NCBI RefSeq assembly: GCF_023667495.1
Contig: NZ_JAMOZL010000002.1
Span: 1-64,000, forward strand
Direction: 5' to 3'
DNA length: 64,000 bases
DNA from: Dyadobacter sp. MSC1_007
Lineage (GTDB): Bacteria > Bacteroidota > Bacteroidia > Cytophagales > Spirosomataceae
The position numbers and the translations under genes were made by a program. Of this stretch, positions 1 through 64,000 are shown one piece after another; position 1 is the stretch's first letter; each line of letters begins with the position of its first letter. The notes under the pieces were generated by a model. The model was not told where the DNA came from. It searched no databases and saw only the letters and a list, made by a program, of their open reading frames with translations.

Positions 1-31
1 CTTATATTTTAGTAATTTTCCAAACAATATA

Positions 32-65
32 TTGCCAACTGGTTACTTATTGATTATTAGTTTTG
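32..65 (+). promoter_or_regulatory. Putative Bacteroidota-type promoter for ECF sigma gene
   Basis: A TTG at 32-34 and TAGTTTTG at 58-65 fit the Bacteroidota primary sigma pattern TTG-N(17-23)-TAnnTTTG, here with a 23-base spacer. Transcription would begin near base 72. That places the annotated TTG start at 74 almost at the 5' end of the mRNA, so translation may begin a little later, for example at the TTG at 89. Assigned by eye only. Confidence 0.45.
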
Positions 66-73
66 TTTAAGAT

Positions 74-670
74 TTGAGCGAGGTTTATTTGGATAGCGAC
101 AAATACCTGGTACTCTCTGCCGCGCAGGGGAGTCAGGCTGCTTTTGTTGCGCTTTTTCATCGCTATAAAAACAAACTTTACGGCTACACGCTCCGCCTTA
201 CCGGCTCCGAAATGCTGGCGGAGGACATTGTTCAGGATGTTTTCATGAAACTCTGGGCGGATCACGCCTCGCTGGCGTCGATCGACAATTTTGGCAGTTA
301 TCTTTTTCGGATGTCCAGAAACCATGTGCTCAACCATTTCAAGCGAATGGCGCATGAAACGGCCATTGTGTCCGAGATGTTCAGGGACGGTGAGCAGGGT
401 AATAACAATGCGCACGACATGCTGGCAGCCAAGGAGGTGGAGCAGGTTTTACAATCGGTGGTGGAAACGCTGCCGCCCCAGCAAAGAGCAGTGTACCTGC
501 TGAGCCGGGAAGAAGGAAAAAGTCACGAAGAAATCGCTGATCTGCTTAAAATATCCCCGAATACGGTTAAAAACCACATTGTACAGGCCATGGCGACCAT
601 CCGAGCGCAGGTCCGCCGCCACGCCGATTCGCTGCTTGTTGCCGCAATGCTGCTCTCTTTGAAAAAATAA
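74..670 (+). CDS. ECF RNA polymerase sigma-70 factor (FecI-like)
   Basis: An extracytoplasmic-function sigma factor of about 198 residues, the usual size. Region 2 is visible at about residues 27-62 (LFHRYKNKLYGYTLRL, then AEDIVQDVFMKLW). Region 4 is at about 133-177 (LPPQQRAVYLLSREEGKSHE, then a helix-turn-helix with SPNTVKNH). The start is a TTG at 74; the in-frame TTG at 89 is an alternative, and the first ATG is too far in because it would remove part of region 2. The next gene on the same strand is a FecR anti-sigma factor, followed by SusC and SusD. That is the standard Bacteroidota layout in which substrate passage through SusC signals through FecR to this sigma factor, which then activates the susCD operon. 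The regulatory role is inferred from family and context. Confidence 0.92.
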   Translation: MSEVYLDSDKYLVLSAAQGSQAAFVALFHRYKNKLYGYTLRLTGSEMLAEDIVQDVFMKLWADHASLASIDNFGSYLFRMSRNHVLNHFKRMAHETAIVSEMFRDGEQGNNNAHDMLAAKEVEQVLQSVVETLPPQQRAVYLLSREEGKSHEEIADLLKISPNTVKNHIVQAMATIRAQVRRHADSLLVAAMLLSLKK

Positions 671-816
671 TTCAAAAAATTTCTCGCCCGACTAGTCCCT
701 GGCTTTTCGACGGTTGTCTTTCATTTGGCAAACGGAGTAAATCGTTTGTCATTGGTTTGAACAAATAGCCGGATAGCCAAATTAAATAATGGTAATAGCC
801 GGAACAAAGATATTTT

Positions 817-2010
817 ATGCTTGACGAACGGATAGAAGATTTAATAGGAAAACTCATCGAAGGAACGCTAGTCCCTGCCGAAAAGCAGGAGCTGGCCGAA
901 TGGGTAAGGCTCAACCCGGACGACGAGCGTTTCGCCGGGGCGCTCGAACATGCCTGGGTGCGGTTCGAGCCGGGGCAACCGATGCCAGATGCCGTTTCCG
1001 ACCGTATTATGGCCAACATTTTCCCGGCTGAGGAATCGACGTACGAAGATGAACCTGACAGGAGCCGCGGCATTACCTGGTTATGGCCGAAATTGGTGGC
1101 AGCGGCATTGGTGCTGGGCTTTGGCGTGTACTGGTGGGCAGACAATCGGAGCAGTGAGGAACTGGCAGCGCAGCAGGAAAAGGCCGTCAAAGTCCAGCTG
1201 GCCGACATTCCGCCTGGTGGTAACAAGGCTATTCTAACCCTCGGCGACGGGTCGAACATTACGCTCGACAGTGCTGGAAACGGCCTTCTGGCCAGCCAGG
1301 GCGGTACGAGTGTGAAACAGCAAGGTAAAGGGCAGTTGGTGTACGAATCCGGCCGGAATGCCGAAGGTGCGCCGGTGTTCAATACCGTCACGACGCCCCG
1401 GGGAGGCCAGTTCCACATTGTACTGCCCGATGGGACCGGCGTATGGTTGAATGCGGCATCCAGTCTGCGCTTTCCGACTGCCTTCACCGGCAAGCAACGG
1501 GATGTGGAAATTACCGGCGAAGTGTATTTCGAAGTGGCGCATAATAAGCAAATGCCTTTCGTCGTGAAAAATGGGGCGACGGAGATCACCGTGCTCGGCA
1601 CGCATTTCAATGTAATGGCTTATGATGACGAAAAGATTATGCGGACGACATTGCTCGAAGGCGCTGTGAAAGTGACACGCGGCGCGAGGGAAGCATTGCT
1701 CGCACCCGGGCAACAGGCGCGGATCGGCAGGGCCACAGGTAGCTTGCGCGTGGTGGATGACGTAGATACGGAAAAGGAGCTTTCGTGGAAAAACGGCTAT
1801 TTCCAGTTTGAAAACGAGAGCCTGGAAAGCATTATGCGGCAGGTTTCGCGCTGGTATGATGTGCAGGTGCGATACGAGGGCAACAGCCGGGGCGAAAATT
1901 TTACAGGCAGGCTTCCGCGCAATGCCAATGTATCGGGTGTGTTGAAAATCCTGGCGCTTAGCGGGGTGAAGTTCAGAATTGAAGATAAGACAATCATTGT
2001 AACACCATAA
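817..2010 (+). CDS. FecR family anti-sigma factor
   Basis: A membrane-anchored anti-sigma/sensor protein of 397 residues. The first 85 or so residues are cytoplasmic and would hold the sigma factor. A single hydrophobic segment (LVAAALVLGFGVYWW) lies near residues 90-108. The periplasmic FecR domain follows at about 185-285, with the typical TPRGGQFHIVLPDGTGVWLN and GEVYFEVAH motifs. The C-terminal DUF4974-type domain (about 325-397, NGYFQFENESLESIMRQVS) is thought to contact the STN domain of the cognate SusC. It lies 146 bases downstream of the sigma gene and 151 upstream of a SusC that does carry an STN domain, so the three parts match as a trans-envelope signalling chain. The ATG at 817 gives a complete protein. 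Confidence 0.93.
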   Translation: MLDERIEDLIGKLIEGTLVPAEKQELAEWVRLNPDDERFAGALEHAWVRFEPGQPMPDAVSDRIMANIFPAEESTYEDEPDRSRGITWLWPKLVAAALVLGFGVYWWADNRSSEELAAQQEKAVKVQLADIPPGGNKAILTLGDGSNITLDSAGNGLLASQGGTSVKQQGKGQLVYESGRNAEGAPVFNTVTTPRGGQFHIVLPDGTGVWLNAASSLRFPTAFTGKQRDVEITGEVYFEVAHNKQMPFVVKNGATEITVLGTHFNVMAYDDEKIMRTTLLEGAVKVTRGAREALLAPGQQARIGRATGSLRVVDDVDTEKELSWKNGYFQFENESLESIMRQVSRWYDVQVRYEGNSRGENFTGRLPRNANVSGVLKILALSGVKFRIEDKTIIVTP

Positions 2011-2067
2011 AACCCCTCCGCCTATGACCGATTAGCGACTACCCCTCGCTGGCCTCTGGAAAAAAAA

Positions 2068-2096
2068 GACCGGGAACGTTGCAACCGCTCCCGATC
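2068..2096 (+). promoter_or_regulatory. GC-rich hairpin in the susC leader
   Basis: GACCGGGAACG (2068-2078) can pair with CGCTCCCGATC (2086-2096) at nine of eleven positions around a seven-base loop, just after an A-run. It sits 65 bases upstream of the SusC ATG. It has no U-tract behind it, so it is more likely a leader structure, or an attenuator between fecR and susC, than a clean terminator. Function unproven. Confidence 0.4.
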
Positions 2097-2161
2097 CGCT
2101 AAGAGCCCGGCACTTGTAAACAATTGTCCTACTGTTTAGTACCAACTCTCAAGACAAAAGT

Positions 2162-5100
2162 ATGAACCACAACTCTTTTATCCAAAAGGGGACAGGCCCC
2201 TCGTATATCCACGAAGGACCTCCCTGCTCTCCCTTCAAGAGGGCCATCCGGATTATGAAACTGATCTTTATTATTTCGCTGGCATTTTGCATGCAGGTAA
2301 GCGCCACGGGCTTCTCGCAGAAGATCACTATTCTGGCGAAGAATGCCCCGCTGGAAAGGGTATTGAAGGAGATTGAAAAGCAGAGCGGCTACTCGTTCTG
2401 GTACAAAAGCGATCTTATCCTGAAATCGGAAAAAGTGACGATTTCCATGCGCGAGAGCTCGCTCGAAGAAGTGCTTGCCAAATGCTTCGTGAACCAGCCG
2501 CTGGAATATGCGATCGTTGACAAAACGGTGGTTTTGCAGCCCAAAAAGCTCCCGAAACCCATCCTGCCGGTACGCATCCTGGAACTTATCAAAGGCCAGG
2601 TAATGGGCTCGGACGGCAAAGCGCTCATCGGGGTGACGGTGGTGGTGAAAGCGAGCAAAGTAGGCACAACGACGGATACTGAAGGTAATTTCCAGATCAA
2701 TGCGGGTACCGACGACGTGCTGGTGTTTTCCTATATCGGCTTTGCAACCAAAGAGGTGCCCGTGGGCAAGCAAACGAGCTTCGCCGTAACATTGACTGAA
2801 AGCAATACCACACTCGGCGAGGTTGCGGTGATCGGTTACGGAACGCAGTCGCGCAAGACGTTGACGAGCGCTGTGAGTACCGTCAAATCCGAAGAACTGA
2901 ACAAAGGGGCCATTACCGATGTAGGGCAGCTTTTGCAGGGAAAAGTGGCCGGTTTGAACATTACTGCCAGCGGCGATCCTAACAAACCGGCGGCAGTCGT
3001 GCTCCGTGGCGCTTCGACCATTAACAGCTCGCAAGGCCCGTTCTACGTAATCGATAATGTGCCGGGTGCCGACATTGCGACCATTGCACCGGATGATATT
3101 GCTTCGATAGATATTCTCAAAGACGCGGCGGCGACGGCCATTTACGGGAATAGGGCGGCCAACGGGGTCATTATGGTGACCACCAAACGCGGCAAAAAAG
3201 GCGATTTGAAAATTTCTTACAATGGTTTTGTCGGAATTGAAAAGGTGTCCAACAAGCTGGAAATGATGAGCGGCACACAATTGCGCTCGTTCCTGGACAA
3301 GAATGGCATTGGCCTTTCACCCAAAGACGACCTGGGCGCGGATACCGATTGGCAATCGTCCATTCAGCGGAAAACGGCGGTTTCGACCAACCACAACCTG
3401 TCGTTCAGTGGCGGAACGGAAAAAAGCACATACAGCGCGAGCCTGAACTACGTCGATAAGCAGGGGATATTGTTCAACAGCTCATTGCAGCGCGTGATCG
3501 GCCGGTTGGCGATTGAACAATATGCATTCAAAGACAAGCTGAAACTGGGACTTACCGTAACCAACTCCAACAGCACGGCCAAGGACATTCCGTTCCGCAA
3601 CACGGTGTTGCTGCAATCGGCATTGTACCTGCCTACATCGCCTGTGCGGAACCCGGATGGCAGCTGGTTTGAAAACCAGGAGCATACCGACTACTATAAC
3701 CCGGTAGCAATGCTGCATAACAGCGAGTCGAAAACGAAGACCAACAACCTGACCGGAAGCTTTACTTCGCAGGTTAAACTTCCTTTCGGATTGACCTACG
3801 ACCTCAACTTTTCCTACCTGAACACCTCTTCGCTCGGCGGCAGCTACTATAACAAGTATTTTACCAGCCATTATAACAATATGTACGATAATCCCGAGCC
3901 GGGGCTGGGTTACCATACACAGCAGTCGTTTGGGACGAACGGGCAGGCGGGCAGAAGCTCTTTCCGCAATTCGAGCAAGATCCTGGAAACGTTCCTGACC
4001 TGGAACCACGATTTCGGCGACCATAACATCAATGCAGTGGTGGGTTATTCGTGGCAGGACTATATTATCGGTGAAGGTTTTCAGGTAACGACGAGCAATC
4101 TGCCGGTTGATAATATTGGTTATAACAACCTTGCATTAAGCAATCCGTACGGCATTTCGGGCTTCCAGATAGGCTTCGGGCCGGATGGTATTTACCAGCA
4201 AACGCGATTGATTTCGGATTTCGCGCGGTTTAATTATAATTACAAAAACAAATACCTCCTGCAGGGCTCCGTCCGCCGCGATGGCAGTTCGGTATTCGGG
4301 GCGAATAATCAGTGGGGTTATTTCCCATCGGCGGGTGTGGCCTGGCGGGTGACGGAAGAGGACTTTATGGCGAGCCAAAAGCTGTTTACCGAGCTGAAAC
4401 TGCGCGGTAGCTATGGCGTAACCGGTAATGCAACCGGCTTTGGCGCTTACACCACGCAATTCCTTTCGGGCAGTCTTGGAACGTATTATTATCAGGGCGC
4501 ACTCACTGCGGCATTGGGACCTACCCAGGCAGCAAACCCGGATTTGAAGTGGGAAAAAACAGCCACTACAAACGTCGGAGTTGACTTTGCGATACTCGGT
4601 GGGAAACTAAGCGGGAGCCTCGAACTGTACAACAAAAACACCACGGGGATGATCTATTCCTACAATGTGGACCCGATCCTGGTCCCTACCGGCAAGATCA
4701 CCACCAATGGCGGTAGTATCAATAACAAGGGTATCGAGCTGAGTATCAATGCGAGTGTTGTGAACAAAAACGGTTTCAGCTGGAACACCGGCCTGAACCT
4801 GGCGCACAACAAAAACACCGTTACAAGCTTGTCCAATCCGCTTTTCGCAGGCGGTGACTCGGTGTTGCTGGCTTATCCGGAAGGTTTGGGGCAATCGAGC
4901 CATTCGCTTGAAATCCTGAAAGCAGGCAAGCCGCTGGGCCAGTTCTTTTCGCTGCAATATGCAGGCAAGAATGCGGCGGGCGTTTCGCAGTATGTGGGCG
5001 GGGACGGCAATCTGACGACCACGCCGATTATCGGTGTCGATTATAAATACATTGGCAATGCGCAGCCTAAGTTGCTGGCGGGCTGGACGAATAATTTTAA

Positions 5101-5515
5101 ATACAAGAACTTCGACCTGAACATATTCCTTCGCGGCGCATTTGGCAACAAGATTTTCAATGCCACCCGCGCCGACCTTTTCCGTCCGAATACTGCCCAG
5201 TACACCAACATCCTGGCCGATGCGGGAGATGAGTCGATGGCCGATTTTAACTCGTACCTGTATTCTTCAAGGTTCGTGGAAAGCGGCAGTTACCTGCGTT
5301 TCGACAATGCGACATTGGCCTACAACTTCAAAAACCTGGGCTCTGCGCTTAAAAACCTGCGTGTGTATACGTCTGTGAACAACCTGTTTGTCATCACGGG
5401 CTACAAGGGTGTGGATCCGGAGATCAACCAGGGCGGTATTGCGCCGGGGGTGGATTACAACAATTTCTATCCCAAAACCCGGACTTTCCTGCTGGGCGTG
5501 AATGTGTCATTTTGA
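2162..5515 (+). CDS. SusC/RagA TonB-linked outer membrane protein with STN domain
   Basis: A TonB-dependent outer-membrane importer of 1117 residues. An unusually long N-terminus precedes the signal peptide (KLIFIISLAFCMQVSATGFS, near residues 33-52). The ATG at 2162 was kept because extended N-termini are common in this subtype; the ATG at 2255 is the alternative. An STN (secretin/TonB short N-terminal) domain lies at about 58-125 and is the part that signals to FecR. A carboxypeptidase D-like domain follows at about 143-220, then the plug starting at VIGYGTQSRKTLTSAV. The barrel ends in the aromatic-terminated strand FLLGVNVSF. It pairs with the SusD 19 bases downstream to import a ligand. 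The neighbouring GH89 enzyme suggests an N-acetylglucosamine-capped glycan, but that specificity is inferred. Confidence 0.95.
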   Translation: MNHNSFIQKGTGPSYIHEGPPCSPFKRAIRIMKLIFIISLAFCMQVSATGFSQKITILAKNAPLERVLKEIEKQSGYSFWYKSDLILKSEKVTISMRESSLEEVLAKCFVNQPLEYAIVDKTVVLQPKKLPKPILPVRILELIKGQVMGSDGKALIGVTVVVKASKVGTTTDTEGNFQINAGTDDVLVFSYIGFATKEVPVGKQTSFAVTLTESNTTLGEVAVIGYGTQSRKTLTSAVSTVKSEELNKGAITDVGQLLQGKVAGLNITASGDPNKPAAVVLRGASTINSSQGPFYVIDNVPGADIATIAPDDIASIDILKDAAATAIYGNRAANGVIMVTTKRGKKGDLKISYNGFVGIEKVSNKLEMMSGTQLRSFLDKNGIGLSPKDDLGADTDWQSSIQRKTAVSTNHNLSFSGGTEKSTYSASLNYVDKQGILFNSSLQRVIGRLAIEQYAFKDKLKLGLTVTNSNSTAKDIPFRNTVLLQSALYLPTSPVRNPDGSWFENQEHTDYYNPVAMLHNSESKTKTNNLTGSFTSQVKLPFGLTYDLNFSYLNTSSLGGSYYNKYFTSHYNNMYDNPEPGLGYHTQQSFGTNGQAGRSSFRNSSKILETFLTWNHDFGDHNINAVVGYSWQDYIIGEGFQVTTSNLPVDNIGYNNLALSNPYGISGFQIGFGPDGIYQQTRLISDFARFNYNYKNKYLLQGSVRRDGSSVFGANNQWGYFPSAGVAWRVTEEDFMASQKLFTELKLRGSYGVTGNATGFGAYTTQFLSGSLGTYYYQGALTAALGPTQAANPDLKWEKTATTNVGVDFAILGGKLSGSLELYNKNTTGMIYSYNVDPILVPTGKITTNGGSINNKGIELSINASVVNKNGFSWNTGLNLAHNKNTVTSLSNPLFAGGDSVLLAYPEGLGQSSHSLEILKAGKPLGQFFSLQYAGKNAAGVSQYVGGDGNLTTTPIIGVDYKYIGNAQPKLLAGWTNNFKYKNFDLNIFLRGAFGNKIFNATRADLFRPNTAQYTNILADAGDESMADFNSYLYSSRFVESGSYLRFDNATLAYNFKNLGSALKNLRVYTSVNNLFVITGYKGVDPEINQGGIAPGVDYNNFYPKTRTFLLGVNVSF

Positions 5516-5534
5516 TTTTAAAATCGAATTAATC

Positions 5535-7145
5535 ATGAAAAGATCCTATATCAAATCCATTTGCTCGCTGCTAGCGCTCGGTACGCTTTTCGCCTGTCAT
5601 GACCTGGATGTGCCGGTTACTTCCGAGCTTACTCCCGAAGTTTTTCCGACCACCGATGCGCAGTTCGTTAGCGCTGCCGGGCCTGCCTATGTGGCCCTGC
5701 GGGGCAATATTTCTGTCGAATACTTCCATTTGCAAACACTCACGACCGACGAGGCTATTTTTCCTGCCAAAGGCGGTAACTGGTATAATGGAGCGGAGTT
5801 TAAAGATTTGCATTACCATACGTGGACGAAAGACCACAGCACTGTGAACGGTAACTGGGTGTGGCTGAGCACTATTATCGGTACTGTCAATCAGTCGCTT
5901 TCGATCCTGACCACTAATATGCCCGAAGGCGCTCCCAAAAAGCAAATGCTGGCCGAGCTGAAAATGGTGCGGGCAATGGCTTATTTCTGGATGATGGACA
6001 GCTTCGGCAACATTCCCATTATCACCGAATACGGCGATTACACCCCGCATCCGAATGTGCCGCGTTCAGAAGTTTTTAAATTTATCGAAGGTGAGATCAA
6101 AGCGGTATTGCCCGACCTGAGCGAGACAGTCGATGTATCCACCTACGGTCGGCCGACCAAGTACCTCGCGCATGCATTGCTGGCCAAAATGTACCTCAAT
6201 GCAGAAGTTTACACGGGTACCAACCGCTACAACGATTGCATTGCAGCTTGCGACGCGATCATCAGCTCGGGCAAGTTTGCATTGGAACCATCGGCGTCCT
6301 ACCTGCAAATGTTTTATCCAAACAATGGCCCGCAAATGAAGGAATTTATCTTCGCGATCCCATTCGATGCGACGGCTACAAACAGCTTCCCGTTCCGCGC
6401 CACGAACCTGCATTCGCGTTACGACATTCCGCGGGGCCTGGTGGCAAAGTACAAAATGCCGTTTACGCCCGATGCTGCTGTGAGCACGTTACCCGAGTTT
6501 TACAAGCATTTCAACGACGCGGGCGACATCCGTAACAAGGAATGGCTTACCGGTCTGCAATTCAACACCGACGGTTCGCCGGTACTCGTGACCACGACCA
6601 AAAAAGGCTACGACCAGTTCTATACTGGTTCCGACCCTTCTGCACCTTTTACTTACCAGATAAACCTTACCCCAGAAGTAAAATTGCGCCAGGATGTGGC
6701 CTCATTCGACGTCGGTAACGACGAACTGGCCTGGAATATGGGTTATCGCAACATCAAGTTCTTCCCCGACGCTTCTTCGCTGAACCGTAACCAGAACAAC
6801 GACGTGCCCATTTTCCGCTATGCCGACGCGCTTTTGATGAAAGCCGAGGCCATTCAGCGCGGCGGATCGCCTACGCTGGGAGCAACAGCGCTGGGGCTGG
6901 TGAATAGCCTGCGGACCGTGCGTGGTGCGGCTGCGGTTACGAGCCTTACGCTGGAAAACGTTTACGAAGAGCGCATCCGCGAGTTCGCCTCCGAAATGTG
7001 GCACCGCAATGATATGATCCGTTATGGTAAGTTTGAAGGCAAATGGGGCTTCAAAACCAATTCGGACGCAACCAGGCGCATTTTCCCGATTCCTAACTCG
7101 GCCATGCTGCTCAACCGCGCATTGGTACAGAATCCGGGCTATTGA
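5535..7145 (+). CDS. SusD/RagB nutrient-binding outer membrane lipoprotein
   Basis: A surface lipoprotein of about 536 residues that acts as the lid and ligand-binding partner of SusC. The ATG at 5535 gives a proper lipoprotein signal peptide (MKRSYIKSICSLLALGTLFAC) with Cys in the lipobox. An earlier in-frame start at 5502 overlaps the SusC gene end and only adds a polar leader. Typical SusD features follow: the NGNWVWLSTIIGTVNQSLSI helix, MVRAMAYFWMMDSFGNIPI, a helical TPR-like core, FRYADALLMKAEAI, and the C-terminal YEERIREFASEMWHRNDMIR with the final NPGY. It is 19 bases downstream of susC and clearly co-transcribed. Confidence 0.95.
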   Translation: MKRSYIKSICSLLALGTLFACHDLDVPVTSELTPEVFPTTDAQFVSAAGPAYVALRGNISVEYFHLQTLTTDEAIFPAKGGNWYNGAEFKDLHYHTWTKDHSTVNGNWVWLSTIIGTVNQSLSILTTNMPEGAPKKQMLAELKMVRAMAYFWMMDSFGNIPIITEYGDYTPHPNVPRSEVFKFIEGEIKAVLPDLSETVDVSTYGRPTKYLAHALLAKMYLNAEVYTGTNRYNDCIAACDAIISSGKFALEPSASYLQMFYPNNGPQMKEFIFAIPFDATATNSFPFRATNLHSRYDIPRGLVAKYKMPFTPDAAVSTLPEFYKHFNDAGDIRNKEWLTGLQFNTDGSPVLVTTTKKGYDQFYTGSDPSAPFTYQINLTPEVKLRQDVASFDVGNDELAWNMGYRNIKFFPDASSLNRNQNNDVPIFRYADALLMKAEAIQRGGSPTLGATALGLVNSLRTVRGAAAVTSLTLENVYEERIREFASEMWHRNDMIRYGKFEGKWGFKTNSDATRRIFPIPNSAMLLNRALVQNPGY

Positions 7146-7163
7146 AACTGACACCTTTCCGAT

Positions 7164-7198
7164 AAACATCTCCGCGCGGTTCACGTGCGGAGATGTTT
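7164..7198 (+). terminator. Perfect 12-bp hairpin between susD and the GH89 gene
   Basis: AAACATCTCCGC (7164-7175) and GCGGAGATGTTT (7187-7198) form a perfect stem around an 11-base loop, 18 bases after the susD stop. Only three Ts follow, so it may be a weak terminator, an attenuator or an mRNA-stabilising stem. It could lower expression of the downstream enzyme relative to susCD. Confidence 0.6.
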
Positions 7199-7232
7199 GC
7201 ACGCGGGCAGATCCAATTTTAGCGATTTAATC

Positions 7233-9488
7233 ATGCATCATTTACTGAAAACAAAGCGTCTTCTTTCCGTGACGAAAGGACTGGTATGGTGTGCTCTGAT
7301 GTTGCTGGGCATTTCGCTCATAGCTACTGCGCAACCGGCTGTATTGGCTGGTAAGGGGTTGATCCAGCGAGTAATACCAGAACATGCCAGGTATTTTGAA
7401 GTGGCTGAACTCAATAACACTTCCGGCAAAGACGAATTCGAAATTGAGAGCATCAACGGCAAAGTCGTCCTGCGCGGCAGCAGCGGCGTCGCCATCGCGT
7501 CTGCATTGTACCATTACCTCATCGAATACGCCCATTGCCAGATTACCTGGAATGGCACCAACCTCGCGCTGCCTGCGAAATTGCCCGCTGTACCTGCCAA
7601 AGTGCGCAAGGAAACGGTATATCGATACCGCTATAATCTCAATTACTGTACATTTAATTACAGTATGAGCTGGTGGGACTGGGACCGCTGGCAAAAGGAG
7701 ATCGATTGGATGGCCCTGCACGGCATTAATATGCCATTGGCGATTACCGGGGAAGAATATGTGTGGCTGGAAGTGTACAAAGAGATGGGTTTTTCGGAGG
7801 ATGACCTGAAAGACTTTTTCAGCGGCCCGGCCTATTTCGGCTGGTTTTGGATGGGTAATCTGGATGGCTGGGGCGGCCCGTTGCCGAAAAACTGGATGGA
7901 GAGCCACAAAACCTTGCAGCAGCAGATTGTCCGCCGCGAGCGGGAGCTGGGGATGAAACCTGTATTGCCCGCATTTACGGGGCATGTTCCGGCCGCTTTT
8001 CGCAAAAAGTATCCCAATGCGCAGCTCAAAGCCACCAACTGGACCAATGGATTTGGCGATACGTACATTCTCGACTCACAGGACCCGCTTTTTGCAGAGA
8101 TAGGAAAGCGTTTTTTGAACAAACAAAAAGAACTTTACGGCACCGATCACTTGTATTCGGCCGATACATTCAATGAGAACGAGCCGCCGACCGACGATCC
8201 GGCATATCTTTCCAAGCTTAGTGAACGCATTTACGAAGGAATGCGCCAGGCCGATCCGGATGCGGTATGGGTGATGCAAGGCTGGCTTTTTTATAGCGAC
8301 CGCAAGTTTTGGAAAGCGCCGCAGATCGAAGCATTGCTGAGCGCCGTGCCCAATGACCGGATGCTGTTGCTGGACCTTGCCGCTGAGATTGAGCCTGTCT
8401 GGAAGCGGACGGATGCCTTTTACGGCAAACCCTGGATCTGGAATATGCTCAACAACTTTGGCGGGAATGTAAACCTGTTCGGGCGAATGGATGGCGTGGC
8501 TGAGGGCCCGGCAGCGGCCTGGAACGACCCCGCCAAAAAACGGCTGGAAGGCATCGGGCTGACGATGGAGGCCATTGAGCAGAATCCCGTAATTTACGAA
8601 TTGATGATGGACCATACCTGGCGTACGACGCCCATTGACCTCGATGAATGGCTTCCGAAATATGCGCGGAACCGGTATGGAAGAGCGGATGACGAGCTCG
8701 TGAAAGCCTGGCAGATTCTGCGCAGGACCGCTTACAACGGCAAAGAAATCCGCGACGGCGCCGAGTCGATCGTCACCGGCAGGCCCACGCTCGATTCCAC
8801 GACGGTATGGACGCGTACCAAACTGAACTATCCGCCCGCCGAACTGCTGCCAGCATGGGATTTATTTGTGAAGGCATCTGCGAAGGGCACGTATACCGAT
8901 GGTTTTCTGTACGATCTGACCGACATTTCGCGGCAAGTGCTGGCCAACTATGCATTAGTAATCCAAAAACAATGGGTGCAGGCATTCCGGAGCGGCGATC
9001 GTGCAGATTTTCAAAAACACAGCCACGCATTTATTGAACTCATTTCGGACATGGACCTGCTGCTTGGAACCCGCAAGGATTTTATGCTCGGACCGTGGAT
9101 CGCGTCCGCGCGAGCTTGGGGAAATAATGGCGGTGAAAAAGCACTTTACGAGCGAAATGCCCGCGACCTCATTACACTCTGGGGCGATGCGGACAGTCCG
9201 TTGCACGAGTATTCGAATCGCCAATGGAGCGGGTTGCTCAATGATTTTTATAAAGTAAGATGGGAGAAGTTCTTTGTCGTGCTGGAAAGCGCTATGAAAT
9301 CCGGAAAAACACCCGATTGGGCGACCTTTGAAAAATCGATCGCACAGTGGGAATGGCAATGGGTCAACGCACGCAAGGATTTTCCGGTGGCGCCTAAGGA
9401 GAGTAGTGTGCGGGTGGCCACGATGCTGCATGACAAATATGCACGCAAAATGCAGGAATCGTATCGCGTCGTAACCCGTGGTGAATAA
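7233..9488 (+). CDS. Alpha-N-acetylglucosaminidase (GH89, NAGLU family)
   Basis: A secreted exo-glycosidase of about 751 residues, close to the length of the bacterial catalytic core and of human NAGLU. The family releases terminal alpha-linked GlcNAc, for instance from heparan-type glycans or gastric mucin. The ATG at 7233 was chosen because it precedes a signal peptide (GLVWCALMLLGISLIATAQ). An N-terminal beta-sandwich domain (residues about 30-125) is followed by the TIM barrel with strongly conserved stretches: SMSWWDWDRWQKEIDWMALH, GINMPLAITGEEYVW, FNENEPPTDD and PWIWNMLNNFGGN. The helical C-terminal domain follows. It is 87 bases after susD on the same strand, separated by a hairpin, so it is probably the enzyme of this locus. 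Confidence 0.93.
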   Translation: MHHLLKTKRLLSVTKGLVWCALMLLGISLIATAQPAVLAGKGLIQRVIPEHARYFEVAELNNTSGKDEFEIESINGKVVLRGSSGVAIASALYHYLIEYAHCQITWNGTNLALPAKLPAVPAKVRKETVYRYRYNLNYCTFNYSMSWWDWDRWQKEIDWMALHGINMPLAITGEEYVWLEVYKEMGFSEDDLKDFFSGPAYFGWFWMGNLDGWGGPLPKNWMESHKTLQQQIVRRERELGMKPVLPAFTGHVPAAFRKKYPNAQLKATNWTNGFGDTYILDSQDPLFAEIGKRFLNKQKELYGTDHLYSADTFNENEPPTDDPAYLSKLSERIYEGMRQADPDAVWVMQGWLFYSDRKFWKAPQIEALLSAVPNDRMLLLDLAAEIEPVWKRTDAFYGKPWIWNMLNNFGGNVNLFGRMDGVAEGPAAAWNDPAKKRLEGIGLTMEAIEQNPVIYELMMDHTWRTTPIDLDEWLPKYARNRYGRADDELVKAWQILRRTAYNGKEIRDGAESIVTGRPTLDSTTVWTRTKLNYPPAELLPAWDLFVKASAKGTYTDGFLYDLTDISRQVLANYALVIQKQWVQAFRSGDRADFQKHSHAFIELISDMDLLLGTRKDFMLGPWIASARAWGNNGGEKALYERNARDLITLWGDADSPLHEYSNRQWSGLLNDFYKVRWEKFFVVLESAMKSGKTPDWATFEKSIAQWEWQWVNARKDFPVAPKESSVRVATMLHDKYARKMQESYRVVTRGE

Positions 9489-9577
9489 TGCCTGGCTGTA
9501 TTTGGATTGAAATTCATCTAATTCGTATTTTTATGAGGCAAATGCTATCGTTATGACAGTAAAACAAGTCGATACAG

Positions 9578-10450
9578 ATGTCAAGGCAAATCTATAACAG
9601 GACCATCAAGATTGAAGGAATTGATATTTTCTACCGGGAGGCAGGGGATGAAAAGAATCCATCCCTACTGCTCTTACATGGATTCCCAACTTCGTCGATA
9701 GCTTTCAAGAATTTGATGATCGCTATGTCCGATCAATATCATCTTGTCGCTCCGGATTATCCCGGTTTCGGTTTCAGTGAATTTCCAGTACCAGATAGTT
9801 TTGACTATACTTTCGGGAACATAGCAGCTTTGATAAACAAACTCACCGAGGCAATAAATTTAGATCAGTTCTTTATTTATCTCCATGATTATGGTGCACC
9901 GATCGGGCTTCAACTTTGCATAAATCACCCTGAAAAAATTTCCGGTCTAATTGTTCAGAGTGGCAATGCACATCGGGAAGGTATGGGGCCGGAATGGGAC
10001 GAATACATTGAGTATTGGTACAACCCGACCGCTGAAAAAAAGGATAAGCTCATTAAATTCCTGAGCGTAGAAGGTATAAAAAATCAATATTTTGGTGGGC
10101 TTCCCGAAGAGGTATTATCCAGGGTCAGTCCGGAATTATGGATGCTTGATTGGGAATTCCTGAAGAGACCAGGTAACATCGAAAGGCAGTTTGAATTAAA
10201 TTGTGATTTCAAAACGCATCTGGAAATGTTTCCTGTTTACCAGGATTATTTCCGCAATTACCAACCGCCAGCTCTTGTCATTTGGGGGAAATACGAGCTA
10301 TTTTTTTCAGTGAAAGAAGTTCCTTGTTATAAGCGCGACTTGCCCAACGCACAAATCCACATTTTAGACGGCGGGCACGATGTATTGGACACTCATTTCG
10401 ATGAGGTATTGGCGCTGATAAGGAATTTTGTTAAGGAACAAAGCGTCTAG
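9578..10450 (+). CDS. Alpha/beta hydrolase, haloalkane dehalogenase/epoxide hydrolase-like
   Basis: A cytoplasmic alpha/beta-fold hydrolase of 290 residues without a signal peptide. The oxyanion-loop motif HGFPTSS is at residues 34-40. The nucleophile elbow LHDYGAPIG puts Asp104 where epoxide hydrolases and haloalkane dehalogenases have their nucleophilic Asp, which argues against a Ser esterase. The acid is probably Glu240 in WGKYELFF, where relatives often have Asp, and the base is His267 in GGHDVLD. The true substrate cannot be read from sequence. The gene is visibly more AT-rich than the SusCD genes before it and stands alone on the plus strand, converging on a GNAT gene 19 bases away. 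Confidence 0.85.
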   Translation: MSRQIYNRTIKIEGIDIFYREAGDEKNPSLLLLHGFPTSSIAFKNLMIAMSDQYHLVAPDYPGFGFSEFPVPDSFDYTFGNIAALINKLTEAINLDQFFIYLHDYGAPIGLQLCINHPEKISGLIVQSGNAHREGMGPEWDEYIEYWYNPTAEKKDKLIKFLSVEGIKNQYFGGLPEEVLSRVSPELWMLDWEFLKRPGNIERQFELNCDFKTHLEMFPVYQDYFRNYQPPALVIWGKYELFFSVKEVPCYKRDLPNAQIHILDGGHDVLDTHFDEVLALIRNFVKEQSV

Positions 10451-10469
10451 GACAAATTCAATTCCTGAT

Positions 10470-11045
10470 TCATCGCGCTCTTCTCAGCATGGGCCGTAAA
10501 AAAGGCGAGCTGCCGGATTGAATTTCGCCGATAACCTCGAAACCATGACGCTGATATAGCGAAATATTTTTAGGATTTGAAGATTCGAGATAGGCAATTA
10601 ATCCATCACGGTCAACGGCTTTGAGCGCTTCGGTCATGAGTGCAGAGCCTATTCCCGCACTCTGATGCGCCGGGTCGACACCGATCATCGGCAAGTACCA
10701 GTGCGGTTCGGTGGGATGAAACTTATCCATTTGCTCAAAAATTCCCTGCATATCCTCTTTTATACTGTCATCCGTGTTCTCGTCGAACAGCCTCTTTAAG
10801 GATTCTTCATCGGATCCGGCACCGGGCGGTAACCATAGGGCAACGCCGGTGAAACTATTGGCAATGTAAGCCGTCCCCTTCTCGAACGCGCTTCCACCGA
10901 AAGCCTTCGCTATCAAAGGGAAAGTTGCCAGGTATTTTGCCGGGTCCGGCAGGGACCATCGGGCCATCGGATCAGTACTGAATGCCAAAGTTAATACGCC
11001 AATAGCGCCGGCTTGATCCCGTTCCAAAGCTGTTTTGATTACCAT
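10470..11045 (-). CDS. GNAT family N-acetyltransferase
   Basis: A predicted acetyl-CoA-dependent N-acetyltransferase of 191 residues. The core GNAT motif A is visible at about residues 125-150 (GVDPAHQSAGIGSALMTEAL, an R/Q-x-x-G-x-G/A pyrophosphate-binding loop). A late motif B segment follows (YLESSNPKNISLYQRHGFEV). The N-terminal half resembles the plant-like or aminoglycoside-type GNATs that begin by handling a FST/FxxDP segment. The acceptor is unknown. The ATG at 11045 is well placed. It is monocistronic and convergent with the alpha/beta hydrolase. Confidence 0.88.
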   Translation of the reverse strand: MVIKTALERDQAGAIGVLTLAFSTDPMARWSLPDPAKYLATFPLIAKAFGGSAFEKGTAYIANSFTGVALWLPPGAGSDEESLKRLFDENTDDSIKEDMQGIFEQMDKFHPTEPHWYLPMIGVDPAHQSAGIGSALMTEALKAVDRDGLIAYLESSNPKNISLYQRHGFEVIGEIQSGSSPFLRPMLRRAR

Positions 11046-11185
11046 ATCTATATCATTTATAAACTTAATAAATCAACACTTGGCATTGATGCTGTAAAAC
11101 AAGCCGTTATACAATGAATTGTTGAGAACGCCAGAAGAAAAGAACTGGTTCATTGACACTGTAGATTACATTTCAGAGGCGCGAC

Positions 11186-12571
11186 TTAATTTGACTTATG
11201 CAACGGAAGGAAAGCATATATTGCATCCCAATACAATTCTTTCACCTGGCCATCTTTTATTCCAAATGAGTAGAAATCATTCTTTAAAGACCACCTTCCG
11301 TTACCCATGTAAGTAAGCGTGTCCCAATCTTTTTGCCCCAGCCTTCGAATCACCAATTGGTTGCCCGCTACCTCAACGTTAATTTCTAACGCTCCTTTGT
11401 AAGTGCCTCTAAAAATGGAGAGATCTTTGACAGGCTCGACAGGTAAATTATCCTTTTTTGCAGGAAGGATTTTATCAGCAATAGCATAAGCCAAATCAGC
11501 TTCGCTTACGGGACGGTAAGTGTTTTGCATAGTAACGATGGTCAATTTCTCATCCGGGAAATAACAGATTTGCGACAAGAATCCACTACCCGAACCGCCG
11601 TGTCCTATCATCCGGTGACCTTTATAAGTCAAAATCTGTAGACCATTCGCATAGCGTAAAGCTGAACCATCTTTTAATTGTCCAGGAGTTATAAATTGAT
11701 TGTATATCTTTTTGCTAACTATGTGTTCGCTGTTGTGAAGGGCTTTGTTCCAGGCAAGTAAATCTTTCACTGTCGAGCTCAAAGCCCCTGCTGAGTAAGT
11801 CCAACGGTAATAAGGCAACTCTGCTCTGGTTAGTATATTCTTGTTTTGCAAATTATTATAACCATGCGCCCTTTCTTTTCGAACTGTTTCCGCATCGCTA
11901 TAATATGTATTTGTCATTTTAGCCTTAGAAAGAATGTTCTCCTCGAGATACGTCTCATAGTCCTTACCAGAGACCTTTTCGATCAATTGGCCAAGTATAA
12001 AATATCCCATATTGCTGTAGTTCATGGCTGTACCTGGCTCAAAGTTAAAACCCCCGTTTTCCAATAGTCGTAATAGGGTGTCCCGGGGATAATTAGATCG
12101 AATGATACTCAGGTATTCGTTCCTGGGTGGAGGTTTGATACCGGAAGTATGGTTGAGTAGTTGTTCAATCGTGACTTGGTGGGGTTTACTGTTAAAGTTT
12201 ATGTATTTATTGACCGGATCATTGAGCTGAATCAATCCCCTTTCCACCAATTGCATGACTGCGGCGGCGGTAAATTGCTTGGTAGTCGAGCCGATTTCAA
12301 ATGAAGCATCCTGAGATAGGGGAGCATTCAGTTCTACATCAGCCATGCCATAAGACTTTATTAGTAATATAGAGTCATTGCGCATAACGCCAACAATGGC
12401 ACCCGCTGCTATGGAGCTGTCAATCAATGGTTCTACCAACAAATTTACCTGCTGCTCGAGGTTGTGATTTCTTGGCTGGCTGATATAGGCAGTTTGTGAA
12501 AAATTGCTGAACAATAATATACTGATCAGCAAAACTGGCCCCAAAAACTCCTTACCTTTTAAGGTTTTCAT
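11186..12571 (-). CDS. Serine hydrolase, class C beta-lactamase/penicillin-binding family
   Basis: An exported serine hydrolase of 461 residues with an N-terminal hydrophobic signal (FLGPVLLISILLFSNFSQTA). The three active-site motifs of the class C beta-lactamase/DD-peptidase fold are present: Ser95-T-T-Lys98, Tyr185-S-Asn187 and His324-G-G in place of KTG. An additional beta domain of about 85 residues at the C-terminus (FRGTYKGALEINVEVAGNQL) is common in the peptidase/esterase members. Likely substrates are peptides, D-amino acid peptides or esters; true beta-lactam resistance is unlikely from this motif set. It has no operon partner. Its base composition is more AT-rich than the surrounding sus genes. 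Confidence 0.88.
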   Translation of the reverse strand: MKTLKGKEFLGPVLLISILLFSNFSQTAYISQPRNHNLEQQVNLLVEPLIDSSIAAGAIVGVMRNDSILLIKSYGMADVELNAPLSQDASFEIGSTTKQFTAAAVMQLVERGLIQLNDPVNKYINFNSKPHQVTIEQLLNHTSGIKPPPRNEYLSIIRSNYPRDTLLRLLENGGFNFEPGTAMNYSNMGYFILGQLIEKVSGKDYETYLEENILSKAKMTNTYYSDAETVRKERAHGYNNLQNKNILTRAELPYYRWTYSAGALSSTVKDLLAWNKALHNSEHIVSKKIYNQFITPGQLKDGSALRYANGLQILTYKGHRMIGHGGSGSGFLSQICYFPDEKLTIVTMQNTYRPVSEADLAYAIADKILPAKKDNLPVEPVKDLSIFRGTYKGALEINVEVAGNQLVIRRLGQKDWDTLTYMGNGRWSLKNDFYSFGIKDGQVKELYWDAIYAFLPLHKSN

Positions 12572-12763
12572 ATCTTTTGCGTTTTCGATTTAGTATTTAC
12601 GAAAGCAGAAACCTACGTTGATCAAAAAGGTTACACAGCACCTCGAAATTTTCTGATTTGGAGCATTTTCACGGAAAACCTCGTGGGTATTGCACCTTAT
12701 CTTAAATGCATTTTGTCTGAATGGCTACCACGCTTAGCGATTGGTGTGCTACCGGCTTGATGA

Positions 12764-12970
12764 GGCCATACGTCTACAAATCTGCTGGCAAAGCGGTACT
12801 GGGCGTATTTTAGCGGGCTTTTGCTGGCAATCCTGGTGACCGCAGCCCTCTTTTTGGGTGTTACTTTGAACAATATCTATGCGATTGCGATAGATACTTC
12901 GCCCAAAGCAGCTGATATGGTGGATAAATTATCGGAGATGATGCGTTATACCATGAAGGAAACGCAGTAG
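12764..12970 (+). pseudogene. Remnant of a LytS/YehU-type sensor histidine kinase
   Basis: No start codon or intact gene is present, but one frame reads KRYWAYFSGLLLAILVTAALF followed directly by TLNNIYAIAIDTSP and ADMVDKLSEMMRYTMKE, then a stop at 12968-12970. The first part is like the last membrane helix of a LytS/YehU-type kinase. The second is like the conserved stretch that normally follows the phospho-acceptor HFLFN box. The intervening box is missing, so this would be an internally deleted fragment. The frame is blocked by a TGA at 12761-12763. The flanking 12572-12763 shows no gene. The match is recalled from the family consensus and was not searched. Confidence 0.55.
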
Positions 12971-12978
12971 GATTATGA

Positions 12979-13161
12979 CTGGAATTGAGCGATGATGAAG
13001 ACCTGAAATTGAAGCGCGCGGATTTGGTCACTTTGAAAATGCAGTGTGTCGATGCAAAGGTGGCGCTGTATTATAAAACCCTGGCATTGATCGGGGATAG
13101 TGGCCCGGGTGGTGGCATTACACCGAACAACCCGCCGAGTAGTATCTCCAACGGGCACTAG
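12979..13161 (+). pseudogene. Possible remnant of a TolC-type outer membrane efflux protein C-terminus
   Basis: An open stretch of 60 codons with no plausible start ends at TAG 13159-13161. It reads RADLVTLKMQCVDAKVALYY, then KTLALIGDSGPGGG. The pattern of a helix ending in an ALY-KALGGG-like turn is what is seen at the end of TolC/OEP efflux proteins. It begins nine bases after the kinase remnant ends, in a different frame. The assignment is tentative; the sequence is short and could also be chance coding in decayed DNA. Bases 13162-13260 show nothing further. Confidence 0.3.
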
Positions 13162-13263
13162 GCTTTTTTCGGCCCATACAACGGAAACCAGGAGTGTTAC
13201 AATACCGTAGAAGCATTGACTCATGAAACTCTTAGATTAAAAGGATAGTGTAGTTGTAGTTAG

Positions 13264-13294
13264 AATTCCCTCCCGAATGGCTCGGGAGGGAATT
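13264..13294. terminator. Perfect 13-bp stem-loop terminator
   Basis: AATTCCCTCCCGA (13264-13276) and TCGGGAGGGAATT (13282-13294) form a perfect stem with a five-base loop. It lies 44 bases beyond the stop of the minus-strand SDR gene. Short T-runs make it usable on either strand, but it is best placed to end the SDR transcript. Confidence 0.75.
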
Positions 13295-13338
13295 TTGGAA
13301 AGTAAGCCGTATGCCGTGTCTGCACCAGCCTGCATTTT

Positions 13339-14088
13339 TTACGCAAGCGTCCCGCCGTCAATGGTGATGATTGAGCCGGTTGTGTAACCGTTGTCCGGGC
13401 TTGCCAGAAATGCCACAGCTCCGGCAATGTGTTCGGGCTTTCCGTAGCGGGGAATTGCCATCATACTGCGTTGAAAATCAGACGATGCATTGTTTTCCGG
13501 GTTGGCTGAGTTCATGTCTGTATCCACAGGGCCAGGTTGGATGAGGTTGACGGTGATATCCTTCGCTCCCAGATCACGGGCGAGGCCTTTGGTCAAACCT
13601 ACCAATGCCGACTTGCTCATAGAATAAAGCGTAGCCTGAACGGATGCAGACCGGTCGGCCATATTGCTGCCGATGGTGATGATGCGGCCATTGTTTTCCA
13701 GTCTTCGGGAAGCTGCCAGACAGGCTTCAAACACCGATCTGACGTTGATATTCATGATCTCGTCGTAATCGGCAAAACTATGTTCTTCGATTGGTTTTCC
13801 GACATATATTCCGGCGCTGTTCACCAAAATGTCAAGCTGGCCGAATGCTGATATGGCCTCATCAATGGCCCTGGTTACGGCTCCTTCCTGTGCATTATCG
13901 GCCTGCAAAGCGATTGCTTTCAAACCCTTTTCAGCCAGCTCCGCAACCAGCGCTTCGGCCTTTTCTTTTCCATTTACATATGTGAAAGCGACCTTTGCGC
14001 CATCAGCAGCCAGCCGTTTCACGATTCCTGCGCCAATGCCCCGGCTTCCTCCCGTGACAAAAGCTACTTTGTTTTTCAAGTTTTGCAT
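13339..14088 (-). CDS. Short-chain dehydrogenase/reductase (SDR)
   Basis: A classical NAD(P)-dependent SDR of 249 residues. The Rossmann glycine motif TGGSRGIG is at residues 12-19. NSAG follows strand 4 near residue 90. The catalytic Tyr-x-x-x-Lys is in YSMSK near residues 155-159, preceded by the SNMADRSA serine segment. The C-terminus YTTGSIITIDGGTLA is typical of the FabG-like/3-oxoacyl or glucose 1-dehydrogenase-like subgroup. The substrate is unknown. The HxlR regulator is transcribed divergently from a 97-base shared promoter region, a common arrangement in which HxlR represses the adjacent oxidoreductase in response to electrophiles such as aldehydes or quinones. That role is inferred. 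Confidence 0.92.
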   Translation of the reverse strand: MQNLKNKVAFVTGGSRGIGAGIVKRLAADGAKVAFTYVNGKEKAEALVAELAEKGLKAIALQADNAQEGAVTRAIDEAISAFGQLDILVNSAGIYVGKPIEEHSFADYDEIMNINVRSVFEACLAASRRLENNGRIITIGSNMADRSASVQATLYSMSKSALVGLTKGLARDLGAKDITVNLIQPGPVDTDMNSANPENNASSDFQRSMMAIPRYGKPEHIAGAVAFLASPDNGYTTGSIITIDGGTLA

Positions 14089-14110
14089 GCGTTTTTATTT
14101 GTTAAATACT

Positions 14111-14142
14111 TTTGCAAAACTAAAAACGAACTGTTATTTTTG
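14111..14142 (+). promoter_or_regulatory. Divergent promoter region of HxlR and SDR genes
   Basis: On the plus strand TTTG (14111-14114), a 20-base spacer and TATTTTTG (14135-14142) match the Bacteroidota -33/-7 consensus, placing the hxlR-like start of transcription near 14149. On the minus strand TAGTTTTG (14122-14115) is a -7 candidate for the SDR gene, without a clear -33 box. The two promoters overlap back to back, so one bound regulator could control both. Confidence 0.5.
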
Positions 14143-14185
14143 AATATACTGACAAAATTGTATAGTACTAACATAAATGTAAGTT

Positions 14186-14572
14186 ATGCGAAAAAACAGC
14201 TCAACGAACCTCGAAAACGAATTGCTGATCAATGGAAATTGTGGCATGGCCTACACATTGGACCTGATTGGTGGGCGTTGGAAGCCTTCGATCCTGTACA
14301 AGCTGCTGGAAGGAAGCACGCGTTACAGTCAGCTTCGGAAGACGATGCCGGCCGTTTCCGAGCGCATACTCATCCTGCAATTGCGTGAAATGGAAAGCGA
14401 TGGTTTGATCAGCCGCACGGTTTTCCCGGAAGTCCCGCCAAGGGTCGAATATCAGCTTACTGATCTGGGGAAAAGTCTTGAACCTGTGCTGCGTGTGTTG
14501 TCGGATTGGGGCGATGCCAACCGGCCGTCTAACGCAGGTAAATGGTCAGTTCCTGCCGAAGAAATGCGATAG
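14186..14572 (+). CDS. HxlR family winged-helix transcriptional regulator
   Basis: A 128-residue HxlR/MarR-like winged-helix regulator. The family signature is clear: CGMAYTLDLIGGRWKPSILY, then the recognition region YSQLRKTMPAVSERILILQL and the wing RTVFPEVPPRVEYQLTDLGK. The Cys near residue 18 is in the position of the redox- or aldehyde-sensing Cys of several HxlR/QorR/YodB members. It is divergent from the SDR gene and probably controls it and itself. Its 3' end overlaps the 3' end of the convergent ECF sigma gene by 44 bases, which is unusually tight. Confidence 0.93.
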   Translation: MRKNSSTNLENELLINGNCGMAYTLDLIGGRWKPSILYKLLEGSTRYSQLRKTMPAVSERILILQLREMESDGLISRTVFPEVPPRVEYQLTDLGKSLEPVLRVLSDWGDANRPSNAGKWSVPAEEMR

Positions 14573-15089
14573 TACGTGAAATATGGGCTTCGACTGTTTT
14601 AATTGAAACGCCCATCTGATCGGCTATTTTACTGTAAGTGAGCCCATTATGTCTGTTGAGATAATAGGCTTGCTGTGTCTTTTGAGGAAGCTTCGCCAGT
14701 GCGGCGTCATGCATTGACCGCAGTTCGGCCTCGTCCAGGCTTTCGCACAGGGTGTTATCCGCAACATCGCAGGTTTCCATTTCCAGGAAGGAGACGAGGA
14801 CTGTTTTTCTTTTTTTGGAAAGAACACGGATCGCATAATTACGCGTCATGACAATCAAATAGGCCTTGAAGTTGGTGATCTCGTACCCTTGAAGTTGCGC
14901 CCTGTTTTCCCAGAGCATAATGAATATATCCTGGATCCAATCCTTGATCAGTTCGGAGTCATCCGAATAGCGCATTAGGATCCGCACTAGCGTCGAATAA
15001 TATTTGTCAAACAAAATTTTGAATGCCTCGGTGTCGTCCCCCGCGATCAGTTCAACGAGCTGATGATCGGAAAATGTTGATTTATTCAT
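14529..15089 (-). CDS. ECF RNA polymerase sigma-70 factor
   Basis: An extracytoplasmic-function sigma factor of 186 residues. Region 2 is at about residues 22-90 (KILFDKYYSTLVRILMRYSD, LIKDWIQDIFIMLWENR). Region 4 is at about 125-175 (LPQKTQQAYYLNRHNGLTYS, then MGVSIKTVEAHISRTIAFLR). No FecR gene adjoins it. The nearest upstream genes on the strand are the amidohydrolase/M20/SusD/SusC series, whose far end carries an orphan FecR at 28134-29132. These two are plausible partners flanking one regulon. A 103-base gap separates it from the amidohydrolase gene, so it may have its own promoter as well as read-through. The 3' end overlaps the convergent HxlR gene by 44 bases. Confidence 0.92.
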   Translation of the reverse strand: MNKSTFSDHQLVELIAGDDTEAFKILFDKYYSTLVRILMRYSDDSELIKDWIQDIFIMLWENRAQLQGYEITNFKAYLIVMTRNYAIRVLSKKRKTVLVSFLEMETCDVADNTLCESLDEAELRSMHDAALAKLPQKTQQAYYLNRHNGLTYSKIADQMGVSIKTVEAHISRTIAFLRQELTIYLR

Positions 15090-15192
15090 ATTTTTTATCG
15101 TTGAAATAGAAGTACTTTCGAAATATTATTCCGCAAGAAGCCTTTTGTTAAATATAATAAATTGTATTGCAAATACTTTACAATATAATGTA

Positions 15193-18100
15193 TCATTTTG
15201 CCTCTGTAAGGGATTTAATATCCAGGTACTGCCCGTTCCTGATGACTGCTTTTACATTCAGGACGTCTTTGATCTGCTTCAACGGGTCCCCATCGACGAT
15301 CACCATGTCGGCGAGCTTACCAGCCTGAATCGTACCCAGGTCGCCGCCAACCCCAGCTTCCTGAGCGGCCCATTGAGTGGCTGCACGTAAGGTTTCGAAG
15401 GGGGAAAGCCCGGCAGCTACCCAGCTCTGAAGCTCGGCATGGTAGCTAAGCCCCGACGGAATGATGGGAGAGTCGGTGCCGGGAGTAAGCCGTGCGCCGG
15501 ACCTCATGAGCTGCACGATGCTTTTTTCGATATGATGGTACGTTTTGTTCGATCCGCTGGCTCTTTCAGCACCGGATTTCAGCTCTTGTTTTTGTTTTGA
15601 TGAATAAAATGCCTGGAATTGCCAATGGTCAAAAAACAAGCTGTCGCTGCCTATCAGGGCATTCAGTCCCCCGTGAAGCGAGATAGTCGGCGTCATATAC
15701 ATGCCGGATTTGGCGGTCAGGGCCAGAACATCCTGATAGCTCTTGTTCAATGCCGTCAGTTTGGGCGAATACCCTCGCCGGCTCGTCGCACCGATATGCT
15801 CGACACCGTCGACGCCTATGCCCGCTGCCGGATAGATTTCGTGCGACGATACCGGAAGCCCGTGCGCATGTGCAAATTCAGTCACCCGCTTTTGCAAGAT
15901 GTCCGGCAACCCCACATAGGTTTTGATCATATCGTAACCCAGCGTAACCGCCCGGCCGAGTTCCAGTTCCAGTTGCGCGCCAGCCACATTGCTGGTATTG
16001 CGGTTGTAATAGATCCTGTCGCCCTCCATATGCCCACCGGTAAAAAAGCTCCTCGGGCCCAGGCGCTTGCCGCTAGTCCAGGACTCTTTTCGCTCCAATG
16101 CATCGTAAGGGTCGGTTCCGGGTTCCCGGATGGAGGTCACCCCATACGCCAGCCATAATCTGCCGCCTTTTTCACCCAGTTGCGCATTCTGATGGGTATG
16201 CATTTCAAAAAGGCCGGGGATCACGGTTTGCCGCGAAGCGTCGATCACTCTTTCGTTTCGTCCTGCCCGATGTGGGACAATTTCCCTGATGCGGTTCCCC
16301 TCGATGACGATGTCGACATTCTCGATGTATTTGTTGGAGATCCCGTCGAAAACTTTTCCCGCGTGGATCACTTGCCGTCCCGCTGGCTGCTGCGGTTTCC
16401 AGCCGAATTCCATAGCCAGCGTTTCAATGCTCCCGTCAGCAACATTCACCCGCTTGATCTTGTCGGTAGCCAGAAAAACAATGCTTTTCGAATCACCTGT
16501 CCAGCTTGGGTTTTCCGCCAGCTCGGTGGTAAGCCGCAGGGGCGGGCCGATGATGTCGAGCCGCGCATCGACCGGGACAGTCCAGAGCACATTATCAAGA
16601 ATATAGGCGATTGCCTTGCCGTCGGGAGAAATCACCGGGCCGTTTTTGCCACGGGTAGCCAGCGAACGCCCCGGGACCGGCGATGCAAAACGTGCCTCCG
16701 ACCGGTCGGCTGGAATGATCAGGAATTTGCTGAGACCTTCCCGGAAACGGCTGGAATAGGGGTCCAGTGACGATACTGCCACATATTTGCCATCGCCCGA
16801 CCAGCTCGGTTGTGATGCTTCGAACAATCCTCCGTATAAGGTTTCGGTTTTTTTCGTCCTGATATCGATCACGGTGAGGTTACTGCGGCTGTAAGCCTTC
16901 GGGTCGGCCTGGTAAAAGGCGATGCTGTTGCCATCGGCCGACCAGCTCGGAAATTTCAGATTATCGGGTGCGTCCAGCAGGCAGGTGTCCTTTCCAGTGC
17001 TTATTTCCCGGATCCAGAGATCCATATTGCCGTTCCTGTCGCTGGTAAAGGCCAGCCATCGGTCGTCGGGGGACCACACGGGGTCAATATCGATGAATAC
17101 GTCGTTGGTGATCTGCACCGGCACGGGCTTCCCGATTTCCAGGACCCAGATATCGCCCAGCGCTGCAAAAGCTACAAACTTGCCGCTATTGGAAACGACG
17201 GGCCCGCGAATGCCTTGTACAGGCCTTTGCGCCGCATCGTCGAAATGGTGTTTTTTAGGTGCATATTTATTCCGGGCCAGCGTCACCTCGGCCTTAAAAT
17301 CGATCGTTTTCGCATTGTTCTTCCCCATCTTTCCGCGTTTGATCTGCCCGTCAGCGGTATATAAATATTCGGTTGGTGAGAGCCAGGCGGTTTTGAACGG
17401 AAATACATCCTCGGTGCCGGTTGACAGCGTTTGCCAGTCACCGCCGCCCATTTTTACCATTTCGAGTTGACTCGCATCGGGTACAAGGCTATTGAAAATG
17501 ATCCGCTGGCCGTCGGGATGCCAAACCGGTGAAGCCAGTTTTTCCTTGCTGTGAACAAACAGCTGATGATTTCCCTGCGCGTCCCGGATGTAGATACCTG
17601 CCGCTGCGGAACGCTCGGATACATACGCAATGCTCTGACCATCGGTGCTGAATGCAGGGAAATAATCATTGCCGGGATGCACGGTGAGTTGCGCCAGGCT
17701 GTCGTTTTTTAGAATGAGTTTCCAGATGTCATAATTGCTGCTGCGGTCGGAAGAGAATATAATGCTGGTGCCGTCCGGTGACCAATGCGGTTCACGGTCA
17801 TGGTAAATGCCGGTGGTCAGTTGTCGGAGCCCACTGCCATCCTTATTGATTTTCCAGATGTGGAAATTGCCGTCACGGTACGACTGGAAGGCGATCTGGT
17901 TTCCATCGGGCGACCAGGTGGGTTGCCGGCAGTCGCCGAGCGCGTCGGTAACGGCTTTGGCCCTGCCGCCGGTTACTGGTAACACCCATATCGTCCCCTG
18001 AAGGTCCATCGCGATCGTTTGCTTATCAGGAGAAAGTGCGATAGCCATATTGGTGCCCTCGGTGAGTGTAACTTTCACTGAATCAACGGTTGGGTTGGCA

Positions 18101-18207
18101 GATGCGTTGACAGCTGGTACTAAATGCAAAATGCCCGCCAGCATCATACTTGTGCTGGCAGACATCAACTTGAAAACGATGGAGCGCTTTTGCCGGTGAC
18201 GGGTCAT
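15193..18207 (-). CDS. TolB-like beta-propeller/amidohydrolase fusion protein (copy 1)
   Basis: A 1004-residue exported protein. A signal-like segment (LMSASTSMMLAGILHLVPAV) is followed by nine or so PD40/TolB-type repeats (W-S-P/A-D-G motifs near residues 98, 143, 188, 229, 378, 421, 468, 527 and 569) forming one or two propellers. From about residue 610 there is an amidohydrolase-superfamily domain. Its putative metal ligands are intact: His670-x-His672, Lys762 (candidate carboxylated lysine), His789, His804 and Asp912. Relatives include imidazolonepropionase-like and prolidase-like enzymes that hydrolyse C-N bonds, but the substrate is unknown. Its ATG overlaps the upstream M20 stop by four bases (ATGA), implying translational coupling. 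A close paralogue is two genes upstream. It probably acts in the periplasm or at the cell surface. Confidence 0.88.
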   Translation of the reverse strand: MTRHRQKRSIVFKLMSASTSMMLAGILHLVPAVNASANPTVDSVKVTLTEGTNMAIALSPDKQTIAMDLQGTIWVLPVTGGRAKAVTDALGDCRQPTWSPDGNQIAFQSYRDGNFHIWKINKDGSGLRQLTTGIYHDREPHWSPDGTSIIFSSDRSSNYDIWKLILKNDSLAQLTVHPGNDYFPAFSTDGQSIAYVSERSAAAGIYIRDAQGNHQLFVHSKEKLASPVWHPDGQRIIFNSLVPDASQLEMVKMGGGDWQTLSTGTEDVFPFKTAWLSPTEYLYTADGQIKRGKMGKNNAKTIDFKAEVTLARNKYAPKKHHFDDAAQRPVQGIRGPVVSNSGKFVAFAALGDIWVLEIGKPVPVQITNDVFIDIDPVWSPDDRWLAFTSDRNGNMDLWIREISTGKDTCLLDAPDNLKFPSWSADGNSIAFYQADPKAYSRSNLTVIDIRTKKTETLYGGLFEASQPSWSGDGKYVAVSSLDPYSSRFREGLSKFLIIPADRSEARFASPVPGRSLATRGKNGPVISPDGKAIAYILDNVLWTVPVDARLDIIGPPLRLTTELAENPSWTGDSKSIVFLATDKIKRVNVADGSIETLAMEFGWKPQQPAGRQVIHAGKVFDGISNKYIENVDIVIEGNRIREIVPHRAGRNERVIDASRQTVIPGLFEMHTHQNAQLGEKGGRLWLAYGVTSIREPGTDPYDALERKESWTSGKRLGPRSFFTGGHMEGDRIYYNRNTSNVAGAQLELELGRAVTLGYDMIKTYVGLPDILQKRVTEFAHAHGLPVSSHEIYPAAGIGVDGVEHIGATSRRGYSPKLTALNKSYQDVLALTAKSGMYMTPTISLHGGLNALIGSDSLFFDHWQFQAFYSSKQKQELKSGAERASGSNKTYHHIEKSIVQLMRSGARLTPGTDSPIIPSGLSYHAELQSWVAAGLSPFETLRAATQWAAQEAGVGGDLGTIQAGKLADMVIVDGDPLKQIKDVLNVKAVIRNGQYLDIKSLTEAK

Positions 18208-19724
18208 TGATCAACAGGTGTTGTTAAAATGGAATAGCAGGTTTTGATTCCGGACCGGAGGTTGCCGAGCCGGAGATTTTCATTAGGGCTATGCTGGTTG
18301 TTGTCCATGTTCACAAGCGGGACAATCACGGCTGGGACCCCGAGCGTCTGTATAAAAGGCACTACTGGCACCGAGCCGCCCATGATGCGAATGATAACAG
18401 GGTCGGTTTGAAAGGCGGCTTTCATGCTTTTTTTCAACCAGTGACCTATCGGGGAGTTGATTTCAGTCCGGAAAGCCGGGGAGCCGCCTCCGCCTCCGTC
18501 CATGAAGACTAGTTTGGGATACTTCACCCTTTCTGCCTTGGCAGGAACGTGGTCGACAACGTGATAGCCCAATCCTTCGAGGTGCGTTTTTACAAGACCG
18601 GTCATTCGTTTTCCATCTGTTTCGGGCACGAGCCTGATGCCGAATTCCGCAATAGCTTGTTCTGGGATGATCGACCCGCCTCCTTTGCCGACCACCGCCG
18701 CTTTCAGGCCGCGGACGTTCAGGGAAGGGTATTGCATCGATTCCTGGTAGTTTTTCCCAACTTTTTCTTCTGCCGCGATTTGCAGCCTGTCGTTAATGTC
18801 GGCCGTTACGTCGGGTACGGCGGCCATTACTTTGGCAGCCTGATCATCGAAGGTAATGCCATCGTAAAAGCCTTTAATCAAAACCCTGCCCTCCTCGTCC
18901 TTCATCGATGCGATGATCCTGGACAGGCTGAATGTCGGATCAGGCGAGTAATTTCCGAAATGCCCGCTGTGTTGTTGGGTAATTGCCCCATAAGTCGTTA
19001 ATGAGAAGCCCGTACCGCCCCGGCAGCCGAAAGTCAGGGTAGGGAGGTTCGAAGAATGCATCGGGCCATCCATGACGATCAGATAGTCTGCCGCCAGCTC
19101 TTTCTTATAGGTCGCCAGCGCGTCTTTCAGGCCCGGCGAACCCTTTTCTTCTTCACAATCCAAAACGACTTTGATATCGAAAGGCGGTTGCTGCCCACGT
19201 GCGGACAGCATGTCCATTGCCTGTAAAAACATCACAATTGGGCCTTTGTCATCGGATGTCGACCGACCGAATAGCCGCCATTCGTCGTTGATCTTTCCAT
19301 TCGCAAGCAATGCCCAATCGATTTGATTGAATGTGCCGGTTGCATCTTTTTCTTTCAAAACCGACTCATAGGCATTGGGCTGGAACCATTCCTGCTGCCG
19401 CACGGCCTGGCCATCGAGATGAAAGTAAAAAAGCACTGTCTTGCGATTTCCCGGGAAAGCCTTCCGGGCCAGAAACAGGGGCATCTTGCCGGTTTTGAGA
19501 ACAGAAGTCCCGAAACCCCTTTTTGCAAATGCTTTATCAGACCACTGTATATTTTTTTCGATGTCCTCGGCCACTAGCGCGTCGTTGGGGATTGCCACAA
19601 AATCTTTCAGCTCTTCAATGGCTGCCGGCATCCTCTCACTTACCAACTGGTCGCTCTGCTGGGCGATACCCCGAAGGCAGATCAGCGAACAAAACATTGC
19701 GGCTTGAATGGTCTTCAAAATCAT
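18204..19724 (-). CDS. M20 family metallopeptidase (dipeptidase), exported
   Basis: A 506-residue co-catalytic zinc peptidase with a signal peptide (IQAAMFCSLICLRGIAQQ). The M20 active-site set is complete: His102-x-Asp104 in FYFHLDGQ, the bridging Asp158 in GRSTSDDKG, the Glu-Glu pair in CEEEKGS at about 191-193, Asp219 in VMDGPMHSS, and the late His in NNQHSPNE near residue 478. The lid/dimerisation domain is in the middle. It resembles the long CPG2/Dug1-type dipeptidases. It sits between two paralogous propeller-amidohydrolases, nine bases after one and overlapping the next by four. All three are therefore likely to work in sequence on the ligand taken up by the upstream SusC/SusD. Confidence 0.93.
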   Translation of the reverse strand: MILKTIQAAMFCSLICLRGIAQQSDQLVSERMPAAIEELKDFVAIPNDALVAEDIEKNIQWSDKAFAKRGFGTSVLKTGKMPLFLARKAFPGNRKTVLFYFHLDGQAVRQQEWFQPNAYESVLKEKDATGTFNQIDWALLANGKINDEWRLFGRSTSDDKGPIVMFLQAMDMLSARGQQPPFDIKVVLDCEEEKGSPGLKDALATYKKELAADYLIVMDGPMHSSNLPTLTFGCRGGTGFSLTTYGAITQQHSGHFGNYSPDPTFSLSRIIASMKDEEGRVLIKGFYDGITFDDQAAKVMAAVPDVTADINDRLQIAAEEKVGKNYQESMQYPSLNVRGLKAAVVGKGGGSIIPEQAIAEFGIRLVPETDGKRMTGLVKTHLEGLGYHVVDHVPAKAERVKYPKLVFMDGGGGGSPAFRTEINSPIGHWLKKSMKAAFQTDPVIIRIMGGSVPVVPFIQTLGVPAVIVPLVNMDNNQHSPNENLRLGNLRSGIKTCYSILTTPVDQ

Positions 19725-19733
19725 ATGGCGTGC

Positions 19734-22700
19734 CTATTTGTTGGATTGAAAGCCTTGTAATGCAGGCTTGTCGGACAGGTGCCTCGTCTTTAAAATTTCT
19801 TCGATTGGCAGTATTTCGCCATTCCGGACGACCGTATGCACATTCAGGACATCCTTAATGTTTTTGAGCGGATCCCCGTCAATAATGACCAAATCGGCGA
19901 GCTTCCCGTTCTCGAGAGTACCCAAATCTTTGGCAATACCCAATGCCTCGGCCGAGTATAATGTTGCTGACCGCAGCGTCTGAAAGGGCGAAATGCCGCC
20001 ATCCACCCAGCTCTGCAACTCGGCATGGTAGCTGATCCCCGGATGTATAATCGGGGAATCAGTGCCGGGCGTGACGTGCCCTCCGCGTTCTACCATGGTT
20101 TTGACCGTTCTCTGGATATTTGGAAATGTGGTTAAAAAAGCCGGGTTCATTTTGGCCCGCAATGCGGTTTGCGCTTTCATCTGTCCCACAACATCGGATG
20201 TATAAAAAGCAGCGAATTGTTTATGGTCGAAGAAGGCAGGATCTTTATCAACCAGCATAGGCAGCCCGCCCTGCAAGGAAGCGGTAGGCGTGATATTCAT
20301 TCCTGACTTGATCAGCAGTTCGGTAACGTCCTGATACGAATTGTTCATCGCCGAAAGCTTGGGTGAGTATCCTCTGCGGCTTGTCGCGCCCATATGTTCC
20401 ACCGCGTCGACACCGTAGCGGGTGGCCGGATAAATTTCGTGGGAAGATACCGGCACTCCAATCGAATGGGCAAAGGCGGTAATGCGCTGCTGCATGAGGT
20501 CGGGCATCCGCACATAAGTTTTGATCATGTCGTAATCCAGTCGCTTAGCTTTTTCCAATTCCAGTTCCAGTTGCGCCCCGGGAACATTGCCGACATTCAT
20601 ACCATAATAGATCCGGCTGCCGTCCAGAATCCCGCCTGTATAAAAATCGCGGGGCCCGAGCCTGCGCCCACTAATCCAGGATTCCTTGCGCTCGATAACA
20701 TCATAGGGCTCGCCGCCCGGCTCGCGAATCGTGGTGATACCATAGCTCAGCCACAACCTGCCGAGCGGTTCGCCGGCAGCAGCCGACTGGTGCGTATGCA
20801 TTTCGATCAGGCCCGGGATGACAGTCCGGGAAGACGCATCGATGAGCTTTCCTGTCCGGCCCTCTTTATGAGGTTCTATGCTGACGATGCGGTTGCCATC
20901 GACAATTACGTCTACATTAGTGCGGTAACCGTCGGTTTTGCCATCGAAGAGTTTTCCGGCGTGAATGACGTAACGACCTGTCGGCTGACGGGCCTTGTAA
21001 GTGAGCGTGACCGGGATGTTCTCAATAGCACCACTTACAATCGAGACTTTTTTCAGAGCATCCGTGGCCATGTATACGATGCTTTTCGAATCACCCGTCC
21101 AGCTTGGATTTTCCGCCAGCTCATTGGTGAGCCTGCGGGGAGCGGCAAGCAAGTCGCCGGTACCGTTCACAGCGACAGTCCATAGCGCGCCATCCATTGA
21201 GAATGCGAATTTGCTGCCGTCGGGTGACCAATATGGTCCGTTTTTCCCACGGGTGGACAGCGTTCTTTCATTGATTGGTGTAACATAACGATAGCTTTTG
21301 TCGGCTGTCGAAATGATCAGGAATTTGCTGACGCCCTCGCGGTAACGGGTCGAGTAGGGGACCAGTGACGAAATGATAACGTATTTGCCGTCCGGTGACC
21401 AGCTGGGTTGTGAGCCGTCGAAAACCGGGTCGAAGATGATGGTGGATTTGCCGGAGCCAATGTCGATGATCCTGAGAGAAGAACGCCCGAATACAGCCGG
21501 GTCTTTTTGATAATAGGCGATCTGCTTTCCATCTGCCGACCAGGCAGGCAGTGTAAGTGGCGTCTCTGCGTCGAGCAGCAAGGTTTCCTTGCCGGTAGCC
21601 ATCTCACGCACATATAGGTCCATGTCGCCCTTGCGGTCGCTCAGGTAGGCAAGCCATTGGCCGTCGGCAGACCATGCCGCATCGATTTCAATGAATTCGT
21701 CGTTGGTCAGCGGTGTGGGGACCGGGCTGCCTTTTTTGAGCAGATACATATCTCCCAATGCAGTGAAAGCGACGCTGTTGCCGTCCGGCGAGACCGCTGG
21801 CCCGCGGATACCTTTAACGGGCCGTGCGTTTGTCGCATTAAAATCATACTTTTTGAATGCATAGGTATTTTTTTGCAATGTCATTTGGACCGAAAAAGGG
21901 ACCGAAAGCTTTTTCGCCTCACCCAGCTTGCCGCGGTTGATCTTGCCGTCGGACGTATACAGATATTCGGTATCGGAAACCCAGGCGGCTTTGAAAGGGA
22001 ACACGTCCTCGCCGTTTGCAGAAAGGGTTATCCATTCCCCGCCGCCGATCATGGCCATGTCCAGCACGGTTTTTCCTTCGATAAAATTATGAAAAACGAT
22101 TTTGGGCTGACTTGGATGCCAGATGGGTGCGCCGAGTTTGCCGGTTGTGGTTAGAAACAATTTCTCCTTGCCAGAGGTATCCATGATATAAATGCCCGGG
22201 GCTGCGGTTCGTTCTGAAACGTAGCTGATCTGCGCGCCGTCGGAAGAGAAAGCCGGAAAATAGTCGTTTCCCGGATCGCTTGTAAGCTGGGTAAGCTTGC
22301 CGCTTGCCGGTTCGAGTTGCCAGATGTCGTAGTTGCCGCTTCTGTCGGAGGAAAAAAGCAGCCGGGTGCCGTCCGGCGACCAGCAGGGCTCGCGATCGTC
22401 GAAAGTACCGAATGTGTGCTGTATGGGAGCCCCGCCGTTTTTCCCAACCGAATAAATGTGAAAATTGCCATCCCAGAAAGCCTGGAAGGTAATTTTAGAG
22501 CCATCGGGTGCCCACACAGGCTGGCGGCAATCCCCGAATTCGTCGGTCAGCGGGCGGGCATTGCCGCCTTCTGCCGGAATGGTGAAAATGGTGCCTTGCA
22601 GATCCATCGCAATGGTCTTTTTGTCGGGCGAAAGGGCAATGGCGAGGTTGGTCCCTTCCGTTAGGGTTACCTTCACCGAGTCAGCCGACAACGCCGCGGC

Positions 22701-22769
22701 TTCAACCGTAAGCAGTACCGCCTGCATGAAAAGCAGCGCCAGAATTTTTTGATTGTGAGAAAAGATCAT
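19734..22769 (-). CDS. TolB-like beta-propeller/amidohydrolase fusion protein (copy 2)
   Basis: About 1011 residues, a paralogue of the gene two positions downstream. The mature N-terminus (DSVKVTLTEGTNLAIALSPD) and the whole propeller are alignable with copy 1. The amidohydrolase domain keeps the same ligands: His-x-His in EMHTHQ, Lys in DMIKTYV, His in SSHEIYP, His in VEHMGATSRRGY and Asp in TPGTDSP. The ATG at 22769 was chosen because it gives a clean signal peptide (HNQKILALLFMQAVLLTVEA). A TTG at 22811 would overlap the SusD stop but adds a polar leader. It lies 38 bases after susD. Retention of all ligands in both copies suggests two active enzymes, perhaps with different specificity. 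Confidence 0.87.
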   Translation of the reverse strand: MIFSHNQKILALLFMQAVLLTVEAAALSADSVKVTLTEGTNLAIALSPDKKTIAMDLQGTIFTIPAEGGNARPLTDEFGDCRQPVWAPDGSKITFQAFWDGNFHIYSVGKNGGAPIQHTFGTFDDREPCWSPDGTRLLFSSDRSGNYDIWQLEPASGKLTQLTSDPGNDYFPAFSSDGAQISYVSERTAAPGIYIMDTSGKEKLFLTTTGKLGAPIWHPSQPKIVFHNFIEGKTVLDMAMIGGGEWITLSANGEDVFPFKAAWVSDTEYLYTSDGKINRGKLGEAKKLSVPFSVQMTLQKNTYAFKKYDFNATNARPVKGIRGPAVSPDGNSVAFTALGDMYLLKKGSPVPTPLTNDEFIEIDAAWSADGQWLAYLSDRKGDMDLYVREMATGKETLLLDAETPLTLPAWSADGKQIAYYQKDPAVFGRSSLRIIDIGSGKSTIIFDPVFDGSQPSWSPDGKYVIISSLVPYSTRYREGVSKFLIISTADKSYRYVTPINERTLSTRGKNGPYWSPDGSKFAFSMDGALWTVAVNGTGDLLAAPRRLTNELAENPSWTGDSKSIVYMATDALKKVSIVSGAIENIPVTLTYKARQPTGRYVIHAGKLFDGKTDGYRTNVDVIVDGNRIVSIEPHKEGRTGKLIDASSRTVIPGLIEMHTHQSAAAGEPLGRLWLSYGITTIREPGGEPYDVIERKESWISGRRLGPRDFYTGGILDGSRIYYGMNVGNVPGAQLELELEKAKRLDYDMIKTYVRMPDLMQQRITAFAHSIGVPVSSHEIYPATRYGVDAVEHMGATSRRGYSPKLSAMNNSYQDVTELLIKSGMNITPTASLQGGLPMLVDKDPAFFDHKQFAAFYTSDVVGQMKAQTALRAKMNPAFLTTFPNIQRTVKTMVERGGHVTPGTDSPIIHPGISYHAELQSWVDGGISPFQTLRSATLYSAEALGIAKDLGTLENGKLADLVIIDGDPLKNIKDVLNVHTVVRNGEILPIEEILKTRHLSDKPALQGFQSNK

Positions 22770-22807
22770 TCGGTTATGGTCGGTTTGGCGGATTACTGAA
22801 CAATTTA

Positions 22808-24262
22808 TCAAAGATTTACCGGTGTTTTTACAAAAACTCCTGGGACCGGGCGTGGGGCGCTGGTATTCGAGTTTACTTCTGCTTCGCTGTAAACCATGCG
22901 CTCAGGCAAAGTGCTTCCGGCGCTGGGGGGCAATTTCACAGCCACAGCTTCTTTTCTGGTCCGTCTCAGGTCATTGAAACCCAATATCTGCCCGTTAAAA
23001 GTCAGGTACCGTTCCATCAGGATCTCGCGCAGCAATGCCTGCTCGGCCTGAATGCCGTCTTTGTTGAGGATACCACCGGCCGCTACATCTTCCGTGGTAT
23101 AAGGTTCATAGCGGTAAGTGAAAGTCTTGTAGGTAGGGTCCAGATCACCTCCGGCATGCAGGTAAGCGCGGAAAGTATTCAGCTTTTCCAGTCCGGTCGC
23201 AAGCCCGCCGCTTCTCAATCCGGCTTCGGCCAACGTGAGCAGGTTTTCCGAATAGGTAATTAACGGATACGGGGCTGATTGGCCGAATAGCCCTCTGGAA
23301 GTGGTGGTGCTGTTGGTATTAGGCGAGACAGGGATCGCAGTGCCGCTGGCATTTACTGTAATGAAATGATGATTGTAGCGGGCCGTTTCGTCGGTTTTTG
23401 CATTGCCGTGGTAGGTCGGGCTAGCCGGGTTCAACAGTTTCGGTGCCAGCGCCAGCGATGCATTGATATCACCCACGCGGCTTCTGGCGATAAAGGCGTA
23501 CATCAGGTTTTCGTTCACGTTCAGCGTGGTGCCGTGCGTGACCACAAGCGAGCGAGCCGTGGTTTTAATACCCTTTTCAGCCGCGGCATAGGCCAGTTTA
23601 TATTCCCTGGTTTCCATATAAAACCGCGATTTGAGTGTGTAGGCAGCTTCTTTCCATTTACCGGCATCCCCCTGGTAAAAAATGTCGGCTGCGCCCGGAG
23701 AAGTGCCGACGCCCGATTCCAAGTCGGCGATACCTTCGTCCAGCAATGCCTGCAACTTTTTGTAGACTTCCAGCTGAGGCTCGAAAGCAGGATTTGGAAA
23801 GCGGGCGATGTCGGCAGCCTCGGAAAAAGGGATGTCGCCCCAGCAGGCAGCAGCGGTACCCAGCGCATTGGCGCGGGTGATCTTTGCGATGCCCTGCACG
23901 AGCCGGTTATTGGTAGCTTCGGATTTGGTGACCACCAGTTTGGTCTGTTCCACGACCCCCTGGTATACGAACTGCCAAACGTCGTTAAATGAGGCTCCGG
24001 TGACGTTATAGCTGTAAATGTCTTTGTACTGGCGGTCGGTGCCGGTGAAATATCCCGACCACATGGCGGCTACGCGCGCCAAATGGCCTTCCTGCACCGA
24101 AACGTTGCCCAACTGGGCGCCGGTCAGGATTAGCGAAGCCGAAGCGTCGGTGGGGTTGTTCAGGTCGGTATTCATGTTATCGACCAGCGATTCACAGGAG
24201 ATGAGCCCGGCTACCAGCATCAGGCTGGTTATTTTGATCAGTTTCCTTCTTGTCGTTTTCAT
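22808..24262 (-). CDS. SusD/RagB family outer membrane lipoprotein
   Basis: About 484 residues. The ATG at 24262 gives a lipoprotein signal peptide (KLIKITSLMLVAGLISC), Cys followed by ESLVDN; a TTG four codons earlier is less likely. SusD-type features include the TGAQLGNVSVQEGH opening helix, WQFVYQGVVEQTKLV, the ALGTAAACWGDIPFSEA motif, the helical repeat core, and LLREILMERYLTFNGQILGF near the end. It is 51 bases downstream of susC and 38 upstream of an amidohydrolase gene. It is the ligand-binding lid of the SusC partner. The enzymes behind it suggest an amide- or peptide-containing ligand instead of a plain glycan; this is inference. Confidence 0.93.
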   Translation of the reverse strand: MKTTRRKLIKITSLMLVAGLISCESLVDNMNTDLNNPTDASASLILTGAQLGNVSVQEGHLARVAAMWSGYFTGTDRQYKDIYSYNVTGASFNDVWQFVYQGVVEQTKLVVTKSEATNNRLVQGIAKITRANALGTAAACWGDIPFSEAADIARFPNPAFEPQLEVYKKLQALLDEGIADLESGVGTSPGAADIFYQGDAGKWKEAAYTLKSRFYMETREYKLAYAAAEKGIKTTARSLVVTHGTTLNVNENLMYAFIARSRVGDINASLALAPKLLNPASPTYHGNAKTDETARYNHHFITVNASGTAIPVSPNTNSTTTSRGLFGQSAPYPLITYSENLLTLAEAGLRSGGLATGLEKLNTFRAYLHAGGDLDPTYKTFTYRYEPYTTEDVAAGGILNKDGIQAEQALLREILMERYLTFNGQILGFNDLRRTRKEAVAVKLPPSAGSTLPERMVYSEAEVNSNTSAPRPVPGVFVKTPVNL

Positions 24263-24313
24263 CGTGATTGTCAATGTAAATGCTTTGAAATGGATGCCTG
24301 GGTTGGTCAGATG

Positions 24314-27300
24314 CTAATAATTTACTTTGATAGTAAACAAATAGGAGCGGGTGCCGGGCGTATTGAAATAGTCCATATTGCGACCGGCTGGCCCTCCGGA
24401 AAGGTTAGTGTCCGGGTCGATCCCTACTACTTTGGTCCATAAAAACAGGTTACGGCCGGTCATCGAAAACTCCACCGATTGCAGTTTGGTAGCCTTCCGG
24501 AATGCTTCGGTATCCAGCCGGTAGGATAGCGAAAGCTGCCGCAGGCGCGTCCAGCTCCCATCTTCTACAAATTGCTGTTTTAACGACCCGAACCCGCTTC
24601 CAAGCGTGGTATACCAGCTTTCATCGAGCAGTACGGGGCCTGCGCCGAAGTCTTTCAGATTGCCACGGACAGTGGTTCCGGCGGGAATAGTCTTACCTGC
24701 ATAGTTTTTAGTGTCAGCAGTGAGCGTTACCTCATTACCCGTGTCGCGGTGGGTGCCGAAATTGTACATCACGCCCCGGGTGCCGCTGAAATAGTCGCCG
24801 CCCTGCGAGGTTTCAAATAGTACATCAAGGCTGAACTTCTTGTATGAAAATGTTGTCCCGAAACCGCCGATCCAATCCGGGTTAGGGTTGCCCACTACGC
24901 CGGTGACTGGGTCTGCCACCGGAAACCCATTGGCGTCCAGCGTCATCGAACCATCTTCCTTTAACAGATAGCGGCTGCTCCAGAACACCCCCGTAGGCTG
25001 CCCGACCACCGCACGGGCATCAAGGAAATTCTCAATGCCGCCCACCAGGTACAGCGATTGTGTACCTGCCAGATCGAGGACTTTGCTGCGGTTTCGGGTG
25101 AAATTCCCGCGAACGGCCCAGTTAAACCCGCCCTTGCGGATCACCTCATAGCTCAGGTCGGTTTCGAAGCCTTTGTTCTGGAGTACCGCGGCGTTGGTGT
25201 ATTTGGTAGCGAAGCCTGTGCTCGGGGCTAGTGTTACAGGTACCAGCACGTCGCGTACCTTGTTGTTATAGTAGGTTAATCCCAATTTCAGCCTGTTATC
25301 AAGCAGGCGCATGTCCAGCCCTATTTCATGCTCGGTTTTTCTTTCGGGTTTCAGATATTGGTCGCCCATAGAGCTGCCCTGCGAATAGGCGCCGTTTCCG
25401 AATTGGGAACCTACCAGGTTGTCGCCCCAGGGATTGGCGCTGTAAACGGTGGAGGAATAGATCGTGTTGGAGCGGTAGGGGAGCGGCTGAACACCCACCA
25501 CGCCGTAAGACGCGCGCAATTTGGCGAAGTTAATGGCTTCTACGCGCTCCATCCATTTCAGTTTGGTAAAAACCCAGGCCACGTCGGCCGACGGGTAATA
25601 GAATGTTTTATCTGAAAGCGTACCAAAAGAAGAGGCCGATTCGGCGGCGCCCGACAGGTTCAAAAACAATGCATCATAAGCCGAGAAACTGGCAGTCGCG
25701 TAGGCACGGACGGTCCGGACTTCGGTTTTTAGGTTCACAGGCGTACGGTTGAGCGCCGTAGCGTTGGCAAAGTTTGCAGGTGCGTCGGCCACAAGGAAAT
25801 TGGAGATGGTCACCCCCATGTTGTTGTATTTGCGGTTATTGATGTTCACGCCCGCGACGTAGGTGGAGCTGAAATTGGGGCCGAAATCTTTGGTAGCGCG
25901 GCCCAGCAGGTCGGCATTCACCTGGGTTTCTTTGGTGATCTGCTCCCTATATTGGCCGGTTCCGGCGCCGGTAATATCGTTGACCGGAAAGTAGTTGATT
26001 TGCTCGTCCGAGTAGGTGTCGAGTCCGGCGCGGGCTATGATATCCAGCCAGGTTGCGGGCTTGATCCCGAGTTCTGCACTGTTCATGAAACGGTCCACAT
26101 CGGTTGAGTTCTGCTGTTTGTAAAGAGCCCAAAGCGCGTTATTGTTGGCCGGGTTGATGACGCTGCCCAGGTAGCTGCGGTAGCCCCGTTGGCGCCCAGT
26201 GATAGGCGAGGCTGTTGGATTGGCATAATAGCTTCCCTGATAGTCGGAGATGTCAAAATCTGCCGGGTTCCGCAAAAGGCCTACCATGGCACCGGCCAGG
26301 TTGTTGCCCCGCTGGATCCTGTCCGAAAAGCTTTTGGTGTAGGCGGCCGTGGCCGACATGCGTATCACTTCGTTAAACTTGCGCTCCACATTCAGTCGCA
26401 GGGTGGTGCGGTTGTAGGTGCTGTTCCCGCGTTGCACCCCTTTCTGGCGAATGTCGCCGATACTGAAAAAGTAGGTGGTTTTTTGATCTCCTCCGCTCAG
26501 GCTCAGCGCATTGTCGATAAAGTGGCCGTCGCGAAAAACCTTGTCGTAGTTGGAGTCGTTGAAGGCCTCTTTTGAATTCTTTTTGATAATAGGATAATAC
26601 CTGGTGCCATCGGCCGCCTCGAAAAAAGCGCCGCTCGTATTGACATCGTCTACGCTACCGCTGCGGTCTGCGATCCTGTCGCCCCATGCATTGGCCCCGT
26701 TTGGATTGTAAACACCTGCGGCGCCTTGTCCGAATTTATCCTGAAACGGATGAAAACGGTTGATCTGGTCAATGGAAAAGGTAGAACTGAAACCGATATT
26801 GAGCTTATTAGTGTCGGCCCCTTTTTTAGTAGTGATTAAAATTACGCCGTTTGCAGCGCGTGAGCCCCACAATGCGGCTGCCGAAGCTCCTTTCAGGATC
26901 TGCATGGACGCGATATCATTGGGATTGATGTCGTTGAGCCTCGACTGGGGTACTACGCCGCCCGAAGTGCCGCCTTCCGTGGTGTTGCTGATCGGAATGC
27001 CGTCTACCACGATTAGCGGCTGCGTGTTGCCCGTGAGCGTGTTCTGGCCGCGAATCTGGATAAATGCAGCTGCACCCGGATCTCCGGCGGCCCTGGATAT
27101 CTGTACACCTGCTGCTTTGCCCGCCAATCCATTGATCACACTGGTCTCGCCCGACCTTGTGAGCGATTCCCCGGCGACTTTGCTGCTGGTAGAACCCAGC
27201 CGGTCGGCGGCCTCCTTGAACCCCGATGCGGTAACTACAACTTCCGAAAGGGCCTGGACGTTTTCTGCCAGGACTACATTCAAAGTCGATTGGTTAGCAA

Positions 27301-27928
27301 TAGCGATTTCCTGTGTAACGAACCCGATATAAGAGAACACCAGCACGCCTTCCGTTGACGGTACTTCAATGGTGAATGCGCCCTGTTCGTCGGTAACGGT
27401 GCCTATGTTGGCTCCTTTCAAAAGTATGTTGACCCCGGGAATCCCGCTTTGGGTGGCCTTATCGGTCACTTTACCGGTTATGCCGAATGCCTTATTGTCA
27501 TAACCCGAACCCGCATCGACTTTGAGCAGAAAACTGGGTGAGTCGCCCGTGTTCCTGATCGGGATCCTGGGTGCGCTTTCTTCTTTATAAAGCAGGTAAA
27601 ACCCTTCACGCGATCTCCGGTAATGTACTTTGGAGTCTTTCAGGACGGTTTCGAGCATGCTTTCGATCGTGGCGTCCTTGCCGGGCGGGATCAGCAGCTT
27701 TCGATCGATCTGAATCTGGTCGATGAGTCCCGTCTGGTAGGCGATAGACACATTGAATTGCCCTTCAAGCGCTTTGAGCCCGTCTTTTAACTGGATATAC
27801 TGCGATTGCTGAGACTGATGAGCCCGGCGGCTTTCCCGGAGATACGAAACCATCTGTCCCTGAGTGCAGACCGGATAGCCGATCAGCCCTAAAAGCATGT
27901 ATAGTGCAATCCTGGAAATGTTTTTCAT
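24314..27928 (-). CDS. SusC/RagA TonB-linked outer membrane protein with STN domain
   Basis: A TonB-dependent importer of 1204 residues, the longest gene product in the window. The signal peptide is ISRIALYMLLGLIGYPVCTQ. An STN domain spans about residues 47-115 (LKALEGQFNVSIAYQTGLID). A linker leads to the carboxypeptidase-like domain (GITGVTD-type, about 148-228) and the plug (VVVTASGFKEAADRLGSTSS). The barrel ends in SYLFTIKVNY. The STN domain implies FecR-linked signalling, matching the FecR gene 205 bases upstream. It forms the uptake complex with the SusD immediately downstream. Confidence 0.95.
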   Translation of the reverse strand: MKNISRIALYMLLGLIGYPVCTQGQMVSYLRESRRAHQSQQSQYIQLKDGLKALEGQFNVSIAYQTGLIDQIQIDRKLLIPPGKDATIESMLETVLKDSKVHYRRSREGFYLLYKEESAPRIPIRNTGDSPSFLLKVDAGSGYDNKAFGITGKVTDKATQSGIPGVNILLKGANIGTVTDEQGAFTIEVPSTEGVLVFSYIGFVTQEIAIANQSTLNVVLAENVQALSEVVVTASGFKEAADRLGSTSSKVAGESLTRSGETSVINGLAGKAAGVQISRAAGDPGAAAFIQIRGQNTLTGNTQPLIVVDGIPISNTTEGGTSGGVVPQSRLNDINPNDIASMQILKGASAAALWGSRAANGVILITTKKGADTNKLNIGFSSTFSIDQINRFHPFQDKFGQGAAGVYNPNGANAWGDRIADRSGSVDDVNTSGAFFEAADGTRYYPIIKKNSKEAFNDSNYDKVFRDGHFIDNALSLSGGDQKTTYFFSIGDIRQKGVQRGNSTYNRTTLRLNVERKFNEVIRMSATAAYTKSFSDRIQRGNNLAGAMVGLLRNPADFDISDYQGSYYANPTASPITGRQRGYRSYLGSVINPANNNALWALYKQQNSTDVDRFMNSAELGIKPATWLDIIARAGLDTYSDEQINYFPVNDITGAGTGQYREQITKETQVNADLLGRATKDFGPNFSSTYVAGVNINNRKYNNMGVTISNFLVADAPANFANATALNRTPVNLKTEVRTVRAYATASFSAYDALFLNLSGAAESASSFGTLSDKTFYYPSADVAWVFTKLKWMERVEAINFAKLRASYGVVGVQPLPYRSNTIYSSTVYSANPWGDNLVGSQFGNGAYSQGSSMGDQYLKPERKTEHEIGLDMRLLDNRLKLGLTYYNNKVRDVLVPVTLAPSTGFATKYTNAAVLQNKGFETDLSYEVIRKGGFNWAVRGNFTRNRSKVLDLAGTQSLYLVGGIENFLDARAVVGQPTGVFWSSRYLLKEDGSMTLDANGFPVADPVTGVVGNPNPDWIGGFGTTFSYKKFSLDVLFETSQGGDYFSGTRGVMYNFGTHRDTGNEVTLTADTKNYAGKTIPAGTTVRGNLKDFGAGPVLLDESWYTTLGSGFGSLKQQFVEDGSWTRLRQLSLSYRLDTEAFRKATKLQSVEFSMTGRNLFLWTKVVGIDPDTNLSGGPAGRNMDYFNTPGTRSYLFTIKVNY

Positions 27929-28133
27929 AATGGTCAGCGATAGTTTTTAAGTAACGAAAACAGGTATACGTTGGAGTAATGCATTGCCAGGAGGAACCAG
28001 CCGCCGGTTTTTTCAAACAGGTGACCGGGGCCAGAGGCCATGTTAAAGAAGACAGGGTAAATGGGGTATAAGCTAAGACTGCGCTCCGTTTGCGGCGTTG
28101 GTGCACAAGGTCTTTCCCCGGAAGCTGGCTGGC

Positions 28134-29132
28134 CTATTGGACCAGCATCAACTGATTATCTTTCTTGACGAAATGTAATTCAAACAAACTGGAAATATCC
28201 TCGATAAGGGTTTGGGCGTGTGTAGAGGACAATGGAATAGAGCCCGATGCCCTTTTGGTGAGCAGCTCCTGGTTTTCTACCTGGACTGTCACACCATAAT
28301 TTTCTTCGACTTTTTGCAGCATTTCTTCTAATGAAGTGCCGTCGAGGCGCCAGCGCCCGTGCGTCCAGGACGAATAGGTTTCGGGATTGACAACCTCCTT
28401 TGCGGTTACCTGCGAGCCATTGTCATTGATCCGTACCATATCGCCGGGCCTCAGGTAGACCGGTTTTTCTTTTCCTGCCAGGCTCAGCCTGATACTTCCC
28501 GATTTAAGGACAATGCAGCTTCTGGTATGCCTGTCGATGACGTTGAATTGTGTGCCCAGCACCTGGATATTCTTGCCGTCCGATAAATGGACCGTAAAAG
28601 TCGAGTTTCTGCGGAGATGTTTTATGTCGAAAAAGGCTTCACCTTCCAGCCAGATCTCCCGCGGTCCTCCCTTCCATATTGCCGGGTACCGAAGCCTGCT
28701 GTTGCCGTTCAGTACCACCTGAGAGCTGTCGGGCAGCGTAATGTGGCGCGTTTGTCCGTATGCGGCTTGTATGTACACCGTTTCCGATCGTTTCAGCCAC
28801 ATCCAGCAAAGTGAACAGACCAGCAACATGCTTGCGGCAATGGCCAGATATCTTTTCAGGTTGTATTGACTGCTGTAAGGGTTAAGGTGCTTTTTTCTGT
28901 TGTCCTGCGTATTAAGGAGTCGCTCCTGCGTGCCGGACCAGACCTGCTCCCGGGACATCATCAGTTCGGCAAGGTTTCCCTGATAGTCTTCCGACGCATT
29001 TTCATTGTTCCATTCCAATGCCATCGTAGCGTTGTCAGGATGTAATGCAAGCCACCTTTCGACCACCCTGTTTTGTTCCCGGGTGGTCTTTCCAGTAAAG
29101 TAATGCATGACAAGCTGTTTGGTAACTTCCAT
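28134..29132 (-). CDS. FecR family anti-sigma factor
   Basis: A 332-residue anti-sigma/sensor. The cytoplasmic part covers about residues 1-92. It is followed by a transmembrane helix (YLAIAASMLLVCSLCWMWL, about 94-112). The periplasmic FecR domain (AYGQTRHITLPDSSQVVLNG, LEGEAFFDIKH) and a short C-terminal DUF4974-like domain (RWRLDGTSLEEMLQKVEENY) follow. It is the first gene of the minus-strand series and precedes an STN-type SusC. No sigma gene stands upstream of it, as the next 417 bases are intergenic. The only sigma factor left without a partner is at the other end of the series (14529-15089). Confidence 0.92.
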   Translation of the reverse strand: MEVTKQLVMHYFTGKTTREQNRVVERWLALHPDNATMALEWNNENASEDYQGNLAELMMSREQVWSGTQERLLNTQDNRKKHLNPYSSQYNLKRYLAIAASMLLVCSLCWMWLKRSETVYIQAAYGQTRHITLPDSSQVVLNGNSRLRYPAIWKGGPREIWLEGEAFFDIKHLRRNSTFTVHLSDGKNIQVLGTQFNVIDRHTRSCIVLKSGSIRLSLAGKEKPVYLRPGDMVRINDNGSQVTAKEVVNPETYSSWTHGRWRLDGTSLEEMLQKVEENYGVTVQVENQELLTKRASGSIPLSSTHAQTLIEDISSLFELHFVKKDNQLMLVQ

Positions 29133-29549
29133 GGCAACACCGGTTAAGGAACATCGACGATTTGACTGCTATTTGTATAGAGACGATTTTAGATTGGCTA
29201 CCCTATGCTGAGATCAAAAAAAGTTTTGGGGATGCCGGGTTGGAAGGTAAACCTAGGATTTCGCGGAACAGACAGGCCGGAGGTTGTTTGCATTTTTACA
29301 ATGTAAAAGGATAATTTTCTCACTACTGAAATATTGTAAGTGTCATAAAACAGCAAATTATATTTTGATAAAATTTAATTTATATAAATAAACAAGTATA
29401 ATATTGTATAAATGTAAAATTAAATTCTGTGATGTTAAATTTGGGTAAAGATCGGTTAATATCCGGTAAATAACAGCTGGTCAAGTTTTTCAACATTGCG
29501 GAAAGGTTACTTGTGACCTACTGCCAAAACCTAACTAACAGAATGTTTT
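29133..29549 (+). promoter_or_regulatory. 417-base AT-rich divergent intergenic region; -7 box candidate 29436-29443
   Basis: The region separates fecR (minus) from susC (plus). It contains no gene. A very AT-rich core runs from about 29320 to 29450. TAAATTTG at 29436-29443 fits the TAnnTTTG -7 element for the susC side and would give a leader of about 100 bases. No convincing -33 box at the right spacing was seen, and no clear operator or promoter was identified for the fecR side. Confidence 0.35.
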
Positions 29550-32500
29550 ATGGGAAAATTTTTACTGCTAGGCGTCCTGCTGGGATGCTTATGCTGGCAG
29601 ACTGTATCTGCCCAGCAACGAAAAGTCACAGGCAAGGTGACCTCTTCCGACGACGGAAGTGACTTGCCGGGTGTTGCCATCGTGGTGAAAGGCACACCGG
29701 TTGGCGCCAACACCAGTTCTGACGGGACCTACGCTATTTACCTGCCCGAGGGCGCCACAACGCTTGTGTACAGTTTTGTAGGCACTATTACCCAGGAGAT
29801 CCTGGTCGGCAACCGTTCAACAGTCGATGTGCAGCTGGTGGTCGACACCAAAAACCTTCAGGAGATCGTTGTGACCGCCCAGGGCATTGCCCGCGAAAAA
29901 CGCGCACTGGGCTACGCTGTTGCAACTATCGAGAAAAAATCCATCGAGGACCGTCCTCAGGCTGACATTGGCCGGGTATTGCAGGGCAAGATTGCCGGAG
30001 TCAATATCACTTCTACGTCCGGGGTTACGGGTACCGGTACCAACATCACCATCCGGGGATATTCATCCATTACTGGTTCCAGTCAGCCGTTGTTTGTCGT
30101 CGACGGGATCCCATTCAATTCCAATACCAATTCCCGGGGAGGTTTCCAGAGCGGTGGTCAAACAGCTTCGAGCCGTTTTCTGGACATCGATCCCAACAAT
30201 ATCGAAAATATTACCGTCCTGAAAGGTCTGGCTGCGACGGTAACCTACGGCGACCAGGGCCGGAACGGCGTCATCCTGGTCACGACCAAAAACGGGAGCA
30301 AGAAGGCTCGCGCAACCGAGTACTCGCTTACTCAATCGTTATTTGCCAACCAGGCGCATTTGCCCCGCTATCAAAATGACTACGTGGGCGGTTTCCAGCA
30401 AAACCTGGGCTACTTTTTTAGCAACTGGGGCCCCACATTAGCCGAAGCGCAGACTTACCCGTCCCAAAATACCAATACGGCACTCACTACTCATCCCTAC
30501 GGCTTCCTGACGACTTCGGGAGGGCTCCGGGCGGCTATGGCCGATTATGTGGCCTCGGTCAGCCCATATAAAATGCAGGTCTACCCCAACAACATCAAGG
30601 ATTTCTTTCGTACCGGAAAAATCTCCACGACCTCTTTGAATGTTTCCGGGGGCGGTGAAAAAGTCAGCTACAACATCTCGGCAGGATATAATACCGAGCA
30701 AGGCTATATCCCTGAAAACGGACTGAAAAGGCTCAATCTGGGGCTCGGGTTGAATGCCCAGCTCAGTAAGAAGCTCAATATCATCACCTCGTTCAGTTTC
30801 ACCAATACCGATCAGTGGGCCCCGCCGCTAAGTGGTGGAACCGGCAATAATGCGCTGGATTTCCCATCGGTGCTCGCCAACGTCATGTACACGCCCAGAC
30901 AGGTTGATTTGATGGGATGGCCTTATGAGAATCCGGTTACCGGTGGCACCGTTTACTTCCGGAGCGGCAACGACATTCCTAATCCGAGGTGGATACTGAA
31001 AAATTACAAGACCTCCGGTATCGTTAACAGGCTTTTCAACTCGACGCTTGTCAACTACCAGGTGACCCCGGATCTTACGCTCATTTATAAAGTAGGATTG
31101 GATACCTATACAGAGAATCAGCGGTATCTGCTCAACAAGGGAGGGGTCAGCATGGTCAACGGGTTTTACAGCACCTTTGATATCAACAACAGGATCTGGG
31201 ATAACAGCCTCATAGTTTCTTATAGCAAAACGCTTTCCGAAAAGTTGTCGTTCTCGGCCAAAATCGGGGGGAATATGCGCAATGACCTGTTCGAAGGCAA
31301 AGTTATCACCAGCCAAAACCAGTTGGCCCGCGGCCTTTTTCGTCACAACAATTTTATAGACAACACCGCTACCGATTTCGAGAGCGAACAAACGCGGATC
31401 GGAATATTCGGGGAAATTACTGCTGATATCGACAACGCATTGTTTTTGAATGTGGCAGGTCGCAACGATTGGACCTCGACTGTCGAAACCGATAACCGCA
31501 GGATCTTTTATCCCTCGGCGAGCCTTTCCTTTGTACCGACCAGTGCATTCCAGGGAATGGGGTCCGACTTCCTGAATTTTCTGAAAGTGCGGGTTGGCGT
31601 AGGAACTTCGGCTGGTTTTCCTTCCCCTTACAGTACGCGGAATATCCTCGACCAGAATGCAAGGGCCTTTCTCAACAGTGCCGGTTCGACCATCCAGACG
31701 CATTCGGTCAACAACACACTGGGTAATCCCAACCTGAAACCTGAACTGCATACGGAGTACGAGCTGGGATTGGAAGGTAAGCTCTTCCATAATAAAGTGG
31801 GCTTCGACCTGACGCTGTTCCGAAGAAACACCCGCGACCTGATCACCAATTCTCCTCTGGACGCATCTGCAGGCTATACGTTCACGACGATCAACATCGG
31901 CAAAATCCGCAATGAAGGTATCGAGTTCAGTATGAATGCCAGCCCAATTAAGACCGGCGCATTTTCCTGGGACCTGAACCTGGTATATTCCAGGATCCTG
32001 CCCAAGGTGCTCGACCTGGGCGGTACCTTGCAGGAAGTCCAGATCAGCGGCTTCGGGGCGTCATTGGGTAACTACGCCATTGTGGGACAGCCTTTCAATA
32101 TTATTAAGGGAGCTGGTTTCCGCCGGGATGATCAGGGACGGTTATTGATCGGCAGCAACGGATACCTGCAGGCGACCACTTCGCCGGTAATATTGGGCGA
32201 TCCTAACCCGGCATTTACGAGCAGCCTGTCCAACACATTCAGCTACAAAGGCATTGCGCTGGATGTAATGATCTCCTACCGCCACGGCGGGGCGATGTAC
32301 TCCTCGACCGCAGGCGCATTGATGGGAAGAGGGATGACGGAAGATACCGGCTTGAAAAAAGGCTATGACCGCGCCCAGACCTATATTTTTGATGGTGTAA
32401 AAGCCGATGGCTCCCCTAATAACTACCAGGTTACGGCTTCCGATATCGGGTTCAACAATATTTACTTTTTTGGAGACGAGGGCAGGATGTACGACGGCAG

Positions 32501-32750
32501 TACCATTCGTCTTCAGGAATTGTCGCTATCGTACCAGCTTCCCGCTGGCCTGCTTAGCAAGTTGAAGATCAAAAGGGCATCCATTGCAGTGACCGGTAAC
32601 AACCTGTGGTACAAAGCCCTTCATTTTCCCGACGGGTTGAATTTTGATACCGATAATCTCGGACTGGGGGTCGGCAATGGCCTGGGTTTCGAGTTCCTGA
32701 CCGGGCCGAGTTCAAGACGCTACGGGGCTACTCTCAAGCTCACCTTCTAG
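29550..32750 (+). CDS. SusC/RagA TonB-linked outer membrane protein
   Basis: A 1066-residue TonB-dependent importer without an STN domain. The signal peptide (FLLLGVLLGCLCWQTVSAQQ) leads straight into the carboxypeptidase-like domain (KVTGKVTSSDDGSDLPGVAI). The plug begins at QEIVVTAQGIAREKRALGYA, and a 22-strand type barrel ends in YGATLKLTF. Lack of STN and of a sigma/FecR pair means it is probably not under trans-envelope control. It starts a three-gene set with the SusD-like_2 protein (43 bases on) and a small lipoprotein. The ligand is unknown and no enzyme gene belongs to the set. Confidence 0.95.
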   Translation: MGKFLLLGVLLGCLCWQTVSAQQRKVTGKVTSSDDGSDLPGVAIVVKGTPVGANTSSDGTYAIYLPEGATTLVYSFVGTITQEILVGNRSTVDVQLVVDTKNLQEIVVTAQGIAREKRALGYAVATIEKKSIEDRPQADIGRVLQGKIAGVNITSTSGVTGTGTNITIRGYSSITGSSQPLFVVDGIPFNSNTNSRGGFQSGGQTASSRFLDIDPNNIENITVLKGLAATVTYGDQGRNGVILVTTKNGSKKARATEYSLTQSLFANQAHLPRYQNDYVGGFQQNLGYFFSNWGPTLAEAQTYPSQNTNTALTTHPYGFLTTSGGLRAAMADYVASVSPYKMQVYPNNIKDFFRTGKISTTSLNVSGGGEKVSYNISAGYNTEQGYIPENGLKRLNLGLGLNAQLSKKLNIITSFSFTNTDQWAPPLSGGTGNNALDFPSVLANVMYTPRQVDLMGWPYENPVTGGTVYFRSGNDIPNPRWILKNYKTSGIVNRLFNSTLVNYQVTPDLTLIYKVGLDTYTENQRYLLNKGGVSMVNGFYSTFDINNRIWDNSLIVSYSKTLSEKLSFSAKIGGNMRNDLFEGKVITSQNQLARGLFRHNNFIDNTATDFESEQTRIGIFGEITADIDNALFLNVAGRNDWTSTVETDNRRIFYPSASLSFVPTSAFQGMGSDFLNFLKVRVGVGTSAGFPSPYSTRNILDQNARAFLNSAGSTIQTHSVNNTLGNPNLKPELHTEYELGLEGKLFHNKVGFDLTLFRRNTRDLITNSPLDASAGYTFTTINIGKIRNEGIEFSMNASPIKTGAFSWDLNLVYSRILPKVLDLGGTLQEVQISGFGASLGNYAIVGQPFNIIKGAGFRRDDQGRLLIGSNGYLQATTSPVILGDPNPAFTSSLSNTFSYKGIALDVMISYRHGGAMYSSTAGALMGRGMTEDTGLKKGYDRAQTYIFDGVKADGSPNNYQVTASDIGFNNIYFFGDEGRMYDGSTIRLQELSLSYQLPAGLLSKLKIKRASIAVTGNNLWYKALHFPDGLNFDTDNLGLGVGNGLGFEFLTGPSSRRYGATLKLTF

Positions 32751-32793
32751 GCGCCCTTTCAAAATATTTATTTGATATTAATCCATCCAGATT

Positions 32794-34452
32794 ATGAAGA
32801 AGGATTTGTTACCAAAATTTAAAATATGCCTCCTGGCATTGTTTACTGTGCTTGTCAGCGGCTGCTCGCTCGACCTGCTCGACAATCCCAATGCGGTTAC
32901 GACCAGCAATACCGACGTCAACTACCTGCTGAACCGAATCGAGCTGGATTATGCCGAGCATTTCAATCAGATGGGCAATTCGGGCATGCGGCTTACACGG
33001 ATGCTCAACCAGGGCGCGGCCATTTATGACAATGCGGTCTCTCCCGGCGGTTTTGACGGTGCCTGGACAAACGCGTATGCCAACATCATGACAGACGTCA
33101 AAACCCTGATACCGATAGCCGAATCCAGCGAATTCTTTGTCCATGCGGGTATCGCCCGTACGATACAGGCTTCCGTGCTGCTCAATCTGGTCGACGGCTT
33201 TGGTGACGTACCTTACAGCGAGGCGTTGGATATCAATAATTTCAATCCGAAAACCGACGGCGGGGCTGCTATTTATGCCGCCGTGCTTACCATCCTGGAT
33301 CAGGCTATCGCCAATTTTTCGGCTACTTCGCGCTCGGCGGCGGCCGGCGACATGTACTATGCAGGGAATGCAGGCAATTGGGCGAAGGCAGCCAATACGC
33401 TCAAATTAAAAGCGCTGCTGAACCTGAGATTGACGGATAAAGCGAAGGCCACCTCGGGCATATCAGCATTGATCACCGGCGGTCAGCTTATCAGCGCTGC
33501 TACTGAGAATTTTCAGTTTAAATTCGGTTCCAATCTGACCAACCCCGACACCCGACATCCGCGATATGCAGGGCAATATTCCCCTACTGGAGGCGGCGAC
33601 TACCAGGCCAACCATTATATGGCCGCATTGTATTCGTCCAAAGGCTTTCCAGACCCCCGCATGAGGTATTACTTTTACCGCCAGACGATCGTCAATCCCA
33701 CCGATGTGAATGCGCTCAGATGCATTAATAACCAAAGACCTTCCCATTACGCTACGACAGACGTGTACTGTCTGCCGACGTCGGTGGGCTACTGGGGCCG
33801 CGACCACCTGAGCAACGAAGGTATTCCGCCGGACGGCTTGCTGAGAACAGCCTGGGGAGTTTACCCGGCAGGAGGGTTATATGACAATGATGCAGGAAGG
33901 GCCGTTTCCCTGGGAGCCGGGGCGGGAGGCGCAGGCATACACCCGATCATGATGCGCTCGTTTGTCGATTTTATGCTGGCAGAAGCGGCGCTGACGCTCG
34001 GTACTGCGGGCAGCCCGCGCGAACTGCTCAAAAGCGGGATCGAAAAGTCGACAGCCGATGTGAGAAGCTTTGCACTGGCAACGATAGAAAGTAGCAAAAT
34101 TTCGGCATTCGAAGAGGCCAAGGCGATTGCCTGGGGCAAAGACGTGGAAACATACCTGAATACAGTGCTCAAAGCTTATGACGCAGCCACGACCGACGCT
34201 GCGAGGTTGAATATCATCGCGACCGAATACTGGCTGGCGCTTTACGGAAATGGGGTGGAAGCGTATAACCTTTACCGTAGGACGGGCATGCCGCTCAATA
34301 TGCAGCCGGCGCTCGAAGTGAATCCGGGCGGCTTTGCGAGGTCCTATTACTACCCGGCATCCTTCATTACCAGGAATGCCAATGCGAAGCAGAAAGCGAA
34401 TGTTACACAACCAGTATTTTGGGACAATAACCCGGTAACGCTTTTCAGGTAA
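32794..34452 (+). CDS. SusD-like_2 family outer membrane lipoprotein
   Basis: A 552-residue lipoprotein. The signal peptide ends in a lipobox (LLALFTVLVSGC, Cys24 or so) followed by SLDLLDNPNAVTTSN, the opening seen in the SusD-like_2 (PF12771-type) branch. Other family traits are NYLLNRIELDYAEHFNQMGN, WTNAYANIMTDVKTLIP, NLVDGFGDVPYSEALD, the YYAGNAGNWAKAANTLKLKA helix pair and the C-terminal EYWLALYGNGVEAYNLYRRT. It partners the preceding SusC. This branch often accompanies uptake of ligands other than classic polysaccharides, but nothing in the sequence tells which. Confidence 0.93.
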   Translation: MKKDLLPKFKICLLALFTVLVSGCSLDLLDNPNAVTTSNTDVNYLLNRIELDYAEHFNQMGNSGMRLTRMLNQGAAIYDNAVSPGGFDGAWTNAYANIMTDVKTLIPIAESSEFFVHAGIARTIQASVLLNLVDGFGDVPYSEALDINNFNPKTDGGAAIYAAVLTILDQAIANFSATSRSAAAGDMYYAGNAGNWAKAANTLKLKALLNLRLTDKAKATSGISALITGGQLISAATENFQFKFGSNLTNPDTRHPRYAGQYSPTGGGDYQANHYMAALYSSKGFPDPRMRYYFYRQTIVNPTDVNALRCINNQRPSHYATTDVYCLPTSVGYWGRDHLSNEGIPPDGLLRTAWGVYPAGGLYDNDAGRAVSLGAGAGGAGIHPIMMRSFVDFMLAEAALTLGTAGSPRELLKSGIEKSTADVRSFALATIESSKISAFEEAKAIAWGKDVETYLNTVLKAYDAATTDAARLNIIATEYWLALYGNGVEAYNLYRRTGMPLNMQPALEVNPGGFARSYYYPASFITRNANAKQKANVTQPVFWDNNPVTLFR

Positions 34453-34496
34453 CTCACAACCTTAATTGAAATTTAATCAACTCTTAAATACTGATT

Positions 34497-35075
34497 ATGA
34501 AACATATACAAAGCGTGTTGCTGATCTGCCTGCTGATCATGATTTGCGGCGGGTGCGACTCCCCGCTGGAAAACGAGCGGATCGATGAATTTTCGCTGCA
34601 ATCGGGAGGATATATGCGCGTGGTAACGCCTTACCCGGTCCTTGCTAATACATTTACTGTCAGCCTGGCCAACATGTCGGGGACCAAACTGGAATGCCAG
34701 CACGAGGCGATCACCAAAGACAAAGGGGCTTTGTTTTCCTCTTATGATCTGACAATCCGTTTTGTCGACAATACACCTGCCAATGGCACGAACAATGTTG
34801 CAGATGTGACTTTGCGGAAAATACCTGCGACGTCTTACACCAAAGATGCCAGCACAGGATATCCGCGTGCGACAATGACCATTACCGGTGAGGAAGCATT
34901 AAAAGCTACTGGTTTGGACCCGAAGTCGGTAAGTGCCGGCGACCGGTTCGAAGTGACCGGTACGATGCTGCTAACAGATGGCAAATCGTTCACCGCGTCG
35001 AACACCACCATTGACATCACGGGAGGCGCTTTTTACAGCTCCCCATTTTTTTATCGGATTAACGTAGGCTTATAA
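34497..35075 (+). CDS. Uncharacterised small lipoprotein of a SusCD set
   Basis: A 192-residue protein I do not recognise as a named family. It has a clear lipoprotein signal (SVLLICLLIMICGGC, Cys followed by DSPLEN) and an all-beta-looking body (TFTVSLANMSGTKLECQHE, FSSYDLTIRFVDNTP, FEVTGTMLLTDGKSFTASNT) ending in YRINVGL. It is 44 bases downstream of a SusD-like_2 gene and is closed off by a strong terminator, so it is the third gene of the operon. By position it could be a surface glycan- or peptide-binding accessory protein in the way SusE/SusF or SGBPs are. That is inference from order only; no catalytic motif is visible. Confidence 0.75.
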   Translation: MKHIQSVLLICLLIMICGGCDSPLENERIDEFSLQSGGYMRVVTPYPVLANTFTVSLANMSGTKLECQHEAITKDKGALFSSYDLTIRFVDNTPANGTNNVADVTLRKIPATSYTKDASTGYPRATMTITGEEALKATGLDPKSVSAGDRFEVTGTMLLTDGKSFTASNTTIDITGGAFYSSPFFYRINVGL

Positions 35076-35103
35076 TAGCGTCAACTCATACAAGGTGTTT
35101 ATT

Positions 35104-35138
35104 AAATGCTCCTGCCTTTGGTGGGAGCATTTTTGTTT
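35104..35138 (+). terminator. Rho-independent terminator of the SusCD/lipoprotein operon
   Basis: AAATGCTCCTGCC (35104-35116) pairs with GGTGGGAGCATTT (35120-35132) around a TTT loop, with two G-T wobbles in a 13-bp stem. It is followed by a T-rich tract (TTGTTTTG). It sits 29 bases after the lipoprotein stop. Confidence 0.85.
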
Positions 35139-35245
35139 TGTCCGAATTGGCCCGCTAAATGGTCTGTTTAACCCCCTATTCAGGTGGCTGTATGGTCGTA
35201 GCTTTGTAATGGAATTATTAGTCACATGAATAGCTATTGAACAAT

Positions 35246-35989
35246 ATGGATCTTCATCAAACATTTTATGACCTGCATCACCGGGAAAAGCCTTTCGTGA
35301 TCGCTAATGCCTGGAATGCGAAAAGTGCGCAGATTATCGAGAAAGCCGGTTTTGATGCCATCGCGACATCAAGTGGCGCCATTGCCGATTCATTGGGTTA
35401 CAAGGATGGTGAGCAAATCCCGTTCGACGAGCTGCTTTACATCGTGAAAAGGATCAAAGCGGTGACGAGCATTCCATTATCCGTCGATATCGAGAGGGGA
35501 TATACCGATAACCTTGGAGTTTTGACCCGGCATATCCAATCGATTATCGATGCGGGTGCAGTGGGCATTAATCTGGAAGACTATCAGGGCCAGGACATTT
35601 TTCTGAAAAAGTTACAGTCCATCAGTAATTATCTGGAAAAGACCGGCCAGCGGCTATTTATCAATGCCAGGACCGATGTTTTCCTGCAAAAGCTGCCGGA
35701 ACCTGTGGAAACAGTCATTGCCAGGGCTGGTCTCTATCAAGATGCTGGCGCGAATGGCCTGTTTGTGCCGGGTGTTCAGGATATTGATCAAATCAAACAA
35801 ATTGTATCGGCGGTTGCTCTGCCGGTCAACCTGGTGGGCGTTTCCAGCATTTCGTCTGTTGCATTGCTGGCGGGTTGCGGAGTGAAAAGGATCAGCATGG
35901 CAGGGATTTTATATTCCGCTGGCTACAAAAAAATCGACGCGCTGGTGAATACGATCAAGTCGGAAAATTCATTGAGCGCTTTGTATTAG
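35246..35989 (+). CDS. Isocitrate lyase/phosphoenolpyruvate mutase family protein
   Basis: A cytoplasmic enzyme of about 247 residues in the PEP mutase/isocitrate lyase superfamily. The ATG at 35246 is preferred over a TTG three codons earlier. Superfamily motifs are present: NAWNAKSAQIIEKAGFDAIA, TSSGAIADSLGYKDGEQ, the metal/phosphate-binding DIERGYTDN and GINLEDYQG, and INARTDVFL. Members cleave or form C-C or C-P bonds next to a 2-oxo acid (oxaloacetate hydrolase, methylisocitrate lyase, PEP mutase, carboxyvinyl-carboxyphosphonate mutase). The KCGHC-like Cys motif of true isocitrate lyases is absent, so a 2-methylisocitrate lyase-like or oxaloacetate-acting role is open. It stands alone between two terminators. 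Confidence 0.87.
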   Translation: MDLHQTFYDLHHREKPFVIANAWNAKSAQIIEKAGFDAIATSSGAIADSLGYKDGEQIPFDELLYIVKRIKAVTSIPLSVDIERGYTDNLGVLTRHIQSIIDAGAVGINLEDYQGQDIFLKKLQSISNYLEKTGQRLFINARTDVFLQKLPEPVETVIARAGLYQDAGANGLFVPGVQDIDQIKQIVSAVALPVNLVGVSSISSVALLAGCGVKRISMAGILYSAGYKKIDALVNTIKSENSLSALY

Positions 35990-36027
35990 CAGGTTTCGCA
36001 GCAAACAGATGGTATTGTTTCGCATGA

Positions 36028-36055
36028 AAAGGGAAGGTCAAACGGCCTTCCCTTT
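36028..36055. terminator. Bidirectional stem-loop terminator
   Basis: AAAGGGAAGGTC (36028-36039) pairs with GGCCTTCCCTTT (36044-36055) around an AAAC loop, with one wobble. The A-run on the left and T-run on the right allow use from either side, ending the PEP mutase-family gene and the convergent membrane protein gene. Confidence 0.8.
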
Positions 36056-36103
36056 CACTCTTGTTGCCCCGTTCTTGCAGGGGCCTGGCTTCTAGATGCA
36101 TTG

Positions 36104-36898
36104 TTAAATTGTTACTGCCTGAGCCTTTTGTACCCGCGACGCCGTTGTAGCAATCACCAGTGCAATGCCGCAGAAGGCGAGACATTCAAAAGACCCGATG
36201 ATATTCTCACCATCCCGGAAATGAGGAAAACGAATCGCGTAATAAAGATGCAGCATGATCAGCCATAAAAACAGTGCAATGCTCATCAGCAATCCGATCA
36301 TTTTTACTTTGAAATTGATTATAAAAGATATCCCCGAGCCGAGCAGGGCAACGCCTGCTATAAATGTCCAGAATACCGGCCAGGGGATGTATTTTGGTAC
36401 TAATCCGCTGATTGGTACCGTGGCGTCAAGGTGACTGTAGCCGAAGATTAAGAGCATGATGGCAAAGAAGTATTTTCCGACGGGGGCGACTTTATATAGT
36501 GTGTCAAAAAACTTGTTGGATACGGTCCGGGGTGAGGTCGACGCCATTACAAATGCTCCGCCGGACAGCGCCAGCATTTTTATCGCATCGGTCCAAAAGC
36601 CTCTTATTTCCGGGTGATTTTGCAGACGGATAGGGACATGGCCGAGAAGTAAAAAGAGGAAAAAGACGACGCCGAGCACCAGGCCGACCTCTCTGGTGTA
36701 TTTGTCAATGCAAATGAGAACACCCGACGCAAGGAAATAAATGGCAATTAAATAAATGAGGAATGAAATGTGGGCAACCGATTCAGCAGGAACGGGTAAA
36801 ATGATGGGCCGGAAGCCCTTGTAGAAGAAATGCAGTAATCCCATTCCGACCACGCCAATGCCGAAAAAGATCCGGCCATAATGTTTTAAATTTGTCAT
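36104..36898 (-). CDS. DoxX-like multi-pass membrane protein, internally duplicated
   Basis: A 264-residue inner-membrane protein with about eight hydrophobic helices. The two halves look related. The first half runs from IFFGIGVVGMGLLHFFYKGF through PVPAESVAHISFLIYLIAIY to FFLFLLLGHVPIRL. The second runs from YFFAIMLLIFGYSHLDATVP through YIPWPVFWTFIAGVALLGSG to ALFLWLIMLHLYYAIRFP. Each half therefore resembles a four-helix DoxX-like unit with a GxxH helix, a proline-rich loop, a helix with an SG motif and a helix ending in H-x-P/Y. The function of DoxX-like proteins is largely unknown (redox and stress links in some). It is divergent from a putative membrane-bound regulator gene with 119 bases between them. 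Confidence 0.75.
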   Translation of the reverse strand: MTNLKHYGRIFFGIGVVGMGLLHFFYKGFRPIILPVPAESVAHISFLIYLIAIYFLASGVLICIDKYTREVGLVLGVVFFLFLLLGHVPIRLQNHPEIRGFWTDAIKMLALSGGAFVMASTSPRTVSNKFFDTLYKVAPVGKYFFAIMLLIFGYSHLDATVPISGLVPKYIPWPVFWTFIAGVALLGSGISFIINFKVKMIGLLMSIALFLWLIMLHLYYAIRFPHFRDGENIIGSFECLAFCGIALVIATTASRVQKAQAVTI

Positions 36899-37017
36899 AT
36901 ACGCTTCATGGATTAAAATTTGACAGCTTCAAAGTAAGCGGTATGACCAGTTGATTTTATCGACAAAACCCAGTCAAAATCCTTCAAAAACGAACAAATT
37001 GAAAACAGGGCCATCCA

Positions 37018-38358
37018 ATGAGTGAGCAAGACATCGTACAACTGACGCTGCGGGAGATATTCCAAATAAATGGCTATCACGACGCTGATCTGATGACGCA
37101 GCGGAATTTTGAACACATCAGTGATGAGATTGAAAAGAAGTCGGGGATATTCATCAGCGGGACGACCATCAGACGCCTTTCAAAAGGGGCATTTAACCGG
37201 TCGCCCCAAATTGCCACGCTAAATGCAATCGCCAATTATTTCGACTTTAATACCTGGCAGGAATACAAAGCTGCATTCATCAGAAAGCGCACCGAAGCGA
37301 CAATTGAGGTGCAAAAAATAACCCGGATAGCGGAATCGGGGGAGACTGGTGTGTTGAAAAAGCAGCGGAGCAGGTGGGGCCTTCTGAAATGGACGTCCCT
37401 GTTGCTGGTAGCTGTTTTTATATGCGGCTATTATCTTTATCCAAGGAAAAGGGCCGTTAAGAATATTACGAAAGCTTCATTCTCTGCCAGGAAAACCACC
37501 GATAATGATTTGCCTAATTCAGTGGTTTTTAATTACAATATTGATGAAGTTACAGCCGACAGCTTTTTTATTCAGCAATCCTGGGATAAAAACAGGAAAG
37601 TCAGAATATATAAAAACAAATATGCCCTGACCGATATTTACTACGAGCCAGGATATCACATTGCCAAACTGATTGCGAATGATTCGATCATCAAAGCGAC
37701 TGTTGTAAATATCCCTACTGACCGATGGTTTTTTTATGCCAATGAAAATAAAAGGGCATACCGAACAGAATACATCAAAACAAAAGACTTCCTGAATGAC
37801 GGAAGTCTGTCTATAACCAAAGAAGACCTTAACAGGAACAAAATTGATATTGACCAGGAAAAGATATTCCTGTATTCCTACTTTCCATCGCGACACGAGG
37901 TAAGCAGCGACAACTTTACGCTAAAAGCCAGGGTGCGGATGAAGGAAGTGCGAAATAACCTTTGCCCTTATCTTGCGATTGAAGTATATGGCCAGCATTA
38001 TGTGATGCTGATAAAAAGTACGCCCAAGGGTTGCGCGCACCAAGCCTATATACGGTTTGGCGAACGGGAAATCAATGGCAAAGAGACGGACCTGTCATCG
38101 ATCGCATATGATGTGACGCAATGGACTGACGTGGAATTGACAGTGAGAAATAAACAAGCCGCCATCAAAATCGACGGCCGGGACGCTTTTACAACGAGCT
38201 ATCAAGAAACATTAAAATTGATAACAGGGCTTTCGTTCATCTCAAACGGGCTTTGCGAAGTCGATCGTGTTACATTAACCGGTGCCGATGGGAAGGTCTT
38301 TTGTAATGAAAATTTCGATACCCAGGGCGTCGCGGTTGCAAAAGCTTATAGGCGCTAG
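37018..38358 (+). CDS. Membrane-anchored protein: N-terminal putative DNA-binding domain, one TM helix, C-terminal beta-sandwich-like domain
   Basis: A 446-residue protein of a Bacteroidota family that lacks a functional name. Residues 1-90 look like a small helical DNA-binding domain (FEHISDEIEKKSGIFISGTT, then IRRLSKGAFNRSPQIATLNA and a FxxWQEYK end), a pattern I associate with XRE-like regulators of this phylum. One transmembrane helix (WTSLLLVAVFICGYYLYP) is near residue 125. The rest would be periplasmic, with NSVVFNYNIDEVTADSFFIQ, a middle beta domain and a C-terminal ConA/LamG-like section (TDVELTVRNKQAAIKIDGR). The topology resembles ToxR/CadC-type one-component regulators in which a periplasmic ligand is read by a membrane-bound DNA-binding protein. 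It is AT-rich. Its stop codon overlaps the convergent TonB receptor stop in a shared CTAG. Confidence 0.7.
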   Translation: MSEQDIVQLTLREIFQINGYHDADLMTQRNFEHISDEIEKKSGIFISGTTIRRLSKGAFNRSPQIATLNAIANYFDFNTWQEYKAAFIRKRTEATIEVQKITRIAESGETGVLKKQRSRWGLLKWTSLLLVAVFICGYYLYPRKRAVKNITKASFSARKTTDNDLPNSVVFNYNIDEVTADSFFIQQSWDKNRKVRIYKNKYALTDIYYEPGYHIAKLIANDSIIKATVVNIPTDRWFFYANENKRAYRTEYIKTKDFLNDGSLSITKEDLNRNKIDIDQEKIFLYSYFPSRHEVSSDNFTLKARVRMKEVRNNLCPYLAIEVYGQHYVMLIKSTPKGCAHQAYIRFGEREINGKETDLSSIAYDVTQWTDVELTVRNKQAAIKIDGRDAFTTSYQETLKLITGLSFISNGLCEVDRVTLTGADGKVFCNENFDTQGVAVAKAYRR

Positions 38359-40823
38359 TTCGCCCGTTTGATTTCTTCATCCGAACCCATCTTCCGCTGG
38401 CGGGCTGCCTTTAATTTCTGGTTGCCGAACGACCAGCTCAGGTTCAATAAAGCGACCCTTGAATCGGTCCGGATCGTGGTGGTGCTTTTGAGCTCGGGGT
38501 TATCCAATACTGCGAGGCTTCTGTTGGTGTGGAAAATATCCTGGATGCTGAGCCTGGCTTTGAGCCTTGGGGAGAAAGTCTTTTGAACACCAGCGTCAAG
38601 CGTTCCTTTCCAGTCGAAATGCCGCAATGCAACGGTTTCAGGCGTGTTGATCCAGCCATTTATTTCCGCCGTCCAGCCTTTGCCCAATATAAAAGCACCG
38701 GAGCCATTCAAACGCCCGGAAAACTGCTCTACCCGGTCGCGCCTGCCCAGGTATTCATATTGGAACCTGCTGTAAACGCCCAAAAGCGACATTTGCATCG
38801 TCCAGCCTTCGGAAACCTGGACTGGGAAACTTAATGTCAGGTTGTATGCCTGCGATTTTCCGAAGTTCTCAGGAAAGCGGTCCAGAACTGTTTCGTTGAC
38901 CGGGCGGTTGGAAAAGAATATCAGATCATCGGTAAAACCAGCGCCGAACGAAGTGAATATCTTATTCTGGAAGGCATGTTTAAGTTCCAATGAATGCGTA
39001 AGCTGAGGTTTCAGATACGGGTTACCGACTGAAAAAAAGTAAGGGTCGACAAATGAGCGGGCCGGGTTCAGGGTTTGATAACTGGGCCGGTCGATGCGGT
39101 AACTGTATGAAAAAGTAAGCGCCTGGCTGGCCGACATCGCCCGTGAAATAAACAGGCTCGGAAACAGGTTCAGGTAATCCCGCTTAACCAGTGTACCCAG
39201 CGTCAGTGACCGACCGACCGAATGGGTACGCTCGGCCCTCAACCCGATAAGCACGTCGGTTTTCTTGCCAAGTTTTCCCGAAAAGCTCGCATAAGCCGCG
39301 TTAATCTGCTCTTTGTAACGGAAATGGTTGGAAAGCGAATCGTTCGGGACCAGGTTTCCGGCAAGGCCTTCGCTCAGGCTCATTGCGTTGTCAGACCGAA
39401 CGGAGCTGCTTTTTAAGCCTGTCTCCATTTTCCAATCGGTGCTAAGAAACAATGTGTAATCAACCTTTCCGGCCACAATGTCTATTTCCACAGGCATATG
39501 CGTGAAGAGTCCGGTCAATGGCGCTGCAGGCGTTTGCGGGAACAAGGTTTGCGTTGTGAGCGAATTCTTGAAATCACGGGTAAAATGCCCGAGGTCGAAA
39601 TCGGCCGTGAGCTGGTTGGCGCCGCCTTTCCTTTTAGCGAATGTGTGCTGAAAATTCACATTGCCGATCTGGTTTGAAAACAGGTTCGTGAGCGATTTTT
39701 GCGTCAGTGTCCTCAAATATTCCGGCCCGTCTTGCAGCTCGCGGAAGCTGGCTTTGGCCGGGCTCTTTTCATAAGAATTAGTCCAGAAACCCGTCCAGAC
39801 GACGCCTAATGTGGTCGATTTACCTAAAAAATAATCTATCCCAACTTTTGCATTCTGACTGAAATCCCGCTGGCGGACAAACGACTCCTGCGAGACCCGG
39901 GTTTGTTCGGCTCCCGGTTTGTTAGGCTGGACCCTTTCATTGGTGAAATCCCAGTAATTTTTGTCGTTGTTAATGCCGTAGCTGCCAAAGAAATTGGCTT
40001 TCTGTATGCGGTGGTTCAGTTGGATGCTGCCACGCTGCCGGCCATATTTGCCTGTTCCGCCTGTCAATGTGAGCATCCCGTTTGTGCCCGCGCTGGCCTG
40101 AGGACCTTCGCTTTTCTTCTTTAATTTGATGTTGATAATACCCGAATTACCTGCCGCATCATACCGGGCCGAAGGGTTGGTAATAAGCTCGATCTGATCG
40201 ATATTGTCGCTGGGCATGCTCCTGAGCATCGCCACTACGTCGGCCATGGAAAGGTAAGTTTGCTTCCCGTCGATCTGCACGATGACACCTTCTTTGCCAC
40301 GCAGCTGGACCTGGTCGGTCTGGCGGTCTATCGCCACGCCAGGCGCTTTTTCCAGGACTTCGAGCGCCGTGCCGCCACTGGAAATGATGCTGTTGGCAAC
40401 ATTGATAACCGTGCGGTCGGTTTGCTGCTCCACGAACGGACGTTTTGCTTTTACCGCAACTTCATTGAGCTGCGTTGCCTGGGGTTCCATTGTAAAATCC
40501 GCCAGCTGAATGGGTTCTTTCTTGTCAGAAACAGTGATTGCGGGCAGATAAGCCGTTTTATAGCCCACGGTACTGGCGGTAACGATGTAAGTTCCAGCCC
40601 CTATATCTTCCAATGCATAAGCGCCGGAAGGGTCCGAAACGGCACTTTTGACCAGGGTTGAATCTCCATTGCGGAGCAATAGCACATTCACGCCGGGAAG
40701 CGGCGATCCACCGGTTTCCTGAACTTTACCGGTTAAAGACTGACAAAAAGCATTTTGGATAATGAAGGAAATAAACAGGGCGCAGAGCAGCGACCCAGTA
40801 GTTCTCCGGACAATTTTGTTCAT
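38355..40823 (-). CDS. TonB-dependent receptor, outer membrane beta-barrel family (OMP_b-brl_3 type)
   Basis: A TonB-dependent outer-membrane protein of about 822 residues, shorter than SusC and lacking a SusD partner. The ATG at 40823 gives a good signal peptide (TGSLLCALFISFIIQNAFC); a TTG upstream is less likely. It has a carboxypeptidase-like N-terminal domain (LTGKVQETGGSPLPGVNVLL), a plug (LNEVAVKAKRPFVEQQTDRT, NPSARYDAAGNSGIINIKLK) and a barrel domain of the OMP_b-brl_3 type with FSYSYRIDRPSYQTLNPARS. Such proteins are often autonomous siderophore, peptide or oligosaccharide receptors. The last residues EEIKRAN are polar and lack the usual terminal aromatic. It faces the putative membrane regulator gene convergently with no space for a terminator. 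Confidence 0.9.
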   Translation of the reverse strand: MNKIVRRTTGSLLCALFISFIIQNAFCQSLTGKVQETGGSPLPGVNVLLLRNGDSTLVKSAVSDPSGAYALEDIGAGTYIVTASTVGYKTAYLPAITVSDKKEPIQLADFTMEPQATQLNEVAVKAKRPFVEQQTDRTVINVANSIISSGGTALEVLEKAPGVAIDRQTDQVQLRGKEGVIVQIDGKQTYLSMADVVAMLRSMPSDNIDQIELITNPSARYDAAGNSGIINIKLKKKSEGPQASAGTNGMLTLTGGTGKYGRQRGSIQLNHRIQKANFFGSYGINNDKNYWDFTNERVQPNKPGAEQTRVSQESFVRQRDFSQNAKVGIDYFLGKSTTLGVVWTGFWTNSYEKSPAKASFRELQDGPEYLRTLTQKSLTNLFSNQIGNVNFQHTFAKRKGGANQLTADFDLGHFTRDFKNSLTTQTLFPQTPAAPLTGLFTHMPVEIDIVAGKVDYTLFLSTDWKMETGLKSSSVRSDNAMSLSEGLAGNLVPNDSLSNHFRYKEQINAAYASFSGKLGKKTDVLIGLRAERTHSVGRSLTLGTLVKRDYLNLFPSLFISRAMSASQALTFSYSYRIDRPSYQTLNPARSFVDPYFFSVGNPYLKPQLTHSLELKHAFQNKIFTSFGAGFTDDLIFFSNRPVNETVLDRFPENFGKSQAYNLTLSFPVQVSEGWTMQMSLLGVYSRFQYEYLGRRDRVEQFSGRLNGSGAFILGKGWTAEINGWINTPETVALRHFDWKGTLDAGVQKTFSPRLKARLSIQDIFHTNRSLAVLDNPELKSTTTIRTDSRVALLNLSWSFGNQKLKAARQRKMGSDEEIKRAN

Positions 40824-41388
40824 GATGAAGTTGCGGGACAATTGGGACCCGGTTTATTTGATGGCTAATAGTTGCTCCTCAAAACTTCACAGAAAATTGT
40901 GCGCGATATTTGATAGAGCCCTGACAAAAGTAGTCCAGGCGATCTACTTCGGGAGCGTGTGATATGGACATTATGAGGGGGCAAATCGGCCAAGTTTGCG
41001 ATTTTTGTTTTAATGGACCATATAAAATTAATCCAGTTTACTTGGGGTTACATTGCGCTGTGTCTACATTAAAAATCCATTAAAAGACAGCTGAAACATC
41101 CAACAAAAAATCGGTTCAAGTCTATTTTGGCTACGTTCCCGACATCGTTTGCATAAAAAAATATCCGCAAAATGTTGGCCATTTGTGGCTAATAGCTAAC
41201 CTTCCTTCTGCTTGTGCAACGGAATAGGAATAAGACAATCAAATAATTCTTTGATTTTTCATATTCGGTTCGTCCTTAAAAAATCTGAAAACTTCTGATA
41301 AGCTCCATCCCTGATCAGCATGGAGAATGCTCATTTTGAAAGTGGATTTTTGCATTAATAAATAGAATAATATAAACTGTTATGATGT
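40824..41388 (+). promoter_or_regulatory. 565-base divergent intergenic region
   Basis: No gene was found here. On the minus strand TACTTTTG (40932-40925) is a -7 candidate for the TonB receptor gene, about 100 bases upstream of its ATG, without a good -33 box. The decamer TGGCTAATAG occurs twice, at about 40862 and 41186. The 3' part from about 41220 is AT-rich and presumably holds the susC promoter, but no box matched convincingly. Just before SusC, ATGATGTATGTTTAG (41382-41396) is a four-codon open frame that overlaps the SusC start. Confidence 0.35.
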
Positions 41389-44300
41389 ATGTTTAGAGAA
41401 CTACAAAGTGCGTCGGCCCTGGGGCTGTTGCTCATGTATGGACTTTTACCGATTGGTAATCAGAAGGTTTATGCCGGAAACCATCTGAGTTTTTCAAACA
41501 GGCTGGTTGAGTCGGCTGAGGAGAGAAACAAGCCGAATGCGGTGATTGATATTTCCGGAAAAGTGACGGGGGAGAATGGCGAGGAACTGCCGGGTGTGAG
41601 TATTTTATTGAAAGGAACTACGACGGGTGCTACGACGGATGTAAATGGTTTGTACAAATTGTCAATCCCGGCCGGAAATGCAACGCTTGTTTTTTCTTAC
41701 GTGGGCTATGTGAGCCAGGAAGTTGAAGTTACTAACCGCTCTGTGATCGATGTGAAACTTTTAGCGGATACCAAAGCGCTGGAAGAGATTGTGGTAGTGG
41801 GTTATGGAACGATGAAAAAAAGTGATGTTACCGGCGCAATCACTTCGGTAAAAGCAAAGGACATTACGGCGATCCCGACGACCAATGCATTGCGGTCTTT
41901 GCAGGGAAAGGTTTCGGGGATTGATATTACGCAAAGTTCTGGTCAGCCGGGGGCGGATATTAACATTGTCTTGCGTGGAAACCGGTCGTTGAAAGCTGAT
42001 AACAAGCCGCTTGTGCTGGTGGACGGAATTCCTTACGGTTCTTTCATCGATATAAACCCGACCGATATTGCATCTATCGAGGTGTTGAAAGACGTTGCTT
42101 CAACGGCTATTTACGGAACGCGTGGTGCGAATGGCGTGATCATCATTACTACGAAAAAAGGCTCGGCGGGCAAATCCACATTGTCGTTCAATTCTTATGT
42201 TTCGATGAACAGAAAGGCGCTGTACCCGCGCATGATGAACGGAGAGGAATATGCGCAGCAAAAACGCGAAGCCTATCGAACCACCAATGGCGACGTTTAC
42301 AGGAAAGACGAGGATATTTTTCAGGTTACAGAATTGCAATACATTAAGGATAAGCAATTTGAAGACTGGCAAAGCTATATTTTCCACAACGGGCTGATGC
42401 AAAATTATGAGGTCAACCTGACCGGCGGAAGTGAAAAAACGACATTCTCGACGTCGTTCGGTTATCAAAAAGACAAGGGTTTGCTGCTGAATGATGTTTA
42501 CCGCAGGTTGAATGGCAAGATCGGTGTCGACCACAAATTGAACGACCGTTTCCGCGTTGGGTTAAGCGCCATTTATTCCTACAAAAACCAGGATAAGCGC
42601 GATAATCCGCTGAATATGGCGAATAAGATCCTTCCGATCGCCAAAGCATTTAACGACGACGGTTCACTGATCCTGAATCCGGCCCCGGGTTACAGCGCGC
42701 AATTTACACCACTGGCGGATGAGCAGCCGGGCGTTTTTGAAAACAACATTGTGGACAAGCGCTTGTTCTCTTCTGCTTACCTGGATGTAAAAATCGCCAA
42801 TGAACTCTTTCTGAAATCGACAATTGGACTGGATTTCAGGGATTACCGTCGCGGCTATTACAAAGGTTACAACACAATCGCGAACGTGGGCCGTAATTCC
42901 AGTTCGGGTGTGGAGTTGAACAACTACTTCAACTACACCTGGGAGAATACTTTGAATTACAACAAAAGCATTGGTAACCATCAGATCCAGGGGCTCTTGG
43001 GTACCAGTTCGTTAGGTACGAAATTGGAAGAATATACTTCCTCGGGTAACAACCAGGCGTCGCCGATCACATCTTTCCATGATCTGAATTCCAATACCAT
43101 TTCAAAAGCCATTGGTAGCAAGCTGCGGGAAACGAAAATCGCCTCGTTTTTCGGACGGGTGAATTACAAACTGAGTAACAAATATGTTTTCCAGGCTTCG
43201 CTGCGTGCCGACGGTTCTTCTGTGTTGGCGGCTGGGAACAAATGGGGCTACTTTCCATCGGTTTCCGGTGCATGGCGCGTGATCGAAGAGCCATTTTTGC
43301 AGAATAGTAAGGTTTTGAATGATCTTAAATTACGCGTTAGCTGGGGTAAATCAGGTAATGCGGCCATTGATCCTTATGCAACCAAGGGCGGTTTGGGACT
43401 GTCGGCTTACGCATTCGGAACAACTGCTGCATTTGGCTATTGGCCGAGCATTATCCCCAATCCAAACCTGACCTGGGAAACGACTGGCACCTGGAACGCG
43501 GGTGTTGATTTTGGGTTTTTAGGGAACAAAATTTCGGGTACAATCGATGTCTATCGTTCCAAAACGAAGGATTTGCTCCTGCCAAGCTTGCTGCCGACGC
43601 ATACCGGTTACAGCGAGATCCTGGAAAATATTGGCCAGGTTGAGAACAAAGGTATCGAGCTGGCGATCACGACCCAGAACATCAGCGGCAAAGCGTTCAA
43701 CTGGTCTACCGACTGGACGTTTACTTTGAACCGTGAAAAAATCGTTGCATTGAACAACGGTGTGACGCGCAATGAAGCCAACAGCTGGTTTGTGGGCGAG
43801 CCTACGAAAGTGTTTTTTGATTACAAAAAAATAGGCATCTGGCAATTGGGCGAAGAGGATGCCGCTTTGAAATTTGGTAAAAATAAACCCGGCGATGTGA
43901 AGGTTGCCGATACCAACGGAAATGGAGTGGTTGATCCGGGTGACCGCACGACTTTCTCACAAGTTCCGAAGTTCTCTTTCGGGGTTAATAACCATTTTGA
44001 ATACAAAAACTTCGACCTGAGCGTCTTCGTTTTCGGCCGGATCGGGCATTATATCAATTACGAATATAATGCGGGCGCCTACAAGCCAAGTGCGCTTGAA
44101 AATTCCTCGAACGTGGATTACTGGACTCCGGAAAACCCGACTAATGCATTCCCGAGACCAAACAGCTCTTATTCGACGACAAACTATCTGTATCAATCCA
44201 CGCTGGGTTATGTGAAGGCTTCTTTTGTCAAGATCAGGGACGTTTCGCTGGGGTATAACATTCCTTCGCCGCTGACGAAAAAGCTTGGCGTCGGCCGCGT

Positions 44301-44430
44301 ACGGGTGTATGGGACGCTGCAAAACTATTTCACTTTCAGCAAGATCAAGGATTATGATCCGGAGCGTGGCGGCGACTTGTCGTTCCCGCTGGTGAAGCAG
44401 ATGATCTTTGGTGTAAACATTGATTTTTGA
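41389..44430 (+). CDS. SusC/RagA TonB-linked outer membrane protein
   Basis: A 1013-residue TonB-dependent importer without an STN domain. The start is fixed by an in-frame TGA at 41383-41385, two codons upstream of the ATG at 41389. The signal peptide (ASALGLLLMYGLLPIGNQKV) is weak by eye but is followed by a normal linker. The carboxypeptidase-like domain is at about 48-125 (DISGKVTGENGEELPGVSIL). The plug starts with IVVVGYGTMKKSDVTGAITS and has the typical VLRGNRSLKADNKPLVLVDG. The barrel ends in MIFGVNIDF. It pairs with the SusD 29 bases downstream. No sigma/FecR or enzyme genes adjoin, so regulation and ligand are not indicated. Confidence 0.94.
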   Translation: MFRELQSASALGLLLMYGLLPIGNQKVYAGNHLSFSNRLVESAEERNKPNAVIDISGKVTGENGEELPGVSILLKGTTTGATTDVNGLYKLSIPAGNATLVFSYVGYVSQEVEVTNRSVIDVKLLADTKALEEIVVVGYGTMKKSDVTGAITSVKAKDITAIPTTNALRSLQGKVSGIDITQSSGQPGADINIVLRGNRSLKADNKPLVLVDGIPYGSFIDINPTDIASIEVLKDVASTAIYGTRGANGVIIITTKKGSAGKSTLSFNSYVSMNRKALYPRMMNGEEYAQQKREAYRTTNGDVYRKDEDIFQVTELQYIKDKQFEDWQSYIFHNGLMQNYEVNLTGGSEKTTFSTSFGYQKDKGLLLNDVYRRLNGKIGVDHKLNDRFRVGLSAIYSYKNQDKRDNPLNMANKILPIAKAFNDDGSLILNPAPGYSAQFTPLADEQPGVFENNIVDKRLFSSAYLDVKIANELFLKSTIGLDFRDYRRGYYKGYNTIANVGRNSSSGVELNNYFNYTWENTLNYNKSIGNHQIQGLLGTSSLGTKLEEYTSSGNNQASPITSFHDLNSNTISKAIGSKLRETKIASFFGRVNYKLSNKYVFQASLRADGSSVLAAGNKWGYFPSVSGAWRVIEEPFLQNSKVLNDLKLRVSWGKSGNAAIDPYATKGGLGLSAYAFGTTAAFGYWPSIIPNPNLTWETTGTWNAGVDFGFLGNKISGTIDVYRSKTKDLLLPSLLPTHTGYSEILENIGQVENKGIELAITTQNISGKAFNWSTDWTFTLNREKIVALNNGVTRNEANSWFVGEPTKVFFDYKKIGIWQLGEEDAALKFGKNKPGDVKVADTNGNGVVDPGDRTTFSQVPKFSFGVNNHFEYKNFDLSVFVFGRIGHYINYEYNAGAYKPSALENSSNVDYWTPENPTNAFPRPNSSYSTTNYLYQSTLGYVKASFVKIRDVSLGYNIPSPLTKKLGVGRVRVYGTLQNYFTFSKIKDYDPERGGDLSFPLVKQMIFGVNIDF

Positions 44431-44459
44431 TCTTTTGAAATTTTAAAACAGATATTCCA

Positions 44460-46142
44460 ATGAAAATCAAAATAGCGGCCTTGATGATGGCTATTTCACT
44501 TGCTGGACTTACATCCTGCGAGGACTATCTTGCCGAAACCAATAAAAGCGGCCTCACCGAAGATCCTTTTCTTAAAACAGAACTCGGTATCACAGCAGCG
44601 GTAAATGCCTCTTATTCAGGTACAAGATTGTGGTATGGTAAAGAATTTCCCTCCGCATTCGCCGAAACGGGGACCGATCTTTTCCTGCGTGGCGGTGATA
44701 ACAAAGCCAATCAGATCTCTGATTACACAGTCGACTTAAATGGTGCTCAAACCAATTTGAAAGACTATTGGGGGCATTTATACAAAGCCCTTAACACCTG
44801 CAACACGGCATTGAAGCTGTTTCCTTCGCCGGTGATCAGTGAGGCTCTAAACAAGCAATATGAAGGTGAAGTGCGGTTTTTAAGAGCGCATTACCTGTGG
44901 CTAATCACCGAAACCTGGGGCGATGTAGTGCTTTCCACCGAACCGACTGCCGGCGTCGTAACCACCGCGAAGAGATCGAGTGTTGAGGATTTTTATAAAG
45001 TGATTTTCGCGGACCTCGACATTGCCATTGCAAACCTGGCGCCTGGAAAATCTACAAACGGACGCATTACGCAAGACGTTGCAAAGGCATTTAAAGCAAG
45101 AATGTCCCTTACGCGTGCAAGTGCTACAAACAATGCAGATATGTATGCGCAGGCAGCCACACTGGCGAAAGAAGTGATCGCTTCTGGTCGCTACACCTTG
45201 TTTTCGGATTTTAAGTCACTTTGGGATATGAAAAATTCAGAGGGCGGTGCCAATTCGGAAGTAGTTTATTATGTCAATTATACCAATGACGACACCATGA
45301 ACGGCGATTATGACGCGGGTGCCGGAAAGGGGAATAACAGCCATTTGCATTTTATTATGGTGTATGACAAGCAGCCGGGCATGGAGCGTTCTGTTGCTTA
45401 CGGCCGTCCATATCAACGCTATGTGCCGACTTTGCATTTGCTCGACTTGTTCGACGAAAAAGTGGACCAGCGCTACCACGGCACTTTTCAAACTGTTTGG
45501 AAAGCCAACATGACAAACCTGAAACCGGGTAGCGTGAACGGTTATCCGCAAATGGTGCTGGGCGACACTTCGATGTTGTTCCTGAAAACGGTAGCGACCC
45601 CTGCGCAAGTGGCGAGAGCGGCGGGCCGTTACAAGATATTCGACCGCAAAACAATGTATAAGGATGACGGTTCGCTTTTGCTGAGATCCCAATTCATCCA
45701 AATGAGCAAATTCATGGACCCGACGCGCCTGACGGCCAATCAGGAATGGAGCTCGCGGGACGGCTTTGTGATCCGGATTGCCGAAATGTACCTGATCGCG
45801 GCGGAAGCTTTGATGAAAAGTAACCCCGCGGAAGCACTGAAATACATCAATGATCTCCGTAAAAAACGTGCGGTACCAGGTAAGGAAGCCGATATGGAAG
45901 TCGCTGCGAAAGACCTGAATATCGACTTCATCCTGGACGAGCGCGCGCGCGAACTGGCCGGTGAACTATTCCGCTGGTACGACCTGAAACGGACCGGAAA
46001 ACTCGTCAGCTACGTGCAGAAGTATAATATGGATGCAAAAGCCAACATTAAGGAAACCCATATGCTGCGCCCAATCCCGCAGGTTCAGTTGGATGCGATT
46101 ACGAATAAGGAAGAATTCAAGCAGAACCCAGGGTATAATTAA
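44460..46142 (+). CDS. SusD/RagB nutrient-binding outer membrane lipoprotein
   Basis: A 560-residue lipoprotein. The signal peptide (IAALMMAISLAGLTSC) ends at a lipobox Cys followed by EDYLAETNKSG. SusD-type landmarks are GTRLWYGKEFPSAFAETGTD, GHLYKALNTCNTALKLFP, VRFLRAHYLWLITETWGDV, RITQDVAKAFKARMSLTRAS, IRIAEMYLIAAEALMKSNP and the closing LRPIPQVQLDAITNKEEFKQ with a final NPGYN. It is the lid of the preceding SusC. Transcription ends at a long stem-loop 30 bases downstream. Confidence 0.95.
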   Translation: MKIKIAALMMAISLAGLTSCEDYLAETNKSGLTEDPFLKTELGITAAVNASYSGTRLWYGKEFPSAFAETGTDLFLRGGDNKANQISDYTVDLNGAQTNLKDYWGHLYKALNTCNTALKLFPSPVISEALNKQYEGEVRFLRAHYLWLITETWGDVVLSTEPTAGVVTTAKRSSVEDFYKVIFADLDIAIANLAPGKSTNGRITQDVAKAFKARMSLTRASATNNADMYAQAATLAKEVIASGRYTLFSDFKSLWDMKNSEGGANSEVVYYVNYTNDDTMNGDYDAGAGKGNNSHLHFIMVYDKQPGMERSVAYGRPYQRYVPTLHLLDLFDEKVDQRYHGTFQTVWKANMTNLKPGSVNGYPQMVLGDTSMLFLKTVATPAQVARAAGRYKIFDRKTMYKDDGSLLLRSQFIQMSKFMDPTRLTANQEWSSRDGFVIRIAEMYLIAAEALMKSNPAEALKYINDLRKKRAVPGKEADMEVAAKDLNIDFILDERARELAGELFRWYDLKRTGKLVSYVQKYNMDAKANIKETHMLRPIPQVQLDAITNKEEFKQNPGYN

Positions 46143-46171
46143 ATATTCAGTAGTACCACCGGTTTGAAGAG

Positions 46172-46215
46172 AATAAAGTCCATGTGCAATCTGTTTGCAT
46201 ATGGACTTTATTTTT
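46172..46215 (+). terminator. Strong rho-independent terminator after the fourth SusD gene
   Basis: An 18-bp stem formed by 46172-46189 (AATAAAGTCCATGTGCAA) and 46195-46212, with one G-T wobble and a five-base loop, is followed by further Ts. It cleanly separates the susCD pair from the downstream subtilase gene. Confidence 0.9.
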
Positions 46216-46387
46216 GCGTAGCTTTTTCTAATACACTTTACTCTTTCAAAAATATAGTTGGATAATAGACGTTGTTTGACACGATATATGCCAGCTCCGC
46301 GTATCATTGATTTAGAAAACTATCCTCAAAAACTGCATGATGAAATTTGTACGCTTCTCTATTTAAATACTTGACCAGGTACATATC

Positions 46388-47584
46388 ATGCGACAATATG
46401 TTTCACTTGCGATACTCAAAAGTATCCTGTTCGTTGGCTTAGGAATAATAGGCTGCAAAAGCGACAGCGAGTTGGAGCCTGCCTTTGCGGCCGACTGTTT
46501 GGTAAAAGCTTCTCCCAATAGTGGCCAGACCGTGGCCGGGGCTTTCATTGTTACATACCAACCTTCGCAAACATTGCCGGATGCTCCCGGTGCGCGCGTC
46601 GCCGCGGCGGAAGCACTCACCGAACAATTTTTGGCCAGCAAACAAATCTCAGACGTGCGAACCGATGTGCTTGCCTCGGGTGAACAGACTACATTTCTTG
46701 CGCATCTGACAGAATTTGAATCGGAGCGGCTAAAACAGGACCCATCTGTAATGCTGGTCGAACCGGACAGGATCATGTCTATATGCAGCTGTGTCGACCT
46801 GGTCACTACGTCAACCTTGAATTGGAACATTGCGCAAACAGGATACGGCCGTGGTGATCTACAGACGACCAAAACTGTCTGGGTTGTCGACACGGGTATT
46901 GACCTGGATCACCCTGATTTAAATGTAGATACGGGCCGCAGTAAGTCTTTCATCACTGGACAGGTGTCCGCCGATGATGAGAATGGCCACGGTACCCACG
47001 TGGCAGGCATTATCGGAGCCAAAAACAATAATTTAGGTATAACCGGTGTGGCTTCGGGAGCAATTCTGGTCTCGTTACGGGTTTTGGATGATGAAGGCGA
47101 AGGCCGGTTGTCAGGCATTATTCAGGCTGTGAATTATGTGATACAGCATGGACGGGCCGGAGATGTTGTCAATATGAGCCTTGGTGGTGAAGGTATCTCC
47201 ACAACGCTTGAAAGGGCAATTACCCAGGGAGCTAATGCAGGTATCCTGTTCGCAATCGCTGCGGGGAACGAAGGGAAAGATGTGAAAAATTATTCGCCTG
47301 CGCGTGTCAACCATGCCAATGTATTTACGGTTTCGGCCATGAATCAGAACAATCAGTTCGCCTCATTTTCGAACTATGGAACCAGTATTGATGTATGCGC
47401 CTACGGTGTTCGCATCCAGTCCACTTATCCGAATGGCCGGTACGCCACTTTAAGCGGTACGTCGATGGCTACCCCGCACGTTTCCGGCTTGTTGCTGATC
47501 CGTGGAAGTAACCTGCCAACCCATGGGGCGGTTTCCGGCGACCGCGACGGCACACCTGACCCCATGGCGGGAGAAGGCATTTGA
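46388..47584 (+). CDS. S8 family subtilisin-like serine peptidase, lipoprotein
   Basis: A 398-residue subtilase. The signal peptide ends at a lipobox (VGLGIIGC, Cys23 followed by KSD), so the enzyme is probably anchored in the membrane, perhaps at the surface. An inhibitor_I9-like propeptide spans about residues 45-128 (FIVTYQPS ... VMLVEPDRI). The catalytic triad is intact: Asp168 (VVDTGIDLDHPD), His201 (NGHGTHVAG) and Ser359 (SGTSMATPH), with the oxyanion Asn294 (AAGNEGK). Two Cys in a row-like motif (SICSC) occur at the propeptide junction. Substrate specificity cannot be inferred. It is monocistronic, ending three bases before the convergent cupin gene. Confidence 0.93.
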   Translation: MRQYVSLAILKSILFVGLGIIGCKSDSELEPAFAADCLVKASPNSGQTVAGAFIVTYQPSQTLPDAPGARVAAAEALTEQFLASKQISDVRTDVLASGEQTTFLAHLTEFESERLKQDPSVMLVEPDRIMSICSCVDLVTTSTLNWNIAQTGYGRGDLQTTKTVWVVDTGIDLDHPDLNVDTGRSKSFITGQVSADDENGHGTHVAGIIGAKNNNLGITGVASGAILVSLRVLDDEGEGRLSGIIQAVNYVIQHGRAGDVVNMSLGGEGISTTLERAITQGANAGILFAIAAGNEGKDVKNYSPARVNHANVFTVSAMNQNNQFASFSNYGTSIDVCAYGVRIQSTYPNGRYATLSGTSMATPHVSGLLLIRGSNLPTHGAVSGDRDGTPDPMAGEGI

Positions 47585-47587
47585 TTG

Positions 47588-48079
47588 CTAATTCCTGATC
47601 ATTTCAACGCCATATTCCCGCAGGGAAGTTACAAAATGTTCGATGACGTGGGCGGGCGGCGGACCTGCGGGGCTGGGTAGGGGAGCGCCATCCGGTGCAG
47701 GTACGCTGTTATCCCAAAACCACTGGTCAAGTCCGGCGGGACTGAGCCACATCAGCACTTCCGCCTGTTCGGTTTGTATTGCAAAGCTATGTGGCACGTC
47801 TTTCGGCAGATATACGAATTCGCCTTCATTGACAGTAATTACTTGATCTCCAATCGTGTAACGAATACTTCCTTTGATAATAAAATACGATTCGTCTTCC
47901 CTTGAATGCGTATGAGCGGGCGGCTCTGACCCTCGGTTTACCACAATTCTGATAAGCGCCTGCCGCCCTTCCGTTTCGTGGCCCATTGAAAGAAAATTAA
48001 ACACTGCGCCGGGAATGGCACGGGTGTTTTCAGCATTTGGTGCGGATTTAAATCCTTGTTGTAGTTGCATTGTTTCCAT
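47588..48079 (-). CDS. Cupin domain protein
   Basis: A 163-residue single-domain cupin. Metal-binding motif 1 is visible (EPPAHTHSREDESYFIIKGS, with His-x-His and Glu) and motif 2 lies about 20 residues on (EFVYLPKDVPHSFAIQ, with the closing His). It ends in a helical tail. Relatives are annotated as quercetin 2,3-dioxygenase-like or as small-molecule sensors, but the function is unknown. It is divergent from a MarR gene; two operator-like palindromes lie in the 96-base gap, and one abuts its -7 box. It is therefore probably repressed by that MarR protein. Confidence 0.88.
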   Translation of the reverse strand: METMQLQQGFKSAPNAENTRAIPGAVFNFLSMGHETEGRQALIRIVVNRGSEPPAHTHSREDESYFIIKGSIRYTIGDQVITVNEGEFVYLPKDVPHSFAIQTEQAEVLMWLSPAGLDQWFWDNSVPAPDGAPLPSPAGPPPAHVIEHFVTSLREYGVEMIRN

Positions 48080-48094
48080 GTCGATTTAATTTTA

Positions 48095-48109
48095 GTCAGT
48101 TAAACTGAC
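48095..48109. promoter_or_regulatory. Palindromic MarR-type operator 1 beside the cupin promoter
   Basis: GTCAGTTAAACTGAC is a perfect 15-base palindrome. On the minus strand it directly follows TAATTTTG (48117-48110), a -7 box for the cupin gene, so bound protein would cover the transcription start. Confidence 0.7.
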
Positions 48110-48126
48110 CAAAATTAAATAATGTT

Positions 48127-48160
48127 TTTGAATATTAGTCAGTTTAACTGATTATTTTTG
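48127..48160 (+). promoter_or_regulatory. Promoter of the MarR gene with embedded operator 2 (48139-48151)
   Basis: TTTG at 48127-48130, a 22-base spacer and TATTTTTG at 48153-48160 match the Bacteroidota consensus. The palindrome TCAGTTTAACTGA (48139-48151) fills the spacer up to the -7 box. It shares the core TAGTCAGTT(A/T)AACTGA with operator 1. This layout fits autorepression by the MarR protein. Confidence 0.65.
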
Positions 48161-48175
48161 AAAAAATATTTTCAC

Positions 48176-48595
48176 ATGTCAGAACCGAACACAGGCGTTT
48201 ACTTGCGACAACTATACGATTCACTGGTGACCAATCTCCATAAGGAGCTGGCGCTGCAAGGATATGAAGAAATTACGCCTTCTCACGGATTGGTTTTTCA
48301 ATATATGGAAGAGAACGGCTCGCGCATCACTTCGCTTGCGAGCCTGGCGGGTATGACCAAGCAATCTATGAGCGCATTGGTTTATCAATTGGAAAATCTT
48401 GGATATCTCCTCCGCACTGCGGACCCGGATGATGGACGGGCGGTGCTTTTTGTTCTCACTGCGAAGGGAGAGCAATTGAAATCATTAGCGAAAAAAATAA
48501 ACCGCAGTTTTGAACAACGCTGGGAAGAAACCTTGGGTACAGAGCAATACACGCTCCTCCGGGGATTGCTGTTAAAACTGGTTGAGTCGGCCTGA
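48176..48595 (+). CDS. MarR family transcriptional regulator
   Basis: A winged-helix MarR repressor of about 139 residues. The ATG at 48176 was chosen because the upstream in-frame TTG (48158) lies inside the predicted -7 promoter box. The helix-turn-helix is at about residues 48-72 (SRITSLASLAGMTKQSMSAL) and the wing at about 80-100 (LLRTADPDDGRAVLFVLTAK), with the DxRA-type wing motif. Dimerisation helices lie at both ends. It is divergent from the cupin gene and converges on the molybdenum hydroxylase gene 13 bases away. The two matching palindromes in its promoter region support control of itself and of the cupin gene. Confidence 0.93.
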   Translation: MSEPNTGVYLRQLYDSLVTNLHKELALQGYEEITPSHGLVFQYMEENGSRITSLASLAGMTKQSMSALVYQLENLGYLLRTADPDDGRAVLFVLTAKGEQLKSLAKKINRSFEQRWEETLGTEQYTLLRGLLLKLVESA

Positions 48596-48608
48596 ATGAA
48601 GGGACGAG

Positions 48609-50846
48609 CTACAAAAGTTCATCAAAATGGATTGGTAGCTTGGTAATACGCGTCCCTGTGGCATGATACACGGCATTGGCAATGGCGGCAGGTACTGCCA
48701 CCAAACCTATTTCGCCCACTCCTTTGACGCCAAGCTCATTGATCAGCGTATCTTTCTCATCAGCAAAAATGACGTCCAGTTCATGAATGTCGGCGTGCAC
48801 CGGGATATGGTATTCGCCAAGGTTGGTATTGATGTATTTTCCCAGCTTTTCATCCATGATCGTTTCCTCATGCAGCGCTTTGCTGATGCCCCATACCATT
48901 GATCCCAGTATCTGGCTCCGTGCTGTTTTTGGGTTAATGATTTTTCCTGCCGCTACGGCTGTAACGGCCCGTGTCACGGTAATTATTTTCAAATCCTTAT
49001 CTACTTCCACCTCCACAAATGTAGCGCTGTGGGCTGCCTTGCTATATTTTCTGAGATTTAATACATCGGGGGCACCCATGTTGGTGGTTTCGATAGCGCG
49101 CCCGTTATTAAGGGAAATAATATCTTTAAACGAGACATAAGCAGTCGGGTCGTTCCTCAGGTAAATATTTCCATCTTTAAAAATTACATCTTCTTCACTT
49201 GCTCCCGCGATCGGAGAATTTTTGATGCCCGCCGCCTTTTTAAATAGCTTTTTCTTCAAAGTTTTTGCTGCAACTACAATCGCGACTCCCGTCGAAGCTG
49301 TCACGGAAGAACCACCTTGAAACATTGAAAAAGGCTTTTTGCTATCACCATAGTTAAATGTCACATCCTCCAAGGGTAATCCCAGTTCGTCCGCCGCAAT
49401 CTGGGACATGACGGTGAGCGTCCCTGTGCCTATATCGGTGACTGCATTGTTCAGGACCAGCTTCCCTTCCTTTGTGATCATTGCTTCCATCCGGGCAGGG
49501 AACTGATAGGCATCCCACATGCCCGTCGCCATACCGTACCCTACCAATTTATTTCTACGTATCGTGCTGCCGGGCGTTGGATTACGTTTTTGCCAGCCAA
49601 ATTTTTCCGCTCCCTTTTGGTAACATTCCCTCAATGCTTTGCTGGTAAATGGCTTTTGGGTCGAAGGATCGGTTTCGGCATAGTTTCGTAACCTGAATTC
49701 AAGTGGGTCCAGGTTCAACTTATATGCCAGCTGGTCCATTGTACATTCTATGGCGTGCATCGCAGTGACACCGCCGGGAGCCCGCATATCGATCGGCGTG
49801 TGAACATCGAGAGGCACCAGTTTATATTCAAAAAGTGTATTCGGTGCAGGGTAGAGCTTGTGGCTCCAAGCTACCACCTGTTCGGTATAATCTTCAAATT
49901 GCGATGTTTCCGAGACGGCCGAATGGTTCAGTCCGGTAAGTTTGCCGTTTTCATCCGTACTAAACCGCGTCCGTTGCACACTTTGAGGCCGGTGACTGAA
50001 TGAGAACATTTGTTTTCTGTCGAGTACCACGCGCACATTGCGTTTTAACAGCAGCGCCGCCATGACACACAGAAAAAGCTGGTATTGGGGCCGCAGGCCC
50101 GAGCCGAAAGCGCCGCCCACGAATGGCGCCAAAATCCTGACATCCTTGAAATGCAACCCAAAAACGTTAGCAACAAATACCTGATTGTTGATCGTGCCCT
50201 GGGTCTTGTCATATATGGTAAGCTTACCGTCGCCTTCGTAAACAGTGGTAGTAGCAAACAACTCGATCGGATTATGGTGTTCGACACCGTGCCAGTATTC
50301 CGACTCCACTTTCACCGGGGCATTTTTAAAAGCTCCTTCGAAATCACCGGTAGGCTTTGGCGGCGGTGGCCGTAGTATGGTGGCAAACCCTTTTTTCGCA
50401 TCTCTCGCTTTTTCAAGATTGTTGTCCAGACAGGTTTCGAATGGCTCTTCTTCATATTCAAACGATACCAATGTCGCTGCATATCTCGCCGTTTCAAAGT
50501 CGGTGGCAACAACCAATGCAACCGGCTGGCCATTGTATTTTATTTCTGCATCGTACAAAGGCTTGAACACAACGCCTGGCGGAGCGTCCATATCGGTGTA
50601 TTGCAAGTCAAACCAGGCTAGCTTGGGGCGGTTTTGGTGGGTAATTACCTCAATTACCCCGTTTACAGCTTTGGCCCTGCCCGTATCGACCCGCACGATT
50701 TTGCCTTTGGTAATTGTGCTGTTCACCACATAGCCGTGCAGTAAACCGGGCACATCATATTCGGCCGCATATTTGGCAGCACCGGTTACTTTCAATTTTC
50801 CTTCCAGCCTGCTGACCGGTTTTCCTACTGTCGGTTGTGTGGACAT
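48609..50846 (-). CDS. Xanthine dehydrogenase family molybdopterin-binding subunit (PaoC/YagR-like)
   Basis: The large catalytic subunit (745 residues) of a molybdenum hydroxylase, which oxidises aldehydes or N-heterocycles with water as oxygen donor. It begins with the PVSRLEGKLKVTGAAKYAAE segment typical of the family. Moco-binding stretches such as PFVGGAFGSGLRPQYQLFLC, DMRAPGGVTAMHAIECTMDQ and MFQGGSSVTASTGVAIV are present. The catalytic Glu lies in GVKGVGEIGLVAVPAA near residue 715. There is no Tat or Sec signal. It is the last gene of a three-gene operon, 40 bases after the FAD subunit. Length and motifs match aldehyde oxidoreductases of the PaoC/YagR type better than true xanthine dehydrogenases. 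The substrate is unassigned. Confidence 0.92.
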   Translation of the reverse strand: MSTQPTVGKPVSRLEGKLKVTGAAKYAAEYDVPGLLHGYVVNSTITKGKIVRVDTGRAKAVNGVIEVITHQNRPKLAWFDLQYTDMDAPPGVVFKPLYDAEIKYNGQPVALVVATDFETARYAATLVSFEYEEEPFETCLDNNLEKARDAKKGFATILRPPPPKPTGDFEGAFKNAPVKVESEYWHGVEHHNPIELFATTTVYEGDGKLTIYDKTQGTINNQVFVANVFGLHFKDVRILAPFVGGAFGSGLRPQYQLFLCVMAALLLKRNVRVVLDRKQMFSFSHRPQSVQRTRFSTDENGKLTGLNHSAVSETSQFEDYTEQVVAWSHKLYPAPNTLFEYKLVPLDVHTPIDMRAPGGVTAMHAIECTMDQLAYKLNLDPLEFRLRNYAETDPSTQKPFTSKALRECYQKGAEKFGWQKRNPTPGSTIRRNKLVGYGMATGMWDAYQFPARMEAMITKEGKLVLNNAVTDIGTGTLTVMSQIAADELGLPLEDVTFNYGDSKKPFSMFQGGSSVTASTGVAIVVAAKTLKKKLFKKAAGIKNSPIAGASEEDVIFKDGNIYLRNDPTAYVSFKDIISLNNGRAIETTNMGAPDVLNLRKYSKAAHSATFVEVEVDKDLKIITVTRAVTAVAAGKIINPKTARSQILGSMVWGISKALHEETIMDEKLGKYINTNLGEYHIPVHADIHELDVIFADEKDTLINELGVKGVGEIGLVAVPAAIANAVYHATGTRITKLPIHFDELL

Positions 50847-50886
50847 ATCTTTAATGATGTGTGGTCAGGAGTCACTTTTACGTCGC

Positions 50887-51906
50887 CTACGCCGAGGGTT
50901 GTGCGCCGGGCAATTGCGAATGGGGATCCAGGGCCATCAGGCCATTTCGGACAATTGCTTTTTTGGCAAGCTCTATTTTAAAGCTGTTATATTTAAATCC
51001 TTTTGCGCCTTCTAACATCATATCGGCGGCCGCCGCGAAACTATGTTCATCAGCCCTCTTTCCTTGCAAAAACGATTCCGCTTCTTTTAGCCGCCATGGT
51101 CTGTGTGCAACTCCTCCCAATGCAATTCTGGCCTCTTTGATGATATCTCCATCAAGTTCCATCCCGGTTGCCACAGACACCAGGGCGAATGCATAGGAAT
51201 GCCGGTCACGCAATTTCAGATAAGAATAGTTTTTTGCAAACCCTTTTGCAGGCAGGTCTATTGAAGTGATGATTTCCCCGCGTTTCAAATTATTATCCAG
51301 TTCCGGGGTATCGCCGGGCAGGCGGTGGAAATCTTCGAACCGAATATTGCGCTCACCATTTATGCCAGTCACATTTACGACTGCATCCAGCGCAGCTAAG
51401 GCCACACACATATCGGAAGGAAAAACAGCGATACAGTTTTCACTCGCCCCGAGAATCGCATGGATCCGGTTATATCCATTTAAAGCCGAACACCCGGAGC
51501 CGGGATTTCGCTTGTTGCAAGGCGCGTCGGGATCGTAAAAATAGTAGCAACGCGTCCGCTGCAGCAGGTTACCGCCGTTGGTTGCCATGTTTCGGATTTG
51601 CGCGGAAGCTCCCGCAAGTATCGCCTTTGACAACAAGGGATAGCGCTCTTCGATCAGTGGATGATAGGCTGTATCCGCATTGGTGAGAAATGCACTCAGC
51701 CGGACACCACCTTCCTCTATTTCTTCGATGGCGTGATGCCCGGGCAAGTGGTTGATATCAATCAGCAGATCCGGATGCAGGAGATTATATTTCCAAAGGT
51801 CGATTAAATTAGTGCCTCCGGCGATAAATGACCCATTGTCATGGGTGTTTAAGGAAGCTAATGCATCATCGATATCACTGGCCCGTATGTAATCAAAATT
51901 ATTCAT
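50887..51906 (-). CDS. FAD-binding subunit of molybdenum hydroxylase (PaoB/YagS-like)
   Basis: The medium subunit (339 residues), which carries FAD and passes electrons onward from the iron-sulfur subunit. The FAD-binding motif FIAGGTNLIDLWKYNL is near residue 28 and the second motif ATNGGNLLQRTRCYYF near residue 112. The insertion RCYYFYDPDAPCNKRNPGSG then C is the set of cysteines that binds an extra [4Fe-4S] cluster in E. coli PaoB-type proteins. This places the complex in the PaoABC subfamily. Its start overlaps the 3' end of the [2Fe-2S] subunit gene by eight bases, so the two are translationally coupled. Confidence 0.92.
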   Translation of the reverse strand: MNNFDYIRASDIDDALASLNTHDNGSFIAGGTNLIDLWKYNLLHPDLLIDINHLPGHHAIEEIEEGGVRLSAFLTNADTAYHPLIEERYPLLSKAILAGASAQIRNMATNGGNLLQRTRCYYFYDPDAPCNKRNPGSGCSALNGYNRIHAILGASENCIAVFPSDMCVALAALDAVVNVTGINGERNIRFEDFHRLPGDTPELDNNLKRGEIITSIDLPAKGFAKNYSYLKLRDRHSYAFALVSVATGMELDGDIIKEARIALGGVAHRPWRLKEAESFLQGKRADEHSFAAAADMMLEGAKGFKYNSFKIELAKKAIVRNGLMALDPHSQLPGAQPSA

Positions 51907-52369
51907 AGAGCCCCCTTTCCTTCACCTCCATAATGGCGTCGATAATGCCCATATTAGCCCCGCAACGACATAAGTTTCCGCTCATGAGCTCCTTAACTTC
52001 TTCGCGGGTCTTGGCTTTTCCCTCCTTCAATAGGCTGACAGCGCTGCAAATCTGACCTGGTGTACAATATCCACATTGAAAGGCATCATGGTCGATGAAT
52101 GATTGCTGCAAGGGATGAAGCTCATTCTCTCCTGAGATACCTTCGATAGTTGTAATGTTAGCGCCGTTTTTCATGACTGCGAGCGTGAGGCAACTGAGGA
52201 TTCTTCTGTCGTCACAAAGCACTGTACAGGCACCACATTGCCCGTGGTCACAGCCCTTTTTTGTGCCGGTCAGCTTTAAATGGTCTCGCAGGGCGTCCAG
52301 TAGCGACACCCACGGGGAAACCTGAATGTGGTATTGATGCTGGTTTACGTTCAGAGATATCCCTATCAT
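51899..52369 (-). CDS. [2Fe-2S]-binding subunit of molybdenum hydroxylase (PaoA/YagT-like)
   Basis: The small electron-transfer subunit (156 residues). The plant ferredoxin-type cluster is bound by CDHGQCGACTVLCDD plus the following Cys region, and the second cluster by FQCGYCTPGQICSA and GNLCRCGANMGI. Unlike E. coli PaoA, which carries a Tat leader, this protein begins directly at the ferredoxin fold (MIGISLNVNQHQYHI). The complex is therefore predicted to be cytoplasmic. It is the first gene of the operon, with subunit order FeS, FAD, Mo. A divergent permease gene lies 243 bases upstream. Confidence 0.93.
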   Translation of the reverse strand: MIGISLNVNQHQYHIQVSPWVSLLDALRDHLKLTGTKKGCDHGQCGACTVLCDDRRILSCLTLAVMKNGANITTIEGISGENELHPLQQSFIDHDAFQCGYCTPGQICSAVSLLKEGKAKTREEVKELMSGNLCRCGANMGIIDAIMEVKERGLYE

Positions 52370-52480
52370 TGGCAGCTGATTTAACTTGATGGAAGCGAAT
52401 CTTTAAAAACAATTATGCCAGTCAGGCGAATACATTGTAGCCCTGAATTCCGCTCAAAGTAAAAACGCTTAACATTCGAT

Positions 52481-52516
52481 TGTTCAGTTCGATTTATAAA
52501 TGTTCGAAACCGGACG
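52481..52516. repeat. 36-bp imperfect palindrome upstream of a permease gene
   Basis: The left end is TGTTCAGTTCGA and the right end GTTCGAAACCGGACG. It has the same length as the palindrome at 63626-63661 and shares many positions with it: TGTxC at the start, TT at 8-9, and GTxCxAAAxCGGAC at the right end. It sits about 100 bases before a permease ATG, as does or nearly does the second copy. It is probably a binding site for a dimeric regulator. Confidence 0.5.
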
Positions 52517-52612
52517 TTTTTTTAGTTAAAAATAAATGTAAATATCTGATTATAAGAATTTTACAATTTGGGTATGATTTTATTATCCGAGCTTCTGATA
52601 CCTTTATTAGCT

Positions 52613-55027
52613 ATGATCAGAAACTACTTCAAAATCGCCTGGCGGAACATTCTCCGGAACAAAGCTTTTTCGACTATCAACATTGTAGGCCTTGCCCTGG
52701 GCGTGGCCGCGTGCATCCTGATTTTGCAATATGTTGCATTTGAGTTAAGCTACGATAATTTCCACAAGAATGGTGGGCAAATCTACCGGGTGCGGCAAGA
52801 CCGCTATAATGAAGGAAAGCTCAGTACCCAATGGGCGGCTGGTGCCTATGCGGTCGGGAATTCTTTCAAAGATGCATTTCCGGAAGTCCAGGACTATGTG
52901 AAGCTTTTGGGGCGGGGAAAAAACCTGCTCGATTATGGCGACCGCAGTATTAAGCTGGAAAAACACTACTTAGCGAGTTCCTCGTTCTTCACCATGTTTT
53001 CCTATCCTTTAATTTTAGGAAACCCGAAAACCGCATTGGCTGAGAGTAATACTATTGTTTTGTCCGAATCGGTTGCGAAGAGGCTGTTCGGGAAGGAAGA
53101 CCCACTGGGTAAAACCGTGCGTGTCAACAAGCGAAGACCTTTTAAAATAACCGGGGTTTTTAAGGATATGCCCGCCAACACGCATTTCAAAACCGAAATG
53201 CTGATATCCTACGCCACATTCCTGAGCGATGTAAAGCCCGATAATCCTGAACTTGCCTGGCAGTGGGACGGATGCCTGACGTATATCAAGCTCCGGCCAG
53301 GCACTGACGCGAAAGCTTTGGAAGCAAAATTCCCGGCATTGATCGACAAACTGGCCGGGGCGGATCACAAAAAATACAAATCAGCGGCGGTTTATCTTTT
53401 ACAGCCACTGAAAGACATTCACCTCTACTCACACTTTATGATGGAGGCCGAGCCCAACGGCGACGGTAAAACGGTTTACCTGCTTTTGGGGATTGCGTTT
53501 TTCATTGTCGTCATCGCGTGGGTCAATTACATTAACCTGGCAACGGCCAGGGCAATCAACCGGGCAAAAGAAGTGGGCGTTCGCAAGGCGGTTGGTTCGC
53601 TGCGTGCTCAGCTCATCGGCCAGTTTATGACTGAATCTGTGCTTTTGAATGGCTTTGCCGTCGTTCTCGCATTGATCCTCGTCGCGTTGGCATTGCCGAA
53701 ATTCAATGAGATATCCGGGCAGGAATTGTCCTTTGCATTGCTAAGTAGCAAGATGTTCTGGGTTCCGCTGGTTGCATTGTTTGTGACGGGAGCGTTCTTT
53801 TCGGGACTATATCCGGCATTCGTTTTGTCGGGCTTTAAACCGGTTGCTGTGCTCAAAGGAAAAGTTCTGGCAACCCGCCAGGGCATTGTATTACGCAAGT
53901 CGCTGGTAGTGTTCCAGTTTGCCGCTTCGCTGTTTTTGTTGGTTGGTACAATGGCCGTTTTCCAGCAGATCCGGTACATGCGGGAGCAGAGCCTGGGTAT
54001 CAACATCGACCAGACTTTGGTTATAAACCCGCCCATCGTTGCTGACGACTCCACCTTTATGCGCCAGCTTGCTGCATTCAAAGAGGAGTTATTGCGTAAA
54101 TCAAATATCAAAGGCATTACAGCATCTACGGTTGTTCCTGGTCAGGCTTCCGATTGGAACGCAGGCGGTATCCGCCTCAAAGGCTCGGACGAAAGTCAGG
54201 GAAAACAATACAGGATAATCGGTGTGGATTATGATTTCCTGAAAACTTATGACCTCAAACTCATCGCAGGGCGCAATTTCTCGAAAGACTTCGGCAGTGA
54301 CCCTAAGGCCGTTGTGTTTAATAAAATGGCGGTCCAGCAGCTGGGTTTCAGCAATCCGGAAGATGCAATTGGAAAGGAAATTAATTTTTGGGGCGATATT
54401 TTCACCATCGTCGGCGTCACCGATAACTTCCACCAGCAGTCGTTAAGAGATGCATACGAGCCACTCATCCTGCGTTTGATCCCCGACTTACGCGGCTATT
54501 TTTCTGTGAAACTCTCGGGAGGCGAGGCCAGCAGCGCCGTTGCCAGCATTCGCGAAGAATGGAACAGGTTCTTCCCCGGTAACCCATTCGAGCACGAGTA
54601 TCTCGACGACCGGTTTAATGCGCAATACAGGGCAGACCAGCAGTTTGGGCTGGTTTTTGGGATCTTCACAGGCCTTGCAATTCTGGTCGCATGCCTTGGA
54701 TTGTTCGGGCTGGCATCTTTTACCACTGCACAGCGCACCAAAGAAATCGGTATCCGCAAAGTGTTGGGTTCCTCGGTTTTCGCGATCGTCGAAATGCTTT
54801 ACCGGGAATTCGTGATACTGATCGCCATTTCTTTTGTGATTGCAACGCCGCTGGCCTGGTTCGCCGTAAACCAATGGCTGGATAGTTACGCATTCAAAAC
54901 CGATTTGCAGTGGTGGTTGTTTTTGGCTCCTTTTGCAGTCGTGCTCCTGATCGCATTGCTGACAGTAAGTTTCCAGAGCATCAAAGCGGCGCTAACAAAC
55001 CCGGTTACGTCTTTGCGAAGCGAATAG
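52613..55027 (+). CDS. FtsX/MacB-type ABC transporter permease (no prefix domain)
   Basis: An inner-membrane permease of about 804 residues. The ATG at 52613 (MIRNYFKIAWRNILRNKAFS) matches the usual start of the family; upstream in-frame starts only add a hydrophobic fragment. It has the first membrane helix (STINIVGLALGVAACILILQ), a long MacB periplasmic core domain, three helices around residues 275-420, a second periplasmic domain and three C-terminal helices. It ends with the family tag FQSIKAALTNPVTSLRSE. Two FtsX modules are thus joined in one chain. No ATPase gene is nearby. Roles in the family include export of peptides or lipoproteins and mechanotransmission. A 36-bp palindrome lies upstream. 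Confidence 0.92.
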   Translation: MIRNYFKIAWRNILRNKAFSTINIVGLALGVAACILILQYVAFELSYDNFHKNGGQIYRVRQDRYNEGKLSTQWAAGAYAVGNSFKDAFPEVQDYVKLLGRGKNLLDYGDRSIKLEKHYLASSSFFTMFSYPLILGNPKTALAESNTIVLSESVAKRLFGKEDPLGKTVRVNKRRPFKITGVFKDMPANTHFKTEMLISYATFLSDVKPDNPELAWQWDGCLTYIKLRPGTDAKALEAKFPALIDKLAGADHKKYKSAAVYLLQPLKDIHLYSHFMMEAEPNGDGKTVYLLLGIAFFIVVIAWVNYINLATARAINRAKEVGVRKAVGSLRAQLIGQFMTESVLLNGFAVVLALILVALALPKFNEISGQELSFALLSSKMFWVPLVALFVTGAFFSGLYPAFVLSGFKPVAVLKGKVLATRQGIVLRKSLVVFQFAASLFLLVGTMAVFQQIRYMREQSLGINIDQTLVINPPIVADDSTFMRQLAAFKEELLRKSNIKGITASTVVPGQASDWNAGGIRLKGSDESQGKQYRIIGVDYDFLKTYDLKLIAGRNFSKDFGSDPKAVVFNKMAVQQLGFSNPEDAIGKEINFWGDIFTIVGVTDNFHQQSLRDAYEPLILRLIPDLRGYFSVKLSGGEASSAVASIREEWNRFFPGNPFEHEYLDDRFNAQYRADQQFGLVFGIFTGLAILVACLGLFGLASFTTAQRTKEIGIRKVLGSSVFAIVEMLYREFVILIAISFVIATPLAWFAVNQWLDSYAFKTDLQWWLFLAPFAVVLLIALLTVSFQSIKAALTNPVTSLRSE

Positions 55028-55051
55028 GTTCAAATTCAAGACTATATGAAG

Positions 55052-55105
55052 ATGATGACGTTATTTCCAGCCCAAGACGGCTGGCTTTAACGTCATCATT
55101 TTTTT
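55052..55105. terminator. Bidirectional terminator overlapping the sulfatase 3' end
   Basis: ATGATGACGTTA (55052-55063) pairs with TAACGTCATCAT (55088-55099). Inside it CCAGCC/GGCTGG forms a second helix. Six Ts follow (55100-55105). It ends the permease transcript. The right arm and T-run are also the last codons and stop of the convergent sulfatase gene. Confidence 0.85.
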
Positions 55106-56613
55106 GCCGTTTCAATGACCTTTTCCACAAAACGCCAGTTTTCTACACCCGGATCGCTATGTTCGCGTTTGACAATGGCGTCAAATTGCTTCGTTAATTC
55201 CGGATGCTTTGCGGCCACGTCGGTAGTTTCATTGCGGTCTGTTTTAAGGTTGAAAAGCTGCCATTTAGCTGCTGGATTTTGTTTTAAATCCGTTTTCACA
55301 GCTTTCCAGTCGCCCATGCGAATAGCGATCTGTCCTCCTTTTTCCGGATATTCCCAGTAAAGGAATTCATGTTTTTGCTGCCTGGTTTTCTGGCCCAGCA
55401 ATTCGGGCAGGAATGATATTCCGTCCGTCTTTTCGAGCTTCTGGCCGGTTAGTTCGGCGAGCGTTGCCATCAGGTCATACTGTACTGAAACATGGTCACT
55501 CACACTTCCTGCCTTGATTTTTCCCGGCCAGCGAGCTATAAATGGCTCGCGGATGCCGCCTTCATAAACATCCATTTTCATGCCCCGCAATCCATCTACG
55601 CTATTGAAGAATTGCGCATTTACGCCTCCATTGAAAGTGGCCCCATTGTCGCTGCTGAACATGATGATCGTGTTATCATCAAGGCCCAGTTCTTTGATTT
55701 TTGCCATGATAATGCCTACCTGATCGTCGAGGTAGGTGATCATGGCTGCATAAGTTGAAAGCGGGTATTTGGTCGAAGCATAACCCTTCTCTCCATAATA
55801 CGGCTTTTCATCAAACTGACCGATATACTTCTTTACATACTCATCCGGCGCTTGCAGCGACGCATGCGGGATTGTGTAAGGCATATACAGAAAAAACGGG
55901 CCTGATTTACTCCTTTCGATGAAAGCCAATGCCTTTTCGGTCATCTTCGCGGGTGCATACGATGTTCCTTTGAAGTAATCGAAATCAGCATCGGTCGCAG
56001 TCGTGACGTCGAGCTTTTTATGCACATTCATCCAGGGCTGGGGCAGGGTATCCCACTTTTCATTTTCCCATAAATGCGAGGGATAGAAGTTGTGCGCCTG
56101 TTTTTGGTCCAGGTAACCATAGTAATAATCAAACCCCTGCTTATTTGGAGAACCCTCAGTGCCATTCATGCCCAAACCCCACTTTCCGGTCAGTGCAGTG
56201 GCGTATCCTTTTTGTTTGAGCATTTCAGCTATCGTGAACTCGGCTGCCGGAAGCGGTTTTTGCCCCCGCTCTTCCTCGTCTTCGAAACCGCCCAGTTCAA
56301 GATTACCACGTATCGCCGAATGCCCGCCATGTTTTCCCGTCATGAGCATCGCCCGCGCCGGTGCGCACACGGGCATGCTGGTGTAATGCTGCGTGAAGCG
56401 CATTCCTTCCTGCGCTAGCCTGTCCAGATTGGGCGTTTTGATCTTTTGCTGACCGTAACAGCCCAGCTCTCCATAACCGAGATCGTCGGCATAGATGTAA
56501 ATGATGTTGGGTAATGCGTCCTTCCGGGATTGCGCATGTGCGTTCACCCCGATCAGGAATAGAATGATCGAGGTAAGAAGGAAGTGGTTAAGTCGAGCCG
56601 GTTTAGTCATCAT
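55096..56613 (-). CDS. Sulfatase (arylsulfatase-type), secreted
   Basis: A 505-residue type I sulfatase with a signal peptide (FLLTSIILFLIGVNAHAQ). The metal-binding start is NIIYIYADDLGYGELGCYGQ (Asp43 and Asp44). The formylglycine motif is Cys83-A-P-A-Arg87, the C-x-P-x-R form that must be oxidised by a maturation enzyme before it is active. GKWGLGMNG and the metal site MFSSDNGATFN are also present. The C-terminal subdomain (EFLYWEYPEKGGQIAIRMGD) is complete. It would remove sulfate from a sugar or aryl ester. It is 23 bases downstream of a secreted ConA-like protein gene, in one operon. A fit with a sulfated glycan is plausible. Confidence 0.93.
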   Translation of the reverse strand: MMTKPARLNHFLLTSIILFLIGVNAHAQSRKDALPNIIYIYADDLGYGELGCYGQQKIKTPNLDRLAQEGMRFTQHYTSMPVCAPARAMLMTGKHGGHSAIRGNLELGGFEDEEERGQKPLPAAEFTIAEMLKQKGYATALTGKWGLGMNGTEGSPNKQGFDYYYGYLDQKQAHNFYPSHLWENEKWDTLPQPWMNVHKKLDVTTATDADFDYFKGTSYAPAKMTEKALAFIERSKSGPFFLYMPYTIPHASLQAPDEYVKKYIGQFDEKPYYGEKGYASTKYPLSTYAAMITYLDDQVGIIMAKIKELGLDDNTIIMFSSDNGATFNGGVNAQFFNSVDGLRGMKMDVYEGGIREPFIARWPGKIKAGSVSDHVSVQYDLMATLAELTGQKLEKTDGISFLPELLGQKTRQQKHEFLYWEYPEKGGQIAIRMGDWKAVKTDLKQNPAAKWQLFNLKTDRNETTDVAAKHPELTKQFDAIVKREHSDPGVENWRFVEKVIETAKK

Positions 56614-56636
56614 GCCGGCAATTTACGAAATGATTA

Positions 56637-57707
56637 TTACCGGCTGACTTCCGCAATAAAGCCCCAGTTCTGATGCTGCATTCTTCCCATTGCATTAAAA
56701 CCGTTCCCAAAAAAGCTTGCGTCGCCTTCTGTGATAAAAATGAGCTCGTTGGACCCTTTTTTCAATGGTAGAGAAATGACATAAGTGCCGTTGAAAATAC
56801 GGTCCAGCTTTTGTTTTTCGTAGTGATACAACTCCTTGCCATTAAGGTAAATTTTCAGTTTGCCGGTGAAATCAAAATGCAATAACTGGTCCTTATCTGC
56901 ATCACTTGCAATGGAATGCCTGGCAATGGCCATGCCGTTCGGGGACTTAAAAATCCTGCTGAGGTTCACAACGTCGGCCTGGTCGGGCTTTATGGACGTC
57001 CAGGATTTAACTTTCGAAACCATTTGATAGCTCGCATCCAGTGTTTTAGTGCGAGGGAATTGTTCTGAAACTTCCCAATTGCCCAACGCTTCCGGCAGAG
57101 GCCGAATCCTTACATTGGCAAAGTAGGAGCTGCCAAACATGCTCCTTAATAAGATACCACCCTGGTTAAAATCTGAACTGACCAGATTAATGTCCATTTG
57201 CGGGACCGGGCTGTAGTTGACAAACACCTTCATATTGTTATTCCTCACTTCTATGGCTGTGTGGAACCAGGTTAAAGGCTTTATATCAGCTGTCGTTTCG
57301 TAAATAGGATAATTGTAAAGTACCCAATTGAGCGTGCCATTAAACACCGGAACATATTGGATAGCTTCTTTTGTGTTGCCGTATCCTGGCCTGAAATACA
57401 GAAAATGATAATTCTGTTCGTCAACAGCGCGAAAGCCGACGCCTGACATCACTTCACCGGCAATATCGAGGTCCATTCTGAAACTTTTTAGCGAAAGCCC
57501 ATTTCGAATGGCGATCGCCTGTGCCTTACCTGTTAAATGCAGGCTGGATTTGTCCAGAAATACGGTGTCTATAAACTTGGCCGGCTCATTATTCTCCGAC
57601 AGGATCTTCCAGTCCGACTTCACCAGTTGTCCGAAGCAAAACTGCTGGTTTGCCACAATGAGCATCATGAGGCCAAGCAGCCACTGTCTTAATGTTTGTC
57701 TTTTCAT
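56637..57707 (-). CDS. Secreted protein with ConA/LamG-like beta-sandwich domain
   Basis: A 356-residue exported protein (signal LLGLMMLIVANQQFCFGQ) that I cannot name firmly. Residues about 30-200 look like a concanavalin A-like jelly roll (FRMDLDIAGEVMSGVGFRAV, YHFLYFRPG, WFHTAIEVRNNNMKVFVNYS). This is the layout seen in DUF1080/3-keto-disaccharide hydrolase and LamG proteins. The C-terminal part (LLHFDFTGKLKIYLNGKELY, RIFNGTYVISLPLKKGSNEL) resembles a second beta domain for sugar or protein binding. It is the first gene of a two-gene operon with the sulfatase, so carbohydrate binding or processing is likely. Upstream lies a five-unit repeat array. Confidence 0.65.
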   Translation of the reverse strand: MKRQTLRQWLLGLMMLIVANQQFCFGQLVKSDWKILSENNEPAKFIDTVFLDKSSLHLTGKAQAIAIRNGLSLKSFRMDLDIAGEVMSGVGFRAVDEQNYHFLYFRPGYGNTKEAIQYVPVFNGTLNWVLYNYPIYETTADIKPLTWFHTAIEVRNNNMKVFVNYSPVPQMDINLVSSDFNQGGILLRSMFGSSYFANVRIRPLPEALGNWEVSEQFPRTKTLDASYQMVSKVKSWTSIKPDQADVVNLSRIFKSPNGMAIARHSIASDADKDQLLHFDFTGKLKIYLNGKELYHYEKQKLDRIFNGTYVISLPLKKGSNELIFITEGDASFFGNGFNAMGRMQHQNWGFIAEVSR

Positions 57708-57789
57708 CGTTTGTCTGTTTTAATCTAGACACAGCTCAATATCATGCAGTGTCCTAACAGCAACAAACGTCGAAAATCCGGTCGGTAGA

Positions 57790-57842
57790 GCGTGTTCAAA
57801 ATGTGTTCAAGTTGCGATCAAGTGCATTCAAATGCATTTAAC
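57790..57842 (-). repeat. Five tandem 10-11-bp direct repeats upstream of the sulfatase operon
   Basis: Read on the minus strand the units are GTTAAATGCA, TTTGAATGCA, CTTGATCGCAA, CTTGAACACAT and TTTGAACACGC, consensus YTTGAAYRCAn. The TTGAA-like cores recur every 10 or 11 bases, that is, once per helical turn. The array lies 83-135 bases upstream of the ATG of the ConA-like/sulfatase operon. It is a good candidate for cooperative binding of a regulator. Confidence 0.6.
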
Positions 57843-57862
57843 GCCGCCGACATTTATTTGCA

Positions 57863-60502
57863 TCATTCAGATCTAAGCGATCGCACTGGATTGAGCAATG
57901 CAGCCCGGATCGCCTGAAAGCTGACGGTGAGTAATGTTACCAGCACGGCACCCAGTACAGATACCGCGAAGATCCACCAGCTTATTTCAGTATGGTAGGT
58001 GTATTTTTCCAGCCAGCCATTCATGAAGTACCAGGCCAGCGGGCCGGCTATGAGACAGGAAATCAACACCAGCAACAAAAACTCGCGGGACAGAAGGACC
58101 CAAAGCCCGGCTATTGAGGCGCCCAACACTTTGCGTATGCCGATTTCCTTCGTCCGCTGCTCCGCCACGAAAGAAGCCAGACCGAAAAGTCCCAAACAGG
58201 AAATGAGTACTGCAAGGACTGCGAACACCGTGGTAAGTCTGGCAATGCGCTCTTCGTCGCTGAACTTACGCGCGTACTCCTGATCGGCGAATGTGTATTG
58301 GAACAAATTCTCAGGATCATACTTTTTGAAAACAGATTCGATCCTGGTTACAGCCAGCGAAGCGCTGGACGAAGGTTTTATCTTGATATTGACCGTATTG
58401 AGTCGCTTGTAGTTCAGGAAGAAAATGGTTTGCTTGGCAGGCTCGTAGGGCGACTGCGTCACCAAATCTTTCACGACACCGATTACTTTATACTTCTCAT
58501 TATCACCCCACTGGATCATTTCGCCGATGGGATTTTTCAGTCCCATATATTTCACTGCTGCTTCGTTGAGGACAAATCCCATAGAATCGGTGGCAAATTC
58601 TTTCGAAAAGTCCCGCCCCTCCCTGATTTTCCACCCGACAGTCTTTCCGAACTCGTGGGTAATGCGGAGCGTGACAAACTCGTCGGTCATAGCCGGATTT
58701 TTCCCGTTCCAGTCGAAACCGCTGTTGGTTACGTAGGTGTTGGTTATTGGCGAGTCGGTAGCAGTCACTTCTTCGACGACGCCCGTATTGAGCAGGTCGT
58801 TCCGGAACGCTGCATAGTGCTTAATGATCTCGTCGGACTTGATGGGGCTGCTCAACAACTGTTGGCGGCTGTAACCGATGGGCCTGTTTTTCGCATATTG
58901 CACCTGCCGGTACACGATGATCGTCCCGATGATGAGCGTGACCGAAACGGTAAACTGCAGCACCACCAGCATCCTGCGCGGAGAACCGGCCAGCCTGCTG
59001 CCCGTTGGCTTTAACGAAATCCCCTTTAATGCGGCTATTGGTTTGAAAGACGACAGGTAAAGCGCAGGATAGCTACCTGCCACTATGCCCGTAATTAAAA
59101 TAAACGTGATACACGCAAGCCAGAAATAGGGTTGCGCAAATGGCAAAACGATCTTCTTGTCAACCAACTGATTGAACGCTGGCAACGAAACGACTACGAT
59201 AAGAAGCGACAGGACGAATGCGATGGTCACCACCATCAGCGACTCACCCAGGAACTGTATTGCCAGTTGTGTTTTGGCTGAGCCTACGGCTTTACGGACA
59301 CCGATTTCCTTAGCCCGCTTTTCGCTTCGGGCTGTGTTGAGGTTCATGAAATTAATGCAGGCAAGCATAAGCACGAACAATCCGGTGATCCCGAATAACC
59401 ATACCACGCTGATCCTGCCGCCGGTATTTACGCCGTTTTTAAATTCGGAATACAAATTCCATTTGCTCATCGGCTGCAAAAAGATCAGTGGTTCATATTT
59501 AGCTTCTTCCTGATCAATGCTGTTGAGCTTTGCCTTGGCGATGGCCGCCGAAACCTGGCCCATTTCTGCATGATCGGCGATCTGGACATACATATTGAAC
59601 CAATTATTTCCCCAGCCCAGCCAGTCAGGCAGGTCTCTTTCGAACAGTTTCCAGGGGGCGATGAAAGACAGGTCGGAGAAAGAAGAATTGGATGGCAGGT
59701 CGGCATAGACGCCCGTTACCTTTACAGCGTTTTTGTTGTCGATCTTAAGAATCTTGTCCATCGGGTCGGTATCGCCGAACACGGCTTTGGCGGCAGATTC
59801 GGAAAGCAGCACAGAATTCATGTCTGCAAGCCCTGACCGCGTCCCTTTCAACATTTTCAGGGAAAGCATTTCCGATATTTCCGGTCCCATATACCGGCCG
59901 TTTTGCATGACTTTTTGATCCCCGGAATTCAACAGATGTTCGCCCGCGCCACCAGCAAGGGCCATGTATTTAAAATGGTTGCCATACTTGTTCCGCAGCT
60001 CCTGTTCTAGCTGCCTGGGCAGGCCGTCGCCTGTCTGGATCGTACCGCCGAAGTTCTGGCTTTGCATGACCTGCGCGATCTTGTGATAATGCGCATGATT
60101 TTGGTTAAACGACAATTCATCAAACACCCAGAGACCGATCAGTAACGCCACGGCCATTCCCACTGCCAGGCCGCCGATGTTAATGGCCGAATAGCCCTTG
60201 TTTTTAACGAGGTTCCGGAGTGCGATCTTGAAATAGTTGCTTAGCATGACTAATCTGAATGGGTTACCTGAGGAATTTTTCTTTTCGTGTTTCGAACGTG
60301 CAAAAGGCCTTAGCAACCGGAATGTGTCGACCAAGTACAGCCGGTCCGCCTTTCGTTTTCCAAATTGTTTCAGCCTGTACTGGTATATTTCCAGCATATC
60401 ACCGGCAGCTTCTTCCAGTGTGTCCGGATGCCCCAGCCAGGCCAGCAGCATGGTGGTCCATTTTGGAGGGCCACCATTAATCGGTTCGGGGAAGTCAGCC
60501 AT
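57863..60502 (-). CDS. Permease prefix domain 2-containing FtsX/MacB-type transporter (2)
   Basis: About 879 residues. The ATG at 60502 (MADFPEPINGG) was chosen; an upstream in-frame start would run into the neighbouring gene's end. Residues 1-80 are a cytoplasmic prefix domain (PPKWTTMLLAWLGHPDTLEE, DMLEIYQYRLKQFGKRKADR) of the kind fused to these permeases next to PadR regulators. The FtsX core then starts at MLSNYFKIALRNLVKNKGYS and has MacB-like periplasmic domains, the 3+3 helices, and the terminal tag FQAIRAALLNPVRSLRSE. It is 28 bases downstream of a paralogous permease and is probably the last gene of the PadR operon. No ATPase gene is present. Confidence 0.92.
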   Translation of the reverse strand: MADFPEPINGGPPKWTTMLLAWLGHPDTLEEAAGDMLEIYQYRLKQFGKRKADRLYLVDTFRLLRPFARSKHEKKNSSGNPFRLVMLSNYFKIALRNLVKNKGYSAINIGGLAVGMAVALLIGLWVFDELSFNQNHAHYHKIAQVMQSQNFGGTIQTGDGLPRQLEQELRNKYGNHFKYMALAGGAGEHLLNSGDQKVMQNGRYMGPEISEMLSLKMLKGTRSGLADMNSVLLSESAAKAVFGDTDPMDKILKIDNKNAVKVTGVYADLPSNSSFSDLSFIAPWKLFERDLPDWLGWGNNWFNMYVQIADHAEMGQVSAAIAKAKLNSIDQEEAKYEPLIFLQPMSKWNLYSEFKNGVNTGGRISVVWLFGITGLFVLMLACINFMNLNTARSEKRAKEIGVRKAVGSAKTQLAIQFLGESLMVVTIAFVLSLLIVVVSLPAFNQLVDKKIVLPFAQPYFWLACITFILITGIVAGSYPALYLSSFKPIAALKGISLKPTGSRLAGSPRRMLVVLQFTVSVTLIIGTIIVYRQVQYAKNRPIGYSRQQLLSSPIKSDEIIKHYAAFRNDLLNTGVVEEVTATDSPITNTYVTNSGFDWNGKNPAMTDEFVTLRITHEFGKTVGWKIREGRDFSKEFATDSMGFVLNEAAVKYMGLKNPIGEMIQWGDNEKYKVIGVVKDLVTQSPYEPAKQTIFFLNYKRLNTVNIKIKPSSSASLAVTRIESVFKKYDPENLFQYTFADQEYARKFSDEERIARLTTVFAVLAVLISCLGLFGLASFVAEQRTKEIGIRKVLGASIAGLWVLLSREFLLLVLISCLIAGPLAWYFMNGWLEKYTYHTEISWWIFAVSVLGAVLVTLLTVSFQAIRAALLNPVRSLRSE

Positions 60503-60530
60503 CGTTTTTGTTTTGTTTAAAATGAAGGCC

Positions 60531-63176
60531 TTACTCCACCCGCAAACTTTTAACAGGATCCAATCTGGCTGCCCTGACACTTTGAAAACTGACGGTTAGC
60601 AGGGCGATCAGCGTCATGAGCATTCCCGCGGCGAGGAACATCCACCATGCAATTTGTATCCTGAATTCGAAATTTTGCAACCAAAGGTTCATGACGTACC
60701 AGGCAATGGGCGAAGCGACCACGAATGCGATCATGACCAGTTTCAGGAAATCTCTGGACAATAAACCGATTATGCTGCTCACAGATGCGCCCAGTACTTT
60801 TCGCACGCCGATTTCTTTAGTGCGCTGCTCGGCAGTGAATGTAGCCAGGCCAAAAAGGCCCATGCAGGCGATCAGGACTGCAAAAAAAGTGGCTACTTCT
60901 ATCAGCGATGCAGTGCGCGTTTCTGCCTGGTAAGCCTGTGCGAGTGTTTCGTCCAGAAAACTGTATTCAAAAAGCTGGTCCGGAAATGCAGCTGTCCAGG
61001 TTTTTTCAATGTGGGTCAAAGCCGTTTTGACGGATGCCTCGCTCGGATGTTCGCCTTGCAATTTCACGCCAATCTGATAATAATTATTAGGTACAACCTG
61101 GATGACAGTCGGATCGATTTTCTGATGTAATGAGTTGACATTGAAATTTTTGGCTACCCCCACTATGGTAGCAAACTCGTTTCCGTCGCCAAAGTATACC
61201 CGTTCTCCGATGGCCTGAGCGGGCTGGGTAATGCCAATTCGCCCGAGGAATATTTCGTTTACAATAATCTTAAAATCAGTCGTGTCGCTGTCTTTAAGCG
61301 GTTCACCGGCGAGGAGTTTTATGCCATAAGTGTCCAGGTAATGCGAATCGCCCATCTTCATTTGCGTTCTTACCTGAACCACCTTCGGGCCCTGCCGGTA
61401 TTCCATGCCTTGCATCCAGTTGCTCTCGGCAGATGCACTGTTGAAGGAAAAGCTCGCATCCCTTATCTGCGGCGATGTGAGCAGCTTGTCCCGAAGCAAT
61501 TGCAGTTTTTCCGGCTTATTATCGGGCAATCCGACCGTGATAATGGCCGACTTATTAAACCCCAGGTCTGCTTTACGGAAAAAATCGAGCTGGCGATTGA
61601 TGAGCATTGCGCAGCTAATGAGTACGAGCGAGACCGTGAACTGCACCACCACAAGGCCCTGGCGCATTGAAAACCATTGGTTTTCGGTAGTTATCGCATT
61701 GGTTTTCAATGCCCATATCGGTGCCATACCCGACAGCCGCATCGCGGGATAAACGCCTGCGAGCAACGTGGTAATGATGAGTAGCACGCCTGAGAACAAA
61801 GCGGTTTCCCAGGTAAACAGATCAATTGTCGTCAATGGAATAGCCAATGCATTGGCGAGTAATGGCAGAGCAATCAGGCTGAGAATGAGTGCGACCACGG
61901 CAGCAGAGGATGTAATGAGTCCGGCCTCCGTCAAAAACTGGTACACCAGCGACTTGCGGTTGCTTCCGATGGCTTTGCGGATCCCCACTTCCTTAGCGCG
62001 TTTGAATGCCTGCGCCGTGCTCAGATTGATGAAATTGAAACAGGCAATCAGCAAAACGAGCAGGCCGATCAATGAGAGCGTTTTTAACAGGCTCACATTG
62101 GCAGTCCTTCCGCCGAGGTTACCTGCATAATGAATGTTCGACAGATGGCTGAGCTTGAAACGATTTTGTGAAGCATCCTCTTTGTCCATATACTTCTGCA
62201 CAACCGCCGAGAACCGGCCAGTCAGCTGCTCTGGGTGAATGCCTTTTTTGAGCAAAACAAAAACCTGGAAATTGTCACTCCAACCATTCCAGCGATTCTG
62301 GTCGTAATCCGGATTGACGTTTTTCAATGTCGGGAACGACACGAGCATATCGAATGGGAAGCTGGTTGTCGAAGGATAGTCTTCCACGACGCCGGCCACG
62401 GTCAGGTCATGCTTGCTGTCGAGGCGGACCGTTTTGCCAACCACGTCGGTATTGCCAAAATACTTGACCGCATACTTGCGGGTAAGCACGATTGCGTTGG
62501 GTTGTGACAATGCATTCGCCGGATTACCGGAAAGCCATTGATAGTCAAACGTTGCAAAAAGGTTGTTGTCTGCAAAAACGTAAGACTCGCGGAAACGCTT
62601 GTCCGCAACAGCCATGGTGCTGCCATTGATCTTTAAAAGTGGCGCTACTTTTTCGACTTCGGGCACATCGGTGCGCAATGCGTTCGCCATGCCTGTGAAC
62701 GTGCCGGGGTAGGTGTGGTTTTCTTTGATATTTTCTGTTTCGACACGGTAAATCTGGTCGATGCGCGACTGGTTCAGGTCATAGCCCGTTTCGTGGCGCA
62801 CAACCAGAAAAATCAGAATGGCGCAGGACATCCCTACGGCGAGCCCAAATACATTGATAAACGAATAGCTTTTGCTTTTGAAAAAGCTTCTGAAGGCGAT
62901 GGTGAAATGGTTTCTGATCATAGCCGGAGTTAAAGAATGGTATTTAGGGTAATCGTTTGATTGTATGCGCTTTGAAAAAGGCCTGGTTAGTCTTAACATA
63001 TTCCAGATATAACGCCGGTCCGCCTGTGCACGACTGCTTGTTTCAAGCCAGTAAGCATGTAATTCAAGCAGGTCGCCTTCTATTTCTTCCACCTCCGGGG
63101 GATCGGCAAAAAGCCGCAGCAATCTGCCTGGCCATTTGGGTGGCTGTGAATCAGAGGTATCGCTTTGCTGTTTCAT
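60531..63176 (-). CDS. Permease prefix domain 2-containing FtsX/MacB-type transporter (1)
   Basis: An 881-residue paralogue of the next gene. The prefix domain is at residues 1-90 (QPPKWPGRLLRLFADPPEVE, DLLELHAYWLETSSRAQADR). The permease body starts at MIRNHFTIAFRSFFKSKSYS. Periplasmic MacB-like and FtsX segments follow, with GLFGLATFTAEQRTKEIGVR and KVLGASVSSIIGLLSRDFLK near the C-terminus. It ends in FQSVRAARLDPVKSLRVE. The start codon lies one base after the PadR stop, so the two are translationally linked. That argues for PadR control of permease expression. The transported or signalled molecule is unknown. Confidence 0.93.
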   Translation of the reverse strand: MKQQSDTSDSQPPKWPGRLLRLFADPPEVEEIEGDLLELHAYWLETSSRAQADRRYIWNMLRLTRPFSKRIQSNDYPKYHSLTPAMIRNHFTIAFRSFFKSKSYSFINVFGLAVGMSCAILIFLVVRHETGYDLNQSRIDQIYRVETENIKENHTYPGTFTGMANALRTDVPEVEKVAPLLKINGSTMAVADKRFRESYVFADNNLFATFDYQWLSGNPANALSQPNAIVLTRKYAVKYFGNTDVVGKTVRLDSKHDLTVAGVVEDYPSTTSFPFDMLVSFPTLKNVNPDYDQNRWNGWSDNFQVFVLLKKGIHPEQLTGRFSAVVQKYMDKEDASQNRFKLSHLSNIHYAGNLGGRTANVSLLKTLSLIGLLVLLIACFNFINLSTAQAFKRAKEVGIRKAIGSNRKSLVYQFLTEAGLITSSAAVVALILSLIALPLLANALAIPLTTIDLFTWETALFSGVLLIITTLLAGVYPAMRLSGMAPIWALKTNAITTENQWFSMRQGLVVVQFTVSLVLISCAMLINRQLDFFRKADLGFNKSAIITVGLPDNKPEKLQLLRDKLLTSPQIRDASFSFNSASAESNWMQGMEYRQGPKVVQVRTQMKMGDSHYLDTYGIKLLAGEPLKDSDTTDFKIIVNEIFLGRIGITQPAQAIGERVYFGDGNEFATIVGVAKNFNVNSLHQKIDPTVIQVVPNNYYQIGVKLQGEHPSEASVKTALTHIEKTWTAAFPDQLFEYSFLDETLAQAYQAETRTASLIEVATFFAVLIACMGLFGLATFTAEQRTKEIGVRKVLGASVSSIIGLLSRDFLKLVMIAFVVASPIAWYVMNLWLQNFEFRIQIAWWMFLAAGMLMTLIALLTVSFQSVRAARLDPVKSLRVE

Positions 63177-63177
63177 T

Positions 63178-63516
63178 TCAGCTTCCCATCAATTGCAGGG
63201 TGGTAGGGGACAACGCATTCCACAGGTCTTCACGCACTTGCTTTACCTCACGCAATGCCTTCCGTCCGAATGCGGTGACGATAAAAAAGCGTTTGCGGCG
63301 CCCACCCCGCTCGGCCGTCGCGCCGCCCATGCGCGAGGAGAGGTAGCCCTTTTCTTCCAGGCGCTGAAGGGTGGTATGCACCGTGCTGAAACCGACAGTC
63401 CTGCCGGTTTTCTTTTCGAGTTCCTGGGTTACCGACACGCCGTAAGCCTCCTCTTCAAGCACAGCAACGGTGAGTAGGACCAGTTCCTCAAACTCTCCTA
63501 AAAACGTTCGTTTCAT
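63178..63516 (-). CDS. PadR family transcriptional regulator
   Basis: A 112-residue PadR winged-helix regulator. The family pattern is LGEFEELVLLTVAVLEEEAY with GVSVTQELEKKTGRTVGFST, the recognition helix VHTTLQRLEEKGYLSSRM and a basic wing (AERGGRRKRFFIVTAFGRKA). The C-terminal helix for dimerisation is short, as in the group found beside permease-prefix genes. It is the first gene of a three-gene operon with two permeases, with one base between its stop and the next start. Its own operator is not evident. The 273-base upstream gap is shared with a divergent permease gene and contains a 36-bp palindrome. Confidence 0.93.
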   Translation of the reverse strand: MKRTFLGEFEELVLLTVAVLEEEAYGVSVTQELEKKTGRTVGFSTVHTTLQRLEEKGYLSSRMGGATAERGGRRKRFFIVTAFGRKALREVKQVREDLWNALSPTTLQLMGS

Positions 63517-63625
63517 GGTATAAGCTATTTCCTATGATAATGCCGATCAAATGCTATGCCAGTTTTAGAAAAGCCCGATTGAAGCGGACCTGTTTATATT
63601 TTTGAAAAATACCACGTATAAAAAA

Positions 63626-63661
63626 TGTCCGCTTTCGAACGCTGGCGTACCAAAACGGACA
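63626..63661. repeat. 36-bp palindrome between PadR operon and a divergent permease
   Basis: Left half TGTCCGCTTTCGAACG; the reverse complement of the right half begins TGTCCGTTTTGGTACG. They are 13/16 identical by eye, so this is a strong dyad. It is the better-conserved copy of the element at 52481-52516. It lies 129 bases upstream of the plus-strand permease ATG and 110 bases from the PadR start, so either gene could be the target. Confidence 0.6.
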
Positions 63662-63789
63662 TGGGAGTTACCAAAATATGCCTTTTTCGTTCAATCAGAA
63701 AATGGCACTATATTTAAGAGTATCTTAAACGCGAACGCACCAGCTTGTCCTTCGTCCAATTATCCTTCATCACAATCTGTCAACCCAGT

Positions 63790-64000
63790 ATGATCAAAAA
63801 CTACTTCAAAATAGCGTTTCGGGGCTTTCAAAAAAATAAGGGTTACACACTGATTAACATATCCGGATTGGCATTGGGCATGGCGGTGGCAATTTTGATT
63901 GCTTTATGGGTATGGGACGAATGGAATTATAATAAAGGAAGTGAAAACCACTTGCACGTAGGCCGTGTAATGTCACATACTTTTCAAAATGGGAATACAG
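63790..64000 (+). CDS. FtsX/MacB-type permease, N-terminal part, cut by the window end
   Basis: An open frame starting at ATG 63790 and running off the window (70 codons present). It begins MIKNYFKIAFRGFQKNKGYT, then the first membrane helix LINISGLALGMAVAILIALW and the start of a periplasmic domain (VWDEWNYNKGSENHLHVGRV). This is the same family as the three permeases before it, without a prefix domain. It is divergent from the PadR operon. The rest of the gene lies outside the window. Confidence 0.9.
   Translation, partial: MIKNYFKIAFRGFQKNKGYTLINISGLALGMAVAILIALWVWDEWNYNKGSENHLHVGRVMSHTFQNGNT

What the first reader, a model, noticed from the sequence alone, without database searches (positions are those of the whole stretch)
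15193..24262. Uptake unit with two paralogous propeller-amidohydrolases enclosing an M20 peptidase
Behind a SusC/SusD pair lie a propeller-amidohydrolase, an M20 dipeptidase and a second propeller-amidohydrolase, spaced 38, 9 and -4 bases. Both fusions keep a full amidohydrolase ligand set (in copy 1: His670, His672, Lys762, His789, His804, Asp912). This looks like a SusCD-type locus devoted to C-N bond hydrolysis instead of glycan breakdown. The substrate could be a peptide, an N-acylated compound or a cyclic imide-like molecule. I know of no characterised example with exactly this order.
Basis: partly seen in the sequence, partly recalled or inferred. Interest (0 to 1): 0.7.

Follow-up and report, generated by a model that had tools for sequence, protein, structure and literature searches.

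The report
Peptide-type uptake locus with propeller-amidohydrolases
A Dyadobacter-type bacterium carries neighbouring genes that probably import small amide-linked molecules such as modified peptides and cut their carbon-nitrogen bonds with unusual two-part enzymes, and relatives use the same type of importer beside quite different amide-cutting enzymes.

Summary
On the minus strand lie FecR, SusC, SusD, a propeller-amidohydrolase (AH1), an M20 peptidase, a second propeller-amidohydrolase (AH2) and an ECF sigma factor, spaced 38, 9 and -4 bases after SusD; both amidohydrolases keep all six metal ligands.
The exact order is narrow: seen here and in two close Dyadobacter relatives. Three others carry AH1-AHx-M20-AH2, so the 'sandwich' probably arose by loss of AHx.
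More widely conserved is a tie between this SusC/SusD type and amide-bond hydrolases. Of 390 genomes of the order, 31 hold the propeller-AH, 21 of these with a SusD relative within 12 kb. Of 30 SusD relatives at 48% identity or more, 22 lie beside amide hydrolases of three kinds: propeller-AH 14, penicillin amidase 6, gamma-glutamyltranspeptidase 2. Control: 3 of 20 other SusD loci of this genome.
Most likely it is an uptake-and-cleavage locus for short or modified peptides or N-acyl amino acids; the substrate is inferred. SusCD peptide importers are known; this operon type was not found in print by the searches made. New variant of a known kind.

The parts
28134..29132 (-). FecR-type anti-sigma factor, first gene of the unit
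   Evidence: Pfam FecR and FecR_C; upstream of SusC also in L061, L066, L070
24314..27928 (-). SusC/RagA TonB-dependent outer-membrane transporter
   Evidence: NCBIfam TIGR04056, 621.8 bits, cut-off 368.25, and TIGR04057
22808..24262 (-). SusD-like lipoprotein lid (ATG at 24262; N-terminus ends LISC, lipobox-like, read by eye)
   Evidence: Pfam PF12771 98.9 bits, PF12741 70.4 bits, cut-off 27; start codon read
19734..22769 (-). AH1, propeller-amidohydrolase with signal-like N-terminus (by eye)
   Evidence: PD40 and Amidohydro_1/3; ligands H672, H674, K764, H791, H806, D918 in the numbering from the TTG at 22811 (motif positions); 38 bases after SusD
18204..19724 (-). M20 metallopeptidase, CNDP2/DUG1-like, with signal-like N-terminus (by eye)
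   Evidence: Peptidase_M20 and M20_dimer; best solved relatives are cytosolic non-specific dipeptidase and Cys-Gly dipeptidase DUG1; motif residues D158/D159, E191-193, D219, H478 lie in the significant alignment, H102 only in a 1-bit stretch
15193..18207 (-). AH2, second propeller-amidohydrolase, the divergent paralogue
   Evidence: PD40 and Amidohydro_1/3; model with mean pLDDT 89.2, pTM 0.87; ligands H670, H672, K762, H789, H804, D912
14529..15089 (-). ECF sigma factor at the end of the unit, presumed partner of the FecR at its start
   Evidence: Sigma70_r2/r4_2; at the end of the unit also in L061, L062, L063, L064, L068, L070 and L079, L085, L090 (L080, L081, L082, L093 are contigs already counted)

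Best explanation
A non-glycan SusCD utilisation locus for short amide-linked compounds, most likely small or modified peptides or N-acyl amino acids. SusC/SusD imports the compound into the periplasm. The exported propeller-amidohydrolases, each with a propeller part (probably two propellers) in front of a binuclear-metal amidohydrolase domain, hydrolyse an amide bond near the carboxyl end, as prolidases and arginine carboxypeptidases of the same domain family do; the propellers act as a sieve or docking surface. The M20 enzyme splits the remaining dipeptides. AH1 and AH2 differ in specificity. The FecR/ECF sigma pair switches the unit on. Shown: gene content, domain families, intact ligands, recurrence of the SusCD-AH tie, separate paralogue groups. 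Inferred: periplasmic location, division of labour, role of the propellers, substrate class, regulation.
For: A SusD relative lies within 12 kb of the propeller-AH in 21 of 31 AH-carrying genomes of 390 searched (in 5 of the 21 that SusD is only 36-38% identical); about 0.19 hits expected from position alone against 21 of 45 seen. Distances of AH and adjacent SusC correlate, Mantel r 0.48, 0 of 2000 permutations (33 loci; shared descent contributes). Of 30 SusD relatives at 48% identity or more, 22 lie beside amide hydrolases: AH 14, penicillin amidase 6 and gamma-glutamyltranspeptidase 2; control 3 of 20 other SusD-like_2 loci of this genome. Two bridging loci hold both sets: L113 (SusC-SusD-AH-M20-type-penicillin amidase) and L068 (AH1-AHx-M20-ECF-PmbA-TldD-PmbA). 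AH domain: best Foldseek hits are Xaa-Pro dipeptidase 2qs8, Thermonema amidohydrolase 9kov, arginine/lysine carboxypeptidase 3mtw and ochratoxin amide hydrolases. M20: nearest solved relatives are dipeptidases, and in L183 and L186 M20 relatives lie directly beside an S9 propeller oligopeptidase.
Against: No substrate or activity is shown. AH scores fall far below the curated cut-offs of the families shown (Xaa-Pro dipeptidase NF051886 108 and 103 against 500), so specificity is open. M20 relatives outside Dyadobacter/Pontibacter are not beside a propeller-AH or this SusCD (0 of 20 loci), so M20 is not a fixed partner. 10 of 31 AH genomes lack a SusD relative within 12 kb, and 28 of the 60 named loci with a called AH gene show no SusC/SusD of this type in the stretch held (some stretches are short). 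In the control genome 3 of 20 other SusD loci also carry amide hydrolases, so this SusD family may favour non-glycan compounds in general. Of 12 SusD relatives at 44-47% only 2 are near an AH; five of them, all Dyadobacter, lie beside a PKD protein, four of the five also with a FAD oxidoreductase, and the other five were not resolved.
Confidence: 0.62

Rival explanations
1. The locus imports a specific small non-peptide N-compound (for example an N-acyl homoserine lactone, a hydantoin or imide, or a phenylurea or thiocarbamate-like xenobiotic). The two AHs act in sequence on it and M20 removes an acyl group.
For: The same amidohydrolase fold includes imidazolonepropionase, phenylurea hydrolase and molinate hydrolase; penicillin-amidase-type enzymes beside related SusCD include acyl-homoserine lactone acylases (recalled).
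Against: Best structural and sequence relatives are peptide/amide hydrolases, with the xenobiotic hydrolases lower. The M20 protein scores higher with dipeptidase-type than with deacylase-type models and its solved relatives are dipeptidases. Gamma-glutamyltranspeptidase and TldD/PmbA beside related SusCD point to peptide bonds.
Confidence: 0.2
2. An ordinary polysaccharide or glycoconjugate locus in which the AHs are de-N-acetylases or accessory enzymes.
For: SusCD loci are classically for glycans; the window holds a NAGLU SusCD locus at 2162-9488; amidohydrolases include N-acetylglucosamine-6-phosphate deacetylase (weak hits); a gene of the PIG-L deacetylase kind is present in 7 fetched AH loci (Pfam on one; the rest by BLAST).
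Against: No glycosidase or lyase in the unit and none among the 25 of 27 families listed for 34 chosen neighbours of AH or of related SusCD. NagA-type hits are very weak (22.7 and 26.7 bits against a cut-off of 225.65). M20 and S9 are peptidase families.
Confidence: 0.08
3. The enzymes merely sit beside a SusCD with an unrelated task; the M20 and the second AH are hitch-hikers.
For: M20 is free-standing elsewhere (0 of 20); AH2 relatives are detached from SusCD in L071, L072 and L073, and an AH1 relative in L089.
Against: The SusCD-AH tie recurs in Spirosomataceae, Flavobacteriaceae, Pontibacter and Flammeovirgaceae, with SusD-AH gaps of 4-58 bases in 9 of the 14 loci measured (ORF starts are mechanical).
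Confidence: 0.1

Closest known systems
RagAB of Porphyromonas gingivalis and Bt2261-64 of Bacteroides thetaiotaomicron (SusCD peptide importers; passages of PMC7782687)
   Same: SusC/SusD pair that binds oligopeptides instead of glycans in a large solvent-excluded cavity
   Different: I recall no propeller-amidohydrolase or M20 genes in those units (not checked). No sequence comparison of this SusD with RagB was made here
COG1228-type amidohydrolases (the COG name recalled): Xaa-Pro dipeptidase 2qs8, arginine/lysine carboxypeptidase Cc2672 (3mtw), prolidase 3n2c, ochratoxin hydrolase ADH3 (8ihs)
   Same: Amidohydrolase domain fold (target TM 0.69-0.80 for these and 9kov) and the metal-binding HxH and GTD motif regions
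   Different: These are about 400 residues without propellers; only 19-24% identity; the window enzymes carry about 560 extra residues of propeller strands
Tricorn protease (1k32) and propeller peptidases of family S9 (Dpp5, lasso-peptide isopeptidase AtxE2)
   Same: Propeller domain(s) joined to a peptidase domain; tricorn is Foldseek rank 11; the NCBIfam lasso_peptidase model hits the propeller at 105.5 bits
   Different: Serine catalysis and a different catalytic domain; the similarity is in the propeller only
Metal-dependent bile salt hydrolase of Bilophila (PMC13081902: abstract, section list and passages seen)
   Same: Secreted amidohydrolase-superfamily enzyme that cuts an amide of a conjugated small molecule
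   Different: The text has no 'propeller', 'TolB' or 'PD40', and its three 'susc' matches are forms of 'susceptible'; host group is Desulfovibrionaceae
CNDP2 / DUG1 dipeptidases (family M20)
   Same: M20 gene aligns over about 350 residues with four of the five metal-ligand motifs in the significant stretch
   Different: Exported here by the look of its N-terminus; score for dipeptidase PRK08201 is 199.4 bits against a cut-off of 441

Membership tests
SusC/SusD uptake system | SusC with RagA/SusC signature directly followed by SusD lipoprotein | tested here: met
   TIGR04056 621.8 bits (cut-off 368.25), TIGR04057 59.6 (46.2); PF12771 98.9 (27); 51 bases apart
Glycan utilisation locus (PUL) | Glycoside hydrolases or polysaccharide lyases in the unit | tested here: not met
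   Pfam of all seven genes of the unit
Amidohydrolase superfamily with binuclear metal and carboxylated lysine | Six ligands HxH, Lys, His, His, Asp | tested here: met
   Positions checked in both copies, invariant in 59 of 59; metal content itself not testable
Xaa-Pro dipeptidase (NCBIfam NF051886) | Score above the curated cut-off of 500 bits | tested here: not met
   108 (AH2) and 103 bits (AH1)
Lasso-peptide isopeptidase (NCBIfam NF033523) | Score above the cut-off of 400 bits, S9 catalytic domain | tested here: not met
   105.5 and 78.6 bits, best stretches in the propeller; no Peptidase_S9 hit
M20 peptidase | Pfam M20 catalytic and dimerisation domains | tested here: met
   PF01546 62.1 bits (24.6), PF07687 30.8 (21)
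M20 dipeptidase (curated) | Score above the curated dipeptidase cut-off | tested here: not met
   PRK08201 199.4 against 441
SusCD peptide importer (RagAB type) | Binds and imports peptides | not testable with these tools
   Only gene context supports it

The most novel reading that the evidence does not exclude
One SusC/SusD lineage in Bacteroidota is a dedicated importer for modified or N-substituted peptides (for example peptide natural products from competitors), and its members have repeatedly exchanged their hydrolases: tricorn-like propeller metallo-amidohydrolases, penicillin-amidase plus S9 (mostly plus TldD/PmbA) sets, or gamma-glutamyltranspeptidase. In marine relatives an N-methyl-amino-acid-oxidase-like enzyme lies between AH and SusC (L116, L118, L138, L140), which would fit release of a C-terminal N-substituted amino acid. 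The propeller-AH would be a new class of sieve-gated metallopeptidase.
Probability: 0.2. Interest if true: 0.75.

Novelty: new variant of a known kind. Interest (0 to 1): 0.5.

Why it matters
SusCD annotation is usually read as 'glycan'. A SusCD type that can be recognised by sequence and is tied to amide hydrolases of unrelated folds would let one predict non-glycan loci across Bacteroidota. It also gives a testable family of propeller-bearing metallo-amidohydrolases, for which no solved full-length relative was among the matches shown.

Tried and rejected
Rejected: that the order SusC-SusD-AH-M20-AH is itself the conserved functional unit (other orders and counts are at least as common). Rejected: M20 as an obligatory partner. 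Rejected: membership of the AHs in the Xaa-Pro dipeptidase or lasso isopeptidase families. Considered and not supported: bile-salt-hydrolase kinship.

Led nowhere: promoter scan (22 promoter-like sites against a mean of 13.3 in shuffles, none decisive; 18 terminator-like against 19.2). The VIA-align library was not on the machine. The paper on COG1228 prolidases was not held. Active-site geometry of AH1 against AH2 was not compared in space, because I had no model coordinates to read; only sequence differences were listed. The second structure job was not used.

Literature (open-licence PMC text only; listings seen unless said otherwise): SusC, SusD, amidohydrolase, peptidase and operon together, 0 papers; SusC, amidohydrolase, TolB and propeller, 1 paper, on a plant GWAS pipeline; SusD, penicillin amidase, TonB-dependent and Bacteroid, 0; TonB-dependent, SusD, amidohydrolase, Bacteroid and gene cluster, 1, on wetland sediments; lasso peptide isopeptidase, Bacteroidetes and TonB-dependent, 0; Dyadobacter and amidohydrolase, 4, none on such a locus by title and abstract start; COG1228, prolidase and amidohydrolase, 8; peptide-SusCD searches (8 listed) and 1. 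Passages were read in PMC7782687 and, in its reference list only, PMC7618045.
Full report
OBSERVATION. The genes are as described. On the minus strand: FecR 28134-29132, SusC 24314-27928, SusD 22808-24262, AH1 19734-22769, M20 18204-19724, AH2 15193-18207, ECF sigma factor 14529-15089. Both copies keep all six; so do 25 of 25 proteins of the genus, the two window copies included, and 59 of 59 of a wider set, again with the two window copies (that set was found partly through the HTH and VEH motifs).

WHAT THE ENZYMES ARE. AH2 was modelled from 59 aligned sequences with mean pLDDT 89.2 and pTM 0.87: a low-confidence start (1-38), beta strands from about 41 to 600 (taken as two propellers from the strand pattern; blades not counted), then an alpha/beta amidohydrolase domain. 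Foldseek against the PDB (50 of 1896 matches shown) gives, for the catalytic domain, Xaa-Pro dipeptidase 2qs8, a Thermonema amidohydrolase 9kov, arginine/lysine carboxypeptidase 3mtw and ochratoxin-hydrolysing amidohydrolases, at 19-24% identity. The propellers resemble TolB by sequence and, by fold, tricorn protease among many propellers. No solved protein with both parts is among the 40 matches or the 50 shown. Curated cut-offs of the enzyme families shown are not reached. The M20 protein aligns with CNDP2 and DUG1 dipeptidases over about 350 residues; four of five metal-ligand motifs lie in that stretch, the first (H102) only in a 1-bit stretch.

HOW FAR THE ORDER IS CONSERVED. Among 36 same-genus genomes 8 hold an M20 orthologue at 75-87% identity. 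Their neighbourhoods: G003 has exactly the window's order; G034, G030 and G004 have SusC-SusD-AH1-AHx-M20-AH2-ECF (the SusC of G034 is split into two ORFs; L063 of G030 holds a run of N); G013 has AH1-AHx-M20-ECF behind SusC-SusD; G026 has AH1-AHx-M20 behind SusC-SusD; G023 has AHx-M20 behind FecR-SusC-SusD; G019 has AHx-M20 without SusCD in the stretch. Two more genomes of the genus lack M20: G029 has SusC-SusD-AH-AH-ECF and G036 has SusC-SusD-AH only. Dyadobacter endophyticus (L079) also has the window's order; L080 of that scan is the same contig as G003. A tree of 74 propeller-AHs (quick method) puts AH1, AH2 and AHx in separate groups of 8, 12 and 10 rows, each with support 100. AHx falls with the Pontibacter enzymes L088 and L111 and with L130 (support 92, below the tool's 95 mark); in L088 and L111 M20 also directly follows the AH. 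M20 directly follows AHx in seven of seven Dyadobacter loci that hold both (L062-L068). Against a fixed pair: two other members of the AHx group, L070_5775 (G029) and L136, and L130 beside it, show no M20. The simplest reading is still that M20 came to lie behind AHx and that the window's lineage lost AHx, leaving M20 between AH1 and AH2. AH2 is the odd one: at positions 726, 728, 735, 736, 766 and 767 it has H, E, N, R, G, L where AH1 and AHx share one residue or a similar one (I/L, D, G, M/L, R, M), each fixed in the 8 AH1, 9 AH2 and 8 AHx rows compared, which suggests a changed specificity.

M20 ALONE. Of 390 genomes of the order, 119 hold a relative at E 1e-60 or better. I fetched the surroundings of 20 of those matches (65% to 43% identity): 0 of 20 lie beside a propeller-AH above 300 bits or this SusC/SusD (L187 has a SusC-like ORF of 28% identity nearby). 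Three more (L075, L076, L077) also lack them. In two of the 20 (L183, L186) M20 lies directly beside an S9 propeller oligopeptidase, which fits a dipeptidase role.

THE CONSERVED TIE. In the same 390 genomes, 31 hold a propeller-AH at E 1e-150 or better and 73 a SusD relative at E 1e-50 or better. In 21 of the 31 a SusD relative lies within 12 kb of an AH; in 5 of the 21 it is only 36-38% identical. By position alone about 0.19 such hits would be expected among the 45 SusD hits in AH genomes, against 21 seen (a rough estimate that ignores kinship). SusD relatives at 55% or more lie near an AH in 6 of 6 cases, at 48-54% in 8 of 24, at 44-47% in 2 of 12, and below that in 5 of 50. In the named-contig scan (62 loci, 60 with a called AH gene) SusC or SusD of this type is in the stretch in 32 of 60, absent from it in 28, and M20 is present in 9 (7 Dyadobacter, 2 Pontibacter). 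Four of the 28 (L121, L125, L127, L133) hold a SusC of 25-28% identity. SusD, found in 31, is on the AH strand in 26 and divergent in 5. AH and SusC distances correlate (Mantel r 0.48, 0 of 2000 permutations; AH-SusD 0.45; SusC-SusD 0.98; 33 loci of 38 after removing duplicates), to which shared descent contributes. In a phylum-wide draw only 4 of 296 genomes hold the propeller-AH at that threshold.

WHAT ELSE THE SAME SUSCD TYPE SITS BESIDE. I looked at the surroundings of all 30 SusD relatives at 48% identity or more (the window is one of the 30). Beside an AH within 12 kb: 14. Beside a penicillin amidase: 6 (L193, L194, L195, L201, L215, L216; all six with an S9-family hydrolase and five of six with TldD and PmbA). 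Beside gamma-glutamyltranspeptidase: 2 (L192, L198). Together 22 of 30. The other eight: L196 and L199 have a sortilin-type propeller protein next in line (in L196 the AH lies at the other end of the same contig, so the unit may be whole if that contig is circular, which I could not test), and in L197, L200, L202, L203, L205 and L218 no relative of these enzymes was found by BLAST (their neighbours were not all scanned against Pfam). Two loci bridge the sets: L113 (Pontibacter silvestris) has SusC-SusD-AH-M20-type enzyme-penicillin amidase, with an S9 relative of 71% identity upstream of SusC, and L068 has AH1-AHx-M20-ECF followed by PmbA-TldD-PmbA (58-71% identical to those of L194). In marine relatives (L116, L118, L138, L140) a FAD amine-oxidase-like protein lies between AH and SusC (Pfam DAO and N-methyl-L-tryptophan oxidase model at 210 bits against a cut-off of 257 for L116; the others by BLAST). 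The 12 relatives at 44-47%: 2 near an AH (L220, L221), 5 in Dyadobacter beside a PKD protein (L189, L190, L191, L222, L223; four of the five with a PF12831 FAD oxidoreductase), 5 not resolved (L204, L206, L224, L225, L226). So the tie fades with distance.

CONTROL. From the window's own genome (53 PF12771 matches) I took 20 of the 21 strongest matches outside the unit, leaving out one split match (two of the stretches overlap). I scanned 38 downstream same-strand genes from 16 of the 20; three others had no same-strand gene in line and one stretch ended with its contig. Three of 20 loci carry an amide hydrolase (two deacetylase-type amidohydrolases, L239 and L243; one M20, L247). Penicillin amidase, gamma-glutamyltranspeptidase and glycosidases were not among the 25 of 44 families listed. 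22 of 30 against 3 of 20 gives Fisher p 6e-5; counting only same-strand genes downstream of SusD, 15 of 30 (counted by eye) against 3 of 20, p 0.011. The two sides were not collected identically (up to 12 kb either side against about 8 kb downstream) and the 30 are not independent, so these are indications.

MECHANISM. Shown: content, motifs, fold prediction, the SusCD tie. Inferred from family knowledge: import of a short amide-bonded compound by SusCD (peptide-binding SusCDs exist: RagAB and Bt2261-64, passages of PMC7782687), hydrolysis at or near the carboxyl end by AH1 and AH2 with the propellers limiting access as in tricorn (recalled), and final dipeptide cleavage by M20. Regulation by FecR and an ECF sigma factor placed at the end of the unit is inferred from gene place only.

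NOVELTY. SusCD peptide import is known; propeller-AHs tied to one SusCD type, multiplied to three per locus, and three unrelated amide hydrolase kinds beside the same SusCD type were not found by the searches named in Tried and rejected. I rate it a new variant of a known kind, interest 0.5.

Noticed in passing
window 14529-15089 and 28134-29132: The ECF sigma factor lies at the far end of the unit and FecR at its start, instead of an adjacent pair; the sigma factor is also at the end in L061-L064, L068, L070, L079, L085 and L090, while L086 has an ECF-like gene upstream of FecR.
   Followed up: partly
L183 and L186 (genus g23): M20 relative directly beside a 657-residue S9 propeller oligopeptidase.
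   Followed up: partly
L116, L118, L138, L140: AH - FAD amine-oxidase-like protein - SusC - SusD in line in marine bins. L118 and L140 are titled Thalassobius and Thalassovita (Pseudomonadota), but what look like the same contigs (L217, L219; same lengths) are in genomes placed in the window's own order, so the titles may be wrong.
   Followed up: partly
window 2162-9488: A separate SusCD locus with an alpha-N-acetylglucosaminidase (NAGLU) gene.
   Followed up: no
window 41389-47584: SusCD pair followed by a subtilase (S8), possibly another peptide-type SusCD locus.
   Followed up: no
L062:16426-19981: SusC of G034 is split into two ORFs, so the transporter may be broken there although the AH and M20 genes read as full ORFs.
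   Followed up: no
L065, L066, L086, L102 after M20, and L233 in the window's own genome: An aminotransferase (PF00155) and a 364-366-residue protein without Pfam match follow M20 in relatives and, judged by their first residues, also follow another SusD in the window's genome.
   Followed up: partly
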